Assembly: GCF_000024025.1 (NCBI RefSeq) | Contig: NC_013131.1 | Coordinates: 10,334,229-10,398,228, forward strand | Direction: 5' to 3' | DNA: 64,000 nt | From: Catenulispora acidiphila DSM 44928 | GTDB taxonomy: Bacteria; Actinomycetota; Actinomycetes; Streptomycetales; Catenulisporaceae | Shown: positions 1-64,000 of the stretch, piece by piece | Layout of the letters: each line of letters begins with the position of its first letter | Numbering within the stretch: position 1 is the first letter of the stretch | Position numbers and translations under genes: made by a program | Notes under the pieces: model-generated | What the model saw: the letters and a program-made list of their open reading frames with translations, nothing else | The model's database searches: none | What the model was told of the DNA's origin: nothing

Positions 1-1921
1 CCTCGCCCTGCACTCCGTCCGCAAAAAAGAGATCGACTCCCGGCTTGAGAAGCGCGTGCTTGTAGCGGCGGGTGAGCGCTCCGATGACCATAAGGTGAGG
101 GATCACACCCTGGACGTTCGCGAAGTCCACCCGGGCGTCGAGTCGGTGATGTACCACCAGGCCGCGCTTCGGCTCGCGCGTGTACTCGGCCGTCGCGTCG
201 CACACCGGGCAGCGGGCGACGCCACGGGAGGTTTGCTGCGAGAAGGGCACGAAGCTCTTGATCTTGCAGCTGACACACGCAGTCTGGAAGCCCCGTTCCG
301 CCCAACCGATCCCGGCTAGGCGCTCCAGGACAACCTGTGCGGTCTCGAAAGAGCCGTAGCCGAGTCGTTCTGCGCTCTTGAAGACGCGTTCACTACGGCC
401 ACCGAATTCTTCGGCGAACGCCCTCTGGTCCTCGGTAAGCGGTTGGTCTGCGCCGAACAGCTTTTGCAGCTTCTTGGCGATCTCCTCGCCGCGCGGGGTT
501 GTCAGCTGCTTGATTGCCTCGAAGACGTTCGGTTCGCCCAGTGCATCGAGCGCAGCTGGGTCCATCAGCCCCATGCCGATCGCGCCTTTGTCGGAGAGTG
601 GGTGAGAGACAGCCACCTCGCCCATGACCGCTTCGTAGGCGGCGGTCAGTGTCGGAATTCGGAGCTCGATCCGCCAGTCGTGCTTGACGTGGTCCGGGAT
701 TTGAATGGCCTCGTCGTGCCACTCGGCGTTGTCAGCGACGAGCTTGGCCACCGTCTCACGCTTCGGCAATGCGTCGATCGGCTCTCCGCCAATGCTGACC
801 AGTGAGAGGCCGCCGAAGGCGAGTTTGGTCGGAACCGGGCTGGTGAAGCGCAGCGCCGTCTTGTCACCGGTTACCGGGACATCAACGAACTCCGTCTCCC
901 CGTAGCGGCGCTTGAAGCCGACGATGGTCGCGAAGCCCGGCAGGTAGGTGAATGGGGCTGATCGTTTCGCTGCTTGCTTGCCGAACGACATCTTGCGTTG
1001 GATCTGCTTGTCCTCCGACAGCTCCAAGCCCATGCTCTGGGCGAAGGCATGCTTTGCTTCGTCCTCGACGGAGGAGGACGTGATCAGCACGTCGGGGGAA
1101 AAATGGTCAGGTCGCTGCAATGCGCCGGCGAATACGCGCGGCCAGGTTGTCCAATGGCCGATGTCCACGGGCAGCAGGTACATGGGACAGTCGCCGTGAC
1201 GGCCCACGGAGCGCAAAGCGCGCAGATTCCAGAACCTCAAGCACCCCTCGAAGTCGTCGTCCCCGGAGATGAGGACGACGGTGGTCGGAGAGTCCATGGG
1301 CGCTGGCGATGCCCACTCTTCGATCATCGAGACGGTCGTCGTGCCTAGGAGAGTGTGCCCCCACACCTGCGACTCGCCGATCTCATGGTCGAATCGGGCT
1401 CGACGGAAGGCGATCCCGGCGGCGTGAAAGCCTTTCTCCGCTTCGGCTCGCAGGTCTCCCGCAGCGACCGCTTGCCACAGTGGCGCGTTTTCGGCGGCGA
1501 TGACGTAGCCGTTGCTCCCGTCGACAGTAGGGGGCACGACCAGGTCGCCTGGGTGGCTCGTGAACTTGGTGACGCCCCACTCATCGATGTGCTCAAGCGG
1601 CGTGAGGTGCATCCCAAGGGAGCCAGCCAACACTCTCGCATGATCGTCTCGTGCATCAACGTTCACCAGGCCATCAATGTGCGAGATCTCGATAGCCTGT
1701 AGGAAGTCTTGCGCGACTGTGCCGTTCTCCTGGATAGGAACAACCAGCTCGGTCTGCCCGCCCCACCGCGAAGTTGCTTCCTGAACCGCGAGCCGGAAGC
1801 CATCACGGCTGCCCTCGGCAATCAGGTACGCGGCACGCGCGGGCCGTACTGTCACCTTGAAGAGGGCTGACTGGCCTGCGAAGTTCACAGCACCATCGTG
1901 TCTCTGACTACTTCGCCGCAC
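1..1921 (-). CDS. Large uncharacterised protein with a C-terminal CxxC pair, 3' end cut by window edge
   Basis: One minus-strand frame stays open from about 1921 to the left edge (about 640 residues) with no stop, so this is the 5' part of a longer gene. The start is uncertain: GTG at 1921, or GTG at 1888 giving VNFAGQSALFKV; neither has a good Shine-Dalgarno (SD) site. Near residues 545-570 are two cysteine pairs, CVSC and CPVC, typical of a zinc ribbon. Upstream is a mixed alpha/beta region with the acidic run SGDDDFEGCLRFW. I do not recognise the family. Its place among unknown accessory genes is compatible with a defence or regulatory role, but nothing proves it. Confidence 0.7.
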   Translation of the reverse strand, partial: MRRSSQRHDGAVNFAGQSALFKVTVRPARAAYLIAEGSRDGFRLAVQEATSRWGGQTELVVPIQENGTVAQDFLQAIEISHIDGLVNVDARDDHARVLAGSLGMHLTPLEHIDEWGVTKFTSHPGDLVVPPTVDGSNGYVIAAENAPLWQAVAAGDLRAEAEKGFHAAGIAFRRARFDHEIGESQVWGHTLLGTTTVSMIEEWASPAPMDSPTTVVLISGDDDFEGCLRFWNLRALRSVGRHGDCPMYLLPVDIGHWTTWPRVFAGALQRPDHFSPDVLITSSSVEDEAKHAFAQSMGLELSEDKQIQRKMSFGKQAAKRSAPFTYLPGFATIVGFKRRYGETEFVDVPVTGDKTALRFTSPVPTKLAFGGLSLVSIGGEPIDALPKRETVAKLVADNAEWHDEAIQIPDHVKHDWRIELRIPTLTAAYEAVMGEVAVSHPLSDKGAIGMGLMDPAALDALGEPNVFEAIKQLTTPRGEEIAKKLQKLFGADQPLTEDQRAFAEEFGGRSERVFKSAERLGYGSFETAQVVLERLAGIGWAERGFQTACVSCKIKSFVPFSQQTSRGVARCPVCDATAEYTREPKRGLVVHHRLDARVDFANVQGVIPHLMVIGALTRRYKHALLKPGVDLFFADGVQGE

Positions 1922-2122
1922 AAACGGGTTCCGCCGCCGTGGCGGTTGCGCTGCGAACTCGATCGCGACGGTGACACTTGATCACCCATTGCGAAGCACC
2001 TGCACGGTCTCACAACGTCTACCTCATGGATCACAGGAATCTCAGCAGGCCCACGGACGTCGCCGCAGACGCGGATGCCGCCGCTCGCGTTGTAACGACG
2101 GCATCCCGCAACCCCATCGGGA

Positions 2123-2308
2123 CTATTTCGTGAAGAAGTCCCAGATCTTGTCGGTGTTGTCTACGACCTTGCGTCCCAGCGCGAACGCGGCACCCTTCAC
2201 GAAGGACACGACGATCTCGCGACCCGGCTTGTCTTCGCTGTGTTCTGCGTCGGCCGGGATCGGTTCCTGCTCGTCGTGCTGGTTGATCTCTTTCTTCTCT
2301 GCGGCCAT
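2123..2308 (-). CDS. Small acidic hypothetical protein (61 aa)
   Basis: ATG at 2308 preceded by AGAAGGG about 8 bases upstream; the longer in-frame extension to 2401 looks non-coding. The N-terminal half is charged and probably disordered (MAAEKKEINQHDEQEP). The C-terminal half, FVKGAAFALGRKVVDNTDKI, could form one amphipathic helix. No family recognised. Confidence 0.5.
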   Translation of the reverse strand: MAAEKKEINQHDEQEPIPADAEHSEDKPGREIVVSFVKGAAFALGRKVVDNTDKIWDFFTK

Positions 2309-2716
2309 GTTCGGCTGCCCTTCTGGTTCCGAGGACACGGAAGGGCGAAAGGATTGCTGAGGAGCCCCGGGGCTCGTCCTCGCGCCTGTCCGTGGTGACA
2401 CGCCTTCCGGGCGTGGCAGTTAGCCGGAACAGCAGGAGAGCAGGAGATTCACTCGAACGTGTCGATGACGGTTGAGGCCGAACGACAGCATTTGCGCAAG
2501 CAGGCAGAGGATGACGACCGAGGCAGCGAAGGGGAGTCGCGGTAGTAGGTTGAGGCACGCGATCATCACGAGCACAGTGTGCACCATCGCAGTGACCTTT
2601 AGTGGCGCTTCGGCTCAAGAACTAGCCGCTCAGGTAGCGCCGGCTGCGAGGGCTGAGGCCAACCGTAGCGCTGAGGCCACACCTGAACGGGGGTACGGCC
2701 TTCCTCATTTGCCGCT
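2309..2716. other. Intergenic region without a recognised gene
   Basis: About 400 bases between the small acidic gene and the next plus-strand gene. The open frames here (for example plus 2472-2720) have poor codon bias and no SD. It should hold the promoters of the two divergent genes, but I see no clear -35/-10 pair. Confidence 0.4.
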
Positions 2717-3661
2717 GTGAGTGGGTCGGTGTTGCTAGCGTTGCGCCCCATGGACTCGGACTTGGAGATGCAGCTCCCGCCGTTGCTGCTGTGGCTCGAT
2801 GAGCAGGGACGCGAGCGGCCCAGCGAGTACATCGACGTCTCCGCGTATGCGGGGGATGAGCCGGGTGCCATGGAGTTCGTCGGGATGCTGATCACCATCT
2901 TGGAGGACCGCGGATTCGTCGATGTGGTCCGAGGACTGGACGACCGCCCCGACTCCCTCATTACCAAGCGAGGGAAGGTGGAGGCCCAGCGGGTCCGCGA
3001 AACGCGTGGCAACCGCGTTGCGCGGATGCGGTTCGCCCGGGACGCCGTCATCCAGTGGCTGTTCGCCGAGTACCCGACCCACGCAGGGAGCCAGCAGCAG
3101 TTCCTGGGGTGGAAGGGCTCGGTCTTCCTCGGAGACATGCTGACGAACGACGAGTTCTCGGAGGCCGTGCGATATCTCAGAGGCCGGGACCTGGTCGAAG
3201 TAACAAACCTTGCGGGAACCGACGTAAGGCTGACGACGAATGGCATCGACTGCGCGACGTCTGGAGGATCGGTGAGTGACTTCTTGAACGGCCCAAAGCC
3301 GCAGTCCGCGGGTGGGCCGGTGTTCAACGCACCGATCAACGGCCCGGTTGCGGTGAACAGCAGCCAGTTCACGCAGAACGTGGTGACATCGGGCGCTGTG
3401 GACATCGAGGGCTTGCGGGCCTTCGTATCTCTCGTGCGGGATTTGACCCCGTCCCTGACGCCCCACGAGTCCGAGCAGCAGGAGCTGCTGAGCGAGGTGT
3501 CAGAGCTGGACATCGCCGCTTCCACTGCCGTTCCGGATGCCGGTCTGCTGAAGCGGCTCACCGGACGTGTGGTGACGGCGGTGAAGGGCCTGACGCACTC
3601 TCCCGGCGTTCAGAAGTTGGCGTTGGAGGCCGGCGAGAAGGTCCTGGACCACTTCAGCTGA
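2717..3661 (+). CDS. Hypothetical protein with winged-helix-like N-terminus and a NAPINGPVAV linker
   Basis: 314 residues from GTG 2717; ATG 2750 (MDSDLEMQLPPLL) is an equally good start. Residues about 15-180 are mostly helical and hold two repeats of a 'disruption/high-numbered strand' pattern like tandem winged helices (LITKRGKVEAQ and VRLTTNGIDC end each unit, as recognition wings often do). Residues about 200-225 contain FNAPINGPVAVNSSQFTQN, a low-complexity beta segment like the short linkers found in actinobacterial effector and NTPase proteins. The C-terminus is helical. Function unknown. Confidence 0.7.
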   Translation: MSGSVLLALRPMDSDLEMQLPPLLLWLDEQGRERPSEYIDVSAYAGDEPGAMEFVGMLITILEDRGFVDVVRGLDDRPDSLITKRGKVEAQRVRETRGNRVARMRFARDAVIQWLFAEYPTHAGSQQQFLGWKGSVFLGDMLTNDEFSEAVRYLRGRDLVEVTNLAGTDVRLTTNGIDCATSGGSVSDFLNGPKPQSAGGPVFNAPINGPVAVNSSQFTQNVVTSGAVDIEGLRAFVSLVRDLTPSLTPHESEQQELLSEVSELDIAASTAVPDAGLLKRLTGRVVTAVKGLTHSPGVQKLALEAGEKVLDHFS

Positions 3662-3692
3662 CCATGTCCGTGGCCTGTGTAACGATGAGACC

Positions 3693-4196
3693 GTGACGGT
3701 CGACCTGAATGACCCGGAATACACGCTCGTTCTCGCACTCGAAGGTTTCCGGCAAGCCGCTGCCCGCTACCAGGTGGCGGTAGATGCCTCGGAGGACGCG
3801 GCTGTTGTGTTCACGCCTCTTGCCGAGGCACTGATGTGGGCGATTAGCATCGACGAAACCTTCTTCAAGGTTGATGACCAGCCCTATCGGGACGCGCGTG
3901 ATGGTGACGCAGACGGCCGATACCTGCAAGCGCTGAGGTATGCGCGGAATCGCTGTACCCATCAGCTCGCGCTCGTTGCCGAGCGCAAGGGGTTGGCCCC
4001 TCCGTTTCGACCGCCGATAACGCTGGGCTTGCTCTTCCGATGGCGGCCGGTCAGCGAGCTGCCCCCACCCGACCCCAGGTTCAGAGACCCCCGCGGGGAG
4101 ACCGCGTACGACGAGTTGCTGGCGAAGAACCCCGCAGACCAGGCCATCGTCCACGCGGACGCCTGGTTCGTGCGGTGGAGCGCACAGAGGATCTAG
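3693..4196 (+). CDS. Hypothetical protein (167 aa)
   Basis: GTG start at 3693, 31 bases after the preceding stop, so probably co-transcribed with it. Alpha-helical N-terminal two thirds with the motif RYARNRCTHQLALV, reminiscent of HEPN-like or DUF4145-like helical bundles (an R-N-x3-H arrangement), then a Pro-rich region and the conserved-looking end HADAWFVRWSAQRI. The HEPN resemblance is weak and inferred only from the short motif. Confidence 0.65.
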   Translation: MTVDLNDPEYTLVLALEGFRQAAARYQVAVDASEDAAVVFTPLAEALMWAISIDETFFKVDDQPYRDARDGDADGRYLQALRYARNRCTHQLALVAERKGLAPPFRPPITLGLLFRWRPVSELPPPDPRFRDPRGETAYDELLAKNPADQAIVHADAWFVRWSAQRI

Positions 4197-4325
4197 AACA
4201 GATGACTAGCGTTGCCCCCGCAGTCAGGACGCCGACGCGCTGAATCTGCTGGACAGCTGGAGCGTGAGCCATCAAGCCCGCCACGAGGTAACGTGGCTGC
4301 GGCCTTCTGCTGGCATGCTGAAGCT

Positions 4326-5144
4326 ATGGACATGAGGCCCCTCGGGGACCATGAGCAGCTACTCGGATCGACTCCTCGCCCTTGGGGCTTCGGAACCGTC
4401 GTGCACGGCTCAGGTGTGCTCGACGATCTGGTGGCGGGGTTGGCACGACACGGCAGTACCGACTGGACTGGCGAGTACTGGCGGCGGTTGGAGCCTGCGG
4501 CGGCCGCGATTGGCTGCGTGCCGTGGCTGACAGACTTTGCCGTGGCTGAGGCTCTCGCATCGTTCGATCAATGCTGCATTGTTGTGGACAAGCAGCAGCC
4601 AGAGTACGGCGCGGTGCGGCGACTCGCGACGCGGGGCAAACCGTTGCTGAGCACCTACCTCGATGGCTTCGAGGAGGTGGCTCTGCCCGACGAGAGAGGC
4701 AAGCCACCCGTCATTCATCCCCATAGCAGCCGACTCGAACCCGTCGAACTGGGTCCGATACGCGTAGCCGGGTGGCGGCGGGCAAGCAATGGGACAGCGA
4801 GGCCGATGCTCCACGCCAAAATGTTGGTCCTGGGCGTGACAACGTATTACGAGGACGACGAGATGTTCGCTGGCGACGTGCTGCGGTTCCATCCGAAGTT
4901 AACTTGGATGGGGTCAGCAAACTGGACTCAGGCAGCGCGCCACCACATCGAGTTCGGTGTCTGGTCGAGTGATGCCGATCTCGTCCGGCACAACTACGCG
5001 TACTTACTGTCGCTCCTGACGTTCAGCGAACCGCGAGGGGCCGCGACCATCGGACCCGAACCCGACCTCGTGTCGGTCGTATGGGACGACGACGCTTTCC
5101 GTGAGTACTTCGCCAAGCACCGCGATCAGTACGAAGATGAATAG
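4326..5144 (+). CDS. Phospholipase D-like (HKD-type) protein
   Basis: 272 residues from ATG 4326; the upstream extension to 4212 lacks coding character. The C-terminal half has the HKD-type core: MLHAKMLVLG (His-x-Lys) near residue 160, then MGSANWTQAARHHIEFGVWS, the usual Ser/Asn segment after HxK in PLD-fold enzymes. Only one complete HxK half-site is evident, so a dimer would be needed for activity, as in PLD-family nucleases such as Nuc and BfiI. No membrane segment, so probably cytosolic. Likely a nuclease or phosphodiesterase; substrate unknown. Confidence 0.7.
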   Translation: MDMRPLGDHEQLLGSTPRPWGFGTVVHGSGVLDDLVAGLARHGSTDWTGEYWRRLEPAAAAIGCVPWLTDFAVAEALASFDQCCIVVDKQQPEYGAVRRLATRGKPLLSTYLDGFEEVALPDERGKPPVIHPHSSRLEPVELGPIRVAGWRRASNGTARPMLHAKMLVLGVTTYYEDDEMFAGDVLRFHPKLTWMGSANWTQAARHHIEFGVWSSDADLVRHNYAYLLSLLTFSEPRGAATIGPEPDLVSVVWDDDAFREYFAKHRDQYEDE

Positions 5145-5577
5145 CGGCAGGAAACGGTCGTCCGCGAAGACCAGTCCTTCCCCGACCCCGAGCCGCAGGA
5201 GTACTTCGAGAACGCAAAGCGAAGGATGTTCGACCTCTGTTACTGGCTGTTCAGCGGCCGAACCCCATACCTGCCTGGGCACGTCTGGGCAGACCTGTAG
5301 CCCAAGCAAGCAGTCCTACCGACTTGTCGCAAACGACAGTTCAGCGACAACTCGATGGGATAGGCGACATGTTCAACGGGAACCTACAAAGGCCATTGAA
5401 CTGGTGGAGTCCACATATCTGAACCGCGTCGTATTCTCTGTCCCCGGTCAGGCGACGAGTTCAGTCGTGTCGTGGGGCCTTGTCTGAGGTCGGCTGCTGT
5501 CACGTGGGTCACGTTGCGGCTGGCCTCAGCTGGCGTCAAGGAACTCGCCGACACAGAAGGGCATGAGCAAATTCTGG
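5145..5577. other. Intergenic region without a recognised gene
   Basis: About 430 bases between a plus-strand gene and a converging minus-strand gene. Short open frames on both strands have poor codon bias. No strong hairpin or repeat was seen. Confidence 0.4.
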
Positions 5578-6759
5578 TTACGGCTTTGCGGGCACGCCCG
5601 GCGGGTTCCGCGCGGCGTCGGGCGGGGCGAATCCGTCGGGCCACACTGACAGGCGCTCGCCGAGGAACATGGCGCGGGTGAACGACGGCGGCGGGTCGGG
5701 GAAGACCGATCGGTAGAACCAAACGGCCTCGCCGAAGGTCACGTGGTCGAACGACGTGGTCGCCGCGAAGTGAGCATCGGTGAAGTGTGTGATCTTCGTA
5801 AAGGTCGCGCCGTTGAAGCTGGCCGAACCCGCGAACCGGGATTCGCGGAACGCCGCGCCCATGGCAAATCGAGTGTTTTTGAACGATGCGTCGCCTCCGA
5901 ACTCGACGTTGGCGAACCCTGTGACGCCGTTGATCTGCACGTCGTCGAACCGTACGGCACGGTCGAACTTCACGCCGTCGAAGTTGGCCCAGCCGAACAG
6001 AGCGCCCTGGAAGTCGACCTCGTTGCCTTGGTGGAAGTGCGCGCCCCTAAATATGGCGCCTCCGTAAAACGCTGTGTGGTCGAACTCGCAGATCCCGTCA
6101 AACTCGGTGTCGACGAAGTAGGCGCCTGCGGTTTTGGCGTGCCGCAGTGAGACATTGGTAAGGCGGGCGCCGCTGAGGTCAACTACGGCGTTGGCCCAGA
6201 AGCTCTTGTGGTCGGGTCGCAACCGTGCGAACACTGTGGCCTGGGCTGCTGCACGAACCTTTACTTCACCCGGGTCCGCGGTGTTTGGATCGTACGGAAT
6301 GCACAAGTAGGCACACAGCACTTCCATGCAGGTCTGCCTGTCGCGTTCTGAGTCGTCCGCTATTCGGGCGAGAGCGTAGACACCGCCGAGTCGCACTGCG
6401 GCGGCCGTGTTCCCGAGCTGGGCTATGGCTTGCGTGTATCGCTCGGTGAACAGCTTGTCCTGGTCACGTATGTGGTTGGCCTCGTCGGTTCTCTGCTTCC
6501 GATACGCGACGTAAAGGCCGGCGACCGCGCCGGACCCACCGACCACCAGCAGCGCGGTTTTCGCGACGTCCAGCCGGTTGGCCTTAGCGCCCGGAATCAG
6601 CCACAACAGCAGCAGGTAGACCCCAGCTGTGCCGATGACGCCGGCTACCAGTAGCGCCGCGTAGATAGCAGGGAACGGCCGTGGGCGGTACGGCCGCGGC
6701 TCTCGGTCTCGACGAAGCGTCAGAACACGACGGTATCTCTTCTGCACGCCCGCACTCAT
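5578..6759 (-). CDS. Pentapeptide-repeat-type membrane protein, copy 1
   Basis: 393 residues. N-terminus: a basic segment, a membrane helix (AIYAALLVAGVIGTAGVYLL) near residues 31-55 and a second short one (LLVVGGSGAVAGLYVAYR). Next is a helical segment with RDQDKLFTERYTQAIAQLG and VRLGGVYALARIADDS, a linker typical of actinobacterial pentapeptide proteins. From about residue 190 comes a degenerate pentapeptide-repeat beta-helix with F/L every fifth residue (FDGVKFDRAVRFDDV). It is a close paralogue of the gene at 24594-25649, with near-identical linker motifs. The cytoplasmic beta-helix probably acts as a binding scaffold at the membrane; partner unknown. Confidence 0.8.
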   Translation of the reverse strand: MSAGVQKRYRRVLTLRRDREPRPYRPRPFPAIYAALLVAGVIGTAGVYLLLLWLIPGAKANRLDVAKTALLVVGGSGAVAGLYVAYRKQRTDEANHIRDQDKLFTERYTQAIAQLGNTAAAVRLGGVYALARIADDSERDRQTCMEVLCAYLCIPYDPNTADPGEVKVRAAAQATVFARLRPDHKSFWANAVVDLSGARLTNVSLRHAKTAGAYFVDTEFDGICEFDHTAFYGGAIFRGAHFHQGNEVDFQGALFGWANFDGVKFDRAVRFDDVQINGVTGFANVEFGGDASFKNTRFAMGAAFRESRFAGSASFNGATFTKITHFTDAHFAATTSFDHVTFGEAVWFYRSVFPDPPPSFTRAMFLGERLSVWPDGFAPPDAARNPPGVPAKP

Positions 6760-6849
6760 GGCCGAAGGCTAGCCGTCGCGTCATGGCGCGGGTGGCGTAT
6801 TGCCCCGAACCGGCACCAGCGCTCGTCATACCGCGAGAACCTATGGTCC

Positions 6850-7428
6850 ATGTCCATGCCGACCTGGCTCGCTACAGTCCTGATCGCCGCAGGCACTTCG
6901 GTGGTGGCGCGGATGGTTCCCGACCTGACCGTCGTGTCGCGCCTCGATGCGCGCAAGGCCCGTGTGAAGGCGGTGCACGATGCCCGCGACCGCTTTTCGA
7001 ACTGCGCGATTACGATGCTCACGCTCTGCGGGGCGCTCGTGGCTTGGGACATCCCTGATGACGTATCCGATGTTGTGCGTGCACGGCTGGAAGGCGAGAG
7101 CGAGCGATGGCGGGGGCTGATCGATGAGACCACGGTGTGGTTGATCGACAACTCGGCGTTCTACGCGCTGAGCTGGCCGCGTAATCTACGGGTCATCGCC
7201 GGCCGGTACGCCACCGAGACGCGCGGCGTGTGGCTGTCTGAGCGGACCGAGGCTGACAAGGTCCGGCTGCTTGGGGACCTGACAGCACACATTCAGTCGA
7301 TCTACTTCATCCGTTTGTGGCGGGTGATGGCCAGGGCTGAAGCGCTGCGGAACGTACAGAACGCATTCGATGCGCTGAACTCTCCGCCGGTGCCCATGCC
7401 GCTTCCGGTTGTCGAAGAGTCGCCGTGA
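6850..7428 (+). CDS. Hypothetical protein with N-terminal hydrophobic segment
   Basis: 192 residues, ATG 6850 (ATG 6856 also possible). The N-terminus (PTWLATVLIAAGTSVVARMV) is a possible signal-anchor. A second hydrophobic stretch is CAITMLTLCGALVAW. The rest is helical and charged. It is divergent from copy 1 of the pentapeptide protein, with a 90-bp spacer. Family not recognised. Confidence 0.6.
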   Translation: MSMPTWLATVLIAAGTSVVARMVPDLTVVSRLDARKARVKAVHDARDRFSNCAITMLTLCGALVAWDIPDDVSDVVRARLEGESERWRGLIDETTVWLIDNSAFYALSWPRNLRVIAGRYATETRGVWLSERTEADKVRLLGDLTAHIQSIYFIRLWRVMARAEALRNVQNAFDALNSPPVPMPLPVVEESP

Positions 7429-7520
7429 CACGCGCGGAGCCCAGCGGCATGACACTGCCGACTGGTGACGGGCTGTCAGACTACTCCGATGCCGTTAAGC
7501 AGGAACCTGTCGGTCGAGCA

Positions 7521-9713
7521 TCACTGTGTGGTGGAATCGTCCCTAAGCGGGTCGACTCCGGGGGCGGCTGCTTCAGCGGCCTCCGGAACTCCGAGATCCG
7601 CCAGCACACCTCGCCAACGCTGTCGCCAGGCGTCTCGCGCGTGTTCGTCCGCCATCATCGCGTCTACCGGCACTTCCTGGCCAAACGGCCAGAGGGCATC
7701 GGGTTCAGCGGCGAGGCAGAGACGGGCAAGAAATGCCCGGCGCACCAAGTCACGCATACGGTCGACGGCGAATGCGAGGCTGACGCGGGGAGGCATATCG
7801 CTGGGCGCCGTCGAAAGACCTGTGGTGATGTCGCGTAGGTCTTTCTCGCTGATGCTCCCTCCGTGCACCAGTTTCGAGCGCAACTTGTAGAGCCTGCCTA
7901 CATCTTCAAAGATTGCGCGCCCGGAGTCCACCTCAGTCACCAGAAGGGCAGCCGCGCGTCCGCGGAGACGCAGCGAGATCGCGTCAGTCTCATTGCCGTC
8001 GCTGATCAGAACCGCTTCGAGTGCGGTGGCCAGGTCAACGATCGCCTCATAGTCATCGTGTGCCTCGTGTGCGCGATTGAACCGGTACAACGCGACGTCG
8101 AATGTGGTCGTCACTTTGCCCGCACGTTTGACCTTCGCCGCGTCCAGGTATCCTCCGAGAGCTGCGAAGGCTGGGGCGTGGCCTGTGTTCAACTTGACGA
8201 CTCGCTGCATCAAGGTGGACATAGCGCCTTTGCCGAAAACGTGATGCGCGGGGTAGCGCTTCGATACGGAGCTTGCAGGTCCGGTGATCTCCCAGCAAGA
8301 CTGATGAGTGCCGGCCAACAGTAGTCGGGCGAGTAGGAGGAACCGATCAACGTCGCCCTCGATTCGGCGACTCGCCGCATACGCCTCGACGGGGGAGCTC
8401 GACGTGGTTGCGATGACCAGGCTCTGTGGAGGGTCGAACGTGTGGGGAGGACGCTCGTCGAGCGCCCGGGGAATCATCTCCTGAGTCCGTTCGAGAAGAC
8501 TGCCTGGTCCAGTCTCCGGGGAGACAGTGATTTCACCGATTTTGACCGGCTCATCGGTCTCGGTGGTGACGTGCGAGACGACGCGGCAGCAGTGCAGCTG
8601 CTCGGTTCCCGCCTCCAGAAGTGCGAGCCAATCCTCGATTGTCTGGCCCACGAGCTCGTTGTCGGCCTCGAAGTCAGCCAAGGCGACGGCGCAACGCGCG
8701 ATCGCTGCTTCGAGAAGCCCGAAGATGTATGAGTTTGCGAATTCTAGATTCGGCTGCCTCGGCGGAGTCGTCGACAGCATGAACCGCTCGGGGAGGAGGC
8801 GCTGGACCGCGGCTTCGAGTTCTGTGAACTCCGGCAGGCCCATCACATTGCTTCCTTCGTAGTCGTTGCCGACGCGCAGGAAGGGCCGGTAGACCGAGGC
8901 TGGCACAACTCTCAGCTCAGCAAGCGCCGGGAGCGCAGCACCGACAAAGGCACGTGCAACGGTCCTGAGGTGGTCGGTCGTGGTGGCAAGGTCGCGGTTG
9001 CCCCTGTAACCGGCCTGGTACTCCCAGATCTCGTGGTCTAAGGCGCTCAGGTCGGCGCCAGTGCGCTCGGCAGCAGCCTTAACCAATTCCGCTGCCGTGT
9101 CCGAGGACAGAGCATCCTCTGTGACACCGAGCCCTGCGGCGACAAATCGGACGATCATCCGGTCTGGTTTCACGTCAGGCAACCCCAGCAGCATCCGCAG
9201 GTAGCGCCAGGAGATTCCCGCCTCCTGGCCGGGGACCGTCAACCATGCATCTCGTGCATCTCGGCCGAGATCCGTTTCGTCGGCTTCGACAAACTGCTCG
9301 GCGGAGTCGATTCCGAGATCGACCAAGACCTTGGCCGCCAGAAGCACAGCTTGGCCCCTGCTGGGCGCATCCGGCTGTGTCGACACCCTATTACGTGTGC
9401 CGATCTTGTCGATGAACTCGGTGACGCCACCAAGGCGCTCGTAGAGGCCGAGAAGATCGGTCAAGGAGTCCTTCGACGGGTCAGCCCCCTCCCGCATACG
9501 GACAGTCCGGTACCGACCGATGACGCCTCGCGCAATTGGGTACCGTGTCTCGATCGACCAGATCGAGCTGATAACCGCGAGCGCAAGGCTGCCCGGGTGT
9601 TCCGTCACCAGTGTCCACTCGTCCTGGGGCCGCAGGTGCTCGGCGCACGCACCAACGATGCGCTCTACATCGCTGAGACTGCCGTCTTGTGCTCGCAGAG
9701 CCTCGTCGCTCAA
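7521..9713 (-). CDS. HhH-GPD-like domain fused to an Apea-like HEPN domain
   Basis: Start set at TTG 9713 because AAAGGAGG lies 5 bases upstream; the in-frame extension to 9860 has poor codon use. 730 residues. About residues 35-190 look like a helix-hairpin-helix glycosylase fold: LTVPGQEAGISWRYLRMLLG followed by KPDRMIVRF, with Asp184 where HhH-GPD enzymes keep the catalytic Asp. The middle region is uncharacterised. The C-terminal part resembles Apea-like HEPN domains: YRFNRAHEAHDDYEAIVDL, then RSKLVH (Arg612 to His617), the R-x4-H signature of HEPN ribonucleases. A DNA-sensing head joined to an RNase would fit an anti-phage or abortive-infection protein; that role is inferred. Confidence 0.7.
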   Translation of the reverse strand: MSDEALRAQDGSLSDVERIVGACAEHLRPQDEWTLVTEHPGSLALAVISSIWSIETRYPIARGVIGRYRTVRMREGADPSKDSLTDLLGLYERLGGVTEFIDKIGTRNRVSTQPDAPSRGQAVLLAAKVLVDLGIDSAEQFVEADETDLGRDARDAWLTVPGQEAGISWRYLRMLLGLPDVKPDRMIVRFVAAGLGVTEDALSSDTAAELVKAAAERTGADLSALDHEIWEYQAGYRGNRDLATTTDHLRTVARAFVGAALPALAELRVVPASVYRPFLRVGNDYEGSNVMGLPEFTELEAAVQRLLPERFMLSTTPPRQPNLEFANSYIFGLLEAAIARCAVALADFEADNELVGQTIEDWLALLEAGTEQLHCCRVVSHVTTETDEPVKIGEITVSPETGPGSLLERTQEMIPRALDERPPHTFDPPQSLVIATTSSSPVEAYAASRRIEGDVDRFLLLARLLLAGTHQSCWEITGPASSVSKRYPAHHVFGKGAMSTLMQRVVKLNTGHAPAFAALGGYLDAAKVKRAGKVTTTFDVALYRFNRAHEAHDDYEAIVDLATALEAVLISDGNETDAISLRLRGRAAALLVTEVDSGRAIFEDVGRLYKLRSKLVHGGSISEKDLRDITTGLSTAPSDMPPRVSLAFAVDRMRDLVRRAFLARLCLAAEPDALWPFGQEVPVDAMMADEHARDAWRQRWRGVLADLGVPEAAEAAAPGVDPLRDDSTTQ

Positions 9714-10027
9714 GGCTGCCTCCTTTGGATAGCAGAACCTTCCCACAACGACCCGCAAGATCGCCTGAGGATGAGGACAGGCTGGGCCTGGAGAACGCCG
9801 ACTGTAGTCGGCTGTCGAGTTGAGGACTGCGGCGGTAGCAGCCTCATACCCGAGAACCACCCGCGTGGTGGAAGCGCGGACGCTCTCTGCGAATGACGCT
9901 GTGCCGCATCGTCAGGCGGCGGCCAGATGCGTAACCGGGTTGCATCTAACGCAACGGGCAATGGCCTAGCTGTCGGGGATCTCGCCACTGCGGTTAGGAA
10001 ACACCAGGCCAGTGGCGGGAATAATGT
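9714..10027. other. Intergenic region without a recognised gene
   Basis: About 310 bases between two minus-strand genes. Besides the SD box of the HhH/HEPN gene (9719-9726 region) I see no gene, repeat or strong hairpin. Confidence 0.35.
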
Positions 10028-11131
10028 CTAATTAACTATTCGACGCATCTTGGAGATCTGGCCCTCCCAGTAGCCTGCGATCGGCTGAATCCGAACGGTG
10101 AGACCTGTGTGGGGAGCCTCGACAAGGAGCCCCTGCCCGAGCGCCATTCCGACGTGCCCCGGTGCCTCGGGAGTTCCGTCATCGCCGGGTATGAAGATCA
10201 AGTCGCCGGGCTTGAGGTCGTTGACGTTGTAGATGGGCGTCCCGACATCGGACTGAGCGATGGAGCCTCGCGGGATGGTGATGCCGGCCGCGCGGTAGGC
10301 CATCATCATCAGCGATGAGCAGTCACACTGGTCGGCAAGATTGCCGTCGTGTGCGTTCGTGCAGCTACCGCCGTATGAGTAGGGCGTCCCAAGCTGCGCC
10401 AGGGCCCACGCTACGGCGGTCCGTGCTGCCGCTGGCGTGTTGACCGGAAGCGTGAACCCCGGAGGCAGTTGGAGGTCGCTCCCACCGCCGGCTGAGCCGT
10501 CGCCTCCGGTCCCGGAGCAAGTGCCCGCGCTTCCGTCGAAGGTAGCGACGAGGCGCTTGGATATCGCTTCCCACTGCTCGAAGTTGAACCTTGCAGGATC
10601 GGGAAGCCGTAGAACCGCGCTGGCTGCCTGGTCGAATGGGATGGTCTGCCAGTCCGGTACTTGAGCTAGCCGCGTGTAGAACTGCGTCGCGACGTGAACG
10701 GGGTCGGCCAGTTCAGCGGCGGTCCCCCAGCTGCCCGGGTCCTGGTTGAACAGGCCCAAGCCGTTGTAGTCGCTCTTCACCGTGTAGTTCGCCAGGCGGG
10801 TCCGCTCGATCGAGGCTGCGATCGCGATCACCGCCGCGTCCTCAGGAAGGTGTAAGTCGTTCTGAGACACCGTGTAGAGGATTTGGGCGTTGCTGATCTG
10901 GCCGGAGGTGATCGGGTGCCCTGGGCTGAGGTCAGTCGTGCCAGGCGATACCGGTCCGGAAGTTGAGCATGGCTGGTTCGTCAGCGACGCCGCGGCTGCT
11001 GCTGCCAAAACGGTCTGGGGTTCGAGAGTGCCTGATCCTGTGGTCGCGAGCGCGATGCCGAGGACGATGGCTATGGGCGACAGCAGGGTGCCGCCGAGAG
11101 CGAACTTCGCCTTCTTCGCGACGTCGTTCAT
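10028..11131 (-). CDS. Secreted NlpC/P60 peptidoglycan hydrolase (VirB1-like role)
   Basis: 367 residues, ATG 11131. N-terminal membrane anchor (LLSPIAIVLGIALATTG). Residues about 75-200 form a lysozyme-like helical region (NGLGLFNQDPGSWG) and the C-terminus is an NlpC/P60 domain with QCDCSSLMM (Cys271 nucleophile), PGHVGMA (His) and VEAPHTG. Known role of the family: cleaving peptide stems of peptidoglycan; in conjugation systems such enzymes open the wall for the T4SS channel. It lies next to the transfer module and has two TGCTRYAGCA-type sites upstream (11241-11315), suggesting control together with the T4SS. Confidence 0.85.
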   Translation of the reverse strand: MNDVAKKAKFALGGTLLSPIAIVLGIALATTGSGTLEPQTVLAAAAAASLTNQPCSTSGPVSPGTTDLSPGHPITSGQISNAQILYTVSQNDLHLPEDAAVIAIAASIERTRLANYTVKSDYNGLGLFNQDPGSWGTAAELADPVHVATQFYTRLAQVPDWQTIPFDQAASAVLRLPDPARFNFEQWEAISKRLVATFDGSAGTCSGTGGDGSAGGGSDLQLPPGFTLPVNTPAAARTAVAWALAQLGTPYSYGGSCTNAHDGNLADQCDCSSLMMMAYRAAGITIPRGSIAQSDVGTPIYNVNDLKPGDLIFIPGDDGTPEAPGHVGMALGQGLLVEAPHTGLTVRIQPIAGYWEGQISKMRRIVN

Positions 11132-11240
11132 GCCAGCACTCGGCTCGGCTGGGAGATGGTGCTCATGTGCGTCCTTGCTGGGTGGAACGGCGTTGGAACG
11201 AGCACGACGCAGCTATCAGCAAGGGGATGAGGACCACCCA

Positions 11241-11315
11241 ATTCTGCTACAGCAGACGCGACGCGCTAGCCGAGGATACGCCAGCAGCAGGGGGTCTTGT
11301 CTACTACAGCAGAAT
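11241..11315 (-). promoter_or_regulatory. Two palindromic operator sites upstream of the NlpC/P60 gene
   Basis: ATTCTGCTACAGCAGAC at 11241-11257 and its imperfect inverse GTCTACTACAGCAGAAT at 11299-11315, 58 bases apart. They share the core TGCTRYAGCA with sites at 14442, 14483 and 14537. Probable binding sites of the XRE repressor encoded at 13924-14388. Confidence 0.6.
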
Positions 11316-11360
11316 TGCCGCTCGGTTCCGGAGCGATTCGCGTTGTTCCGGGTAGCAAAC

Positions 11361-11393
11361 CGCCGCCGCCAGGGGCTGGTCCTGACGGCGGCG
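11361..11393 (-). terminator. GC hairpin after the PAP2 gene
   Basis: CCGCCGCC and GGCGGCGG form an 8-bp stem with a 16-base loop just 3' of the minus-strand PAP2 gene. There is only a short T run after it, so terminator activity is plausible rather than clear. The remainder of 11132-11441 holds the two operators and no gene. Confidence 0.4.
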
Positions 11394-11441
11394 GGCGAGA
11401 TCGCGGCGGGCGCGCTGATGACGCTCTGAGCTGCTGATCGC

Positions 11442-12038
11442 CTAGCGGAACAAGATGAATGTCGCTGCGGCCACTACGGCGCCGAGAACCGCGCCGGCGA
11501 GCACCTGGCCGCGGGTGTGGTCGCGGAGCTCGATCCGTGACCAACCGACGAGCGCGACGAGGGCGTACCCGGCCAGGGCAACCGGCCCATAGACCACGGT
11601 CAGCATGGCGACGGCGCCGGATGAGACCGCCGCATGAACCGAGATCTTCCACACGGTGGTGATCGCCATCAGTGCGGCGAGTGTGGTGAGCATCGCGGCG
11701 ATGAGCGCGGTCATGGTGCGGGGAGCACCGAGCCCGATCATCAAGGCGATCCCGGTCGCCACCGAACCGATGATGAAGACCATCACGATCAGACGGTGTT
11801 GCTTAACGCCTACGTGGCGGTCCGCCCAACGACCGCGCTTCATGCCGTACTTGATGAAGGCGATGGGTATGACGGCGGCGAACAGGGCGCCGAGCAGGCC
11901 CCATCCGATGCCGGCGAACCGGTCGACCTGCCAGCCGACGAGGAGTGTGACGGCCAAGATCCAGTTCTTCGGCTCCAGGCCGTCGGTCACCCTACGGGCG
12001 AAGGAGGGAGACGTGGCGGCGGGTGCGGTGGTCATCAT
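11442..12038 (-). CDS. PAP2-like membrane phosphatase
   Basis: 198 residues from ATG 12038, which overlaps the upstream stop (ATGA), so translation is coupled to the MAB_1171c gene. Five to six membrane helices. The C-terminal part shows the PAP2 pattern: WKISVHAAVSSGAVAML followed by GWSRIELRDHTRGQVLAGAV (Ser-Arg...His). The canonical first PAP2 motif (KxxxxxxRP) is not evident, so it may be a degenerate member. PAP2 proteins of this type often follow MAB_1171c and M78-peptidase genes in actinomycetes. Confidence 0.75.
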   Translation of the reverse strand: MMTTAPAATSPSFARRVTDGLEPKNWILAVTLLVGWQVDRFAGIGWGLLGALFAAVIPIAFIKYGMKRGRWADRHVGVKQHRLIVMVFIIGSVATGIALMIGLGAPRTMTALIAAMLTTLAALMAITTVWKISVHAAVSSGAVAMLTVVYGPVALAGYALVALVGWSRIELRDHTRGQVLAGAVLGAVVAAATFILFR

Positions 12039-13216
12039 GACTCCGTGGCAAGTGCGGGCGTTGCGGTAGAGGTGCTGGTCTTGGGGCTGCGGTAGAAACG
12101 AGCTACCAGGAGCAACCAGCGAACTTCGTCCTCCAGCGCGGAGCTGTCTCGCGGGCGAAGTGTCGCGCCTTGGGCCACGACCGTCCGCTGCTGCTTCTTG
12201 GCGGCGATGGCGGAGTGGATCCATGCTGCCTCGCAGCCAGCCTCCAACTCGCTGCCGCTGAAGCCGCTATTCCTTAGCTGTGTGCGAACGCTTTCCTGGT
12301 CGGTTTCGTCGACAAGTCCGCGAAGCATGAGAGCTGCGTCGCGGATCTCCACGACCCGCCGCAAGAGCCGGTGCTGGACCTCGCGGACGGCCATCCAGTC
12401 CTGGACTCTGGTCGGCGGCGTACCAAGGACAATCGACGGCACTTGAGCGGTGAGGTCCTTCCATAGCGGGCGCAACACGCGCAGCGCCCGGTAGTTGGCG
12501 AAGGCCTTGAGGCCGGCGCTCACGGGCGGAATCGACGTGCCGATGATGATCAGCAGAATCGCTGCTGCTTGGACGGCGTCAGATGCCGAGACCATGGCGT
12601 GGTCGCCGCCGGGAGCGTGGCTGCCGTTGAACCGAACGAGCAGGTACCCGCTCCGCAGCACGGCGTAGACGACACCAAGAGCCGTTCCGGTGGCGAGGAT
12701 CCACATCCCGACCCGCAGGAGGCCGCTGGGTTTGCGGTTGGAAGCTCGCCAGAACAGGTTGCTCGCGATGCCCATCGCGATGCCGAGGTAGACCTCGAAC
12801 GTCAGCATGTACGCCGTCGCCGCCGCGCCGTCCCCCGATTCCAACTCGGCGAAGTTAAACGTCTCCTGCCGGTCGATGGCGAAGAAGAGACCCGTCAACG
12901 CGACCATGGTGACCGCGGCGATGTAGTGGCGGCGGGCTGGGAAGGTGCCCATGGCCTGGGGGGAGTTCAGCGCGAGGACCCAGTCGAGCACAGCACCACA
13001 CGCGACGATGCCGGCCAAGTGCTTGATAAGCGTGGCGAGGTCGGCGATACCTGTCGACTCGTCGATGGCGCGGGTGACGGCCGGGAGCGTCACGGTCATC
13101 GCGACCGCGAGCCCGAAGAAGGCGAGCCACAGAGAGCGCTTCCAGGGCTGGTCACGAATCGATCCCAGCCGCCAGATGGTGACCGCCCACAAGATTACGA
13201 CGATGGCCGGCTTCAT
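12035..13216 (-). CDS. MAB_1171c-family putative membrane transporter
   Basis: 393 residues, ATG 13216 overlapping the ImmA/IrrE stop (ATGA). About seven N-terminal membrane helices up to residue 230, then a cytoplasmic C-terminal domain with FANYRALRVLRPLWKDLTAQ, the characteristic segment of the actinobacterial MAB_1171c/DUF6545 family. The family's substrate is unknown. It forms a coupled operon with the ImmA/IrrE protease and PAP2 genes, and the XRE regulator lies upstream. Confidence 0.8.
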   Translation of the reverse strand: MKPAIVVILWAVTIWRLGSIRDQPWKRSLWLAFFGLAVAMTVTLPAVTRAIDESTGIADLATLIKHLAGIVACGAVLDWVLALNSPQAMGTFPARRHYIAAVTMVALTGLFFAIDRQETFNFAELESGDGAAATAYMLTFEVYLGIAMGIASNLFWRASNRKPSGLLRVGMWILATGTALGVVYAVLRSGYLLVRFNGSHAPGGDHAMVSASDAVQAAAILLIIIGTSIPPVSAGLKAFANYRALRVLRPLWKDLTAQVPSIVLGTPPTRVQDWMAVREVQHRLLRRVVEIRDAALMLRGLVDETDQESVRTQLRNSGFSGSELEAGCEAAWIHSAIAAKKQQRTVVAQGATLRPRDSSALEDEVRWLLLVARFYRSPKTSTSTATPALATES

Positions 13217-13752
13217 ATGCCACGCTCCCGACGTCGCATCGGATGCCCGAGTGCATCGCCGATACGGTCCATCAGGCCGTCCTCAGTCAAGACCGGGCCT
13301 GGCTCGTAGCCAGCCCTTTCCAGCACAACGGAGGCGAACATCTCCGCCTCGAACTCGTCTTCGCGCTTGTGGTGGTCGTGGCGGCTCAGAATCAGCTTCA
13401 CGATCGCAGGGTCCAGGTCGGGGAACAGGACACGCAGGATCCGAGGGTCCACCACCTCGTCGGAGTGGTGATCGAAGATCATGTGCCCCACCTCGTGCAG
13501 CACAATCTGCGCGCGGTGAAGGGGCGTCGTCTCCGGCTCGTAGACGATGAAGTCGGCATCGTGGGTGGCGACCCACATGCCATAGGGCGAAACCTCGCTG
13601 GCCGGGATCGGCGACGGCCGCACGTGGATCCGTCGCCCGCCGCGCTGCTTCTGGACGCTGGCTATGAACGCGTCCAAGTCGAACGGTCGTGGGATCCGCA
13701 GTTCGTCTATGCGCCGTTCGCAGGCACGACGAAGCCGCCTCAGGTCTCGCAC
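13213..13752 (-). CDS. ImmA/IrrE-family metallopeptidase (M78)
   Basis: Start GTG 13752, chosen for GGGAGGA 6 bases upstream; 179 residues. VLHEVGHMIFDHH carries the HExxH zinc motif of M78 peptidases, and a downstream acidic region (REDEFEAEMFAS) supplies the third ligand. Family members cleave or trigger degradation of XRE repressors to induce integrative elements (ImmA-ImmR of ICEBs1). The XRE gene directly upstream is the likely target. A half-matching operator (CTGCACTACAGCG, 13892-13904) lies between the two genes. Confidence 0.85.
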   Translation of the reverse strand: MRDLRRLRRACERRIDELRIPRPFDLDAFIASVQKQRGGRRIHVRPSPIPASEVSPYGMWVATHDADFIVYEPETTPLHRAQIVLHEVGHMIFDHHSDEVVDPRILRVLFPDLDPAIVKLILSRHDHHKREDEFEAEMFASVVLERAGYEPGPVLTEDGLMDRIGDALGHPMRRRERGI

Positions 13753-13891
13753 GCCGATTCCTCCCGCTTGATGGCGGGAGACCCGCCAATCGCGCCGCGC
13801 TACCGAGATGAAAACGGACAACGGCAACAACTCCCGCGTTCGCCACGGTAAGCGATCAGACAGGCAGAAAGAAAATCACGAATTGACAACG

Positions 13892-13904
13892 CTGCACTAC
13901 AGCG
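13892..13904. promoter_or_regulatory. Degenerate copy of the element operator
   Basis: CTGCACTACAGCG between the XRE gene and the ImmA/IrrE gene matches the right half of the TGCTRYAGCA core. Weak site; may tune the protease operon. Confidence 0.35.
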
Positions 13905-13923
13905 CGGAGTGGAGTGAGCAGGC

Positions 13924-14388
13924 TCACTGCCCTTGAGCCGGGACGTCGCCCTCGTCATCGGGCAGACCCTCGATCTTGCGCGCGTTCTCGATCATGCCGA
14001 GGATGGCTTCGAGGCTGTTCGCCGACAGTCCCAAGGACCGCGTCGCAAGGCGGTCCACGCCCTGTTCGCGCATCGCGGCGACCAAGGCCAACTGCTGGTC
14101 AGTCCTGGCGGCCGTCTCGTCGTCCAGGAAGTAGTCGGTGCTCACGCCGAAGAGCTTGGCTACCCCCGCGAGCTTGTCGAACGCCGGATGGCGCTTGTCT
14201 CCGTTGCGCAGCTGGCTGAGGTAGGCGACCGAGATCAGGTTCTCGCCGGCGTCAGCGTTGATCTTCTCGACGGCTTCGCGCAGCGTGTAGGGCCGCCCCA
14301 GCGACCCGGGGTAGACGGTCGTGAACAGGTGCTCGATGCGCTTGGCGATCACGCCGATGTCATCGGCGTCCTCTGGCCTCTCGCCCAT
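13924..14388 (-). CDS. XRE-family repressor of the conjugative element
   Basis: 154 residues, ATG 14388 with GGAGGAG about 10 bases upstream. N-terminal HTH (about residues 30-90) with YLSQLRNGDKRHPAFDKLAG as recognition region and GVSTDYFLDDE closing the domain, as in BldD/SinR-like XRE proteins. The C-terminal helices (LEAILGMIENARKIEGL) probably dimerise. It is divergent from the T4SS operon, with operator palindromes on both sides, so it is the likely master repressor of transfer, relieved by the neighbouring protease. Confidence 0.8.
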   Translation of the reverse strand: MGERPEDADDIGVIAKRIEHLFTTVYPGSLGRPYTLREAVEKINADAGENLISVAYLSQLRNGDKRHPAFDKLAGVAKLFGVSTDYFLDDETAARTDQQLALVAAMREQGVDRLATRSLGLSANSLEAILGMIENARKIEGLPDDEGDVPAQGQ

Positions 14389-14441
14389 CGCGCAACTACT
14401 CCTCCGATTTCAGATTCAGCGATCCGCGCCAGCATGCCTCA

Positions 14442-14550
14442 TCTGCTGTAGCAAACGCAACCCGAAGTCATGCTGTCTGAAATTATGCTGTAGTTGACAA
14501 GCACTGGTCATTGCTGCCTAAACTCCTCCCCCGAGGTTCTGCTACAGCAA
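14442..14550. promoter_or_regulatory. Three operator palindromes and a -35 box in the XRE / T4SS divergent region
   Basis: TCTGCTGTAGCA at 14442-14453, TTATGCTGTAGTTGA at 14483-14497 and TTCTGCTACAGCAA at 14537-14550. The second overlaps TTGACA (14494-14499), a perfect plus-strand -35 box for the T4SS operon; the -10 is less clear. Binding at the second site would occlude RNA polymerase, and the first site is near the XRE start, allowing autoregulation. Confidence 0.6.
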
Positions 14551-14643
14551 AACATGCAGTTCAGGGCCTCGGCAACTCATCCCTACCCGCGGCCGGCGTC
14601 GACCGGTCCGATCGGGTTCCCAGGCGGCAAGGAGTCCCCACCC

Positions 14644-14955
14644 ATGAGCTCGATCCACTTCGTCGTGCACGCGCTCGGCGCCCTCCCGGCGGACATCACC
14701 AACCCGGCGCCGGCCGACCCGACCAGCGGCTCCAACGGGGTGAGCCTCCTGCTCTCCTACGTGAAGTGGGGCTGCTTGGTGGCTGCCGCCGTCGCTGCGG
14801 TCGCCTCCGGCGGGCTGATGGCCGTCGGATCGCTGAGCAACCGCCCTGACCACCAGGAGAAGGGCAAGCGGGCCCTGGTCTGGTCCCTCGGGGGTGTCAT
14901 CGTCACCGCCTGCGCGATCCCGTTGGTCAACACCGTCTTCGGCGCTGCTCACTAA
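14644..14955 (+). CDS. VirB2/TrbC-like small membrane protein of the T4SS
   Basis: 103 residues from ATG 14644 with AAGGAG 12 bases upstream. Short N-terminus, then two membrane helices (GCLVAAAVAAVASGGLMAVG and ALVWSLGGVIVTACAIPLV) joined by a basic loop: the size and topology of VirB2/TrbC pilin-like subunits. First gene of the transfer operon. No sequence-level family match can be claimed; the call rests on topology and position. Confidence 0.65.
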   Translation: MSSIHFVVHALGALPADITNPAPADPTSGSNGVSLLLSYVKWGCLVAAAVAAVASGGLMAVGSLSNRPDHQEKGKRALVWSLGGVIVTACAIPLVNTVFGAAH

Positions 14956-14998
14956 GTAAGGGCTTTGACCAGTACTTCAGAGCAACGGAAGTAGCGCC

Positions 14999-15736
14999 AT
15001 GAGCAACGAGTTCCTGAACCCACGCCGCCGGACCAGCCGCTATGTGGCCGTCACGGCGGTCGGGCTGGCGGCCCTGACCGGCCTCACCTACGTCGTGGCG
15101 TCGGCGATGTCCGGTACGCACGCCAGCGCCGACAGCCCGTCTACACACGCGAATGCGGGGCCGACCACTACCGCCGCAACCGCCGTGGCGCCTGCGGGCC
15201 CCGGTTCCGCCGCGCCGGTGACCCTGACCCCGGGTGGCCAGCTCGTCGGCGGGGTCTCCGTCGGCTACCCGCACACGCTGGCCGGCGCAGTCTCGGCCGC
15301 GTCGGAGTACATGACCGACTTGGGCTCCACCCTGGACCCCGACCGCACCGCAGCTGTGATGCGCCTGGTCGCCGACCCGTCCTACACGGACGGGCCTGCG
15401 GAGTGGGCGAAGGGCACTTCGGACGCCCGCGCCTCGCTGGGACTCCCGACTTCCGGGCTGCTGCCCTCGGCCGCGGCCGTCATGCTCGGTCCGGCCGAAT
15501 ACCAGGTCCGTGACGCCTCCGCCGATCAGGTCACGGTGCTGCTGCTGGCCCGCTACACGATTTCTCTGCCCGGTACCGGCACCAAGAGTTCCAACGCCGT
15601 TTTCCCGCTGCGCATGCACTGGGCCGGAGGCGACTGGAAGGTGCTCAAGCCGGATGGCGCCACCTACACCAGCCTGGCCGCCGCACCCGGCTCGGACCAG
15701 GCCAGCAGTCTCGGATGGCAGGAGCTCGCACAGTGA
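14999..15736 (+). CDS. VirB8/TcpC-like T4SS protein
   Basis: 245 residues, ATG 14999. N-terminal cytoplasmic tail, one membrane helix (YVAVTAVGLAALTGLTYVV), a Ser/Thr/Pro/Ala-rich extracellular linker, then a domain of about 150 residues (DRTAAVMRLVADPSY ... HWAGGDWKVLKPDG) with the WxxxDWKV ending of NTF2-like TcpC/VirB8 domains. Probable bitopic assembly factor of the mating channel. Confidence 0.7.
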   Translation: MSNEFLNPRRRTSRYVAVTAVGLAALTGLTYVVASAMSGTHASADSPSTHANAGPTTTAATAVAPAGPGSAAPVTLTPGGQLVGGVSVGYPHTLAGAVSAASEYMTDLGSTLDPDRTAAVMRLVADPSYTDGPAEWAKGTSDARASLGLPTSGLLPSAAAVMLGPAEYQVRDASADQVTVLLLARYTISLPGTGTKSSNAVFPLRMHWAGGDWKVLKPDGATYTSLAAAPGSDQASSLGWQELAQ

Positions 15737-17304
15737 GCTGCCCCATCAACCCCATCGACTGCATCAGCGACGCCGCATCCTCGGTCGCCTCCAGCGCCTG
15801 GGACATGGTCTGCAAGTCCTTCGCTGACGCCGCTGACCAGCTGCTCAAGGCGTTCGCGCAAGCCTTCGCGTCGATGCCGAACATCGACGTCACCTCGCCG
15901 GGCGTCCGCAACGTCTACGCCATCTCGATGGGCATCGCCGGATTCATCGCGGTACTCATCCTGCTCGGCCAGATCATCCGCACGGTGATCACCCACGACG
16001 GCACGCCAGTGGCGACCGCGCTCGTCGGCGTCGGCAAGACCGCCCTGTCCTTCATGCTGATCCTCGTCTTCGCCAACGCGGCGCTGCTGGCCTCAGACGA
16101 CATCACCCAATCGATCATCAAACAGAGCTTCGGCAGCATCGATGCGATGACCGCCAAGCTCGGCAGCTTCGCCGATTTCGGGTCGGCCGGCGGCGGCGTC
16201 TCGATGACGCTCTTGCTTTTCGTGTCGGTCCTCGCGTTGCTGGCCACGGTGGTGCTGTGGCTGGAGCTCCTGATCCGCAACGCGGCCTTGGCCGTCTTGG
16301 TCGCCACCTCGCCGATCTCGGCTGTCGGGCAGATGTCGCAGGCCACGAAGGAGTGGTGGACCAAGCTCTGCACCTCCTGCATCCAGCTGATCATCCTCAA
16401 GCCGGTGATCGCGCTCGTCTTCGCGCTGGGCTTCAACCTGAGCGCCGGCAGCAAGGACATCCAGGGGCTTCTGATCGGCATCCTGGTCCTCTTGCTGGCC
16501 GTCTTCGCCTGGCCGGTGATCGGCCGCCTGTTCACCTTCGCCTCCGTGCAGGTCGGAGCGGCCGGTGGACTGGGCGCCGTGCTCGGCTTCGCCGCAGGCA
16601 AGACCGCATCGGCAGCTGGCGGATCTCCGACCGGCATCCCGCCGGAGCAGTTTGCCCGACAGAGCGAAGCGCGCACCATGTCCGCCATGTCTGGCCGAGC
16701 CGGATCGTCGGCTGCGGCCGGGGCTCCCGCCATGGCCGGCGCCGGAGCAGGCGGCGTGGGCGCTAAGGCCGCGGCCGGCGCTGCTCTCGGGCCGATGGGT
16801 ATCGCGGCGGCCGGACTGAGCATGGCCCAGAAGGGCGTGAACGCGTTGGGCGGCCGGATGGAGCAGATGGCGGGGCACGCCGGAATGCACCCGACCGGAC
16901 CGTATAGCCATCCCGCCGGCTACGCCCCACCCTCGGCGGCGCGTGGTCGACCGGCGCCAGCAGCACGACCGACTGCGGAACAGCCTGCACCGGCCGTCGC
17001 ACAGCAACCGGTCGCGGCCTCTGCACCTGAGACGGTGCCCGAGCGCCACGCCGCGCCAGCGGATCCCGTCGCGCCGCAGGACCTCACGGCGTCACGACCC
17101 CCGGCAGCCGCGCCGGCGGCCCACAGCCAACCGGAACAGTCGCCGGTTGCTCAGCCTCTGACACCGCCGACCCCCGTCGAACCCATCTCGCCGCGTAACG
17201 ACCCGCCCACCGTCGAGTTCCCCGCGGTCCACGACGCGGCTCCGATCCAGCCCGTGCAGCCGCCGCAAGGTACTGATACCGATCACCACGGGGAGCCGAA
17301 GTGA
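15733..17304 (+). CDS. VirB6/TrbL-like polytopic T4SS channel protein
   Basis: Start GTG 15733 overlapping the preceding stop (GTGA); 523 residues. Five to six membrane helices between residues 60 and 290, including an invariant-looking WLELLIRNAALAVLVATSPI and EWWTKLC, typical of TrbL/VirB6 proteins in Gram-positive T4SS. The C-terminal third is Ala/Pro/Gln-rich, low complexity and probably extracellular or cytoplasmic tail. Probable inner channel component. Confidence 0.8.
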   Translation: MSCPINPIDCISDAASSVASSAWDMVCKSFADAADQLLKAFAQAFASMPNIDVTSPGVRNVYAISMGIAGFIAVLILLGQIIRTVITHDGTPVATALVGVGKTALSFMLILVFANAALLASDDITQSIIKQSFGSIDAMTAKLGSFADFGSAGGGVSMTLLLFVSVLALLATVVLWLELLIRNAALAVLVATSPISAVGQMSQATKEWWTKLCTSCIQLIILKPVIALVFALGFNLSAGSKDIQGLLIGILVLLLAVFAWPVIGRLFTFASVQVGAAGGLGAVLGFAAGKTASAAGGSPTGIPPEQFARQSEARTMSAMSGRAGSSAAAGAPAMAGAGAGGVGAKAAAGAALGPMGIAAAGLSMAQKGVNALGGRMEQMAGHAGMHPTGPYSHPAGYAPPSAARGRPAPAARPTAEQPAPAVAQQPVAASAPETVPERHAAPADPVAPQDLTASRPPAAAPAAHSQPEQSPVAQPLTPPTPVEPISPRNDPPTVEFPAVHDAAPIQPVQPPQGTDTDHHGEPK

Positions 17305-18860
17305 GCACATCCAGCAGCTTTCCCTCCGAGACCCGATCGTCCCGGACCTACTTCGGGTGGCAGTCCGAAAAGGTCAACTTCCTGTTCGGGATGACCGCGC
17401 AGCGCGCCGTGATGTGTGGCGCTGCCGTCCTGGTGGCCGTGTCGCCGCTGGCCGCATCCGACATCTCAGCAGGCATCGTGGCGTGGCCGATCGCGATCCT
17501 GCTCGCCCTGCTCGCCTTCGTCCGCATCGCCGGACGCACCACCGACGAATGGTTCGTGGCCGCCGTGTCCTTCCAGCTTCTGAAGTTCCGCAACCAGCAC
17601 AAGTTCGCCGCCGCGGCGTTCAGCCCGGCGTCCAAGACGGACCCGGCCGGACCCAGGCCGATGGACCTGCCCGGGATCCTCGCGCCACTGCGCATCTTGG
17701 AGGCCGACACCGGGAACAGCACCATGGCCGTGGTCCACCACCGCTATGACCGCACGTACACCGCCGTCGCGAGGATCAAGTTCCCCGGGATCGGGCTTGT
17801 CGACTCCGCCCGGCGAGACCAGCGCGTGGCCGGCTGGGGAACCCTGCTGTCGGGGCTGTGCACCGAGGGCAACCCGATCATCAGGGTTCAGGCCCTTCAG
17901 CGGATCGTCCCCGAATCCGGCGCGTCCCTGCGTCGCTGGCACCACGACCGCCTTGCCGCAGACGCTCCCGAGACGGCTGTTCAGATCACCAGCACCCTAC
18001 TGGCCACGTCGACCCTGAGCACCAGCCAGAGGGAGGCATACCTCGCCTTCGTCATGGACGAGCGCCGCGCCGGGCAGGCCATCAAGGGAGCAGGCGGTGG
18101 CGCTGCCGGAGCCGCCGCGGTCCTGGTCCGCCATCTGCGAGCCCTAACCTCCTCCATTTCCGGCGCTGACCTCCAGGTTGACGGCTGGCTCGGCCCGCGC
18201 GACTTGGCCGAGGTGATCCGCACGGCCTACGATCCGCACTCTGCTCGCACCCTGGCCGACCGCCGCGCCAGCGCCAATTCCACGATCGCCGACCGGGGCG
18301 AAACTGGGCTCGCCCCAGGAGTCGATCCGGGTGTCGCCGGCCCGGCCGCCGCAGAGGCCAAGCGTGGTTCGTACCTGCACGACGGCGCGGACTCGGTGAC
18401 GTACGTGGTTCACGACTGGCCACGCAACCAAGTCTTCAGTACCGCGCTGGCGCCCTTGCTTGGCGAGGGCACGCACCGTCGCGCCTTCAGCATCCACATC
18501 GAGCCGCTGGGACCGCGCGTCGCCGAGCGCCAAGTGATGCGCGAGCGCACCGCCCGTCACGTCGCGATCCGCATGCGCCAGCGCACCGGGCAGATCGTGC
18601 CTGAACACGAGCAGGCTGCTCTGCGCCGCGCGGAGGAGCAGGACGCCGAACGCGCCGCAGGGCATGGCCTGGTGCGCTTCACGGGCTTCGTCACCGTCAC
18701 TGTCACCGAGGCCGACCAGCTCGAAGACGCCTGCGCAGCGCTGGAGGCCGATGCCGCCGCCGCGCGCATCGAGCTTCGTCGGCTGTGGATGGCTCAAGAC
18801 GTCGGATTCAGCATGAGCTCGCTTCCCCTTGGCTTCGGCCTGCCGAAGATGCGGTGGTGA
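17301..18860 (+). CDS. SCO6880-family T4SS protein
   Basis: 519 residues, GTG 17301 overlapping the preceding stop (GTGA). An N-terminal PrgI/TraC-like region with two membrane helices (MCGAAVLVAVSPLAA, IVAWPIAILLALLAFVRIAG) is followed by a large cytoplasmic domain resembling the N-terminal half of VirB4, without Walker motifs. The TYFGWQSEKVNFLFGM start is characteristic of the SCO6880 family. It probably pairs with the downstream VirB4-like ATPase, which carries the missing NTPase half. Confidence 0.85.
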   Translation: MSTSSSFPSETRSSRTYFGWQSEKVNFLFGMTAQRAVMCGAAVLVAVSPLAASDISAGIVAWPIAILLALLAFVRIAGRTTDEWFVAAVSFQLLKFRNQHKFAAAAFSPASKTDPAGPRPMDLPGILAPLRILEADTGNSTMAVVHHRYDRTYTAVARIKFPGIGLVDSARRDQRVAGWGTLLSGLCTEGNPIIRVQALQRIVPESGASLRRWHHDRLAADAPETAVQITSTLLATSTLSTSQREAYLAFVMDERRAGQAIKGAGGGAAGAAAVLVRHLRALTSSISGADLQVDGWLGPRDLAEVIRTAYDPHSARTLADRRASANSTIADRGETGLAPGVDPGVAGPAAAEAKRGSYLHDGADSVTYVVHDWPRNQVFSTALAPLLGEGTHRRAFSIHIEPLGPRVAERQVMRERTARHVAIRMRQRTGQIVPEHEQAALRRAEEQDAERAAGHGLVRFTGFVTVTVTEADQLEDACAALEADAAAARIELRRLWMAQDVGFSMSSLPLGFGLPKMRW

Positions 18861-20383
18861 CGGCGATGGCTCTCACGAACAAGTCCAAGAAGACGCGGCT
18901 GCCGGAAGTGGACTTCGCCAGCCTCCTGGCCCCCGCGTCCGACACCGCGCAGCAGTCCGCGGGCACCGCGACGTCAACGACCGACAGCAAGAAACGCAAG
19001 GTTCCGGCCGACCCGACGCCACCGCGCCGCGGGTACGCCCGGAAGTTCGCCGGTCGCGCTCCCAAGACGCCCCCGATCCCAGTCTTCCGCAGCTCTACCG
19101 GGCAGTTCTCCGGGCTGTATCCGTGGCTGTACGGCCAGAGCATGCCGCCGGTCGGCGTCTACATCGGTGTCGACTGCCTCACCGGCGGGGCTTTCTCCTG
19201 CCACCCGATCGAATGGCTCCACAGCGGCCTGATCACCAACCCGAACATGCTGATCACCGGCGTGCCCGGAGCGGGGAAGAGCGCCGCCATCAAGTCCTTG
19301 GCCATGAGGCTGATGGCGTACGGCGTCAAGACGTTCGTCCTGGGCGACATCAAGAACGAATACGCGGCCCTGTCGAGAGCGCTCGGTGTGGAACCGGTCG
19401 AACTCGGACCGGGCCTCGGCGCCCGCCTCAACCCGCTGGACGCCGGACCGCTCGGCATGAACCTCCCCGCCGACCCGGAACTCCTGCGCGAGCGCCTGGA
19501 GGAAATCCACCGACGCCGCATCACCCTGCTCGCTTCGCTGGTCGTCATGCGCCTTGGCCGCGCTCTGACCCCGACCGAGGAAGCGGCCTTCTCTCTGGCG
19601 ATCAAGCAAGCTTCGGGGGAAGCCGCTGGGAACAGGCTCATCGACCCGACGATTCCCCAGGTGTGGGCGCTGCTGCGTGACCCGCTGCCGGAGATGGCCG
19701 AGGAACTGCGCGTTCGTGACGGCGATGTAGACGAACTGCGGGAGATGATTCGTCCGGCCGTCGACGCGCTGGGCAACATGGTCCAGGGCTCCTTGAGCGG
19801 CTTGTTCGACGGACCGACCACGGTCGGCGTCGACTTCTCCGCGCCTATTCAGACCGTTGACCTGTCCCGGATCGACGGCCGCGGCGACGAGACCGTGGCG
19901 ATGACGCTCGCCTGTGTGTCCAGCTGGGGCCAGGCCGCGATTGACGAGCCCGGCGGTCCGGTCCGCCTCGTCGTGCGCGACGAACTGTGGCGGGCAATGC
20001 GCGTCCCGGCGATGATCCGCAAACTCGACTCGGACCTGCGCCTGTCCCGAGCTCAGGGCACCATCCAGGTTCTGAGTACGCACCGACTGGCCGACTTCGA
20101 GGCCGTAGGCGCGGCCGGCTCCGAGGAAGTCACCATCGCAAAGAATTTGATCGCAAGCTGTGACGTGCGGATCTGCCTGCGGCAAGACACCGCGCCGCTC
20201 GCGATGACGCGTGAGGCCATCGGCCTTACCGACACCGAGTGCGCGCACATCGCGAGCTGGTCGGGCGAACACCGCGGACGTGCCGTCTGGAAGGTCGGCC
20301 GCAGCGCCAGCCACGTCGTGCAGACCGTGCTCACGCCGCTGGAGCGGCAGCTCTACCACACCAACGAACGCATGGTCGTGTGA
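18857..20383 (+). CDS. VirB4-like T4SS ATPase (NTPase half)
   Basis: Start GTG 18857 (GTGA overlap with the preceding stop) or ATG 18866; about 508 residues. GVPGAGKSA (Walker A) near residue 136, FVLGDIKNEYAALSRALG, and RLVVRDELWRAM as the Walker B region, all typical of VirB4/TraC. The N-terminal 70 residues are basic and disordered. It powers assembly and substrate passage at the inner face of the membrane. VirB4 seems split here between this gene and the SCO6880-type protein. Confidence 0.85.
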   Translation: MTAMALTNKSKKTRLPEVDFASLLAPASDTAQQSAGTATSTTDSKKRKVPADPTPPRRGYARKFAGRAPKTPPIPVFRSSTGQFSGLYPWLYGQSMPPVGVYIGVDCLTGGAFSCHPIEWLHSGLITNPNMLITGVPGAGKSAAIKSLAMRLMAYGVKTFVLGDIKNEYAALSRALGVEPVELGPGLGARLNPLDAGPLGMNLPADPELLRERLEEIHRRRITLLASLVVMRLGRALTPTEEAAFSLAIKQASGEAAGNRLIDPTIPQVWALLRDPLPEMAEELRVRDGDVDELREMIRPAVDALGNMVQGSLSGLFDGPTTVGVDFSAPIQTVDLSRIDGRGDETVAMTLACVSSWGQAAIDEPGGPVRLVVRDELWRAMRVPAMIRKLDSDLRLSRAQGTIQVLSTHRLADFEAVGAAGSEEVTIAKNLIASCDVRICLRQDTAPLAMTREAIGLTDTECAHIASWSGEHRGRAVWKVGRSASHVVQTVLTPLERQLYHTNERMVV

Positions 20384-20384
20384 G

Positions 20385-22226
20385 ATGGCTGGTGACGTCA
20401 CAGTCGCACGCCGGCCCGTGCTCGACGGGCCCGCCGACTACGCGATCTTCGCTTTGATCGTCGCGGTCGTCGTGGCCGTGCCCGGCGTCTACGTGACCGG
20501 TGAGCTCGCCGGACTCATCACGCACCTCACGCTGCCCAAGGCGAGCCTCGGACAGGTTCCGAAGATCATCAGGGCTCTGCCGCACCACTGGGGCAACCCG
20601 AAGCTGGCTTGGCCGGCCAGCGCGCGGCCGGACCTTCCCGGACCGGTCGGCTTCGGCATCGCCGCCGCCGTGGTGCTGACGGCTATGTGCTGGCTGGGGA
20701 TCATCGCGGCGAAGCGAGCGTGGAGGGGACGCTCGTATCGCGGCTTCGCATCCCGCCAGCAGATCGGCGTCTCCCTGTCCGAGAAGGCTGTGCTCAAGCG
20801 GGGCCCGGTGGTGCGTCCCAGCGTGAAGGGAGTCAAGTTCACGCTTGTCGACGTCGGCGTTCGGATCGGCTGGGCCGACCCGGCGGGGATACCGGTGGCG
20901 ATCTCGATCGAGGACAGCGTGCTGATGCTGGCTCCCCCTCGTCAGGGCAAGTCGAGCCAGTGCATCATCCCGTGGCTGCACGGCTGGCGAGGCCCGGCGA
21001 TCGTGACCAGCGCGCGGACCGATGTGCTGGAGAACACCGCGACGATCCGCGCGGAACAGGGTCCTGTGCTGGTGATGGCGCCGACCGGCATGGTCGCGTG
21101 GCCGGACAACGTTCAGTGGGCGCCGCTGGCCGACTGCGAGGACTTCGACAAGGCGATTCTGCGGGCCGAAGTGATGGTCACTGTCGGCAAGAGCAGCGGC
21201 GACAACACCGGCGGGGGCGACAACAAGTTCTTCGGCCTAGCCGCGACGAACCTCATGGCTGGCTGGCTGCACGCCGCCGCGATCTCAGGACGCCCGATGA
21301 CCGACGTGCTCCGTTGGGCTTTCAACGAGGGCCTGGACGAACCTGTCCACATCCTCGGCACCAACCCGAAGGCTGCCCCCGATGTCGCGGAGATGCTGGA
21401 CAACCTCTATCGGGCACCAGCGGACACGACCCGCTCCAATCTGTGGACGACCGTGCAGACCGCGGTGGCGCCGCTGCTGTCCGTCGCCGCCCGCGCGACG
21501 TTCGCCCCGGAGGCCGGAGCGACCTTCGACATCGAGGACTTCCTGCGGTCCAACGGCACCATCTACATCCTGGTGCCCAAGCACCGCGCGAAGAGTCTCG
21601 CACCGCTGGTCTCTGCTTTCTTCGACGAGGTGATTGAGACGGCCAAGCGCCTGGCGGACGACTCGACCGGCGGCCGGCTCGATGCCCCGCTCGCGATCCT
21701 CGGCGACGAGATCGCCAACGTGAGTCCGCTTCCGCAGCTGCCCGACCTGATCTCCTACTCCGGCGGCTCCGGGATCTTCATGGTCATGGTGTTGCAGGAC
21801 ATGGCTCAGGCGATCGACGGCTGGGGGCCGAACGGCGCGGCGAAGATCTGGGGGGCAGCGACGGTGAAGATCGCGCTCGGCGGTCTGTCGGGCGACGAAC
21901 TCGACGACCTGTCCAAGCTCGGCGGTGAGTACCGCGAATCGCTGACCACCCACCAGCACGGAAGCAGCGGCTACAGCATGCAGACCACTCTCCTGGACAG
22001 GAAGACAATCTCGCCGGAGCAGATCCGCACTCTGTCCTCGGAACGCCGGGAGGCACTGGTCATCCACGCTACGACACCGGCCGTGAAGGTGCGCATGCAG
22101 CGTCACTACGAAGGCCCCCATGCCGCCGCGTTCGCGACGGCCGTGAAGGAGGCCCGCGCCATCATCACCGAAGAACAGGCTCGCCGCGGAAGCCCCGAGA
22201 CTGCGCAGAAGCAGGAGGCGGCATGA
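20385..22226 (+). CDS. VirD4/TraG-like type IV coupling protein
   Basis: 613 residues from ATG 20385. Two N-terminal membrane helices (FALIVAVVVAVPGVYVTGEL; GIAAAVVLTAMCWLGIIAA), then the hexameric ATPase: APPRQGKSSQ (Walker A, about residue 184), ILGDEIANVSPLPQLPDLIS (Walker B and sensor) and a C-terminal TraG segment. It delivers the relaxase-DNA complex made by the MobF protein to the T4SS channel. Confidence 0.9.
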   Translation: MAGDVTVARRPVLDGPADYAIFALIVAVVVAVPGVYVTGELAGLITHLTLPKASLGQVPKIIRALPHHWGNPKLAWPASARPDLPGPVGFGIAAAVVLTAMCWLGIIAAKRAWRGRSYRGFASRQQIGVSLSEKAVLKRGPVVRPSVKGVKFTLVDVGVRIGWADPAGIPVAISIEDSVLMLAPPRQGKSSQCIIPWLHGWRGPAIVTSARTDVLENTATIRAEQGPVLVMAPTGMVAWPDNVQWAPLADCEDFDKAILRAEVMVTVGKSSGDNTGGGDNKFFGLAATNLMAGWLHAAAISGRPMTDVLRWAFNEGLDEPVHILGTNPKAAPDVAEMLDNLYRAPADTTRSNLWTTVQTAVAPLLSVAARATFAPEAGATFDIEDFLRSNGTIYILVPKHRAKSLAPLVSAFFDEVIETAKRLADDSTGGRLDAPLAILGDEIANVSPLPQLPDLISYSGGSGIFMVMVLQDMAQAIDGWGPNGAAKIWGAATVKIALGGLSGDELDDLSKLGGEYRESLTTHQHGSSGYSMQTTLLDRKTISPEQIRTLSSERREALVIHATTPAVKVRMQRHYEGPHAAAFATAVKEARAIITEEQARRGSPETAQKQEAA

Positions 22227-23131
22227 CCAACGACGACGCCCCGCGGTGGAAGGCCGCAGTCTTCGGTAGCCGCGACGAGAACCCGCGCTCGCTGCTGCCT
22301 AAGACCGATGAGGAGCCCGACCCGGACGAGCCTTCATCGGAGGCCAAGCCGTTCGCCGCGCCCAGCGTGCCCCGGCAGGGACGAGGCCGCTCGGGACTTC
22401 CTTCGAGAGCGCTCAGGGACCGGCGCCGCGGCCAGCGACCCGCCGAACACGCCGGAATCCGCGAGTGGCACGCGATGAACTCGGAGGAACGCCGGGCTGC
22501 CTGGCCACAGCTCGTCGCGTGGGTCACATGGCTGCACGACCGCTATGAGTTGAGCGTCGAGACACGCCTGCCCCGCTGCTGGAGCCAGCACCCGGGCCTG
22601 ATCGAGGAGCTGTACGCGCTGAAGGTGTGGCGCGAGGAGATCTACGGCGCCAAAGGCCCCAGCGGGCAGGCTGCCCGCTACTGGCATAACGAGTTGCGGC
22701 AACTGATCACAGGTGGCGTGATGTTCTACGCCCGCAACTGTCGAAGCGGCCACAAGAGCGATGGCGTCGTGCCCGCCGCGATATCACCGGAGATCCAGTC
22801 CGCTTGGTCTGCCGGCGACCCACTCGCGGGCGTGCCCGCGGACCTGCTAGCCGTAGCGAAGAAGGAGAGCATGAGCGACCGCGACTTGTTCCTGACCACA
22901 GCGACCATGGCGGCCCACCTCGCCAGCGGCAACGCCACCCCGATGAGCCGGTCCGTCGACACCTTCGTGTCCTACCAGCAGTTCTGGTGGAAGCGCACTG
23001 ACGACGGCTGGGCCAAGGTCACCGACGTCGTGACCTCCCAGGGGCTCGACTTCCGGCAGTCCCACCTGGCTGAAGCAGACGCCCGAGTGACTGCCTTCAC
23101 CACCCGCTCCAACCGCCCTGCAGAAAGCTAG
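22223..23131 (+). CDS. DUF4913-like protein of the transfer operon
   Basis: 302 residues, ATG 22223 overlapping the preceding stop (ATGA). The N-terminal 80 residues are charged and disordered. The central region (WVTWLHDRYELSVETRLPRC followed by HPGLIEELYALKVWREE) has the Trp-rich pattern of DUF4913, common in actinobacterial conjugative plasmids. Function unknown; coupling to the VirD4 gene suggests a transfer accessory role. Confidence 0.65.
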   Translation: MTNDDAPRWKAAVFGSRDENPRSLLPKTDEEPDPDEPSSEAKPFAAPSVPRQGRGRSGLPSRALRDRRRGQRPAEHAGIREWHAMNSEERRAAWPQLVAWVTWLHDRYELSVETRLPRCWSQHPGLIEELYALKVWREEIYGAKGPSGQAARYWHNELRQLITGGVMFYARNCRSGHKSDGVVPAAISPEIQSAWSAGDPLAGVPADLLAVAKKESMSDRDLFLTTATMAAHLASGNATPMSRSVDTFVSYQQFWWKRTDDGWAKVTDVVTSQGLDFRQSHLAEADARVTAFTTRSNRPAES

Positions 23132-23137
23132 ATCGCG

Positions 23138-24175
23138 ATGACCGACCACCTCACCCACCGGGCGGAGCAGGCGCTCATCGGCGCAGCGCTCATCGACCGG
23201 ACCCTGCTCAACGACGTCGGCTACTTGCCGTTCACCGACTTCGCCGACCCCACGCACCAACAGATCTACAAGACGATCGTCGATCTCGCGATCTCCCGGC
23301 CAGACTTGGCTGGCGCCGCGCTGGCCGATCAGGTGGCGCGAACCGTCGGCCGCTCCGGCGTCGACGCCGAATACCTGGGCGGCCTGGCGATGTCCTGCCC
23401 GGATCCCGACGCCATCGCGGTCTACGGACGGATGGTCGCCGAGGCGGCTCTTCGACGCGAGATGGCTGCCCACGCGGAACGCCTCACCGGCGAAGCCGGA
23501 CCCATACGCGGGCTCGACCCCCGCCTAGACCATCTGGCACTACTCGCTGATGCCCTGCGCACTCATGACAGTGGCCTTGCCTGGGTCGGAGAGACCACCA
23601 GCTCGCTGACCTACACCGCCGCCGCCTACGACTCATGGATGCTGGCCACGGAACGGGAGCGCACCATTCTGTCGGACCTGATCCAGCACCCGGAACTGAT
23701 CCCCGAAGTCCACTGGCTCGACCCCGAAGTCTTCACCTCCCCCTCCAACCGGCAGATCTACGAGACGATCCTCATCGTCGACGACCGCGGCGAACCAGTT
23801 CAGGAACTTACCGTCGCCTGGGAGCTCAGCCGGCGTCGAGCACTCGATGACATCCAGGAGGGGATGGCACCGGAGGAAGCGGGGCGGATGGGTCCAGGCC
23901 CGACCGTCGGCTACCTCGCGTTGTTGGCAACCGCGACTGTCGAATACGGCGCGGCCCTCACGGTCGGACGCGACCTGTTGATCGAGCACACCAACACCGT
24001 GCTCGCCGCAGAAGCCGATCGAGTCACTGCGCAGGCCGTAGTCTCGGTGGCTGGCCCCGAGGCCCACGCCGACGCCGCACAAGGACGGGCTCTGAACCAT
24101 GGCGCGCTACCTGCCCCGCTTCTCCTTCCCCAGCAACCGACGATCGAGCCCAACGGCCCCGAGCTGAAGGCGTGA
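23138..24175 (+). CDS. Tandem DnaB N-terminal-domain protein lacking the helicase core
   Basis: 345 residues. Residues 1-120 (HRAEQALIGAALIDRTLLND ... FADPTHQQIYKTIVDL) and residues about 165-300 (ERERTILSDLIQHPELIPEV ... FTSPSNRQIYETILIV) are two copies of the DnaB N-terminal fold that normally binds primase and forms the helicase collar. There is no RecA-like ATPase domain or Walker motif. It may act as an adaptor to host DnaB or DnaG during transfer replication, or block it. Confidence 0.75.
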   Translation: MTDHLTHRAEQALIGAALIDRTLLNDVGYLPFTDFADPTHQQIYKTIVDLAISRPDLAGAALADQVARTVGRSGVDAEYLGGLAMSCPDPDAIAVYGRMVAEAALRREMAAHAERLTGEAGPIRGLDPRLDHLALLADALRTHDSGLAWVGETTSSLTYTAAAYDSWMLATERERTILSDLIQHPELIPEVHWLDPEVFTSPSNRQIYETILIVDDRGEPVQELTVAWELSRRRALDDIQEGMAPEEAGRMGPGPTVGYLALLATATVEYGAALTVGRDLLIEHTNTVLAAEADRVTAQAVVSVAGPEAHADAAQGRALNHGALPAPLLLPQQPTIEPNGPELKA

Positions 24176-24186
24176 GGAGACGCGAC

Positions 24187-24480
24187 ATGCAGAATGAGAA
24201 GCAAGTCACGGACACCCGCGTCACCCGCGAGCCTGACGATGCGCTGAAGGAGTTCCGCCTCAGCGCAGAGGAGATGCAGGCAGCTATTGCGGATGGGACC
24301 GCAGTCACCATCAGCGTGGTAGTCGAAGCGGTCTTCTACGAAGATGAGTGGTGGATCGAGAATCGCCGCACGAAGGAGTGGGTCATGGCTGAAACGGGGC
24401 TCGCTGCCACTCTCGATCGGCGGAGCATCCAGATGCGCGAAGCTGATGCCCAGGTGGTCGCCCACTCTAAGCGTCACTAA
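24187..24480 (+). CDS. Small hypothetical protein (97 aa)
   Basis: ATG 24187 with GAGGAG 8 bases upstream; GTG 24172 (GTGA overlap with the preceding stop) is the alternative. Charged helical N-terminus, then a beta region VTISVVVEAVFYEDEWWIEN. Last gene of the transfer operon. No family recognised. Confidence 0.6.
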   Translation: MQNEKQVTDTRVTREPDDALKEFRLSAEEMQAAIADGTAVTISVVVEAVFYEDEWWIENRRTKEWVMAETGLAATLDRRSIQMREADAQVVAHSKRH

Positions 24481-24593
24481 CACATTCTGGCGACTCCTTG
24501 GCCAGCTCGTCATCCGCATCCCGTCAGCGCATCGGTGCCAGCGAAGCTCACGCACTCTCGTCGCGGTGCGTGATCACACGCTAGCCTTCGGCC

Positions 24594-25649
24594 ATGGGTG
24601 GGGAAATCGAGAAACACAGGCGTAGTCGTCTCCTGCGATGGCCGACCAAGGTAGCCCGGACCCGCATCTACCAGCCGGCACCGTTCGCGGCCATCTACAC
24701 GGCACTTCTCATCGCCGGCGTCTTCGGAGCGATGGTTGTGTACTTCCTGCTGCTGACGTTCGTCCCCGGTGCCAAGTCGGCGCGGTTGGACGTGGCGAAG
24801 ACGTCGCTATTGGTGGTCGGCGGGTCTGGAGCTGTCGCGGGGCTGTACGTGGCGTACCGGAAGCAGCGCACCGATGAGGCGACGCATGTCCGGGACCAGG
24901 ACAAGCTCTTCACGGAACGCTACACACAAGCCGTGGCCCAGCTCGGTAGTGACAAGGCTGCCGTTCGCCTCGGTGGCGTCTACGCCCTGGCCCGGATCGC
25001 TGATGATTCGGAACGCGACCGGCCGACGTGCTTGAAAGTTCTGTGTGCGTACTTGCGGATGCCTTACGATCCGAACCCGGACACTGGCGACAAGGCTGAG
25101 CGCGAGGTGCGTACAACGGCTCAGATGGTGCTCGCTGAGCGGCTACGTCCTGGTCACCCTGGCTTCTGGCGTTTCGCTGAAGTCGATCTGAGCCACGCCA
25201 GTCTCTTCAACTTGGACTTCTCCAATGTAGAGATCGACGAGTTTCGCGCCGTGAAGGTGACGTTCCAAGGGGTTGCCAGCTTCGATGAGGCGACGTTCCA
25301 TGCGCTTCTCGATTTCGAGCAGGTGACTTTCGAGGAGTACGTCACATTCCGCAAGTCCACTTTTCACGGAGTCGCCTGGTTTAGCGAGGCAGTGTTTCAC
25401 GGGGGGTGCGTGTTCAACCAGTCAGTGTTTGATGGCGAGGTACTCTTCAACGGGGCGTCATTTGAGCAGGGTGGTTCATTCGATGAGTCGACGTTCCGAG
25501 GCGACGTCATCAGGTTCAACGGGGCAACTCTCGGATCGAAGGCCCTCACTTTCAGCCGAGCGCGACTCGGCCGCGAGCGTCTACTGCTTTGGCCGGATGG
25601 GTTCGCAGAGCCAGACGACATCGAGTGGTTGCCAGCTGGCACAGCATGA
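24594..25649 (+). CDS. Pentapeptide-repeat-type membrane protein, copy 2
   Basis: 351 residues. Same architecture as the gene at 5578-6759: basic N-terminus, membrane helix (AIYTALLIAGVFGAMVVYFLL), LLVVGGSGAVAGLYVAYRKQ, RDQDKLFTERYTQAVAQLG and VRLGGVYALARIADDSERDR, followed by a degenerate pentapeptide beta-helix (FDEATFHALLDFEQVTFEEY). The central linkers are almost identical between the copies and the repeat regions diverge. The two lie about 18 kb apart on opposite strands, both reading away from the transfer module. Confidence 0.8.
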   Translation: MGGEIEKHRRSRLLRWPTKVARTRIYQPAPFAAIYTALLIAGVFGAMVVYFLLLTFVPGAKSARLDVAKTSLLVVGGSGAVAGLYVAYRKQRTDEATHVRDQDKLFTERYTQAVAQLGSDKAAVRLGGVYALARIADDSERDRPTCLKVLCAYLRMPYDPNPDTGDKAEREVRTTAQMVLAERLRPGHPGFWRFAEVDLSHASLFNLDFSNVEIDEFRAVKVTFQGVASFDEATFHALLDFEQVTFEEYVTFRKSTFHGVAWFSEAVFHGGCVFNQSVFDGEVLFNGASFEQGGSFDESTFRGDVIRFNGATLGSKALTFSRARLGRERLLLWPDGFAEPDDIEWLPAGTA

Positions 25650-25657
25650 CAGCCGGT

Positions 25658-26764
25658 TCAGGTTCGCGCGGCGAGGATTTCGTCCTGGAGCGTGTTGAAG
25701 GCGGCGTCCATCTGGGCCCGGATGATGTCCCATGCTGCGGTCGGGTCCCGGACAGGGAAGGCCAGTCCCAGTAGTTCGTAAGCGGAGACGAGTTCAGCGA
25801 CGCGGGCCGGATGCTGATCGGAGTTGCGGATGATCCGTACCGCATCCATGAGGGCGGTCGCGCTCTCGACGCGGCTCTTGTCGATGTTCGGCAGCTCGGC
25901 CTCCAGGTAGGGCTGGAGGCGTTTGGAGCCGCACGGCGGGTCTTGCCTCGTTTTTGGTACGTCGAGCTCGTGCAGGAGGATCCCGAGCGCACTGATCCCG
26001 TCCACCAGGTCTGTGTGGCTCGTCGCGTCCTGCCCGAGCAACACAGTGCGACTGATAGCCGGCTTCTTGACAAGCGACCTCTTGAGCACCAGCTCGCAGG
26101 CGAGATCGAAGTTCGTGATGGAACGTGCGAGCGCCCGCGGATTGCGATTGGTGAGGATGGCAGTCCTTTGCTCGGTGCAGACGGCTGTGATGGCGGTCAG
26201 GTAGTCCTCGATCTGCATGAAGTCGGCGCGGTTCAGAAGGGCGAGCCGGCCGGTCCAGTCGGCTTCGGTCCTGTGGACCTGCATGGCGAGCCACTCGTGC
26301 TCGGCGACCATGCCGACGCTGGCGACGTACGCCTGGTCGCTCACCTCGCTGAGCGTCTCGCTCAGACTCACGCGGATGTCCGGCACGTCGAACGGGTGGT
26401 TGGCGATCTGTGCCCGCGCCTCCGACAGGGTGCGAAGAAAGAACAGCACGCCGCTGATAATGCCGCCTGTCTTGGATCTGTCCTTGGTGTGGTAGAGCCC
26501 CGCCATCGTCAGACACACGCGGTTGCCTGGCTGCGGGAATGAGCCGGCCGACTCCGTCCAGATCGCGCTGTACCGACCGCGGACTTCAGGCTTCCCGATC
26601 GAGGGCAGACCGCCGATCACCTCGGCGGCGTCGTAGCCCTTCGCCCGCATTTGGTACTCGACCCAGTTGAAGTTGGGGAACTGAGCGGCCTTCTCGAACT
26701 GGGACCACACCAGCTCCAGCAGAAGAGCTTGCGGCTCGTCCAGCGCGTCCATCAGGGTGCTCAC
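25658..26764 (-). CDS. Hypothetical protein (368 aa)
   Basis: GTG 26764 with GAGGAG about 8 bases upstream. Mostly alpha-helical and soluble; contains FPNFNWVEYQMRAKGYDAAE near the N-terminus and a RIIRNSDQHPARVAELVSAY segment near residue 320 that resembles the R-N-x3-H helix of HEPN/DUF4145-type proteins. Convergent with pentapeptide copy 2 and divergent from the DUF4145 gene. Family not recognised. Confidence 0.65.
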   Translation of the reverse strand: MSTLMDALDEPQALLLELVWSQFEKAAQFPNFNWVEYQMRAKGYDAAEVIGGLPSIGKPEVRGRYSAIWTESAGSFPQPGNRVCLTMAGLYHTKDRSKTGGIISGVLFFLRTLSEARAQIANHPFDVPDIRVSLSETLSEVSDQAYVASVGMVAEHEWLAMQVHRTEADWTGRLALLNRADFMQIEDYLTAITAVCTEQRTAILTNRNPRALARSITNFDLACELVLKRSLVKKPAISRTVLLGQDATSHTDLVDGISALGILLHELDVPKTRQDPPCGSKRLQPYLEAELPNIDKSRVESATALMDAVRIIRNSDQHPARVAELVSAYELLGLAFPVRDPTAAWDIIRAQMDAAFNTLQDEILAART

Positions 26765-26870
26765 AGTGTTGCTCCTCGCCTTGTGTCCGGCTTGTCAGGC
26801 TACTGGAGTGGCCGGCTCGGCTCGCAGGATTTGTTCGGCACGAAACGCGAACGGCTGCCAGACTTGGCGC

Positions 26871-27626
26871 ATGGCGAATCAGCTGGTGAAGGATCTCCTG
26901 CGGATAGGTGACGGGCTCGGGGAGGACCCGACAACATGGCCCCATATCCCGTGTCCTACCTGTCGGCGTGGGGCTCTCTCACTGGTTGACGGCTCTCTCG
27001 TAGTGGAGACGGCAAATACGAGCAAGGATCAGGAGCGCGTCTTTGGTGCAGACGGGATCTACGGGGGATTCCACTGCATGTTGAAGTGCCTCAAGCCGAC
27101 GTGTGACCTCGTGCGTGTCATGGGTTTTATGGGCGTTTGGGAACCCGGGCCGACTGCCGGGTATCAGACAATGCTCACGCCGACCCTGTTTCTTCCGGCC
27201 CTGCCCCTACTCGAAGACACGTCACTGTGTCCGCGGAATGTCCTGGAGCGGGTCAACGCAGCAGCCAAGATCCTGTGGCTTGACCCCAGTTCAGCCGCGA
27301 ACCGCCTCCGTTCGGCAACTGAGGCTCTGATGGACTCCCAAAGGATCGCCTTCGGCAAGACCCTACATGCCCGCATCGAGGAGTTCCGGAAGACCGAGCC
27401 GGCAGCTGCTGAACTGCTCTTGGCGGTCAAGTGGGTCGGGAACGCCGGCAGCCATGGTGATGTGCTCGGACTCGGTGACGTCCTGGACGGTGTCGAGATC
27501 TTCGACCACGCGCTCCGTCTGCTCTACGACACATCGAGCGCTGAAATCGTCCGGAAGGCGGCGGAGATCAGCGCGCGGAAGGGCTTGCGTGTGCCCGACG
27601 CGTACTCGGCCCGGCCCCCGTTCTAG
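26871..27626 (+). CDS. DUF4145 protein with N-terminal zinc-binding cysteines
   Basis: 251 residues from ATG 26871; the upstream in-frame part to 26757 is not coding. CPTC near residue 25 and C-x3-C-x4-C later (CMLKCLKPTC) probably bind zinc. The C-terminal half is DUF4145: AAKILWLDPSSAANRLRSAT, VKWVGNAGSHGD and FDHALRLLYD. DUF4145 is HEPN-related and often found in defence contexts such as restriction systems. Role here unknown. Confidence 0.75.
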   Translation: MANQLVKDLLRIGDGLGEDPTTWPHIPCPTCRRGALSLVDGSLVVETANTSKDQERVFGADGIYGGFHCMLKCLKPTCDLVRVMGFMGVWEPGPTAGYQTMLTPTLFLPALPLLEDTSLCPRNVLERVNAAAKILWLDPSSAANRLRSATEALMDSQRIAFGKTLHARIEEFRKTEPAAAELLLAVKWVGNAGSHGDVLGLGDVLDGVEIFDHALRLLYDTSSAEIVRKAAEISARKGLRVPDAYSARPPF

Positions 27627-27840
27627 CTGCGGATGTCCCGCTGCTGAAACTCAGGCAGGACCCCAGCGACCGTCACGGAGTCGTGGTCGACGTGCAGGAC
27701 GGTCAGACCATGGTGGACAGCCGTAGCGCACACGAGACGGTCGACGGGTCCGGCCGACCGGTGCTGAGACGTCAGGGTCAGCTTGAACGGGGCCAGGAAC
27801 CCGGCCATCTCCCCGCGGTGCGCAGTGTTCTCGGCGATTG
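27623..27840 (-). pseudogene. Remnant of a VapC-like PIN-domain toxin gene
   Basis: Only the C-terminal part of a PIN domain can be read: VDRLVCATAVHHGLTVLHVD followed by HDSVTVAGVLPEFQQ, matching the D-x-x-I/V-AATA...HGLTLLTxDxDF ending of VapC ribonucleases. In-frame stops upstream and the missing N-terminus with its acidic residues show it is not a working toxin. No VapB antitoxin gene is visible. Confidence 0.6.
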
Positions 27841-27913
27841 TGCTAGTGACTCTAGGAGGACGCCAGTAATTCAGGAACGTGGCGGCCAGGCGCCCCCAGT
27901 TCTGTGACCAGCA

Positions 27914-29143
27914 TCAGTTCTTGCCACCGAATGAAGTGATCTTTCCCAGAATGCCGAGTATCTGATCCGCGGGAGAGATGATGCTGCCTAGCAGAGACAG
28001 GATGGCTGCGCTCGCGAGCGTAAGACGGATGCCGGAGGGCGCACCCGATACGGCAGCGACCTGCGGGATCAACGGAACAAGGATGGCGGCAGCCGCCAGA
28101 ACGGCCGAGGGAGCCATGCGGCGCAACCTTTTGAGCCTCCCCGGGTGGACAGCCTCTGGCAGACCTTCGAGCATGGCGTCCAAATCGTCCAGGACCCAAT
28201 GCTCGACGCCGTCCGCTAGCGAAACCAGAACTCTGGCGTACGGGCGCTCATCGGCGGCGGTCGTGATCGGATCGATGTGTGCGCGTATCGCCTCGGCTAG
28301 ACGGAGCCCAGCACACTGTGCATTACGGCGTGAGCGATGGTCGAGGAACCATCCGGCCCTAGCCATGTAGGCGCCTTCAGCGGTACGCGCTGTGAGACGG
28401 ATCCAGCTGCGCAGGTTCGCTACGTTGTTGGGATCGGTCCATCGTTGCCTGTGCAGCTGAACGGCAACTTCGCCGGCGTTGTCGAGTAGAGAGAGGAACG
28501 TGCGGTCAAGCGGGCTGCTTTGAACAGGCAGCCACCTGCTCTTCGCGACGCTGCGATGAAAGAGCACCAGTGCGTCAGCCATTACGGCAGAGAATCCGAT
28601 AAGCCAGGTACCGCTGCCCGTGCGGTCACGAAACAACAGCTGAGCGCGGGTGGCATGCTGTGCCACCTCTCCAATCGTTGGGAAGCTGGCCATGAACGTC
28701 AGCATTAGCAAGCCAGGTATCACCCACACCCACATGGCGGTCAAGCCCCGGCCTGGAGCCCCGAGCCACGTAGACACGAGAAGAAAATGCACTCCTACGG
28801 CGCACGCGACCACCAATAGGACGAGAAGTATCCCGCCGTTGATCACACATGGGGTGATGCGGCAGACAAGGTACTGTGCGGCGCATCCGGAAAGAGCGAC
28901 CGCCAGGCACACGCTGTCCAAGTAGAGCAGCAGAACGTCCCTGACGGCCGACCGAGAGGCGCGAGCACAGATCGTCGACGAGTGCATCGTGAAACCGGGA
29001 ACGTGCCTGCCGACGGCTGCGACATGGCGCGCGGCCCGCCGACGTCGATATTCCACCTCGCTGCGGGCCAGCAGGAAGACTCGCGATTTCACCGGCCGTA
29101 CAGCGCGCCGTCCGATCACGGGCGCAGATGCCTCAGCCTGCAC
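27914..29143 (-). CDS. Polytopic membrane protein of unknown function
   Basis: Start GTG 29143, chosen for the AGGGGGAA box 5-6 bases upstream; 409 residues. Three or four membrane helices between residues 75 and 185 (ILLVLLVVACAVGVHFLLVS; WVWVIPGLLMLTFMASF), a soluble helical domain with NLRSWIRLTARTAEGAYMAR, and a C-terminal hydrophobic pair. Same strand as the next membrane-protein gene, which has a similar domain order, so they may work together. Confidence 0.65.
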   Translation of the reverse strand: MQAEASAPVIGRRAVRPVKSRVFLLARSEVEYRRRRAARHVAAVGRHVPGFTMHSSTICARASRSAVRDVLLLYLDSVCLAVALSGCAAQYLVCRITPCVINGGILLVLLVVACAVGVHFLLVSTWLGAPGRGLTAMWVWVIPGLLMLTFMASFPTIGEVAQHATRAQLLFRDRTGSGTWLIGFSAVMADALVLFHRSVAKSRWLPVQSSPLDRTFLSLLDNAGEVAVQLHRQRWTDPNNVANLRSWIRLTARTAEGAYMARAGWFLDHRSRRNAQCAGLRLAEAIRAHIDPITTAADERPYARVLVSLADGVEHWVLDDLDAMLEGLPEAVHPGRLKRLRRMAPSAVLAAAAILVPLIPQVAAVSGAPSGIRLTLASAAILSLLGSIISPADQILGILGKITSFGGKN

Positions 29144-29225
29144 TTTCGTTCCCCCTGATATCTGAGTAGTGGTGAGGCGATGTGTCAATGGAAGTCCTCT
29201 GGGAATCCGGAGCTCTCCAACGCTG

Positions 29226-30542
29226 CTAGCTACCGCGGTCCGGCTCGGCCTTTTGATACGCGTCCAAGACGGCCGACCGTGTCTCAGGTGTCGCGCCGAT
29301 TAGAGTTAGTACCGCACCAAGGAGCAGACCGACCTGGATTCCAGTGACCGACGAAGCGTGTTGGTCCACCCCCGGCAGGTGTGGAAGCGTGATCGCGAAC
29401 GATCCCAGGGTCAGCGGAGGCAGGATCCGGCGGATTCGCTCGCGTAGTCGCGTACGCCAGTTAGTGGGTGCAACTTCTGGAAGCCCGGACCAGTCCCCGG
29501 CCAGGGCAGAGGCCATGAGGGTGTGGATCCTGCTGATGATCTCTTCGCGTTGCTTTGCCGTGGCGGTATCGAGCATCTGCTGGCTGGCCTGGTCTAGCGC
29601 GACGGCGATGCGCATGCCGAGCTGTCGTGATTGGGCGAACTGCTGGCTGCGGCGAGCTGCCAGTGGCGGTGTCGTGACCGTGGCGAAGTTCGCCTTGAAG
29701 TCCTGACCGTAGCTTGCGATGACGTTGGAAAACCTCTGCACACTGGTGCGATGCGGCGTACGTGACATGTCTTGCAGTCCCACGGACAGCGAGAGGAGCT
29801 TGCGTGCCGCAGCTTGTGACCTGGAGACGGTCCAACCCAGGGAATCCGTCCTTCGCGCGACGGCGGCGGCGACCCTTCGCTCGGCGACCTCCACGAAGAT
29901 CGCCGCCAGGGCCGCTGATGGAAAGAACCAGCCCAGGGTGTGCAGGAAGTCGACATGATGATCGGCCGTCCGCATCCACCACAGCACCCCAACCGGCAGG
30001 CCACCCCAGAACGCGATGTCATACACAGTGGCGGCAATCATCCGGATCGGAAACGCCCTCCACAGCAGCCCGCTTCCTAAGGCGTGGCGCGCCGCATTGC
30101 GAAGCGCTCGGACATAGGCCGGGGTGAACGCGATTGAAATGGCGCCGAGCTGGCGGGCATAGCCGTGCCACGGAAGCTGGATCGCCGTAATGCACAGGAT
30201 GCATATGCATGGGAGTAACGGCAGGAAGGCCAGGTCAACGCGCTTGGTCCGCATTCTGGCGAACGCTTCGACGAGTATCAGCCGCCGATGCAGCCGACGG
30301 AGAGTCTGGACCTGCTCGCCATCCAAACCGCCGTGTCCGGTTGCCAGGTACTGGCACGTCCGGCACCGTTGATGATCATGGAAGAGGTGGACCTCCCTCA
30401 GCAGGATGGTGATATTGCGCTTCCGCCACCATTTGGCGAGGTCATCGCTGTTGCGTACCGATGCCACTGGTCCCCCGACTCCTGTGAGGCTTATCAGATG
30501 CCTGCGATTACTGGAGCTTAGCGATGCCGCCCAGTTACTCAC
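29226..30542 (-). CDS. Second polytopic membrane protein of unknown function
   Basis: About 438 residues if GTG 30542 (MSNWAASLSS) is the start; the open frame extends to 30932 but that part is antisense to the kinase gene. An early HDHQRCRTC motif could bind a metal. Hydrophobic segments occur near residues 110-130 and 180-210 and again at the C-terminus (TGIQVGLLLGAVLTLIGATP). The C-terminal hydrophobic pair resembles that of the adjacent 27914-29143 protein. Confidence 0.6.
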   Translation of the reverse strand: MSNWAASLSSSNRRHLISLTGVGGPVASVRNSDDLAKWWRKRNITILLREVHLFHDHQRCRTCQYLATGHGGLDGEQVQTLRRLHRRLILVEAFARMRTKRVDLAFLPLLPCICILCITAIQLPWHGYARQLGAISIAFTPAYVRALRNAARHALGSGLLWRAFPIRMIAATVYDIAFWGGLPVGVLWWMRTADHHVDFLHTLGWFFPSAALAAIFVEVAERRVAAAVARRTDSLGWTVSRSQAAARKLLSLSVGLQDMSRTPHRTSVQRFSNVIASYGQDFKANFATVTTPPLAARRSQQFAQSRQLGMRIAVALDQASQQMLDTATAKQREEIISRIHTLMASALAGDWSGLPEVAPTNWRTRLRERIRRILPPLTLGSFAITLPHLPGVDQHASSVTGIQVGLLLGAVLTLIGATPETRSAVLDAYQKAEPDRGS

Positions 30543-30612
30543 CGCCCAGGCCGATGACGAATCGTCGGTAGGCAGGCGCGGGTCGGCGATGAGAGCAGAG
30601 ACATTGACAGCT

Positions 30613-31224
30613 TCACGGCGTGGAGGATGGTGCCGCAGTGACAGGGTCGGGTGCCAGCGTCGCGTACGGCGGCCGGGGCGTAGTGAGCAGGGCAGTCTCG
30701 ACGACGATGCGCGCGACGGATTCCTGCTGACAATCCTGCTCGCCGATGATCCGTTCCACACCTGAGGGAAGCAGGTCGTGCGGGGTGTACCAGTTGCGCA
30801 TGTCCTCCACTGACCACTCGTGGTGGTTTGGCTTGGTGTAGTGCCTGAGCACTGTCTCCTCGAACGGAACGTCCCAGAAGTAGGCGAAGCTCCGCGGGTG
30901 GTCGGCGAGTAACCTCTCCAGCATTGGCCCATAGATCCGCGCGGACAGGATGCCTTCGACGACGCACGGGATGCCAGCGGCGAGGGTGGCGCGGGCCATG
31001 ATGTCGATCAGCGTGACGGTGAATGCGCCATCCTGGTCGCGTTCGCGAAGCACGTTGCGCCGCACTTCGTCCTGACGGATGATCGCCAGCCCTCGCCCTC
31101 CGTACGACTCGCGTAGCTGGGTGGCCGTGGTGCTCTTGCCACAACCGCTCGGACCGCGTAGCACCAGGAGCGTTGTCGCCACGTTCGTCATGGATTCCGT
31201 CTTCCTATCCGTCCTGCGGTTCAC
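30613..31224 (-). CDS. P-loop kinase (AAA/zeta-toxin-like small-molecule kinase)
   Basis: 203 residues. GTG 31224 overlaps the methyltransferase stop (GTGA); ATG 31191 (MTNVATTLLVLRG) is an alternative that starts just before the P loop. LRGPSGCGKST is Walker A; IIRQDEVRRNVL carries the acidic substrate-binding residue and VVEGIL follows, as in chloramphenicol phosphotransferase or polynucleotide-kinase-like enzymes. It probably phosphorylates a small molecule or acts as a self-resistance kinase. Last gene of the long minus-strand operon. Confidence 0.75.
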   Translation of the reverse strand: MNRRTDRKTESMTNVATTLLVLRGPSGCGKSTTATQLRESYGGRGLAIIRQDEVRRNVLRERDQDGAFTVTLIDIMARATLAAGIPCVVEGILSARIYGPMLERLLADHPRSFAYFWDVPFEETVLRHYTKPNHHEWSVEDMRNWYTPHDLLPSGVERIIGEQDCQQESVARIVVETALLTTPRPPYATLAPDPVTAAPSSTP

Positions 31225-32465
31225 GCCTGGACGGCGCGGGATGCAGTGTCGGTTCCGGTGGCCGGGAAGGCGATGACAATGCGGCGGTGGACGGTGTCGA
31301 TGACGTGCCCGTCAGGAAGGTCGGAATCGGCAGTGTCGCGTGGGCAGATGGTGACGGTCATGCCTGGTCCACCCCGCACCTCGCGATCCCAGCCTTCGAT
31401 CAGCTCGACGAGTTGTTTGGCGTGTCGCTGCGCGTCGGGGCCATAAGCGATGGACCCGAGAGCGTAGTCCTCGCCGATCTTCTTGCTGGCCAGGTAGCCG
31501 AGGTTGCCGCCGGATGTCCAGGTGGGCGGGAAGCGTCTCACAGCATCGGGGATCAGCGCCTCGGTGTCGCCGCCGGTGCATCCGCCGGCCAATCGGATCG
31601 CCAGGTACATCTGAAGGTCGCCGATGTAGTACATCCCTGGGACGGTCACACCAGACCAGACCTGCACGCCGGGATGGTCCAGTGCCTGAGCGAGGGCTAC
31701 GGGGTCGTCGGGCTCGGAGTGCATGAAGTTCAGCGGCGTTGTCGAACCGGCCAGCTGCACTGCGGTCCGCCGCGACGCCAAGCCGCCGATGCCTTGGAAC
31801 GGCACGAAGCCGGAGAAGATCGAGTTGGTCGCGCGCAGTTGGTCGCCGTTGGCGACCAGGGTGAGGGTGCGGTTCTGGCCGCGGATGCTCAGCGGTACGA
31901 CTAGTCGGCCGCCCGGAGCGAGTTGGGCGGTCCAAGCCGGCGGGATGTCGTATGCCTGAGCGCAGACGATGATCGCCGCATACGGGGCGTCTACGGCCCA
32001 GCCGTTCTCGCCGTCGCCGAGCGCGACGGTGACCCGGCTGTGTCCGGTGCGCTCCAGTCCGATGGCCGCGCGGTTGGTGATGTCGGGATCGATGTCGAGG
32101 GTGACGACCCGCCCGGTGCGGCCGACGACTTCGGCCAGTAGCGCGGCCTGATACCCGCCAGAGCCGATCTCCAGCACCCGGTCCCCGGACTGGAGCGCTG
32201 CCTGTTCGATCATCAGGGCTTGCAGCCAGGGGGCGGACAACGAACTCAGGCACGTGCCGGTCTCGTCGAACTTGGTCTTCACTGTGTCGTCGGCGTAGGA
32301 GGCATCAAGGTCGACTTCAGGGGCGAACGCGTGACGGGGTACCGCGCGGAATGCCGCCTCGACAGCGGTCGTGGTGATCCGCCCGTCGGCCATGAGCTGG
32401 TCGACGAGAGTGTGTCGCAGGGTTTCGGCACGGCTGTCGAGATCGACGTCGGCGGTGGCGGTCAA
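31221..32465 (-). CDS. Protein-L-isoaspartate methyltransferase-like enzyme (RiPP-associated PIMT type)
   Basis: Start TTG 32465 with GAAGGA 8 bases upstream; GTG 32516 is possible. About 414 residues, against about 210 for housekeeping PIMT. Residues 20-210 are the PIMT core: FRAVPRHAFAP, CLSSLSAPWLQALMIE and VLEIGSGGYQAALLAEVVG (SAM motif I). The C-terminal 200 residues (GCTGGDTEALIPDAVRRFPP) form an extra domain like that of the 'methyltransferase, FxLD system' family and other RiPP-linked PIMTs. Such enzymes methylate Asp and generate aspartimide. The 46-residue peptide in the same operon is a candidate substrate. Confidence 0.75.
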   Translation of the reverse strand: MTATADVDLDSRAETLRHTLVDQLMADGRITTTAVEAAFRAVPRHAFAPEVDLDASYADDTVKTKFDETGTCLSSLSAPWLQALMIEQAALQSGDRVLEIGSGGYQAALLAEVVGRTGRVVTLDIDPDITNRAAIGLERTGHSRVTVALGDGENGWAVDAPYAAIIVCAQAYDIPPAWTAQLAPGGRLVVPLSIRGQNRTLTLVANGDQLRATNSIFSGFVPFQGIGGLASRRTAVQLAGSTTPLNFMHSEPDDPVALAQALDHPGVQVWSGVTVPGMYYIGDLQMYLAIRLAGGCTGGDTEALIPDAVRRFPPTWTSGGNLGYLASKKIGEDYALGSIAYGPDAQRHAKQLVELIEGWDREVRGGPGMTVTICPRDTADSDLPDGHVIDTVHRRIVIAFPATGTDTASRAVQA

Positions 32466-32561
32466 GGGCGGCGTCCTTCGCGAAGGTGGCAGGGCGGAAG
32501 GGACTCTAGCGGCCACCTCCGACAGGATGTGATCGAGCGATAACTCAGAGCTCCAACGCCG

Positions 32562-33431
32562 TCATGGTGTTGAACCTGTCACCGCCGCTTCGAGCATTGC
32601 CTGCGCGGCTCGGGACGCCGGGGCGAACAGCGGCTCGCTGTCGTCGGCCCAGGCGAGTAGTTCGGCGCACTTGAAGAGGCGCATGGTGCGACCAGTGGCC
32701 GATTCCAGGTCGGGCCGCCGGTGCGCGAGAACCTTCTCGGCGAGGCCGGGAACGGCCAAGGAGCCGAACCACAGGTGCGCCGCGTCCAAACCCCGGGGTG
32801 CGCGGCCCCAATCCTCCCAGTCCAGGATCCACAGCTCCGGGCCGGTCATGTTGGCCCAGTTCAGGTCGGCGTGGGCGGTCGTCCACTCCTCGATCGGCGC
32901 CTGGGCATCTGGAAAGACCTTGGCGATCGCGGCGTGGACTCTCTCGATGCTGATCGGCTCCAGGTCGGGGGTGGCGAGCCTGGTCGTGGGCGCGTCGGCG
33001 AGGGCGTCCATCGCGGTGTCGAACTCGGTCCACCAGCTGTCCGGCAGCGTGTTAGCGGCGGCGGAGCGGCCGATCGGCGGCTGGTCGATCAGCTCGGTCT
33101 CGTCGGCACGCCACATGACCTGGTTGTCCGGGTCGTGCCAGGAGATGCCGGCGTGCCAGGCGGGGATCGGGACGCCAGCGAGTACGGTGGCGGCCTCCAG
33201 CCCCCAGCCCTGGCCGTCGAGCCGCTCCAGCCCGCGGCACTCGATGCGCACCCAAGTGTCCCGATCGGTGCGGAAGCCCAGTGAGCGGCGCTTGGCCACG
33301 GCCTGCGCCCGGTGCAGCCGGGTCGTCAGCGCCGACTCGACGCGGTCGACGACATGCTCGATGTCGACGCGCCGAAGGTCGAGCCGCTGGGCGGCCGGTA
33401 GCTGGGGCTCGGTGGTGCCGGTGGGGGTCAT
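32562..33431 (-). CDS. Aminoglycoside-phosphotransferase-family kinase
   Basis: 289 residues, ATG 33431 overlapping the aldo/keto reductase stop, with GGAG upstream. TTAHADLNWANM (catalytic Brenner motif, His-x-Asp...Asn) and LWILDWEDWG (metal-binding Asp) are intact; the N-terminal lobe is short. The family phosphorylates small hydroxylated molecules, including antibiotics and pathway intermediates. Either a biosynthetic tailoring kinase or self-resistance. Confidence 0.8.
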   Translation of the reverse strand: MTPTGTTEPQLPAAQRLDLRRVDIEHVVDRVESALTTRLHRAQAVAKRRSLGFRTDRDTWVRIECRGLERLDGQGWGLEAATVLAGVPIPAWHAGISWHDPDNQVMWRADETELIDQPPIGRSAAANTLPDSWWTEFDTAMDALADAPTTRLATPDLEPISIERVHAAIAKVFPDAQAPIEEWTTAHADLNWANMTGPELWILDWEDWGRAPRGLDAAHLWFGSLAVPGLAEKVLAHRRPDLESATGRTMRLFKCAELLAWADDSEPLFAPASRAAQAMLEAAVTGSTP

Positions 33432-34252
33432 TTCGCTCCTTCGCTGCTGGAGGCAACGCTAGCCCGCTCGCGTATCAGGGTGCGGTATCGCGCGATCGCG
33501 TCGGGGTTCACGTCGAGACGAGCCGCGGCGGCCAGCTCGACCAGGTGCGCCGGGTCGCCGGTGCCGGCCGTGACCGCCTGGACCGCGGGCAGGTTGAAAG
33601 CCGCGGCGACAGCGGCCTGGATCCGATTGGCCTGCTGCCCGGCGGCCAGGAACAGCCTGGTGTCGACCTGCTCCCAGGCTGGGTCGTCGCTGTGACCCCC
33701 CAGCGGGGCCATGCCGCGCAGCTCCACTGGCTGGATCTGGTCTGCGAGCTGTTCGGCCGCGTCCAGGACGCGGGCTGGGACCATCAGGCCGGAGCGGATC
33801 ATGAGCACGTCCGGAGGTACGGGGACGATCCGGCCGAGCAGCGGTGTCGGGTCCCAGGTTGACAGCCCCCAGGCGTGACACAGCCCTTCGTCGCGCAGCC
33901 GGGTCATGGTGTGGCAGGCGTTGGTGAACCACGTCGGGCTGCGCTCGGGGTTGTGCAGCAGCAGCGTGTCCGGCGCCCGGCCCAGCTCGGATCGGATGGC
34001 TTCGGCGGCGGTGCGCAGCCGGGAGGCAGACAGGTCGTGGCCGCCGGGGAAGAACCCGATCTTCGTGGTGATGTCGAAGCGGCTCAGCAGGTCCCCGGCA
34101 GCGTCGGCGAGCTGCCGGTGGGCGGTGTACCCGTGGTAGTTGAGCGCGGTGTCCAGAGCAGTGATGCCGTGGTCCAGGGCGGCGGTCAGAACGTCTCGGT
34201 CGGCACGAGTCCGGTATAGCCCGAGGATGAGACGTCGGTCAGCGGCGCGCAT
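33428..34252 (-). CDS. Aldo/keto reductase 1
   Basis: 274 residues, ATG 34252 with AGGAGG 4-5 bases upstream. It begins 67 bases inside the JmjC gene; the paralogue at 40357-41199 starts at the equivalent residue, so the overlap is real. Catalytic tetrad regions are present: LDTALNYHG (Asp, Tyr), ITTKIGFFPG (Lys) and LLLHNPE (His). NADPH-dependent reduction of an aldehyde or ketone is expected. Paralogue of aldo/keto reductase 2 (shared GLYRT start and GHDLS motif). Confidence 0.85.
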   Translation of the reverse strand: MRAADRRLILGLYRTRADRDVLTAALDHGITALDTALNYHGYTAHRQLADAAGDLLSRFDITTKIGFFPGGHDLSASRLRTAAEAIRSELGRAPDTLLLHNPERSPTWFTNACHTMTRLRDEGLCHAWGLSTWDPTPLLGRIVPVPPDVLMIRSGLMVPARVLDAAEQLADQIQPVELRGMAPLGGHSDDPAWEQVDTRLFLAAGQQANRIQAAVAAAFNLPAVQAVTAGTGDPAHLVELAAAARLDVNPDAIARYRTLIRERASVASSSEGAK

Positions 34253-35373
34253 AGGCCCTCCTGGATGAAGCGTTCGGCCAGAGCGATCGCGCCCGGGTCG
34301 GTGGTGTCGTCGAAGCGGATGGGGTTGCCGGACAGCAGGGTTCTGGCCCAGCCCTCGGCGCGAGGTGACAAGGTGAGCTTCTTGCCGGCCGCGCGGACCT
34401 CAAGGTTGGCTTCGCGGGCGATGATGGTCGGGGCGTACTCGGTCACCGTCACCGCCCCGCCCAGCGGCCCGAAGGCCGGCACGTGGGGGATGTGGCGGGC
34501 GGCCGGCGTCGCCTCGCGCATCTGTTGCAGGTAGCGCTGCGGGTTCACGTCGACGGCCAGGTCCAGCAGCTTGGTAGTCAGCAGCTTGGCGTCCGCGCCT
34601 GCCGGGTTCTCCAGGTCGGTGCGGAACAGCTCGACGTCGCGGGCGGCGTCGGCCAGGTGCTGGACCCAGGTGACGCCGGTACGGCGGGTGATACCGAAGG
34701 TCAAATGCAGGGAGATGCCCTCGCCGGAGCCGACGCGGGTGGCGGCGTGCCAGAATCCGCGCGGGATGTGCATGACGTCGCCGGTGTTCATGGTTCCGGA
34801 CCACAGCAGCTCTTCGGGAGCCTCCAGGTTCTGCTCGGCGTCGCGGTACATCGGCACTGGCCGGGAGGCCGGGCGCACCTCCCAGGACTTCTGTCCGGCG
34901 ACCTGGACGACGAGTACGTCATGGTCGTCCCAGTGGGTGGAGAACCCGGCGGTGTCGCCGACGGCGAGGTAGGCGTTGACCGAGACCAGCTCTCCGGTCC
35001 ACCAGCCCAGAGCGCGGCAGGCGACTTCCAGGGTGGGGTCGAACTGGTTGATGGTGTCCAGGATCAGGGTGCCGCCCTCGTTGAGAATCCGGCCGACGGC
35101 GGCCATGTCGGCGCGCCGTGATGCCTGGTGGCGGCGGGAGACGAAGTTGGTCAGGAACGCCGCGGGGTGCAGGACGGCGCCGTCCTGGTACATCCGCAGC
35201 TGCGGGTTGGCCAGGTGGCGGCGCATGACCAGTTCCAGCAGGTGGTTGGGGGTGAGCAGTCGGGTCAGCAGGTCCTGGTCGTCGATGTGGCCGCGGGCCA
35301 CCTCGGTGCCAAGGGCCGCCGGCCCGTCCCATCCCAGGGCCTTCTCCAAGTTGGAAACGAGCCGGTGGTCCAT
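34186..35373 (-). CDS. JmjC/cupin Fe(II)/2-oxoglutarate oxygenase (YcfD/ROX-like)
   Basis: 395 residues, ATG 35373 with AGGAAGGA upstream. Residues about 95-230 are the JmjC fold: FSTHWDDHDVLVVQVAGQK has the His-x-Asp iron ligands, and GDVMHIPRGFWHAA holds the distal His. The family hydroxylates protein side chains (ribosomal oxygenases) and, in RiPP clusters, precursor peptides. It lies 34 bases after the small peptide gene, which fits peptide modification. Confidence 0.8.
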   Translation of the reverse strand: MDHRLVSNLEKALGWDGPAALGTEVARGHIDDQDLLTRLLTPNHLLELVMRRHLANPQLRMYQDGAVLHPAAFLTNFVSRRHQASRRADMAAVGRILNEGGTLILDTINQFDPTLEVACRALGWWTGELVSVNAYLAVGDTAGFSTHWDDHDVLVVQVAGQKSWEVRPASRPVPMYRDAEQNLEAPEELLWSGTMNTGDVMHIPRGFWHAATRVGSGEGISLHLTFGITRRTGVTWVQHLADAARDVELFRTDLENPAGADAKLLTTKLLDLAVDVNPQRYLQQMREATPAARHIPHVPAFGPLGGAVTVTEYAPTIIAREANLEVRAAGKKLTLSPRAEGWARTLLSGNPIRFDDTTDPGAIALAERFIQEGLCAPLTDVSSSGYTGLVPTETF

Positions 35374-35407
35374 GGTCTTTCAGTCCTTCCTACAGGGTTG
35401 CTTCAGG

Positions 35408-35548
35408 TCACACGGAGCTGTCGCGGTTCTCGCCGTCGTCGCCGGCGCTGGTCCCGGTCGGGTCGCTGCGCTCGGCCTCGTGGCGGTTGTGCGCGGCACC
35501 GAGCTGTTCGACGGCCAGCACGAGGTCGTCGGTGGATGCCTCGGGCAT
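35408..35548 (-). CDS. Candidate precursor peptide (46 aa)
   Basis: ATG 35548 preceded by AAGGAGG 5 bases upstream, the best SD box in the operon; stop at 35408, 34 bases before the JmjC gene. Sequence begins MPEASTDDLVLAVEQLGAA (acidic, helical, leader-like) and ends SAGDDGENRDSSV. No Cys; the tail has Asp-Gly and Asp-Ser pairs, the dipeptides at which PIMT enzymes form aspartimide, plus Asp/Asn/Arg sites open to hydroxylation. It could instead be a small regulatory or carrier protein. No known RiPP precursor family recognised. Confidence 0.6.
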   Translation of the reverse strand: MPEASTDDLVLAVEQLGAAHNRHEAERSDPTGTSAGDDGENRDSSV

Positions 35549-35695
35549 CGGGTCCTCCTTCGATCGGATTGGATGGTGCGGAGCCTTCGACGCCGACCGT
35601 TTTGGCGGCCTCGAATGACACGGCCCGGCAGCGGGCCGCGGTGTCGGCAGACACCGTTGGCTGCCAACACGTCTAGGGGTGGGCTGTCCAGACGG
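35549..35695 (-). promoter_or_regulatory. Cluster of three perfect hairpins ahead of the peptide gene
   Basis: Three adjacent inverted repeats in the 147-bp gap between the phosphoribosyltransferase and peptide genes: CGGCCC/GGGCCG (35621-35638), CGGTGTC-GGCA-GACACCG (35639-35656) and TTGGC/GCCAA (35657-35667). They have no T run. They could slow or stop read-through from upstream, or protect the peptide mRNA so it is made in excess. Confidence 0.5.
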
Positions 35696-36268
35696 CTAGG
35701 TCAGCTTGAGCAGGCTCACCAGTGGGACGCCCTGCTCGGCCAGCAGCTCGCGCCCACCGTGGCGGACATCTTCGATCAGGCAGGCTGCTGCGACCGGAAC
35801 CGCGCCGGCCGCGCGCAGAGCCTCGGCCAGGCTGGCCAGGGTCCGGCCGGTGGTGATCTCGTCGTCGACGAGCAGGATCTGCGCGCCGGCTTCGATGGCG
35901 TAGGCGTACATGTCCGGACGGCTGCTGTGCGGTTCGGTGAAGTGGATCGCGTCGGGCAGCTCCAACTGAAGCTTCCAGGCGATCTTGAAGGGGATGCCGG
36001 AGGTCTGGGCGAGGGCCAGGGCCGGGACGATGCCGCCGGCGTCCAGGCCGAGTAGATAGTCCGGAGCCGTGCCGCTCTGGTCGAGCTGTTCGCGGCAGGT
36101 GCGCCACAGGTGCAGCGCCACGTCGGCGAGGTCGGTGACGTCGACCGGTTCGCACAGCCCATCCAGGGCGTGAACGATGCGGTCGGGGCGTGCGGTCCCG
36201 TCGGGTCCCAGCCGGGCGACCTTCAGGGCCCCTATCAGGGCCGTCGAGTCGGTGGTCAGCCTCATCAC
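35696..36268 (-). CDS. Phosphoribosyltransferase (orotate PRTase-like)
   Basis: 190 residues; GTG 36268 or ATG 36265 overlapping the previous stop. ILLVDDEITTGRTLASL is the PRPP-binding motif of type I phosphoribosyltransferases (two acidic residues then the TTG loop). LLGLDAGGIVPALALA is the upstream glycine-rich loop. Too far from PyrE in the rest to be the pyrimidine enzyme. It probably attaches or removes ribose-5-phosphate on a cluster substrate. Confidence 0.8.
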   Translation of the reverse strand: MMRLTTDSTALIGALKVARLGPDGTARPDRIVHALDGLCEPVDVTDLADVALHLWRTCREQLDQSGTAPDYLLGLDAGGIVPALALAQTSGIPFKIAWKLQLELPDAIHFTEPHSSRPDMYAYAIEAGAQILLVDDEITTGRTLASLAEALRAAGAVPVAAACLIEDVRHGGRELLAEQGVPLVSLLKLT

Positions 36269-36540
36269 AGCTCCCTGAGTCGACGGGCGATGCCGCGCAC
36301 CGTGTGCCGGTAGCGGTGGGAGGCGGTCGTGGCGGCCGGTATGTGTGGCCGGACTAGGCGGGCGGCTTCGCGCAGGTGGTTGGCCGCGGTGTCCAGTTCG
36401 GGGATGTCGTTGTCGTTGAGGCGGGTCAAGACGTCGGCGATGTCGCAGGCGATGTCGGCGGCCTGAGCGATCGGCGAGGTCTGGATGCGCTGCGGCCGGC
36501 GGCGCAGTGCGGCGCTGGCATCGTTCATGGCGAAGCTCAT
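36265..36540 (-). CDS. Small helical protein (91 aa)
   Basis: ATG 36540 overlaps the GNAT stop (ATGA) and its own stop overlaps the phosphoribosyltransferase start, so all three are translationally coupled. Entirely alpha-helical (IACDIADVLTRLNDNDIPEL), basic C-terminus RGIARRLREL. No family recognised; possibly a partner protein of the neighbouring enzymes. Confidence 0.65.
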   Translation of the reverse strand: MSFAMNDASAALRRRPQRIQTSPIAQAADIACDIADVLTRLNDNDIPELDTAANHLREAARLVRPHIPAATTASHRYRHTVRGIARRLREL

Positions 36541-37451
36541 CCCAGCTCCCGGCTGGTCAGGCCGTACAGCAGGGTCACGTCGACGGCGGTCTCGTCGCCG
36601 CAGGCGCCGGGGCGGACCATGCGCAGGGTCTCGCTGTCGTGGGACAGGCCGCGGGTCTCGCACAGCGCCATCGCCGCCGGGTTCGGCTCGGGGATGTCGA
36701 TGGCGATCGCCCGCGCGCCGTGCCGTCCGGCGTGTTCGGCCAGGGCGTCGAACAGCGCGGCGGCGACCCGCGGCTCGCTGGCGTACAGCGGGCCGATGCG
36801 GGCTGCGCCGAAGCCGGCCCGGATGACGCCGTATCCGAGCAGCCGGTTGTTCTGCACGAAGCCCAGGGCGTACCGGTCGGGCCCGATCGCCCAGTCGGCG
36901 GCCAGGGCGGTCCGCTCGGCGGGGAAACAGCGCGCGTCCAGCGCGGCGGCCTGGCCGAGCAGCCCGCTGTCTAGTGTCGTCACGTGCGGGTTGATCGCCC
37001 GGGGTGCCGGGACGGCTCCGGCGAAGGCGATGGTGCGCCTGCGGGCGAAAAAGCCGCGGGCGGCGAAGAAGTCGCGCAGCGTCGGTGGGGCCTCCAGGCC
37101 GACGGGCCGACCTTCGGCGTGGGACAAGACGATATCGGCGGTGGCCGTTCCGATGCCCCTGCCCCGGAACCCGGGGTCGACGATCAGGGCGCCGGTGAAG
37201 CAGAACCCGTTGTCGTATCCGGCGGTGGCCATCGCCGAGACCGGGCGGCCGTCCAGCACGCCGATCAGAAGGCCGCCGGGGCGGTGCCGGGTGAACAGGT
37301 CCAGGTCACCGCGCCCCAGACTCCAGCCGGCCCCGCCAGCCCAGCCCTCGATCAAGGCGGCGTCGGCAGCGGTTCCCCGAGTCGCGACGAATCGGCCGGC
37401 CCACGGTTCGGCCGTTGGCGCGTCGGCGTGTGGAGTCTGGAGCGCGGTCAT
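36537..37451 (-). CDS. Tandem GNAT acetyltransferase
   Basis: 304 residues, ATG 37451 with CAGGAGAA upstream. First GNAT domain (residues about 30-145) has VDPGFRGRGIGTATADIVL, the acetyl-CoA pyrophosphate loop (R/Q-x-x-G-x-G). The second (about 165-290) resembles the YitH-type GNAT-like domain (RIGPLYASEP, HGARAIAIDIPEPNPAAM). Probable N-acetylation of a pathway amine or toxin. Confidence 0.8.
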   Translation of the reverse strand: MTALQTPHADAPTAEPWAGRFVATRGTAADAALIEGWAGGAGWSLGRGDLDLFTRHRPGGLLIGVLDGRPVSAMATAGYDNGFCFTGALIVDPGFRGRGIGTATADIVLSHAEGRPVGLEAPPTLRDFFAARGFFARRRTIAFAGAVPAPRAINPHVTTLDSGLLGQAAALDARCFPAERTALAADWAIGPDRYALGFVQNNRLLGYGVIRAGFGAARIGPLYASEPRVAAALFDALAEHAGRHGARAIAIDIPEPNPAAMALCETRGLSHDSETLRMVRPGACGDETAVDVTLLYGLTSRELG

Positions 37452-37487
37452 GACGTTCTCCTGGTCGATGGCGGGATTGCAGCGGCA

Positions 37488-38099
37488 CTACGCGCCGAGA
37501 CTGGCCGGACGGCGCAGCATCGGGAACATGGGCGGTCCAGCGGGCAGTTGGATGGGGTCGCCAAGGTCGGCGTAGCCGTGCTTCAGATACAGCTGCCGGG
37601 TGGTGGCGTCGCTTGCTTCCAGATATGCCGCGGACGGGGCATCGGACTGGTCCAGGCGGCGGTGATGGGCAGCCAGCAGTTCGGTGCCGATACCTTGCCC
37701 CTGCTGGTCCGGGTGGACGGCCAGGATCGCCAGATGGTCGTGGCGCAGCCCGGTGGGGTGGTGCTTGTTCAGCAGGGCGTCGAAGGTACGGAAGCGGTCC
37801 ACCCAGCGCTCGGTCACCGCCGCCAACTCTTGGTCGTAGTCCGCGCCCGGCACCTCGCCTTCCTCGCTGACGGGCAGCCACAGCGCGACCGCCGACCGTT
37901 CGGTGGTGGTGTAGACGTGGCCGCGCCGCATAGCCTCGGCGACGTACAGGCGGAAGTAGCCGGGAAAGACACGGCGGCGATCGTTCTCGCCGGGGATCAG
38001 CCAGAGTGACGGGGCGAGTCCGAGGAACGCTTCGGCGATCACCAGGCTCAGCGTGTCGGTGTCCTGCGGCTGCGCCAGGACGATGTCGCGCGGGCTCAC
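37488..38099 (-). CDS. GNAT N-acetyltransferase
   Basis: Start GTG 38099 overlapping the permease stop (GTGA); 203 residues, discarding an antisense N-terminal extension to 38402. LAILAVHPDQQGQGIGTELL holds the acetyl-CoA loop QGQGIG, and AAYLEASDATTRQLYLKHGY is the C-terminal GNAT signature. Similar to self-resistance acetyltransferases found beside exporters in actinomycete clusters. Confidence 0.8.
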   Translation of the reverse strand: MSPRDIVLAQPQDTDTLSLVIAEAFLGLAPSLWLIPGENDRRRVFPGYFRLYVAEAMRRGHVYTTTERSAVALWLPVSEEGEVPGADYDQELAAVTERWVDRFRTFDALLNKHHPTGLRHDHLAILAVHPDQQGQGIGTELLAAHHRRLDQSDAPSAAYLEASDATTRQLYLKHGYADLGDPIQLPAGPPMFPMLRRPASLGA

Positions 38100-39610
38100 C
38101 GGGCGGCCCGCCCGGCACGAGCCGGCTTCGCGGCTGCGGACGGGGTGGAGCTGGCAGCGGTGCGGGCCAGCGCGGCGGCTCCGCCCAGGCCGATCATCTC
38201 GTAGGCGTCCGGCTGCCGACGCCTGAGGACCAGCGCCCAGCCGATCCCGATCACGGCGGCAACGGCGAACAGTCCGGGAAGGACCCTGGTGGCCAGCGAG
38301 CCGGGAGGCACGTTGAGCAGCACGTCGTAGTGGTCGACGCACAGCCAGGCCATCACCGTCAGCAGCACGGTCGACGCGACGGGGGCGATCAGGCGTCGCC
38401 ACACGGTCTCATCGCCCGGTGTTCTGGCGAAGTACTTCACGACCGCGGCCGAGGTGGCAGCCAACAGGAGCAGGATACCGAAACCGCCGGTGGTGCCGCC
38501 CCAGAAGAACAGCTTCGCGACCGGATCCCAGTGCAGTCCCAGCGTCAGCCCGATCGCCACCGCACCGAACAGGCTCTGCACTCCCGAGGCTGCCTTCGGG
38601 ACGCCGTTGCTCCCGGTCGTTCCCATGATCGCCGGCAGCACCCGCTCCCGGCCCAGAGCCCACATGTACCGGCCGACCGCGTTGTGGAATGCCAACGCCG
38701 CCGCGATCAGGCTCGTCAGGAACAGTGTGCGGGCGGTACTTGCCAGCAGGCCCGGGGCCATGGCGAACAGCATCGTCGGACTCGCGGGGCCTTGAGCGGT
38801 CGCTACCACCTGGTTCCCGTAGTGCACGTCCAACGCCCAGGACGCACCGGCGTAGACCACCGCGATCACCGCCAGGGACACGAACGTGGCCAGCGGGATC
38901 GTGCGCTTGGCGTCGCGGGCTTCCTCGCTGAACACTGGGGCCTGCTCGAAACCGGTGAACCCGAGCACGGCGACTGCCAGAACCGCGCCGAGCCCGGCGA
39001 AATGCAGACTGGTCGGAGACAGCGCAGCCGCGCTGATTCCCCCGGCCGCCGGATGCGCCAGACCCCGCACCGTCAGCGCGATGATGACCAGCAGCTCGAT
39101 CGTCGACAGCACGCCGAGCAGATGACCGGACAGGTCCACGCGGATCAGGCCCAGCACGGTCACCACCGCCCAGGCGCCGAACGCCCAGACCCCCCAGGGC
39201 GCATTCAGGCCGAAGTTGTCGGCGGCAAACGACTGCAACGACGGCCCGATCATCCCGTAGAGCCCGACCTGTAGGACGTTGTACGCCACCACAGCGACCA
39301 GCGCGCCGCCGACGCCAGCCGGTTTGGACAGGCCCTGGGAGATGAAGGCGTAGAACGCGCCGGCGTTCGGGATGCGCTGGGCCATCGCGACATACCCGAC
39401 GGCGAAGACGGCCAGGACCACCGCGACCACCAGAAACGCGGCAGGGACGCTGGTCAGCCCGGTGACGGCGTAGGCGGTGGGCACGACTCCGGCGGTCACG
39501 GTCAGCGGCGCGACCCCGGCCAGGATGAAGAACATGACGCCGGTGACGCCGAGCCGGTCGCGGGCCAGCGTTTCTGAGACCTTGCTAGGAGCCGGTGATC
39601 GTCTGGGCAC
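38096..39610 (-). CDS. APC-family amino acid/polyamine permease
   Basis: 504 residues, GTG 39610 with GAGGAG 6 bases upstream. About twelve membrane helices. The first is FFILAGVAPLTVTAGVVPTA, with the flexible Gly-containing unwound segment typical of the APC superfamily; IPNAGAFYAFISQGLSKPAG is a consensus APC motif. May import the amino-acid precursor or export the product. Coupled to the GNAT gene. Confidence 0.85.
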   Translation of the reverse strand: MPRRSPAPSKVSETLARDRLGVTGVMFFILAGVAPLTVTAGVVPTAYAVTGLTSVPAAFLVVAVVLAVFAVGYVAMAQRIPNAGAFYAFISQGLSKPAGVGGALVAVVAYNVLQVGLYGMIGPSLQSFAADNFGLNAPWGVWAFGAWAVVTVLGLIRVDLSGHLLGVLSTIELLVIIALTVRGLAHPAAGGISAAALSPTSLHFAGLGAVLAVAVLGFTGFEQAPVFSEEARDAKRTIPLATFVSLAVIAVVYAGASWALDVHYGNQVVATAQGPASPTMLFAMAPGLLASTARTLFLTSLIAAALAFHNAVGRYMWALGRERVLPAIMGTTGSNGVPKAASGVQSLFGAVAIGLTLGLHWDPVAKLFFWGGTTGGFGILLLLAATSAAVVKYFARTPGDETVWRRLIAPVASTVLLTVMAWLCVDHYDVLLNVPPGSLATRVLPGLFAVAAVIGIGWALVLRRRQPDAYEMIGLGGAAALARTAASSTPSAAAKPARAGRAAR

Positions 39611-39662
39611 GGAAATCTCCTCGGGAAATCGCGACGGTGGGTGGGCGGAGCGCGAAAAGGGT

Positions 39663-40322
39663 TCAGCCGATGCGTTGGCTAGTGACGGCACTGCCGACAG
39701 CGGCCTCGGTGTGTGCCAGCAGCTGCCGCAGAGGAGGGCTGTAGTCCAGAGGCTCCAGCGTTTCTTCCAGGGCCGCGGGGTCGTCCAGTCGGTTCTGTAC
39801 CTCCCACAGGGAGGGGTGTCTGAGCCCGGTGGCACGAGTCAGTCCGAACAACACGAGGTGGTGAGTGTCGGCGTTGGCGTTGTAGACCTTGATCTTCACG
39901 TCGATCGCCGGCCAGTCAGCAGTGGTGGAGTCCACTGGTCTCCACCGGTCCGCCACGCCCAGAAACTTCAGGCGAGAGGGTCTGCGGTGGAGGAGCTGCT
40001 CGGCGGCCATCCTGGCGATGACACGTTCGATTGCCTTGGCTGCGAGGTAGTTGAGCCAGTCCCTCACCAGAAGACGTTGGTGTTCGTCGGCTATCTCGCG
40101 ATGGATCTCATCGGCGAGCGAGGACGTCGGCGGCTTCCAGCCGGTAACGGCCGTCACCTCGTCGCCCTCGACGGCGATGGCGCCGACGACGGCCAGTTCG
40201 CAGAGCAGGGCGCTGGCCAGACCGAGGCCAAGTATCCGGTCCGGAAGTCGCGGGTGTCCGGACAGATCGTCGTGGACCATGAGGAAGAAGTCGTCGGCCA
40301 GGAGCCCGGTTCGGGTCAGCAT
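39663..40322 (-). CDS. GPP34 (GOLPH3/VPS74-like) family protein
   Basis: 219 residues, ATG 40322. ADDFFLMVHDD at the N-terminus and LPDRILGLGLASALLCELAV correspond to the conserved GPP34 start. In eukaryotes the family binds phosphatidylinositol-4-phosphate. Bacterial members are common in actinomycetes but of unknown role, and often sit near biosynthetic or membrane-protein genes. It could tether cluster enzymes to the membrane. Confidence 0.8.
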   Translation of the reverse strand: MLTRTGLLADDFFLMVHDDLSGHPRLPDRILGLGLASALLCELAVVGAIAVEGDEVTAVTGWKPPTSSLADEIHREIADEHQRLLVRDWLNYLAAKAIERVIARMAAEQLLHRRPSRLKFLGVADRWRPVDSTTADWPAIDVKIKVYNANADTHHLVLFGLTRATGLRHPSLWEVQNRLDDPAALEETLEPLDYSPPLRQLLAHTEAAVGSAVTSQRIG

Positions 40323-40356
40323 CGATTGATCACCGCCAGAAGCGGTCTCGAAGCCG

Positions 40357-41199
40357 TCATAATGGCTGCTCCCCTGCGTGCGCAGCCCCGGACGCGGTGG
40401 CGCCGCCAGCGGCAGTTAGCGCTGCGCTGTAGCGGGCAACGGTGTCGCTGTCGGTCGCGAGACAACGTGCGGCATGAAGCTGCGCGAGGTGATCGGCGCG
40501 GTGCGTGCCGACTGCAATTCGGGAGACATGCGGTAGCTCGAAAGCAGCGGCGAATGCGGCTTCAAGTCGGCCTACATGACCGCTCGTCGAGACGATCTTC
40601 GCCGGATCGATGTCGGACCACAGCCGAGCAGCGGCGTCCTGCCCGAATGGCGCCATGCCCCACCGGTCAGCAGCCGCTGTCATCTTGAAAAGCTCTTCGC
40701 CGGCTTCATGGACCAACAGAGGCACTGCGAGGCCGGCGCGAACCATCAGGACGTCTGGCGCCGGTCCTTCATAGCTGATGCTGTTGAGTGGTCGCGGATC
40801 CCAACTTGCGATGCCCCACGAACCGCACCAACCTTTGTCACAGAGCTCTGACAGAAGCGCGCAGGCTGGCAGTAGCCCGTTGGGTGACTGCTCTGGATTG
40901 TGCAGCAGGACAGCATCCGGAGTTCGATCAAGCTCTTCCGTTGATCGCTCAATGGCCTGACGCAGCCGAACGGGCGATAGGTCGTGTCCGTCCGGGAAGT
41001 ATCCGACCTTCGTCGAGATCTCGAAACGATGGAGCAAGTCGTCTGCGATGGCGTTCAGTGCCCTGTGCGACGTGAACTGATCGTAGCTGTAGGCGGTATC
41101 GATGGCTGTGACGCCGATTTCGAGAGCAGACTCCAGCAGCTCGCGGCTGAGGCCGGTCCGGTAGAGCCCCAGCGCGACTCTGCGGTCGTCGTATCGCAC
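40357..41199 (-). CDS. Aldo/keto reductase 2
   Basis: 280 residues, GTG 41199 with GGGAGGA 4 bases upstream. Tetrad regions: IDTAYSYDQ (Asp, Tyr), ISTKVGYFPDGHDLS (Lys) and VLLHNPEQSPNG (His). Paralogue of aldo/keto reductase 1 (same GLYRTG start, same GHDLS and HNPE motifs), so a duplication inside the cluster. First gene of the long minus-strand operon; a 10-bp-period operator lies 125-155 bases upstream. Confidence 0.85.
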   Translation of the reverse strand: MRYDDRRVALGLYRTGLSRELLESALEIGVTAIDTAYSYDQFTSHRALNAIADDLLHRFEISTKVGYFPDGHDLSPVRLRQAIERSTEELDRTPDAVLLHNPEQSPNGLLPACALLSELCDKGWCGSWGIASWDPRPLNSISYEGPAPDVLMVRAGLAVPLLVHEAGEELFKMTAAADRWGMAPFGQDAAARLWSDIDPAKIVSTSGHVGRLEAAFAAAFELPHVSRIAVGTHRADHLAQLHAARCLATDSDTVARYSAALTAAGGATASGAAHAGEQPL

Positions 41200-41322
41200 A
41201 CGTCCTCCCTCGTCAGTCCATCGCCACGGTTATCGGCAGTACGTCGCCGTGAGTGGCGAGGCCGACGTGGAAGACGATGACGGTTGAGGGCAGGACGGTG
41301 AACTACGTGCAGGGATTTCTGA

Positions 41323-41355
41323 ATGACGTCTCAGGACGTCTCAGGACGTTTGAGG
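41323..41355 (-). promoter_or_regulatory. Tandem 10-bp operator repeat upstream of aldo/keto reductase 2
   Basis: TCAGGACGTC occurs at 41331-41340, TCAGGACGTT follows at 41341-41350 and TGACGTC ends just before at 41330: an array of period 10. Read on the minus strand it is AACGTCCTGAGACGTCCTGA. The same sequence recurs at 43952-43972. Probable pathway-regulator site. Confidence 0.6.
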
Positions 41356-41362
41356 GCTCGGT

Positions 41363-42037
41363 CTAGATGGCGTGTAGGTGTCCGCGAAGTTCGCGCAGGT
41401 CGTTCAGGACCACGGTGGCGCCGGCGGCATGAAGCAGTTCGGCGGAGTGGACCCCAGAGGCGACCGCAATGACCTGGGCGCCGGCTGTGAGCGCAGCTTC
41501 GACATCGCGAGGAGTGTCTCCGACGACGATCGTTGAGGCTCGATCGGCCCATGGGTAAGCCCTGCCGATACGTTCGCGCGCCATGACAACGAGGTCGGCC
41601 CGCCGGTCGGAATCAGCTCCGTAGGCACCGACGGCCAGGTCCAGATAGCGGTCGAGGCCGAACGGCCGAAGCTTCACGAGGGCGTTCGCGGCGATGTTTC
41701 CGGTCAGCACCGAGGAAACGATGGCGGGGTCCTCATAGGCTTCTTTTAGCACCGAACGGACCCCAGGTAGGACGCGCCCCCGCGCTTTGAGTTCTTGTTC
41801 GTGGCACGTTCCAGCTTGCTCCAATGCAGCCTCGGCCAGGTCCCAAGCGGGGACTGGGAGGTGGTGATCGGCGAACATATCGCTGATGATCAGGCGGTCA
41901 GTTCGACCGTCGGTACGGGCTGGATGCGCAGGCGGGTGACCCGCGAGGGCTTTGAACGCCGACGCGTAGATCTCCTTGCTGACCCCAGCGTTGTCGATGA
42001 GCGTGTGGTCAATGTCCCACAGCACGATAAGCGGCAC
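41363..42037 (-). CDS. HAD-superfamily hydrolase
   Basis: 224 residues from GTG 42037 (MPLIVLWDIDHTLIDNAG), the first plausible start before the catalytic motif; the ORF extension to 42262 is antisense to the HTH gene. WDIDHTL is motif I (DxDxT), SSVLTGN motif II and VVGDTPRDVEAAL motif III/IV. Phosphoglycolate-phosphatase-like. May dephosphorylate products of the cluster kinases. Divergent from the HTH-DUF5919 gene. Confidence 0.8.
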   Translation of the reverse strand: MPLIVLWDIDHTLIDNAGVSKEIYASAFKALAGHPPAHPARTDGRTDRLIISDMFADHHLPVPAWDLAEAALEQAGTCHEQELKARGRVLPGVRSVLKEAYEDPAIVSSVLTGNIAANALVKLRPFGLDRYLDLAVGAYGADSDRRADLVVMARERIGRAYPWADRASTIVVGDTPRDVEAALTAGAQVIAVASGVHSAELLHAAGATVVLNDLRELRGHLHAI

Positions 42038-42090
42038 CGGCCAAGAGTAGGCACAGCCATCGGCGGGCGGTGACCAGGACACGTAAAGAA

Positions 42091-42104
42091 GTATCTTGCG
42101 ATAC
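42091..42104. promoter_or_regulatory. Palindrome between the HAD and HTH-DUF5919 genes
   Basis: GTATC-TTGC-GATAC, a perfect 5-bp inverted repeat in the divergent promoter region, 27 bases before the HTH gene start. Fits an autoregulatory operator. Confidence 0.4.
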
Positions 42105-42130
42105 CGCGCGAGCTGCGATTGTATGGCTGC

Positions 42131-42901
42131 GTGAATGAGCGACTGCGCTCCGCGCTCGTCCGCACGGGGGTCACCACGGGCGAGTTGGCGGCTGCATGCG
42201 GCGTAGATCCCAAGACCGTCGACCGATGGATCAACACCGGACGTCGCCCTCACGCACGCCACCGGTTCACCGCCGCACAGTGTCTCGGTATTGACGAGGT
42301 GGAGTTGTGGCCGATCGAGCGTCGCGACGACTCGACCCTTCCCTCAGCGGGCTCTGAGCTGGCCAGCATCTACGCAAACCGCGCGAGCGTTCCTCGCCAA
42401 CTGTGGCTCGACCTCCTGGAGGGTGCGGCAAAGCACATCGACGTACTCGTATTCAGCGGAACCTTCTACGCGCAGAGCAACCCTCACGTCGCTCGCATGC
42501 TCCTCGCACGCGCACAGGCTGGCACCAGTGTCCGGTTGTGCTTCGGGGACCCCGCAGGCGAATCGGTCGCTATCCGAGGCCGAGAAGAAGGTATCGGTGA
42601 TACGTTGGCCGCGAAGATCCGAGCTTCGCTTACTTACTACCGTGAGCTTCTGTCGGTACCTGGCTGCGAAGTGCGCCTGCATGACACAACACTGTATGCG
42701 TCGCTGTTCCGGTATGACGATGAGCTACTAGTCAACCCGCATATCTTCGGCCAGCCGGCCAGCGCTAATCCGCTGTTGCATTTGCGACGAAGCGACGGCG
42801 GCGAATGGTTCGAGCTTTACGCTGCAAGTTTCGATACGGTTTGGAACGGCGCCCGGCCGTGGGCTCCAGGCGAGGAAGGCCACCGACGTGGGCAGGACTG
42901 A
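42131..42901 (+). CDS. HTH-DUF5919 regulator-like protein
   Basis: 256 residues from GTG 42131. N-terminal XRE-type HTH (TTGELAAACGVDPKTVDRWI), then the DUF5919 region with a PLD-like fold (HIDVLVFSGTFYAQSNPHVA; RLCFGDPAGESVAIRGREEG). Domain pairs like this are common next to NUDIX genes in streptomycetes, as here. No clear HKD site, so it probably senses a ligand rather than hydrolysing it. Candidate local regulator. Confidence 0.75.
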   Translation: MNERLRSALVRTGVTTGELAAACGVDPKTVDRWINTGRRPHARHRFTAAQCLGIDEVELWPIERRDDSTLPSAGSELASIYANRASVPRQLWLDLLEGAAKHIDVLVFSGTFYAQSNPHVARMLLARAQAGTSVRLCFGDPAGESVAIRGREEGIGDTLAAKIRASLTYYRELLSVPGCEVRLHDTTLYASLFRYDDELLVNPHIFGQPASANPLLHLRRSDGGEWFELYAASFDTVWNGARPWAPGEEGHRRGQD

Positions 42902-43355
42902 GTACTACTATGACCCCGCAGCTCCAGCGCCCAACTCGCTCGTGCCAGCATCCAACCTCCTGATTGTCAACGAGTCTGGCCAGATCCTGCTCATCAAGAG
43001 AAGTGACACAGGCCAGTGGGCCATCCCTGGTGGCAAGCAGGAGTTCGGCGAGAGCGCCGCCGAATGCGCTATTCGCGAAGCCGAAGAGGAGTCCGGCGTG
43101 AAGGCCGAAATCACCGCCTTTCTCGGCGTCTACTCCAACCCTAATCACATCGTCGCCTACACCGACGGCGAAACGCGCCAGCAATACGAGGCTGCATACA
43201 TTGGTCGCCCAGTAGCCGGGACGCCGACAATCAACGATGAAGCTGACGACGTTCGGTGGGTTCATCCAGACGATTTCAGCTCCTACGACATTCATCCGAG
43301 CATGCTTGAACAGCTCGGACACTACCTGGCCGGCGACTACCCTCACCTTGGTTAG
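42888..43355 (+). CDS. NUDIX hydrolase
   Basis: 155 residues, overlapping the HTH-DUF5919 gene by 14 bases. GGKQEFGESAAECAIREAEE then ESGV gives a complete NUDIX box (GX5EX7REUXEEXGU). Hydrolyses a nucleoside diphosphate linked to another group; specificity not evident. Translationally coupled to the DUF5919 regulator, so probably one functional unit. Confidence 0.85.
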   Translation: MGRTEYYYDPAAPAPNSLVPASNLLIVNESGQILLIKRSDTGQWAIPGGKQEFGESAAECAIREAEEESGVKAEITAFLGVYSNPNHIVAYTDGETRQQYEAAYIGRPVAGTPTINDEADDVRWVHPDDFSSYDIHPSMLEQLGHYLAGDYPHLG

Positions 43356-43369
43356 CCGCGGAGAACGAC

Positions 43370-43930
43370 TCAACGCAACCGGATGCCCGCCTTGGCGTCC
43401 TCGACTCGGCGTACCGCCGCGTGGATGTGGGGTTCGGCGAGTCCGATGAATCGCCCGACGATGCTGTCAGCACCGTATCGGCCGGCGATTTCCTCGATCC
43501 GTGACGACGACGTGGTTCGTGCGCCGTCCGGTGTCGTGGTCATGTCGCAGAAGATCAAAGCATCCATGAGAAGCGCATCCCCTGGTACGGGGAACTCACG
43601 GACCAGTTCCTCGCTGAGGCCGCGCAAGTCGGCCTCGATGATCGCCATCGAGTGGTGCGCGACAAGCCTGGTCACCACATCGTCGAACCCGCCAACGTCT
43701 CGTAGGTAGCGAGCTCCGTCGAGCGGGTGAAAGCCCGTGACCTTCGCCCGTGACGAATAGCCGATGTCGTGGAGGATCGCCGAGGCCGCGAGAACGTGCG
43801 CACGGTCGGTCAGGAGCGGAGTTAACTCCACCGCGCGTTCGGCAACACCTTGAGAGTGGGCCCAGCGTCGGGGCAGCTCGGCGGCCAGCGCCTCTTCCGC
43901 AAGCTCGAACGCCGCATCGTACTCACTCAT
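43370..43930 (-). CDS. HD-domain phosphohydrolase
   Basis: 186 residues, ATG 43930 with GAGGGGG upstream. ILHDIGYSS is the HD motif and RLVAHHSMAI adds further metal-binding His; H near residue 25 (WAHSQGV) completes the set. Similar to YqeK/HDIG-type phosphohydrolases acting on nucleotides. Divergent from the GluTR-like operon, across the shared tandem operator. Confidence 0.8.
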   Translation of the reverse strand: MSEYDAAFELAEEALAAELPRRWAHSQGVAERAVELTPLLTDRAHVLAASAILHDIGYSSRAKVTGFHPLDGARYLRDVGGFDDVVTRLVAHHSMAIIEADLRGLSEELVREFPVPGDALLMDALIFCDMTTTPDGARTTSSSRIEEIAGRYGADSIVGRFIGLAEPHIHAAVRRVEDAKAGIRLR

Positions 43931-43951
43931 GCTGGTAACCCCCTCAGAGGC

Positions 43952-44003
43952 AAACGTCCTGGGACGTCCTCGAAAAATCCCTAGGCGAAGTATGACGTCC
44001 TGT
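43952..44003. promoter_or_regulatory. Tandem 10-bp operator repeat in front of the HD gene and GluTR operon
   Basis: AAACGTCCTGGGACGTCCTCG at 43952-43972 (period 10) plus a further TGACGTCCTG at 43993-44002. It nearly matches the minus-strand reading at 41323-41355 (AACGTCCTGAGACGTCCTGA). It lies 22-75 bases upstream of the HD start and about 130-180 upstream of the GluTR-like start. Confidence 0.6.
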
Positions 44004-44132
44004 CCCACTACGACATGCTCCTACCACCACGCCAGGTGAGCATATCGATACTTCCCGTGGAGATTGGGCGCCTCTCCTACGGCCCACTTGTCTCGCTTCC
44101 TTGGCGCTTTCTCCTGCCATGACGGAGTCAAG

Positions 44133-45107
44133 ATGCCGAGCAGCGCAGTGTCAGGACAGCCATCTCGTTCACATCTAGTACAGAGCGGTCAGCTCCGACA
44201 GTCGTCGCCGGCAAGATTCGCGGCCTGCTCCTACATCGATGCGACGACGCATTCGCTGGAGATACTGGGCCATGAGTACCAGAAGGGAGCGCAGGCGTCG
44301 AGCGGGCCGGCTGAAGCCGTTCTGCGTACCTGTCACCGATTCGAGCGGTACTGGGCTGAGGGCGCGGACTTCAGCCTGGGGTCCCGAAGACCTCACGATT
44401 CTGTCGTCATCGGCCACGATGCTGTTGCAGCTCGTCTTGCTCAAATCGCGGCCGGGACGACCTCTCTGATCGTAGGCGAGAGCTTCGTCTACCAGCAGGT
44501 TCACGCGGCATTCCAGGGCCTCCCTCCCGAGCACCTTCTCGCCGGCGCCGCCGTCGAGTCCCTTGCCACGGCTGCCGAGGCTCGCCGCCGATTTGATCTC
44601 CGAGCAGCCTTGGACTACTCGCAGCTGGCGCGGATGCTCCTTGATGACTGCTCGCCAGCAGACACCACCGCTGTCGTGATCGGTGGGGGAATGCTGGCAC
44701 AGGCGATAGCGGCGGAGCTGGCGCCTACACGCTCCGTTGTCTTGATCACTCGAAGCCCTAAGCGGCTTCGCCGCCAGTTGGCTGGCTCTGGTGTCCGCGC
44801 TGCGGCGTCACGCATCGACTCGTTCAGCCCTGACCTGGCCGATCAGGGCTACAACGTAGTCCTGGCGACACACGGTCTTGAGGGGGAGCACCGAACGCGC
44901 GTTGTCGAGATCTCCGAGCGAGCAAACTGCCTCGCGGTTATCGATCTGTGCGCGACCCGGACGATGAGCGACAGGCCCGCTTACCTACACCTGCACCACC
45001 CGGTCGTGCTCGAAGCCATCGAAGAAGCGAACCGCGGCATCGCCGATCGGGCCGCAGCTGCTCGTCTATGGATAGATCGACAGCTGGGGGGCAGTCATGA
45101 CAACTGA
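44133..45107 (+). CDS. Glutamyl-tRNA reductase-like enzyme lacking the dimerisation domain
   Basis: 324 residues from ATG 44133 (GGAG 5 bases upstream); the in-frame extension to TTG 44064 is unlikely. VLRTCHRFERYW contains the GluTR catalytic Cys (Cys67) in the TCNRxE context, with the Arg and Glu kept and Asn changed to His. SLIVGESFVYQQVHAAF matches the GE...QV motif and VVIGGGMLAQAIAAEL is the NADPH loop. Housekeeping HemA has 400-450 residues; this one ends after the nucleotide domain. Expected reaction: glutamyl-tRNA to glutamate-1-semialdehyde. First gene of a tight operon, overlapping the next by 11 bases. Confidence 0.8.
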   Translation: MPSSAVSGQPSRSHLVQSGQLRQSSPARFAACSYIDATTHSLEILGHEYQKGAQASSGPAEAVLRTCHRFERYWAEGADFSLGSRRPHDSVVIGHDAVAARLAQIAAGTTSLIVGESFVYQQVHAAFQGLPPEHLLAGAAVESLATAAEARRRFDLRAALDYSQLARMLLDDCSPADTTAVVIGGGMLAQAIAAELAPTRSVVLITRSPKRLRRQLAGSGVRAAASRIDSFSPDLADQGYNVVLATHGLEGEHRTRVVEISERANCLAVIDLCATRTMSDRPAYLHLHHPVVLEAIEEANRGIADRAAAARLWIDRQLGGSHDN

Positions 45108-47295
45108 TGTCGATGTACTCGTCGTCGGCGCAGGACCCGGTGGAATTGTCGCAGCCGACTCCCTGTCTGAGGCCGGTGCGCGGGTGCTGCTGGTCGACGC
45201 GGGCCGTCCGTACCAGCGCCGCACTTGTCCGGTGGACATGGGCAGGGCCTGCCACGGGTGCCGAGGCGTCTGCAACGTCATCTCCGGCTTTGGCGGCTCG
45301 ATCCACTTTGGCGACGGTGTGAAGCTGTCGCGATTCCCTAGCGGCCGGCGGCTGGCGGAACTCCTTGAGGTCGGCCGAGTCGAACAGCTCACCGATGAAG
45401 TGATCAAGCTCCTTTGCGGAGACGACGTTCCTGCGTTCTGCGGTGCGGCTGCGTCGTCGCCCGTGCCGGTCAAGGACTATCCGGTCGCGTCCCTCTCCGC
45501 CGAACAAGTCCGCACCCTGATAGGTCGGGTTCACGGTCGGCTTGCCGCACGATCGACTCTCGAACTACGCATGCTCACCGACGTCCGGTCGATCCGCCCC
45601 GACGACGGCGGGCGATGGACCGTCGAGCTGTCGCAGGTACACGCGGCCGCTGAGGTGGTGCGGGCCGGTGCGGTGGTCGTAGCCGTCGGCCGCCGAGGGC
45701 AGCGCTGGTGGCACGGCCAGATCAGAGACCTGGGCGTCAAGTTCTCCGACCCGACGCCCTCGGTCGGTGTCCGGTTCGAGTGCCCCAAGGAACTCTTGCA
45801 GCGCGGCGCCGAGATTCACGGCGATTTCAAGACGACCATGGTCCGCCACGGAGTGAAGGTGAAGACGTTCTGTTTCTGCGCCGGCCCCGGCGGTGGGCGT
45901 ATCAAATTCACTGACTACGGCACGCACACCCTGTTGGACGGGCATGTGATCCCTGAAGACGAAGAAGGGGGCACCGCCAACTTCGCACTGCTCGCGCAGT
46001 TGAAGGACGCCAGCGGGCTACCGCGGGACACGTCTTGGGTGGAGGCGCACCTGCTCGCGCCGTACCGTGCCCTGCGTGACGATCGGCCGGGAAAGCCGGT
46101 ACTCCAGTGGTTCCCGGACTTCCGTGACGGCCGGCTGAGCTGTAGTGACCTCGACGAGTTCGCCGCGCGTGCGGGCTTCACTCCTTCCTTGAAGGACTAC
46201 AGGATCGCGAACCTGGCAGGAATCCTCCCGCCAGAAGTCCACGCCGCCCTGACGGACTCGTTCGTGGAGCTGATGGCGATCTTCACTGAATCCGACGCCA
46301 CCGATCAGGTCGGTGTCGTCGGGTTGGAGCTGGAGAGCCTGTGGGACGAGCTGGAGCTGACGGCCGGCATGCAGACCACGCTGCCGGGGCTGTATGCCGT
46401 GGGCGACTGTTCGGGCCTGGCCCAGGGAATACTGCAAGCCGCGGTCGGTGGTCTGGCAGCTGCGACTGACATTCTCGGCGTCGCGACACGCACGTCTGGA
46501 GCCTCCATATGGGTGGGGGTGACAGTCACACAGGAGGCCGTCGACGCGGCGCTGGACGTTTTCGCTGACAACGCCGTCGCTGCGTTCGTCGGGGGCTCTT
46601 ATGCCCGCGGCAGCCAAAAGCCCGGAAGCGACGTCGACGCGTTCGTCGTGATCAGAGAATCTGACCTGGAGCGCGAGCGCGCCTACGCCGAGCGGCTACG
46701 CCAGCTGCACCGCGACGCGAAGCTCGATTTCGATCACTGCGGCGAGATCTTCACGACGACGGCCTTGGAGCGCCTGCTCGCGTTTACCGAGCAGTGCATC
46801 ACCACCGTCCCCGCCGTTCAACGCTCCGCGTGCTACCTGGCGGACTGCCCACTGTCTGTGTTCCGAAAAGGCGACGTCGTCTTCAAGTTCCTCGCCGACC
46901 CGAAGACCGCGATCCATGACCCCGGTGGGCTCCTGCCCCCACTCGAACAACGCGCCGCCGAATACTTCCGCCGCTGGCCCATGCCGCGCGTTCAGGACCA
47001 CAAGGGATCACTACGGCTCCCCGTCCCAAGCCCGCAGCACCGCCTCGCGATGACCTGGCTGGAGCGCGAGGCCACCACGGGATGGACAGACACCCCCGTC
47101 GGCGTCGGCCTCGACCGCTGGTTCGGAACGGAAATGGCCGAACGCGCTGCTGCCCTGGCTGATCAGCCAGTCGTCGCCGAACCGCCGGCCGACCCTCGCT
47201 CCTGCCCACTGCCTCAGGCTCCGCAGGCATTCGCTGCCCTGCTTTCCGCACAGTGCCTCGCCTTCCTCCACATCGAACCGGAAGGACCACGATGA
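45097..47295 (+). CDS. FAD-dependent dehydrogenase fused to a nucleotidyltransferase domain
   Basis: 732 residues, ATG 45097. Residues 1-455: FAD oxidoreductase of the COG2509 type, with VLVVGAGPGGIVAADSLSEA (FAD loop) and a Cys cluster RACHGCRGVCNVISGFGGS followed by HFGDGVKLSRF, where that family has FSDGKL. YAVGDCSGLAQG is the second FAD motif. Residues about 475-640: nucleotidyltransferase with VGGSYARGSQKPGSDVDAFV (GS...SDxD metal-binding signature), a Pol-beta fold. The last 90 residues are helical. I know no named family with this fusion. Coupled to the next gene by ATGA. Confidence 0.8.
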   Translation: MTTDVDVLVVGAGPGGIVAADSLSEAGARVLLVDAGRPYQRRTCPVDMGRACHGCRGVCNVISGFGGSIHFGDGVKLSRFPSGRRLAELLEVGRVEQLTDEVIKLLCGDDVPAFCGAAASSPVPVKDYPVASLSAEQVRTLIGRVHGRLAARSTLELRMLTDVRSIRPDDGGRWTVELSQVHAAAEVVRAGAVVVAVGRRGQRWWHGQIRDLGVKFSDPTPSVGVRFECPKELLQRGAEIHGDFKTTMVRHGVKVKTFCFCAGPGGGRIKFTDYGTHTLLDGHVIPEDEEGGTANFALLAQLKDASGLPRDTSWVEAHLLAPYRALRDDRPGKPVLQWFPDFRDGRLSCSDLDEFAARAGFTPSLKDYRIANLAGILPPEVHAALTDSFVELMAIFTESDATDQVGVVGLELESLWDELELTAGMQTTLPGLYAVGDCSGLAQGILQAAVGGLAAATDILGVATRTSGASIWVGVTVTQEAVDAALDVFADNAVAAFVGGSYARGSQKPGSDVDAFVVIRESDLERERAYAERLRQLHRDAKLDFDHCGEIFTTTALERLLAFTEQCITTVPAVQRSACYLADCPLSVFRKGDVVFKFLADPKTAIHDPGGLLPPLEQRAAEYFRRWPMPRVQDHKGSLRLPVPSPQHRLAMTWLEREATTGWTDTPVGVGLDRWFGTEMAERAAALADQPVVAEPPADPRSCPLPQAPQAFAALLSAQCLAFLHIEPEGPR

Positions 47296-48404
47296 CCGCC
47301 GTCTCCTTGGGCATGCCGACAACGCGACGCCCGATCTACGCCCAACCCCGCGAGCGCTACCTCTTCCTGTACCCCACCACGGCCTGCCAGCTGCGCTGCC
47401 GGCACTGCTACGTGGGCAACGACCGGCTCAACGCCGCCAACACCATGAGCCTGGAGCTCGCCATCCAGATCATGGACTACTTCAAGATCACTGGCGGGCA
47501 CGACAAGGTCTACCTCCTTGGCGGCGAGCCCACGATGCACCCCCAGCTCCCGGAGATGGTCACCGCAGCACGCGAGCGGGACTATCAGGTCACGATCAGC
47601 AGCAACGGCGACTTCGACGAGGCGTTGTTCGGCCGGATGCCGCCGGAGCTGCTGAACTCGTTCAACTTCAGCCTGGAGTCGGCCGACCCGGCCGTCCACC
47701 GCCGCATCCGCGGCAACCCCCACAACTTCGACCAGGTCACAGCGCGCATCCGCACGGCCGCCGAGCTCGGCTACCAGATCCGCATCCAGACGACCGTCTC
47801 CCGGGCGAACCGGGAGGGCATCTTGGACTTGATCCCGTTCCTGGCGGACCTGGGCGTGAGCACCCTGTCCTTCCACACCCTGGGGCGCACCGGCAACGGC
47901 GGCCGGTTCCTTGAGCCGCTGGCACCGGCGGAGTGGATGGAGTTCTGCGCCGAGATCGAGGCGTACCCGCCCGAGCCACGCCTCGCGGTCTACTACCCGC
48001 CGACCTTCGTCACCGCCGACGCCCAGGAGCTGCTGGCCGACCGCGGCTACCCCGGCTGCCCGGCACGCACCCTGGACCGGCCGCACGTCTACCCCGACGG
48101 CACGGTCTACGCCTGCCCGGTCTTCATGGACGGCGAGCGCCACTACGCGCGCTTCACCGACGGCCGGCTGGTCATCAACCCCTCTCCGGACAACGAGATG
48201 AACGCCTACCTGGCCTCCGACCCGGTGTGCCACGGCTGCTCGCTGACAGGCACCTGCGGAGGCGGCTGCCCGGCGTACTCCCAGATCCCCGCCTACCAGG
48301 ACGGCTGGTACTCCTGCGACCGGGAGGTCACCCCCATCTGCCTGCTGTGGACCATGTCCGCCTGGGGCCAGCGCCCCGCGGACGCGCTGCACGCCCTTCG
48401 CTAG
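47292..48404 (+). CDS. Radical SAM/SPASM protein 1
   Basis: 370 residues from ATG 47292 (ATGA overlap, GAAGGA upstream). Cys32-x3-Cys36-x2-Cys39 in TACQLRCRHCYVG binds the radical [4Fe-4S] cluster; LLGGEPTMHP is the GGE SAM motif. The C-terminal SPASM region (YPDGTVYACPVF, CHGCSLTGTCGGGCPAY, final CDREVTPICLLW) should hold one or two auxiliary clusters. SPASM enzymes mature peptides, form peptide cross-links or oxidise enzyme residues. Paralogue of the next gene. Confidence 0.9.
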   Translation: MTAVSLGMPTTRRPIYAQPRERYLFLYPTTACQLRCRHCYVGNDRLNAANTMSLELAIQIMDYFKITGGHDKVYLLGGEPTMHPQLPEMVTAARERDYQVTISSNGDFDEALFGRMPPELLNSFNFSLESADPAVHRRIRGNPHNFDQVTARIRTAAELGYQIRIQTTVSRANREGILDLIPFLADLGVSTLSFHTLGRTGNGGRFLEPLAPAEWMEFCAEIEAYPPEPRLAVYYPPTFVTADAQELLADRGYPGCPARTLDRPHVYPDGTVYACPVFMDGERHYARFTDGRLVINPSPDNEMNAYLASDPVCHGCSLTGTCGGGCPAYSQIPAYQDGWYSCDREVTPICLLWTMSAWGQRPADALHALR

Positions 48405-48421
48405 GAAGAGGAGTCTCGACG

Positions 48422-49516
48422 ATGCCAGCGACACTCACCGCCGACGCAGTACACGCCACGGCGGTCAAGGAGCCGTTCCTGTTCTTGTACATCACCGAGC
48501 ACTGCCAACTGCGCTGCAAGCACTGCTACATGGGCGACCGGCTGGACATGGCCAGGCGCATGACCCCTGAGAGGGTGGAGGAGATCCTGTCCACCCTGCG
48601 GATCGCGTACGGCCAGTACAAGGTCTACCTGCTCGGCGGTGAGCCGACCACACACCCGCAGCTCGAACAGATCCTGGACATCTGCGAGCAGCAGAACTAC
48701 AAGGTCGTGCTCACCTCCAACGGGCTGATCCCTCAGAAGGTCTGGCCGGTCCTCGAAGGCCGGCTGGACTCCTTCTCCTTCTCTATGGACGGCGCCCGCG
48801 AGCAGACGCATGAAGCGATGCGGGGTCCGAACACGTGGCGACCGCTGGTGGGCAGCATGCGCCGCGCCATCGACGCGGGATTCCAGACGCGCGCCATCTT
48901 CACGATCACGTCCGACAATGTGGCCGACGTCCAGGACGCGATCGCCTTCGCCGACGATCTGGGGCTGGAGATGCTGTCCTTCCACTACTTCACCCCGACC
49001 GGGCTCGGCCTGGACAAGCCGCACCTTCAGCTCCCGCCCGAGCGATGGATGGAACTGTGCGACCAGATCACCGGCTGGGCCGCCGGGCGCCGGCTCCGGG
49101 TGTTCTTCCCTCCGTCCTTCGTCCCCGCCGCCCGTCTGCCGGTCCTGGCCGCCCAGGGCTACCGAGGCTGCACCGCCCGGAATCTCGAACGCCTGGCGAT
49201 CTTCCCGGACGGCCGGGTGTACATCTGCTCGGCGTTCTTCGACACCGATCTGCACTACGGCACGTTCCGCGACGGCGTCATTGAGCCGCGCACAGCCACG
49301 GGGCCGACCGAGCTGACGCTCGTCAACAAGATCTCCGCGAACTGCCGGGGGTGCGGCCACGCCGACGTGTGCGGGGGAGGTTGCGCGGCCTACGACCACC
49401 TCAACCGCACGCTGGTCAGCTCCGAATGCGACCGGACAACCATTCCGATCTGCCCCCTGTGGTCGATGCCCGCCGAGCCGGCGAACACCGAGCACCGACT
49501 CGTCGACCTTCGCTGA
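48422..49516 (+). CDS. Radical SAM/SPASM protein 2
   Basis: 364 residues, ATG 48422 with AGGAAGAGGAG upstream; the longer frame to 47933 is antiparallel noise over the previous gene. Cys28/32/35 in EHCQLRCKHCYMG, LLGGEPTTHP as GGE motif, SPASM cysteines in FPDGRVYICSAF, CRGCGHADVCGGGCAAY and CDRTTIPICPLW. Clearly homologous to protein 1 along its length, so a tandem duplication that has diverged; both may act in sequence or as a heterodimer. Confidence 0.9.
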   Translation: MPATLTADAVHATAVKEPFLFLYITEHCQLRCKHCYMGDRLDMARRMTPERVEEILSTLRIAYGQYKVYLLGGEPTTHPQLEQILDICEQQNYKVVLTSNGLIPQKVWPVLEGRLDSFSFSMDGAREQTHEAMRGPNTWRPLVGSMRRAIDAGFQTRAIFTITSDNVADVQDAIAFADDLGLEMLSFHYFTPTGLGLDKPHLQLPPERWMELCDQITGWAAGRRLRVFFPPSFVPAARLPVLAAQGYRGCTARNLERLAIFPDGRVYICSAFFDTDLHYGTFRDGVIEPRTATGPTELTLVNKISANCRGCGHADVCGGGCAAYDHLNRTLVSSECDRTTIPICPLWSMPAEPANTEHRLVDLR

Positions 49517-49541
49517 CGCCTCAAGAGAGCGAGACTTCCCC

Positions 49542-51050
49542 GTGAGCCTGCCGTTTTCCTGGACCGAGTGGTTCACCGCCGACGCACTTGCGCTCGCCGA
49601 CCATGTCCGCCGCGGAGCCGTCACCGCCGAGCAGGTCGCAGAGCAGGCCGGCGCTGCGGTGGACCGCTTCGGGTTGGCGCTCGGCGCGGTCGTGGAGCTG
49701 TTCGCCGACGCCGTGGCCGACCCCGAGTCCACCGGCGCCGACCGATCCGGACTGTTCTACGGCGCACCACTGTTCATGAAGGACTCCGGCTCGGGGATGG
49801 CCGGCCGCCTGCGTGAATGGGGGTCGCCACTGGCGACCGGACAGATCTGCGCCCAGGACTGCCCGCTGACCACCAACCTGCGGGCGGCGGGGTTCAACCT
49901 CATCGGGCGCAGCAGCCTGCCGGAATGGGGCAAGGCGTTCGACACGACATACACCCAAGACGGTGCGCTGGTCATCGCACGCAACCCCTGGAACCTGGAC
50001 CGGACCCCCGGCGGGTCCTCAGGAGGCAGCGCCGCCCTGGTCGCAGCAGGCGTGGTCCCTATCGCCAAAGGCGGTGACGCCGCAGGCTCCGTTCGCGTTC
50101 CCGCCGCGTTCACCGGCCTGGTCGGGCTCAAGCCAACCCGAGGGCTACTGCCACCCCCGACAGGAACCAACGAACTGGCGAACCACCGAGTCCAGGAAGG
50201 GGTCCTAACCCGCACCGTTCGTGACCAGGCCGCAGCGCTCGATTACATGATCCGGCCGCACGCCGGCAGCAACTTCATCGCCGCGGCCCGGCCATCAACC
50301 GAGTTCCGACACCTGCTCGACTCCGACGTGCCTCCTGTGCGCATCGGAGTCTCGACGAGCTCATGGGGCCTGCCCGGAGGTTGCGACCCGACGATCGCCG
50401 AACGCGTCGCCGACGTCGGACGGCTGCTTGCCGGACTCGGCCACTCAACACGCGAAGTCGACGACGACGCGATCTGCGACTGGGAACCGTTCTGGCAGGA
50501 CTTCACCGTCGGCTGGGTCGCCACCACAGGACACTGGTTCGACATCGCAGCCCAGCAGGGCCTTTCCCGCGCCGAACTCGAACGGCGCCTCATGCCCCAG
50601 AACCGCTACCTTCTCGACGAGTTCGACAAGTTGTCCGTGTCGGACCTACGACGCGCGCTGTACGGCAACGCCCGTCACAGCGCTCGCGCTGCGCGCCTGT
50701 TCACTGAGGTCGACGTCCTGCTGACGCCCGTGTATTCCGGCCCAGTCCCATTGGCCAACGGGCCGCTATCACTCGCCAGCGACAGCCCGCCCGAGGAGTT
50801 CTTGGCCGGCTTCCGCGCCGCCGCGCGGTACACCGCGTTCGGCAACGAGACAGGCGTTCCGGGGCTGGCGGTTCCTGCCGGCCTCGGAACGGACGGGCTA
50901 CCGATCGGGGTGATGCTCTACGGGTCACCCAACCAGGACGGACTCCTGCTCCAGCTGGCAAACCAGCTGGAGCAGGCCAGGCCGGAATGGTTCGGGGCGG
51001 CGCCCCTGCGACTCAACCCAGCTTGGCCAGAGCAGCGTCAAGACGGCTGA
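49542..51050 (+). CDS. Amidase-signature-family enzyme
   Basis: 502 residues, GTG 49542. FMKDSGSG supplies Lys80; [15 protein letters not shown] holds the cis-Ser of the Ser-cisSer-Lys triad, and [14 protein letters not shown] the nucleophilic Ser near residue 183. In GatA-like enzymes the same fold releases ammonia from glutamine or cleaves amides. It could hydrolyse an amide in the product, or supply ammonia. Ends inside the convergent GluRS gene (38-base overlap). Confidence 0.85.
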
Positions 51051-52428
51051 GAGTCCGCTCGCGGCCCAGGCTCTCCAGCGACTCGAACAGCGGGAATCCG
51101 ACCGTACGTCCCGTCACGGCGACTCGCACAGGAGCCTGGGCTTTGCCCATCTTCAGCTCCAGAGACGCCGCGACGCCCTCCAACGCCGTCTGGATGTCTG
51201 CGGCACGCCAGTCGCAACCCGCCAGCGCGTCCCGGGACCCGCGCAACATGTCCGCCGCCCCCGGCTTCATCGCCTTGGACCAGGACTGCTCATCGTGGAC
51301 CGGTGCGGGCAGGAACAGGAAGTCGACATAATCGACGACCTCGCCCAGCACGGTGATCCTGGTCTGGACGAGCGGCGCGACCTGCTCAAACACGGAGGCG
51401 TCAAAGTCTTCCGGAGCCCACGGAGCGCGCGGTGACCGTAGCCAGGGCTGGCATGCCTCGACGAAGTCCGTAGCAGTGAGCGCACGGATGTACTCGCCGT
51501 TGAACGACGCCAGCTTGCGCACATCGAAGAAGGCCGACGAGTTGTTGACGTCCTCGACGCGGAACAGTTCTTCCAGCTCCGAGTACGGCCGCAGCTCCAC
51601 GCCGTCCTTCGGACCCCAGCCCAGCAGCATGAGGTAGTTCACCATCGCAGCCGGCAGGTAGCCCTCGGACAGATAGTCCTCCAAGGCCACCTTGTCACGC
51701 CGCTTGGAGAGCTTCTGCCGCTTCTCGTTGACGATGACCGGGAGGTGCGCCCAGATCGGCGGCGTCGCGCCGAGCGCTTCCCACAGCAACTGCTGCTTGG
51801 GGGTGTTCGACAGGTGTTCCTCACCCCGGATAACTTCGGTGATCCCCTCGTCCAGGTCATCGACGACGTTGGCCAGAAGGAAGACAGGGCTGCCGTCTCC
51901 TCGGGCGATCACGAAGTCCTCGATCGCCGAGTTCGGGAACGACGGCGTGCCTCGGATCAGGTCGACGACGACCGTCTGACCCTCATCGGGAGTCCGGAAG
52001 CGCATGGCCCGGCCCGGCTCATACGCAAGTCCGCGATCACGGCAGAAGCCGTCGTAGCCGAGCTGCTCGGAACCTGTGCGCTCCGCGACCTGCTCACGGG
52101 TGCAGTCGCAGTAGTATGCGCGACCGGCAGCCAACAGCTGCTCGGCTGCCTTGCGATGACGATCGGCATTCTGGGATTGAAAGTACGGACCCTCGAACGC
52201 CGGATCGGCAGTCGAGATCCCGATAGCCGCAAGCGCGCTGATGATCCCCTCAGTCCATTCGGGCTTGTTCCGGGCGGCGTCGGTGTCCTCGATCCGAAGA
52301 ACGAACGTCCCGCCTTGTTGCCGCGCCGTCGCCCAGTTGTACAGAGCAGACCGGGCGCCGCCGACGTGGAACATGCCAGTTGGGCTAGGCGCAAAGCGAA
52401 CGCGAATGGGGACTCCAGGCGAGGTCAT
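51013..52428 (-). CDS. gltX: Glutamyl-tRNA synthetase (probable accessory copy)
   Basis: 471 residues, ATG 52428. [20 protein letters not shown] is the class I HIGH region (HVGG), KLSKRRDKV the KMSKS motif, and [10 protein letters not shown] then GFCRD the zinc-binding Cys set near residues 100-130. All catalytic parts look intact. It converges on the amidase gene and lies alone among cluster and transfer genes, away from any housekeeping context, so it is best explained as a dedicated enzyme supplying glutamyl-tRNA to the GluTR-like protein, or as a resistant replacement copy. Confidence 0.85.
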
Positions 52429-52457
52429 GGATGCCAGGATACCGGGGCGGTTCGTCG

Positions 52458-55400
52458 TTACATCCCGATCTGTCGGCCCGGTTGCTGCACCTGCTGAGGC
52501 TGCTCAATCAGGCGCGGTGCCTCCTGTTGCTCAGTCAAGCGCTTGGTGACCGGCTGCCCCCGTCGCTGCTGGCGCGAGGATGTTCGATCCGGACCTTGAC
52601 CGCTGAGGACTCGTTCACGCCGAGCCGCCCGTTCGGCGTCGCGCGTTGCTCGGCGGCGGTCGGCGAGGCTCATCTCCACTGGCCGGGGCGACGGCGTTCC
52701 ATCGTCGGCCTGACTCTGCTCGCGCTGCCCCAAGTGCCCGTGTGCGAGTAGCGCGAGCCGCAGGTGCTCGACGTGCTCGGGGAGCAAGGCCGGCCGCTCT
52801 TGGGCGGACGCCCCGGCAACAAGGAACAGGGCCCCGAGTGAATCGGTGAGCGTGAGATCGACTCTCTGCCGTGCACCTTGCGGCAGGGTGCGGTAGATCT
52901 CACGAGGGTCAGAGTGGTCATCAAGGTGGTTGATGTCGCGTGCTGCAAGGACGGCTTGCAACGCGTGGCGGTATGGCGTTCCAGAAACGTCGTCGGCGTC
53001 CGAATGCGAGCCGAGAACCTGCCGCGGATCGTCGGACGTGATCTGGTGCTGGTCCCGGTACGCCGCGACGGCCGCGACATGCCGACGCCAGTCGGTCACG
53101 GCATGTTCGTCGTCGGGGACCGGTCCGAGCGCGGTGAGCCATGCGGGCCGCTCGGCAAGCGCGATGTCCGCGAGTTGGTCGACGCGGCTGGCGATCACGT
53201 CCTGGGCGTGACGCAGGTAGGGCGGGATGTCGGCGGCGGCGGAGACGTCCGCGGCAGTCGGAATCGAGTACCAGGCGGGAAGCCTGGCCGGCCGCCGGTC
53301 CTGCTCGGGAGCGGCGGTGTGGCGGAGATCGAGCAGCGTGTTGATCCGGCGCGCGAGGTCCGCGGCGGGCTGTTCGGACAGGCTGTCGGCGTCGGTGATC
53401 CCGATGTCGTTGGCGGCTCGGGCGAGCAACGCGGCGGGGCTGTGGCCGGCCTGGTCGCTGGCCAGGAGGGTGCGGCGCAGCTTGGCGTAGCCGGGGCCGG
53501 TGGCGATGGCGTCGGGGATCGAGGTGTCGCCGGTCTCGGTGCCGTCGTCGACAGTGAACGTCTTGTAGACGAGTTCCTTGTAGGCGGGCCGGACGGCGGT
53601 CTCAAGGGCGTGCTGGAAGCGCGGGGCGATGGTCGCCAAAGATCCGGCGGCCTGCTGGGATGCGGCGATGGCCTCGGTCGCAGAGATCTCGTTGCCCTCG
53701 CGGTTGAGGATGGCGGTGAGGACTTCGCGTGCGGCGAACTGGCGCGGGTCGTTCTTCACCCGGTCCAAGCGATCGTCTTCGTCGAACGGGAGCAGTTCGT
53801 GGGTCTCGACGTAGAGCGACGTCCGTTCTTGGGCGCGGGAGAGGATCACGTACAGGTTCTCGCGGCTCATCTCGGCGGTGATGAGCGGGTGGGCGGTGTC
53901 CACCGTGGAGCCCTGGGCGCGGTTGGTCGTGGTCGCATACAGCAGCTCAACGTGGGCCGAGACGTACTCTGCCGAGAGCCGGACGGTGCCCTGGTGCTCG
54001 ATGTTCTTGACGGTCAGTGATCCGTCGCGGTGGCGTTTAGTGACGGTCCAGGCGTCGCCGTTCTTCACCCAGTCCCGGCCGCGCGACACCTTGTTCTTGC
54101 GGTCGTTGTCGCGGGTGACGATCCAGTCTCCGCGGCCAGCGAGGTTCCCGTCTCGCAGCCGTGCGCCGTCGGCTTCGACGTGGCCGGCCTCGATACGGTC
54201 GAGTCGTGCCTGTGCGGACAGCGCGGTGACGTCGGCGGTGGTGGCCGCGGCCATGATGGTCTTCTTGCCGGCGAGCATGTCTGTCTTCCACCCGGCGTAG
54301 GCGGCTTCGATCATGCCTTGAGCGGAGCCGGAGCGGATGCGCCCGGCGTCGGCGTAGAAGTCGAGTGCGGAGCTGTCGCCGACGCGCACCTTGAGGGTGG
54401 CCTCGGCCTCGCGCGGGTTGTTGAAGCGGTGCAGCGTGCTCAACTCGACCGCTCCGGCCTGGTTGGCGATCAGCCGCAGCGCGCCTCCGGATTCGACCGC
54501 GCCGAGCTGCCGGTAGTCGCCCAGCAGCCGCACGACAGCTCCGCGGTGCGCGGCGATCTGGACGAGGCGGTCAAGGTTGAACGTGCCGGCCATGCCCGCT
54601 TCGTCGACCAGGACGACGTCGCCGGGACGCAGCGCGAACCCGCGGGCCCAAGCCGGAATGCCGGTCCCGTTCCACAGCGCCTTGGACGCGCCGGCGGTCG
54701 GCGCGTCGGAGTACTCGTGCAGGAACTTGTGCAGGTTCTCGGCCTTGGCGCCCAGGTCGCGGGCGAGGACATCGGCCGCTGCCGACGAGGTGGCCAGGGG
54801 TATAAGGCGCTGTCCGGAGGCGGCGACGGCCTCGGCGTAAGCGCGCATCGCGGTCGTCTTGCCCGAGCCCGCCGGACCGATTCCGGCGACCACAAGGCGG
54901 TCGTCGACGGCGAAGGCCGTGGCCATGTGGTGCTGGCCGGCGTCCAGCCGGACGCCGGATCGGGCCTCGAATCCGTCCAGCACCGCGCCGACCCGGGCGG
55001 CGGTAGCGCCGAAGGCGGTGCGCGTCGTGGCGGCTTCGACCAGCCGGGTTTCGGCGGCCAGGATCGCCGCGGAGGTGAACTTCGCGGCGCCGTGCTCGGT
55101 GAACACAGACTCCCTGTCGGCGCGGCGCAGCGAGGCCGGCTCGTCCAGCAGCGCCGGAGCATCGACTCGGATCGAGTGCGCCGGAGATACGGCAGCGGCG
55201 ACGATCGCGGAGACCAGCTCTTGGTGCTCGGCAGGGGTGGAGACGCCGTGCTCGATCCGAGCCGCGCGCTCGGCTTCGGCGCGAAGGTTCCACACCGTCC
55301 AGGTCGAGCGGTTCTGTCCGACACGGTCCACGACGGCCGCCGCGATCGCGTCGACGTCGACCGGATCGGCCTTCTTCGCGGCCTGCTCTGCGGCGGTTCC

Positions 55401-56618
55401 CGGGACCGCGGCCATCAGGTCGCGGACCGCTTTGCGCCCGAAGGTGTCGGTGAGCGAGACCCTCCAGTCCTCCCGCATCTCGGCCAGAGAACGCGGCGCC
55501 TTCTTACCCTCGCGGGTCTCCAGATTCGCTTGCCGGGCAAGGTCGTGGCAGACCGCACGGGACGGGTCGTATCCGTGCTCGCGGCGGAAGCCGCGCAGCA
55601 GCTGCTCGTATCGCGCCTCGATCTCAGTCCGACGGGAGGAGAAGTGCGCGACCATCTTCGGGTCGATCCCGGCGATCTCGCGCACCGGTTCCCGCTTGCC
55701 GGTGGTGTCCGGACGCTCAGTCCAGGACACTCCGGTCCGCGTCGTCAGCTCGGTCTCGAAGCGGGTGTTGTAGAACTCGCTGACCGCTACCGTCATCTTG
55801 TAGAGCGCGCGAGCATCGAGCGAGCGCCAGATGCCGTCGACACCCTGCACCTTGGAGGAGATCGCGACGTGGGTGTGCAGGTTCGGGTCGCCGGCGCGGG
55901 AGTCGAAGTGGTCGAACCGGGCGGCGACCAAGCCCCGGGTCTCGATCTGCGCGATGCCGCCGCGGCCGGTGCGGGTGTAGGCGGCATGGGTCTCCAGGAT
56001 CTCCAACGCGGCGTCCCGGGCAGCCTCGTGCGCCTCGCGCACCGCGGCTCGGACCTCGGGCCGCTCGTCTAATGCCCACACCAGCGCGGCGCTTTTGACC
56101 GGCGCGAACACGAGGTCGAAACCCGCAACGGCGGCGCGAGCTCGCCGTGACTCCTCGGTGTGGATCTTCTTGATCTCGGCCTCGGTAGGGGCCCGGCCGG
56201 TGGTCTCGCGGATCTGCTCCAGCCGTTCGGTGACGCGGGAGTCGAACCGGGCCAGCGGCTCATAGGCCGGGAACGCTGTCCCGAGCGTCGCGGCCTTGAT
56301 GGCGTCGGCGCGGACCTTTGCGAGCTGCCGATCGGTCATGTCGGCGCGCAGATGCTCATCGAGGTAATCGGCGATGATCCGGTCGGCGTCGGGGTGCATC
56401 CCGGAACCGAAGACGTGCCGCATTTGGTCCTCGGTGACCTGCTGGCCGGCGACGTTCAGGAGCGGTGCTCCGCGGCCGACCCACATCCCCGGAGGGTTGC
56501 CCTTGGCGGTGTAGTAGTCCGCCGCGTCCTGCCCTCGAACGCGGTCGACGTCGCCCCCGGCGATGTGCCGAGTGAGGTAGGTGTAGCCGTCTCCGGCGGT
56601 GAGCTTGTGCATGGTCAT
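52458..56618 (-). CDS. MobF-family relaxase-helicase (TraA/TrwC-like)
   Basis: 1386 residues, start ATG 56618 ([17 protein letters not shown]), which fits the normal N-terminus; GTG 56630 also in frame. Residues 1-330: TrwC relaxase, with Tyr residues near 12-14 and [18 protein letters not shown], and the metal triad in [17 protein letters not shown]. Residues about 560-980: RecD-like helicase with [20 protein letters not shown] (Walker A), [10 protein letters not shown] (Walker B) and [17 protein letters not shown] then [17 protein letters not shown] near the end. The C-terminus is Arg-rich and disordered. Nicks oriT and unwinds the transferred strand. Confidence 0.9.
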
Positions 56619-56639
56619 CAACGCGACCACCGCCGTGAA

Positions 56640-56932
56640 GCTGAAACGGTGAATCGGTCAATTCGGACAGCGCTGAAGTGATCTTGAAGCTGGTGCAAGA
56701 GGTGTCTTGTCGGCTTCTCGGTGGTCTGCTGCTGGCCGGTAATGACGGCGGCCTGCTGGTGGATGGCCGTGGTGATGGCCGGGCGAGGGAATGCGTCGCT
56801 GCGCGATCGCCGTGCGGCGTCGCGCTGTGCGTGGCGGTCCGCGCGAGCGGACTGCGTCTTGACACTTCCCATGCGATCTAGTCTATAGTCTCGACTCCGA
56901 ATTGGACTATGGTCTATCTAGGGAAGTCGGTG
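56640..56932. promoter_or_regulatory. Probable oriT and divergent promoter region
   Basis: Divergent gap of about 300 bases between the relaxase gene and a small DNA-binding protein gene, the usual site of oriT in MobF plasmids. It contains TTGACA (56859-56864) with AT-rich TCTATAGT after it, and an inverted repeat AGTCTATAGTC / GACTATGGTCT (56880-56890 and 56905-56915, 9 of 11 pairs). The repeat could be an accessory-protein site or autoregulatory operator. The nick site itself cannot be assigned. Confidence 0.45.
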
Positions 56933-57316
56933 ATGTTCATGGCTCGTCGGGCGACGGGTTCGCGGGCGGAGGCTGTACGCAGGGCGAAGATGCTGCGTGC
57001 GGAACGGGAAGCGGCGCGGGCGCGGCAGGACGATCTGATCGAGGCGGGGACTGCGGCGCTGCTGGATGCGCTGCTGGAGGCGCAGAGGGTTCGGGAGCGG
57101 GCCAAGGCGGTTGCCGAGAAGGCGATCGCCGATGGCGAGGCGTCGGCGGCGGAGTTCGAGCGGAAGGCTGCGGAGTCGGTGCGGGCTCTGCGCGGGCTGA
57201 ACCTGACGAACGCGGAGATCGCCGAGCTGTGCGGGCTCAGCGTGGGCGCTGTGCGAGGGATGATGGCGCAGGCCGGTCCGGCGGTCACGGCATCCGTCGA
57301 AGGGGAGGCGGCGTGA
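56933..57316 (+). CDS. Small HTH protein next to oriT (transfer accessory factor candidate)
   Basis: 127 residues from ATG 56933 (AGGGAAG 6 bases upstream; ATG 56939 also possible). Basic N-terminus (MARRATGSRAEAVRRAKMLR), a long coiled-coil helix, and a C-terminal helix-turn-helix LTNAEIAELCGLSVGAVRGM. Probably binds the region upstream of its own start and assists the relaxase, or represses both divergent genes. Confidence 0.65.
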   Translation: MFMARRATGSRAEAVRRAKMLRAEREAARARQDDLIEAGTAALLDALLEAQRVRERAKAVAEKAIADGEASAAEFERKAAESVRALRGLNLTNAEIAELCGLSVGAVRGMMAQAGPAVTASVEGEAA

Positions 57317-57326
57317 GCATGCGAAA

Positions 57327-57352
57327 GGCCCGCCCGCTCCTGCGGGTGGGCC
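57327..57352 (+). terminator. Intrinsic-type hairpin after the small HTH gene
   Basis: GGCCCGCCCGC-TCCT-GCGGGTGGGCC: an 11-bp stem (one G-T pair) starting 10 bases after the stop. No T run, as is common in high-GC actinomycetes. From here to 57606 I see no gene. Confidence 0.55.
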
Positions 57353-57606
57353 GGCGGGGTTCGGCTTCGGGCGACGCGTATTCCGGGGGGCGCGATAGGG
57401 ACGTAGACGGCTCGGGCGAACAGCTCGCCGGAGCGCGCGGACCCGGCTTCCGGCTCCAGGCGCCGGTACGGCAGCACCACCGCCTCGGCGCTAGCCTCGT
57501 CGGAGGCGTCGGCGAACTGCCGCCGCATATCGGCGGACGCGGCAGGGGCCACGCCTCGCACTGCGATGGACGTTCGGCTCGTGGGCCAGAACGTCCATCG
57601 CGGCCG

Positions 57607-58080
57607 TCAGATCGGCTTGCGGCCGGTAAGGCGATAGACAGTGCAGTACCACCAGGTTGCGACGGCACTTGCGGCTCGCTCCCACCACGCGCGGCGGTTC
57701 AGCGCAGTGAGGGAAAGAGCCTGCTGGTCGTGCGGCGCACGATCAGCAACAGTCAGCTCGTGTCCCGGCGGATACGCGATGCCGTCGACCAAGACCATCG
57801 GCGGGGTTCCGGCTTCAAGTTGGACGGCGGCCTCGTCGGCTTCCTCGGCCACCTCGTACTCGAAATGGCCGATGGCGTTGTACGTGACTGTGACCGGGTC
57901 GCCGCCAGCGGCGTTCACGAAGTGGAGCAGATCGCAGATCAGGTCGCCTGCGATCTCGGCGATGGCTTCCGGGTCGACCAGATACGACGGGTCGTTTTGG
58001 CCGGTGAGACGGCCGAAGGTTGCGGTGGCAGCTGCTGCCCAAGCGGCACGGTCGGTGTTGGTGGGGTGGTCGTCGAACAC
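57607..58080 (-). CDS. Hypothetical protein (157 aa)
   Basis: GTG 58080 with GAGAGGAG 7 bases upstream, directly after a strong hairpin. Acidic helical N-terminus (WAAAATATFGRLTGQNDPSY), a VLVDGIAYPPGHELTVAD segment, and a basic Trp-rich end (WWERAASAVATWWYCTVYRL). No family recognised. Confidence 0.6.
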   Translation of the reverse strand: MFDDHPTNTDRAAWAAAATATFGRLTGQNDPSYLVDPEAIAEIAGDLICDLLHFVNAAGGDPVTVTYNAIGHFEYEVAEEADEAAVQLEAGTPPMVLVDGIAYPPGHELTVADRAPHDQQALSLTALNRRAWWERAASAVATWWYCTVYRLTGRKPI

Positions 58081-58096
58081 GCGATTCTCCTCTCGT

Positions 58097-58141
58097 GCTT
58101 CGGCTGGAGCGGAGCGGGATCCGCTCCTCTCCAGCCGAAGC
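58097..58141 (-). promoter_or_regulatory. Perfect 13-bp hairpin between two minus-strand genes
   Basis: GCTTCGGCTGGAG (58097-58109) pairs perfectly with CTCCAGCCGAAGC (58129-58141); the loop contains GGAGCGG/CCGCTCC. It begins 2 bases after the upstream stop and ends 8 bases before the SD of the downstream gene. Either a terminator for the first gene or a structure controlling the second. Confidence 0.6.
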
Positions 58142-58143
58142 GG

Positions 58144-58608
58144 TCAGACCTCCGCGGTGCCTGCGCCAAGTGCGGCGGCGGCGGCGGTGCGGAACGACTG
58201 GGCGTCGGCGTTGCGGTCCCACTCGGTGAGGATCAGCTCCACGAAGGGGTGCTGAGCGTCGATGTCCTGGACCTGTCCCAGGTGAGCGGCACCGTGCTCG
58301 CGCATGTTCAGCGCGCACGCGGCCAGCGCGAGGACCGCGGCCACTGCGGCAGCCTGGCTGGGCGTCGCCGTGCTGCGGTCCAGCGGGCTCAGAAGGTCGA
58401 AGACTCGCCAGGCACCGTCAACCGTTGCGCATCCGGAGGCGAGGTAGTCACGGGCTGCGTCACTATCCAGCGCGGCGAGCAGTGCCGTTTCCTCGTCGTC
58501 AGCGATCGCGAACCAGGCCGGGGCTGCGGTGTTCATCAGTTGATCGATCAGCTCACGGTGGACCGCATCAAGGACTGTCGCGGGCATGAGGGTTGCGGTG
58601 ACGGGCAT
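58144..58608 (-). CDS. Hypothetical protein downstream of structured repeat A
   Basis: 154 residues, ATG 58608 with GGGAG 6 bases upstream. Ala-rich, helical: AIADDEETALLAALDSDAAR, then AAVAAVLALAACALNMREHG. Similar size, composition and placement to the gene at 59831-60286, and both follow a copy of the repeat; distant paralogy is possible. No family recognised. Confidence 0.6.
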   Translation of the reverse strand: MPVTATLMPATVLDAVHRELIDQLMNTAAPAWFAIADDEETALLAALDSDAARDYLASGCATVDGAWRVFDLLSPLDRSTATPSQAAAVAAVLALAACALNMREHGAAHLGQVQDIDAQHPFVELILTEWDRNADAQSFRTAAAAALGAGTAEV

Positions 58609-58620
58609 GACGGCTCCCAA

Positions 58621-58809
58621 GCGGTGGGTGGGGGTCGGGGTGTTCGCCCCGAGCTGGCGGGCCGCAGGCCAAGCGGGGTCGAGCGGTGTGGGGCAAGGGC
58701 TCGCGCGCAGCGCGACCGCGGAGCGGCCTGGCCCTTGCGGCGCACCGCTCGACTCTGCTTCCCTCTGGCGACAGAACGAGGGGTGGGCACCCCGACCCCC
58801 ACCCACCGC
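58621..58809 (-). repeat. Structured repeat, copy A
   Basis: Conserved block GAGCTGGCGGGCCGCAGGCC (58651-58670), then a long hairpin: 58678-58700 pairs with 58731-58753 around a conserved tip containing GCGCGCAGCGCGACCGCG. After it comes CTTCCCTCTGGCGACA. Copy A alone has an outer perfect 22-bp pair (58621-58642 with 58788-58809). It sits just upstream of the 58144-58608 start. Confidence 0.75.
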
Positions 58810-58892
58810 GACCACGGGCCATGGTCGTTACCGAACGGGACCAGCGTGTCGGCGATGCGGTCGCTTCAGCCAGCCCGTGGGAGGCGGTGGGC

Positions 58893-59741
58893 ATGATGGA
58901 CGCCGTGGGTTCGGAGTTTGTGCAGATCGGCGAGGTGACAGCACCGTCCGGCGTGTTGGTGTTGGGCATGGCCGGCTGGATCGACTACTGGTCGGTGATC
59001 GGCGAGCCGCTGTCCCGGCGGGCTGCCGCCGCCATCGACTCCGGCGGCGGATACCTCCGACAGTTCGAGTGCGAGGCGGTCGCGGTCGCGACATCTTCGG
59101 ACCGCCCGCTGCCGGTCTCGGCCACGGTGGCGACGTCCCTGTTCGACGGAGCGCCAACGATCGCGACGCTTCAGATGGACCTCGGGCGACCGTGGACCAC
59201 AGCAGACCAGACCACGGTCTTGCTCGGTGATCTGCCGGTGGACCACTGCGGCATGCTGCTCGGTGATGGGGCCGGTCTCGACTCTTGGAGCGGAATCGGC
59301 AGCGCGTCGATCGACGCCCTTGCCGACGTCACGTTCTGGGGAGCGCTCGCACAGGAGGCACACGGCGAGTTCGGCGGCCGGGACCTGGCGGCGCTAGGCC
59401 GGCCTGGCGTCTTCGGCCTGCTCGACCTCCCAGTGCCGGAGGCGAGGCAGCTCGCCGACCGGCTCGCGGCGTGGGAAGCCGACAGCCGGGGCCGCGGCGT
59501 GAAGGTGTCGATCGACGAGCACACCCATCACCATCTCGTCCGCCGCGCCGGTTGGGCGCACCCGCTTCAGGCCGCGACGATCGAGACGGCGGGCTGCCAG
59601 GTGATGGGGATCGGCTGGAGCCCGGGAGACCACGCGATGCGCCACGGCGGAGAGCGGGCCTTCGGCCAGGTGTACCCGGTGACGCTGGTTCCGGCAGAGG
59701 ATGGCGGAACGCTGCTCCGTTGGACGATCCCGCAGCAGTAG
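58893..59741 (+). CDS. Hypothetical protein (282 aa)
   Basis: ATG 58893 with GGGAGG 8 bases upstream; ATG 58821 is the alternative but has no SD. Beta-rich N-terminal half (VQIGEVTAPSGVLVLGMAGW) and the C-terminal region HHHLVRRAGWAHPLQAATIE, GGERAFGQVYPVTLV. Divergent from the 58144-58608 gene across repeat A. Some resemblance to DUF4241-type proteins in the opening, too weak for a call. Confidence 0.55.
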   Translation: MMDAVGSEFVQIGEVTAPSGVLVLGMAGWIDYWSVIGEPLSRRAAAAIDSGGGYLRQFECEAVAVATSSDRPLPVSATVATSLFDGAPTIATLQMDLGRPWTTADQTTVLLGDLPVDHCGMLLGDGAGLDSWSGIGSASIDALADVTFWGALAQEAHGEFGGRDLAALGRPGVFGLLDLPVPEARQLADRLAAWEADSRGRGVKVSIDEHTHHHLVRRAGWAHPLQAATIETAGCQVMGIGWSPGDHAMRHGGERAFGQVYPVTLVPAEDGGTLLRWTIPQQ

Positions 59742-59830
59742 CTGTGACTCGGGCGAGCGGCGACGCACGCCGGGCAGCGGCAGCCGAGCGCACCGGATCG
59801 AGTGTCCGGCGCGCTCGCGCCGTTGGTGGC

Positions 59831-60286
59831 TCAGCGATCGCCGCCAGCCAGAGCCTCGAACATGGTCAACGCCAGCTTCTGAACGACTTCATCCGGCATC
59901 CCGGTGTTCAGCGCCACCATCAGCCACCGCGACGCGATGTGGCCCGGGTCGAATCCCAGAGCGGCGGTCAACAGGCAGAACGCATCGACCTGTTCGTCGA
60001 GCGCGAGGCTGGCGAACGCCTTGACGAAGCATGCGGCGGCAGCGGTGCTCGGCAGCGCGTCGTGCAGGGGCAGCGCGTCGATGATCTGGATGATCCGGGT
60101 TGCCGCGTTCGCAACGCCGCAGCAGCCGAGCAGGTAGGCCGTGGCGTACGGATCGCTCAGCGTGCGCATCATCGTTCCCGCCTGGGCGCCGATCGCCTCG
60201 GCGGCCGGCTGCGGACTGGCCAGCAGGCCGTTGACGAAGACGCGGTATGTGTCGTGGTCGGTGAGACGGGTCGCGGTGTCGTGCAT
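59831..60286 (-). CDS. Hypothetical protein downstream of structured repeat B
   Basis: 151 residues, ATG 60286 with AAGGAG 9 bases upstream. Helical; SDPYATAYLLGCCGVANAAT and ASRWLMVALNTGMPDEVVQK. No family recognised. Placed after the repeat in the same way as the genes ending at 58608 and 62677. Confidence 0.6.
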   Translation of the reverse strand: MHDTATRLTDHDTYRVFVNGLLASPQPAAEAIGAQAGTMMRTLSDPYATAYLLGCCGVANAATRIIQIIDALPLHDALPSTAAAACFVKAFASLALDEQVDAFCLLTAALGFDPGHIASRWLMVALNTGMPDEVVQKLALTMFEALAGGDR

Positions 60287-60314
60287 GGCGGCGGCTCCTT
60301 GCCGGTCGATGTGG

Positions 60315-60455
60315 CCGGGGCGTTCGCCCCGAGCTGGCGGGCCGCAGGCCAAGCAGGCGACCGGGGACGGGGCAAGGGTTCGCGCGTAGCGCGACCGCGA
60401 AGCGGCCCCGGCCCTTGCGGCGCCCCCGGTCACCTGCTTCCCTCTGGCGACGGAT
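60315..60455 (-). repeat. Structured repeat, copy B
   Basis: Conserved block CGAGCTGGCGGGCCGCAGGC at 60330-60349, then a hairpin whose arms 60353-60378 and 60412-60437 are complementary but differ in sequence from those of copy A. The tip GCGCGTAGCGCGACCGCG and the tail CTTCCCTCTGGCGACG are shared. Starts about 35 bases upstream of the 59831-60286 gene. Confidence 0.75.
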
Positions 60456-60587
60456 CGGGTCGGACCCCGCCTGTCGACGCGTTTACTGCCGACGGTCCTC
60501 ACCACTCGTAGTTGCCGCAGCATTCGCCTCTCGCAGTCAACAAGCAGTGCCCCAAAGGGTTGCGATTCCTCATGCGGTAGAGCCTCG

Positions 60588-60698
60588 CTACCTGGGGATC
60601 TCTCCCACCCCCTGGCACATCTCGCACGTCTCACCATCGCGCGGGGAAGTGCCAGAGCCACCGCAGTCCGGACAGGTCATCGTGTCGTCATTCGCCAT
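60588..60698 (-). CDS. 36-residue DnaJ-type zinc-finger microprotein
   Basis: MANDDTMTCPDCGGSGTSPR followed by DGETCEMCQGVGEIPR: two CxxCxGxG motifs, the zinc-binding repeats of DnaJ, making one compact zinc site. No clear SD upstream of ATG 60698. Micro-proteins of this kind are frequent on actinomycete plasmids; role unknown. The rest of 60456-60803 shows no other gene. Confidence 0.6.
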   Translation of the reverse strand: MANDDTMTCPDCGGSGTSPRDGETCEMCQGVGEIPR

Positions 60699-60803
60699 GT
60701 CCGAAGCGTCGGGCTGAGAGCGGTTCCCGGACTGTCCCCCAACAAGCGGGTGGTTTCGAGGTCAGTCCGCCGGAGGCGCAATCGGAGTGGAAGACTCAAT
60801 GCC

Positions 60804-61670
60804 GTGGTCGAGATTCGGTGGAGCCTGACCGGTGTGGTCTTCCACGACTATGCCGGGTGGTCCGGGTGGGTCTTCGAGGTTGACTTGTCGTATGTACCCG
60901 ATGGGGGCCGCCTCGTCCCCAAGGCCAGGGGTTACCGGGCGATTCCTCCGGTAGAGGCTCACAAGAACGTCCGCAAGCCACCGCCGAAGGTCGTCGAAGA
61001 GATCAAGACCGCTGCCGAAGCCCAGTGGGGCGGCGGCTCCGGCCTGCTACTGCTCGACATGCTCAAGGTCGACTTCCCCGGATTCGGCTCCCGCGACAAG
61101 GCTCGACGAGCACGGACGGTCTCGCGCATCTACAGCGCGGCGCAGAGCTCCGGCTTCTGCCCGCGGAAGACACTCGTGGAACTCCTCGACATTCCCACCA
61201 AGCCCACGGCAGCCGCAGGCCGCGTCGAGTCAAAGACCCTCGACAACTGGCTTCGAGAGGCGCGATCCGAGGGATACCTCCCACCCTTCGACCCTGACCG
61301 TGACCTGCCAGCCAAGTGGCCATGGAAGCGGTGGGAGCATCCGCATCACTTGGAACCTCGCCACACCAGACGAGTGCTGACGCTGGATGGATCGGTGGTC
61401 GAACAGCCGACCCCCGCAGGAGAGACCCTGACGGTCTGGTTGTCGCCGATTGAATTGCTCGGCGTCAACGACGAGGGCCAACAGATCGCAACCCTCAGCG
61501 TGACAGCAAAGTGGCCAGACGGAACGCCGCTCAGCGGCTTGGATCCCGTCGTCGGCGTCACGGTTGCCCAAGCCATCACGGAAGTCGCTCCGCGGATCAT
61601 CGCCGACCTGGAGCAGCGCTTCCCGGGCACCGAGGTCACCGTCAAGTATCGGCCCCCAGAAAGTGAATGA
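60804..61670 (+). CDS. Hypothetical protein (288 aa)
   Basis: GTG 60804 (MVEIRWSLTGVVFHDY) is the likeliest start; the frame opens at 60750. The middle part has an HTH-like stretch with SKTLDNWLREARSEGYLPPF and SRIYSAAQSSGFCPRKTLVE, as in plasmid-borne DNA-binding proteins ('replication/partition-type' helices). C-terminal beta region ends GTEVTVKYRPPESE. No family assigned. Confidence 0.6.
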   Translation: MVEIRWSLTGVVFHDYAGWSGWVFEVDLSYVPDGGRLVPKARGYRAIPPVEAHKNVRKPPPKVVEEIKTAAEAQWGGGSGLLLLDMLKVDFPGFGSRDKARRARTVSRIYSAAQSSGFCPRKTLVELLDIPTKPTAAAGRVESKTLDNWLREARSEGYLPPFDPDRDLPAKWPWKRWEHPHHLEPRHTRRVLTLDGSVVEQPTPAGETLTVWLSPIELLGVNDEGQQIATLSVTAKWPDGTPLSGLDPVVGVTVAQAITEVAPRIIADLEQRFPGTEVTVKYRPPESE

Positions 61671-61760
61671 CAGCTACTCTGCGGCTTCGATCTGCGAACG
61701 GAAGCAGTGCCATGCCTTCAGCCGCCAGCGTCGATGTCGATCGATGGAACTCGCCAGCTC

Positions 61761-61790
61761 GCGGGCGGCCTGCAGATGCAGGCCGCCCGC
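61761..61790. terminator. Bidirectional hairpin terminator between convergent genes
   Basis: GCGGGCGGCCTGCA-GA-TGCAGGCCGCCCGC: a perfect 14-bp stem with a 2-base loop, placed between the stops of the plus-strand gene (61670) and the minus-strand gene (61802). No T run. Confidence 0.65.
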
Positions 61791-61801
61791 AGGCGATTCG
61801 G

Positions 61802-62677
61802 TCAGGCAGCCGCGGGGACGAGCAGTTCGGCGCCGGTCGGCCGGGAGGCCGTGCCGAAGCTCGGATCGCCGTTCTTCGCGGTGACGGTCGCGGTGAACGC
61901 TATCCGGGCGCCCCGGAGCCCGAACCAGTTGCCCTTCGTCGTGGCGTAACTGATCGCCAACGCCTTAGGCACGGTGGACCAGACACGCGAACCGTTGTCG
62001 AGAGCCACCAGCATCTTGTACGTGGTGGACCAGGACGGACCCGGCGCGTCGTAGTCCTTCACCGTGAGCACGACACCCTCAACCCGGACCTTGCCGGTCG
62101 GCACCGGCCCTGCACTAGCCCGTGCTGCCTCGCGCTTGGCCCGCTCCGCGGAGCGCTGCGCCGCCCTCTCGGCGCAGCGGCGCACCCCTTCGGCCTGCGC
62201 CTCGGACAGCTCGCCGGCCTCGCGGAGCTTGTCCTGCATGTCGCTGAGGAATTGGAAGTCGCCGTCGTAGTCACGAAGGAACTCCACGACGTCCCTGTGG
62301 CGGGCGGCGAATGCGTCGGCGATCCTCTTGAGTCGGGCAGCGCGTCGAGCTGCCTCTGCGGCGGCCTTCGCGCGGAACGCCGCAAGCGCGTCGCCGACCG
62401 TCAGCTCCTCAGTGATCAGGGTCGACCAGCTGCGGCCGTGGTTTGCGCCTTCGCACGAGCAGGAGCAGTTCGGGCCGACGGCGCTCATGCAGGCCCCGTC
62501 GCACGCGGTGGTCGAGCGCGTGGCGTACAGCCGACTCGCAGGCACCGTGCGCTGGCATTCCGGACAGGTGAGCTGTGCCCGGTCGCCGGCGGTGTCCGGC
62601 TGTTCGGCGCGGACGGGCCGGATGCAGCGCTGGCACTGTCCGAGGAAGGTGTAGGTCGGTGTGGAGGAGATGATCAC
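61802..62677 (-). CDS. Zinc-ribbon protein of actinomycete plasmid type
   Basis: 291 residues, GTG 62677 with GGAGA 7 bases upstream. N-terminal zinc ribbon (CQRC, then CPEC), then CDGACMSAVGPNCSCSCEGA, a Cys-rich motif (C...GxxCxCxCxGxNHG) seen in many proteins of actinobacterial mobile elements. Long helical middle (residues 95-175), C-terminal beta domain (NWFGLRGARIAFTATVTAKN) like an OB or PriA-type fold. Downstream of repeat C. Confidence 0.7.
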   Translation of the reverse strand: MIISSTPTYTFLGQCQRCIRPVRAEQPDTAGDRAQLTCPECQRTVPASRLYATRSTTACDGACMSAVGPNCSCSCEGANHGRSWSTLITEELTVGDALAAFRAKAAAEAARRAARLKRIADAFAARHRDVVEFLRDYDGDFQFLSDMQDKLREAGELSEAQAEGVRRCAERAAQRSAERAKREAARASAGPVPTGKVRVEGVVLTVKDYDAPGPSWSTTYKMLVALDNGSRVWSTVPKALAISYATTKGNWFGLRGARIAFTATVTAKNGDPSFGTASRPTGAELLVPAAA

Positions 62678-62762
62678 GGCTGGTCTCCGGTGAGGTGAGG
62701 TGGGTGTCCTGGCCGGCCTCGTCGGCGTTGCCGCGCCGTCGGGGCCGGAGTCCCCTCGGGCG

Positions 62763-62900
62763 GATTGGCCCGAGCTGGCGGGCCGCAGGCCAAGCACGCC
62801 CGCGCCGGTCGGGGCAAGGCTCGCGCGCAGCGCGACCGCGAAGCGGCCCCGGCCTTGCCGCGTGCCGGAGCGGAGTGTGCTTACCTCAGGTCGTCAGCCG
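62763..62900 (-). repeat. Structured repeat, copy C
   Basis: Conserved block CGAGCTGGCGGGCCGCAGGC at 62771-62790, hairpin arms 62792-62819 and 62853-62882 (sequence different from copies A and B but complementary), shared tip GCGCGCAGCGCGACCGCG. Lies about 90 bases upstream of the 61802-62677 gene. The remaining 62901-63102 shows nothing recognisable. Confidence 0.7.
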
Positions 62901-63102
62901 GGCGGACCGCCGGGATCGGCCTCAGAGAGGGACGCCGACGAGACGACAGACCACCTGTGCTTGCACGTTGCAATAGGCGTTCAGCGGCGTCAGCACGCCA
63001 TCACGTCCGTCTCGGCGAGGGAATGCTGCGGTGCACCGATGACGGCGACCGACCGGCGGGAGCGGTCCTGCGTACGGGCAGCAAGCCGCTCCCGGCCCGG
63101 CA

Positions 63103-63975
63103 CTACAGTCGCGCCAGTGCGAGCGAGGCGTCCCCGAAGGTCACCGTGTAGCCCCTGCTCGTGCGTTCCGCCTGGGCACCGCGCAGCCCTGCGACGTCGT
63201 CGGTCAGCGCCCTGGCGACGTCCTCGACGCGGGGGTGTTCCTCCCAGCGCAGTGTCCATGCATCGCCATCCCCAGCCAGTTGGCGGGATGTCGCCCGGGT
63301 GAGGGAGCCTCGCGGCTGGTCGGGTCGGTTCAGCGGGTCCTCGAACCACTGCCCGATCGCCCACTGACGTCTCGCATCGATGGCGCTGAACCGAGTGACG
63401 AGCCCGGCCAGCAGCACCCGGGCGTCAGCCGTGGGTTCGGGCAGCTCGGACAGCAAGGTCTTCTCGCTGGCGCTCAACGGGACGTCGATGTCGGCTGCCC
63501 GGATGTAGTCGTGATCGCCGCCGTCGGCCTGACCGAACCGGCCGTTGATGTTTGGAGTGACGACCATGCGGGCGCCGGTGGGGAGGTGGCGGAGCCGAAG
63601 TCCGCGGGTGTGATTGCTCACCGCCTCGAACCGCAGTCCCGGTACCTCGTCGAAGAACTTCGTCTCGGGCCTGGGAACGAGCCACGCCATGACGTTGAGC
63701 TCTGCGCGCGTGATGATCACGAGGTCGTCGTATCGCGGCGAGAGGATCATCGTGTAGCAGGTGAGTGTGGAGACGCCGTTGCGCGACGACAGGGCACTGG
63801 CTGCACCGGAATTCAGCAGCAGCCGAGCCAACAGAGCGCGTAGCTCCAGCTGAGCGGGACTGCACGCGTCGAGCCCGAGGTGCTCTCGGCCGACTCCGGC
63901 CTTGGCTGCCCGGGTGGTCTCGCCCGTGTAGGAACGGCGGACCTTAGCGAGTGTCTTACGGGTGGAATGGGTCAT
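63103..63975 (-). CDS. Hypothetical protein (290 aa)
   Basis: ATG 63975, near the window edge. The basic N-terminus (MTHSTRKTLAKVRRSYTGET) is followed by LELRALLARLLLNSGAASAL and a beta-rich central part with RHLPTGARMVVTPNINGRFG. C-terminal helical region. No family recognised; probably another plasmid-borne gene. Confidence 0.6.
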   Translation of the reverse strand: MTHSTRKTLAKVRRSYTGETTRAAKAGVGREHLGLDACSPAQLELRALLARLLLNSGAASALSSRNGVSTLTCYTMILSPRYDDLVIITRAELNVMAWLVPRPETKFFDEVPGLRFEAVSNHTRGLRLRHLPTGARMVVTPNINGRFGQADGGDHDYIRAADIDVPLSASEKTLLSELPEPTADARVLLAGLVTRFSAIDARRQWAIGQWFEDPLNRPDQPRGSLTRATSRQLAGDGDAWTLRWEEHPRVEDVARALTDDVAGLRGAQAERTSRGYTVTFGDASLALARL

Positions 63976-64000
63976 CGCGGGTGTCCTTGGTCTGTGCCTC

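Follow-up and report, generated by a model that had tools for sequence, protein, structure and literature searches.

A short gene for a 46-residue peptide, followed by genes for a JmjC oxygenase, an aldo/keto reductase and a small kinase of the APH type, probably constitutes a pathway for a RiPP of a so far uncharacterised class, the chemistry of which we infer. It lies within the window, the 64,000 nt stretch of Catenulispora acidiphila DSM 44928 DNA analysed here, in which all of the genes described below are on the minus strand. Judged by sequence, the peptide is the product of a conserved gene that travels with those of the JmjC protein, reductase and kinase, these enzymes keeping their catalytic motifs, and the four-gene cassette recurs in many soil actinobacteria. 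The earlier note had proposed a RiPP matured by a PIMT-like methyltransferase and a JmjC enzyme; the pairing of precursor and JmjC gene is borne out at all 80 related loci, but the PIMT falls away as a defining partner, one of the FxLD type being found at none of the 80.

The peptide gene and its association with a JmjC gene

The peptide gene (35408..35548), easily missed because it is so very short, is a real one, as its conservation (below) shows. The reading frame from 35548 to 35408 has an AAGGAGG motif 5 bases upstream of its ATG, and the JmjC gene (35373-34186) begins 34 bases past its stop codon, as had been stated earlier. In the precursor-like product, L9, V13, L16 and R22 mark the putative leader and S28-D29 through to G36-D37-D38-G39 the core, and the tail contains both the D-G and the D-S described previously. 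A Pfam/NCBIfam scan of the window peptide gave no match. Cysteine is absent from it, and from all 70 distinct peptides aligned, whilst that of a plasmid relative (L279) carries a single one.

At each of the 80 named related loci retrieved, a peptide of the same family is encoded upstream of the JmjC gene. The script scored 79 of them and one (L155) was read by eye; the latter has GD in place of SD, which fails the S-D rule of the script, and is outside the 70 aligned sequences. An incomplete locus (L020) at which the script finds no peptide was left out before counting, the peptide of the same genome being seen in L110. Six residues are invariant amongst the 70 distinct sequences, and pooled pN/pS, a crude and purely descriptive figure for which all pairs were used although they are not independent, and in which pS is lowered by GC-biased codons, comes to 0.53 and 0.49 in the two groups. 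Hence the proposal of a RiPP precursor has come through the test that the earlier note had set for it, namely whether the frame is conserved and under purifying selection.

Across 391 genomes of the order, 45 match the peptide profile, and 41 of these carry a strong JmjC gene (best E of about 1e-54 or lower) no more than 250 bases from the peptide; conversely, 41 of the 42 genomes with a strong JmjC have the peptide within that distance. JmjC remnants are present in two of the four peptide-positive genomes that lack a strong JmjC. One genome (G277) has a degenerate peptide and no JmjC, and the profile match in another (G128) was discarded as a chance occurrence inside a long ORF. G389 (locus L048) has a JmjC gene with no match to the peptide, reductase or kinase.

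The peptide frame lies 7 to 97 bases before the JmjC gene (79 loci), which together with the strong SD box of the window copy would suit a translated leader, an attenuator or coupling ORF in which the amino acid sequence is irrelevant. However, this is scarcely credible when six residues stay invariant across 70 distinct peptides and pN/pS is close to 0.5, and the sequence has no run of one codon type. A small partner or regulator of the JmjC protein, such as an activator or pseudo-substrate that is neither matured nor exported, is also unlikely, if less so. Peptide and JmjC are almost inseparable, the short core is nearly fixed within groups, and a search of 20 wide loci turned up neither a conserved protease nor an exporter; there, no further family reached eight loci with a rough ORF caller, all of which would fit such a role; yet the Gly/Asp/Ser-rich tail is well kept whilst the N-terminus is variable, as expected of a leader and a modified core, and the accessory genes near the window cassette are common to lanthipeptide clusters. 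The near-fixity of the core is nevertheless unlike many RiPP cores, which are diversified, and counts against the RiPP reading, as does the lack of a conserved protease or exporter in those wide loci.

Enzymes of the cassette and the proposed pathway

The JmjC protein (34186..35373; PF08007, E 3.6e-20) has its HxD...H iron-binding residues H147, D149 and H209 invariant in 37 sequences. An AlphaFold2 model (pLDDT 89.4) was compared with known structures: over residues 1-380 it aligns with ribosomal oxygenases (ROX) at Z 18-23.5, with both the JmjC and the C-terminal winged helix domains present, the match to NO66 VIA having Z 23.5 over 359 aligned residues at an rmsd of 6.7. Taken alone, the C-terminal domain matches MINA53 (Z 8.3) as well as RRE-bearing chains, namely MccB (Z 6.7, 76 aligned, rmsd 3.5), the PbtF RRE (6.3) and TbiB1 (5.7); these latter scores (Z 5-6.7) are middling, and MINA53 and NO66 are non-RiPP enzymes with the same winged helix. 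On this model, the protein has the fold of the hydroxylases that modify ribosomal proteins, together with a C-terminal domain resembling RiPP recognition elements. It is like NO66, MINA53 and YcfD (PF08007) in its JmjC fold, helical domain, C-terminal winged helix and HxD...H metal site, but is only 14-20% identical to them, and its fixed genomic partner is a peptide whereas the target of ROX enzymes is a ribosomal protein. Xia et al. 2025 reportedly describe macrocyclisation in RiPPs catalysed by an alpha-KG dioxygenase; going by its title, that system resembles the proposed JmjC role in having a 2-oxoglutarate oxygenase as a RiPP enzyme, and it may overlap with this JmjC family.

The aldo/keto reductase gene (33428..34252; PF00248) starts inside the JmjC gene, with a 67-base overlap that is kept in 50 of the 78 loci measured. 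Residues D34, Y39, K64 and H100 are invariant in 18 sequences, and the reductase is encoded at 79 of the 80 related loci, as is the kinase (32562..33431). The latter was assigned by family motifs: H187, D189, N194 and D204-W205-E206 are invariant in 28 sequences, meeting what we take to be the HxDxxxxN and DxE motifs of APH enzymes, and PF01636 is matched by 18 of the 28 family members, the window's own kinase not being one of them. A PDB profile search with the kinase returned nothing. Because its gene is on the opposite strand at 68 of 79 loci, its function may be in resistance or salvage rather than as a peptide kinase. Both the reductase and the kinase, which lie between the JmjC and PIMT genes, were missing from the earlier note, yet they are conserved partners.

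In the pathway that we envisage, the C-terminal domain of the JmjC protein would hold the leader helix (L9, V13, L16, R22), and its Fe(II)/2-oxoglutarate centre would hydroxylate one of the residues in the invariant core, the likeliest target being an Asp of the G-D...D-G stretch. The kinase might phosphorylate a hydroxyl, either that of the invariant Ser28 or a newly made one, the reductase could perform a further redox change, and a protease encoded outside the cassette would remove the leader. If this is correct, hydroxylases of the ribosomal oxygenase type, known mainly from ribosomal proteins, would also found a class of peptide natural products, and the C-terminal winged helix would connect ribosomal oxygenases with RiPP leader-binding domains in a way that can be tested.

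The PIMT and the lanthipeptide-type accessory genes

The PIMT homologue (31221..32516) is encoded 45 bases downstream of the kinase gene and in the same direction. It is of the extended form, as previously claimed, since its match to TIGR04364 ('methyltransferase, FxLD system'; 395 bits, cut-off 320) spans residues 30-417. It is also the most diverged of three FxLD PIMTs over the cut-off in this genome, the others scoring 532 and 449 bits, and its closest other match in the 391 genomes is 44% identical. As a core or defining partner it was rejected for its absence near relatives: no FxLD-type PIMT was found in the flanks, of 5 kb or less, of the 80 related loci, and the window PIMT is unmatched in a set of 20 wider loci, each 15-19 kb long. 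Two seeming exceptions were set aside. L134, one of the 80 loci, has two PIMTs for which TIGR04188, the graspetide type, gives the highest scores, below the family cut-off of 380 (275 and 326 bits), and in G020 a PIMT some 6 kb away from a cassette of the second type (described below) is graspetide-like too (213 bits); the ORFs between the two are presumably an IS transposase pair, from the look of their starts. Nor does the D-G of the tail hold up as a sign of PIMT action, given that it is kept in 68 of the 70 distinct peptides without such an enzyme at their loci. The PIMT may still modify the peptide in this strain, but does not define the class.

These distributions make it very improbable that the system is a RiPP of the imiditide or pamtide type, with the PIMT acting on the peptide's D-G as the main reaction and the JmjC protein in a secondary role. 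Imiditides and type I pamtides are two-gene systems (PMC10787088, PMC13001092) and, like the window, show a short Asp-Gly precursor near an extended PIMT with no other class-defining enzyme known; the direction and proximity of the window's PIMT gene, the C-terminal extension of its product and the retention of D38-G39 would all be in keeping with them. However, they pair the precursor with a PIMT as primary enzyme, which is just what the 80 relatives of the window lack; the relatives of the PIMT sit in lanthipeptide clusters, and the 46 residues of the window peptide include 4 Gly and 2 Pro and not a single Lys.

FxLD lanthipeptide clusters of congeners contain homologues of the window's PIMT and of three proteins encoded upstream of the cassette: a GNAT acetyltransferase (37488..38402; 70% identical in L266 and L267, 39% in L268), an amino-acid-permease-type transporter (38096..39835; PF00324; 84% and 47%, respectively) and a GPP34-domain protein (39663..40322; PF05719, E 1.3e-35; 62% and 26%). 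The gene order GPP34-permease-GNAT...PIMT is found in all three of these loci; scans of two of them show a LanB and an FxLD precursor in L266, and LanB-type and LanC-like proteins in L268, and L267 is laid out as L266. The triad also adjoins second-type cassettes in L049 and L050, where the permease is 73-77% identical. FxLD class I lanthipeptides with a PIMT (lanthimiditides) thus have GPP34, permease, GNAT and PIMT in common with the window, but differ in their LanB and FxLD precursor. The FxLD precursor family (TIGR04363) has no match in the window, those of the genome being elsewhere, and the window peptide has no Cys. A lantibiotic dehydratase is likewise missing from the window, in which the earlier note had seen no lanthionine synthetase or cyclase: PF04738 is absent, and its six listed matches in the genome each lie more than 5 Mb away.

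In gene content the window appears chimeric, with accessory genes of the lanthipeptide type surrounding a peptide cassette of another kind. That the chimera is functional, the JmjC cassette having replaced the LanB, LanC and FxLD precursor of the set and the PIMT serving as a secondary tailoring enzyme of the JmjC-modified peptide, is possible but doubtful, and would extend the explanation that we prefer. The shared gene order, the lanthipeptide genes of L266 and L268 and the triad beside the second-type cassettes speak for it; against this, the adjacency is seen in one genome, and the PIMT, as the most diverged of three, may be a leftover. In this strain only, the cassette sits amongst FxLD-lanthipeptide-type accessory genes, the PIMT of which may additionally turn D38-G39 into aspartimide or isoaspartate. 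A chimeric window would show that RiPP accessory modules are swapped between unrelated cores.

Further neighbours include an AAA_33 P-loop kinase-like gene (30613..31224; PF13671), which overlaps that of the PIMT by 4 bases, and, upstream of the peptide, a phosphoribosyltransferase-like gene (35696..36268; PF00156), of which none of the 20 wide loci holds a homologue. A second aldo/keto reductase (40357..41199) is of the same family as the first, with which it aligns over its full length at 43%, and an HAD-type hydrolase (41363..42262; PF13419) is an occasional partner, a homologue (54-61%) being found upstream of the JmjC gene on the same strand at 8 of the 80 loci. A defence role was considered and dropped because the PADLOC matches, of the PIMT to mad2 and of the phosphoribosyltransferase, were only weak.

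Known systems and a second precursor type

Two characterised systems share enzyme types with the cassette. In biphenomycin biosynthesis, the JmjC enzyme BipG hydroxylates ornithine in a RiPP (PMC12707348), so that a JmjC oxygenase goes with a precursor peptide, as it does in the window. There the partners are MNIO, arginase and radical SAM enzymes and the core is FRF, whereas the window has a reductase, a kinase and a Gly/Asp/Ser core; none of those three families was matched amongst the window genes scanned (30613-42262, the second reductase left out), and FRF is absent from the window peptide. In class V lanthipeptides (spr), a PF01636-type kinase is encoded beside the precursor, as in the window family, and this phosphotransferase, SprPT, is assigned to lanthipeptide dehydration and cyclisation (PMC7794033). 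Their cores, however, contain Cys for thioether rings and the window peptide none, and no HopA1-type gene was identified in the window. A literature search, with most subscription journals outside its coverage, returned no paper describing the cassette, and six core strings matched no text.

A second precursor type, with a SDGGGTGRSDGND-like ending, is encoded upstream of a more distantly related JmjC gene at 34 of 41 loci; of the 41, 30 have the reductase and 38 the kinase. The two peptide profiles align with each other (hhalign E 5e-6, probability 86). The pattern used found no peptide at seven of the 41 loci; two of these, L084 and L100, have a 28% JmjC with neither reductase nor kinase, and perhaps do not belong to the group.

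So strongly kept a C-terminus as SDGGGTGRSDGND suggests one fixed product, and kinases and reductases are typical small-molecule enzymes. Both points would suit a scaffold peptide, the core of which is only a carrier for a small molecule that is built on it and then released, as in pearlins. PEARL enzymes are relatives of LanB, and the window has no LanB-type (PF04738) match, which renders this improbable. The boldest reading, somewhat less likely than not, is of an undescribed RiPP class with at least two homologous precursor families, in which a JmjC enzyme of the ribosomal oxygenase type with its own recognition domain would be primary and the window would be a natural hybrid with captured FxLD accessory genes, including the PIMT, so that its core would be both hydroxylated and aspartimidylated. 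The precursor families of such a class share an L...R leader, S-D at the start of the core and a G/S-D...N tail. Its cassettes are spread over many actinobacterial genera and are also found on plasmids. In four plasmid records the precursor gene is a 'hypothetical protein' in two and not listed in two; being short as well, such genes make the class easy to miss.

The peptide gene and its conserved partners

The gene for the 46-aa peptide, MPEASTDDLVLAVEQLGAAHNRHEAERSDPTGTSAGDDGENRDSSV, lies on the window's minus strand (35548-35408), followed there by genes for a JmjC oxygenase (35373-34186), an aldo/keto reductase (34252-33428), an APH-like kinase (33431-32562), a PIMT homologue (32516-31221) and, last, an AAA_33 protein (31224-30613). 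Ahead of it, also on the minus strand, lie in order a HAD hydrolase (42262-41363), a second aldo/keto reductase (41199-40357), a GPP34 protein (40322-39663), a permease (39835-38096), two GNAT proteins (b, 38402-37488; a, 37451-36537) and a phosphoribosyltransferase-like gene (36268-35696). The last of these and a small ORF (36265-36541) are immediately 5' of the peptide gene; a search of 20 wide related loci found no homologue of either.

The 46-aa ORF is a gene. Its ATG is preceded by AAGGAGG, its GC3 is 0.93, and it is among eight window ORFs of 35-70 aa with an ATG or GTG start behind GGAGG; no family in Pfam or NCBIfam matched it at E 0.1. The earlier note had proposed looking for the ORF ahead of JmjC homologues, and this conservation was borne out: a single scan of contigs, at one genome per species, yielded 559 JmjC relatives, and the peptide is present at all of the best 80. 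It was detected by script in 79, ending 7-97 bases before the JmjC start, and by eye in the last (L155), where GD replaces SD. These 80 loci come mostly from Streptomyces, and also from Streptacidiphilus, Wenjunlia, Nocardiopsis, Acrocarpospora, Amycolatopsis, Kibdelosporangium, Actinokineospora and Actinophytocola.

Searching 391 genomes of the order with JmjC gave matches at E 1e-30 or below in 79, which include 42 with a strong JmjC (best E about 1e-54 or below). A profile (A5) built from 21 peptides matched 45 of the same 391 genomes, 41 being strong-JmjC genomes, in every one of which peptide and JmjC are at most 250 bases apart; since some of these genomes supplied the profile, that it finds its own members again is built in, whereas the absence of matches elsewhere is not. 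The sole strong-JmjC genome lacking a profile match is G389. Two of the four peptide genomes without a strong JmjC (G054 and G185) have the peptide together with remnants of JmjC, and G277 has a degenerate peptide; the match in G128 was dismissed as a chance match.

Numbered as in the window, L9, R22, S28, D29, D37 and D38 are the same in all 70 distinct peptides aligned, a set that leaves out the L155 variant; G39 is found in 68 and each of V13, L16 and G36 in 69, while the N-terminus varies freely. The tail has two main forms, resembling SAGDDGENRD (form 1, that of the window) and SSGDxPWPGGDGN (form 2), with a third in Amycolatopsis, Kibdelosporangium, Actinophytocola and, via L155, Actinokineospora. 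Crude pooled Nei-Gojobori pN/pS values of 0.53 (28 form-1 peptides) and 0.49 (47 form-2 peptides), from pairs that are not independent, fit purifying selection, whose absence the earlier note would have taken as a refutation.

The reductase and kinase are each found in 79 of the best 80 loci, missing from L155 and L156 respectively. In the 78 loci where it was measured, with starts set by script, the stretch shared by the JmjC and reductase genes is 67 bases long in 50, 91 in 14, 79 in seven, 61 in four and of another length in three, so that the overlap as such is conserved. Of the 79 kinase genes, 68 are on the opposite strand and 11 come next on the same strand. Across 20 wider loci (15-19 kb), the other families present in at least three were an XRE-like regulator, so named from its sequence (seven loci), a permease (three) and pieces of cassette genes.

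The PIMT homologue and accessory genes

The earlier note had paired the peptide with the FxLD-type PIMT, but as a conserved pairing this was not borne out: three PIMT queries found PIMT genes in one of the best 80 loci, L134. Here, in Nocardiopsis metallicus, two PIMT-like genes (L134:444-1643 and 3093-4268) adjoin the JmjC cassette; both are nearest the graspetide maturase type, scoring best with TIGR04188, under the family cut-off. The window PIMT has no match in the 20 wide loci; in the 391 genomes, its best other match shares 44% identity.

The order GPP34, permease, GNAT and, further on, PIMT recurs in two congeners (L266 in G009, L267 in G008; 62%, 84%, 70% and 41% identical to the window, respectively) and in a different genus of the family (L268 in G004; 26%, 47%, 39% and 41%). 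In L266 a lantibiotic dehydratase (PF04738, E 6e-193) accompanies a precursor that matches TIGR04363; L268 encodes a LanC-like protein as well as the C-terminal domain of a dehydratase (TIGR03891). The source genome itself has an FxLD precursor, LanB and its highest-scoring PIMT near 4.47 Mb. GNAT, permease and GPP34 also adjoin a second type of JmjC cassette in G005 (L049) and G006 (L050). The simplest reading is that the window is a chimera of a JmjC cassette and an accessory set of the FxLD-lanthipeptide type.

Enzymes and the candidate modification

The reductase retains its catalytic tetrad, D34, Y39, K64 and H100, and the kinase its HxDxxxxN and DWE motifs. Searched against the PDB, the JmjC profile matched NO66 (E 1.2e-14), MINA53, YxbC and YcfD; an AlphaFold2 model from the window protein and 36 relatives (pLDDT 89.4, pTM 0.89) gave Z 23.5 against NO66 (rmsd 6.7 over 359 residues) and a Z near 18-19 against YcfD. 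A separate prediction of the last 103 residues (pLDDT 79.4) had its best alignments to MINA53 (Z 8.3) and NO66 (up to 6.8), and also aligned to RRE-bearing RiPP enzyme chains (MccB 6.7, PbtF RRE 6.3, microcin B17 synthetase 5.7, TbiB1 5.7), Z values that are middling, the ROX matches by themselves being expected from homology. PF08007 JmjC domains with fused RRE-like folds have been noted in a published study (PMC12710340).

The D-G pair is kept without a PIMT, so it is most likely conserved for the sake of the JmjC enzyme or a later one, which would make the Asp of this motif the first choice for hydroxylation. The main alternative target would be Asn, aligned at position 41 in 36 of the 70 rows and invariant in the second precursor type; a leader Arg would be the third option, because YcfD, by the titles of its PDB entries, hydroxylates an Arg. 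Searches of an open-access library found no description of a peptide-JmjC-reductase-kinase cassette, and JmjC tailoring of RiPPs is already known from BipG (PMC12707348). The cassette is probably a RiPP pathway built on a new combination of enzymes.

Second precursor type, probable mobility and apparent decay

JmjC relatives about 27-37% identical to that of the window accompany a peptide ending in SDGGGTGRSDGND, or in a similar sequence, in 34 of 41 loci examined, with a reductase in 30 and a kinase in 38. Sixteen aligned members share L15, R26, S33, D34, G39, D42, N44 and D45. Compared with hhalign, the profiles of the two peptide types match across 36 columns (E 5e-6, probability 86), hence two tails seem to share one leader plan and one S-D start. 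In G174, the source of L064, the second-type JmjC gene occurs twice (C1:22207-22914 and C1:8478096-8478803); as the copies are equidistant, about 22 kb, from the ends of an 8.5-Mb contig, they probably lie in terminal inverted repeats of a linear chromosome.

The cassette is also found on actinobacterial plasmids, among them L279, L280, L281 and L282 (the last being the linear pSV2 of Streptomyces violaceoruber), one of these four typed as mobilizable, so it is probably mobile. In these records JmjC is a 'cupin domain-containing protein' and the kinase a 'hypothetical protein' or 'phosphotransferase'; the peptide is labelled 'hypothetical protein' in L279 and L282, and is present in the DNA but unlisted in L280 and L281, for which the gene table declares itself incomplete. 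A single Cys sets the L279 peptide apart from the others.

In several genomes the cassette seems to be decaying. A JmjC gene broken by an in-frame stop, split or reduced to remnants is next to the peptide in L002 and L033 (both G013), L044 (G049), L109 (G302) and L224-L226, save that L226 has no JmjC remnant beside its peptide. Two JmjC relatives, L045 (G340) and L048 (G389), have no reductase or kinase match nearby; no peptide was found by the relative in L048, and that of L045 has the usual leader with a different tail.
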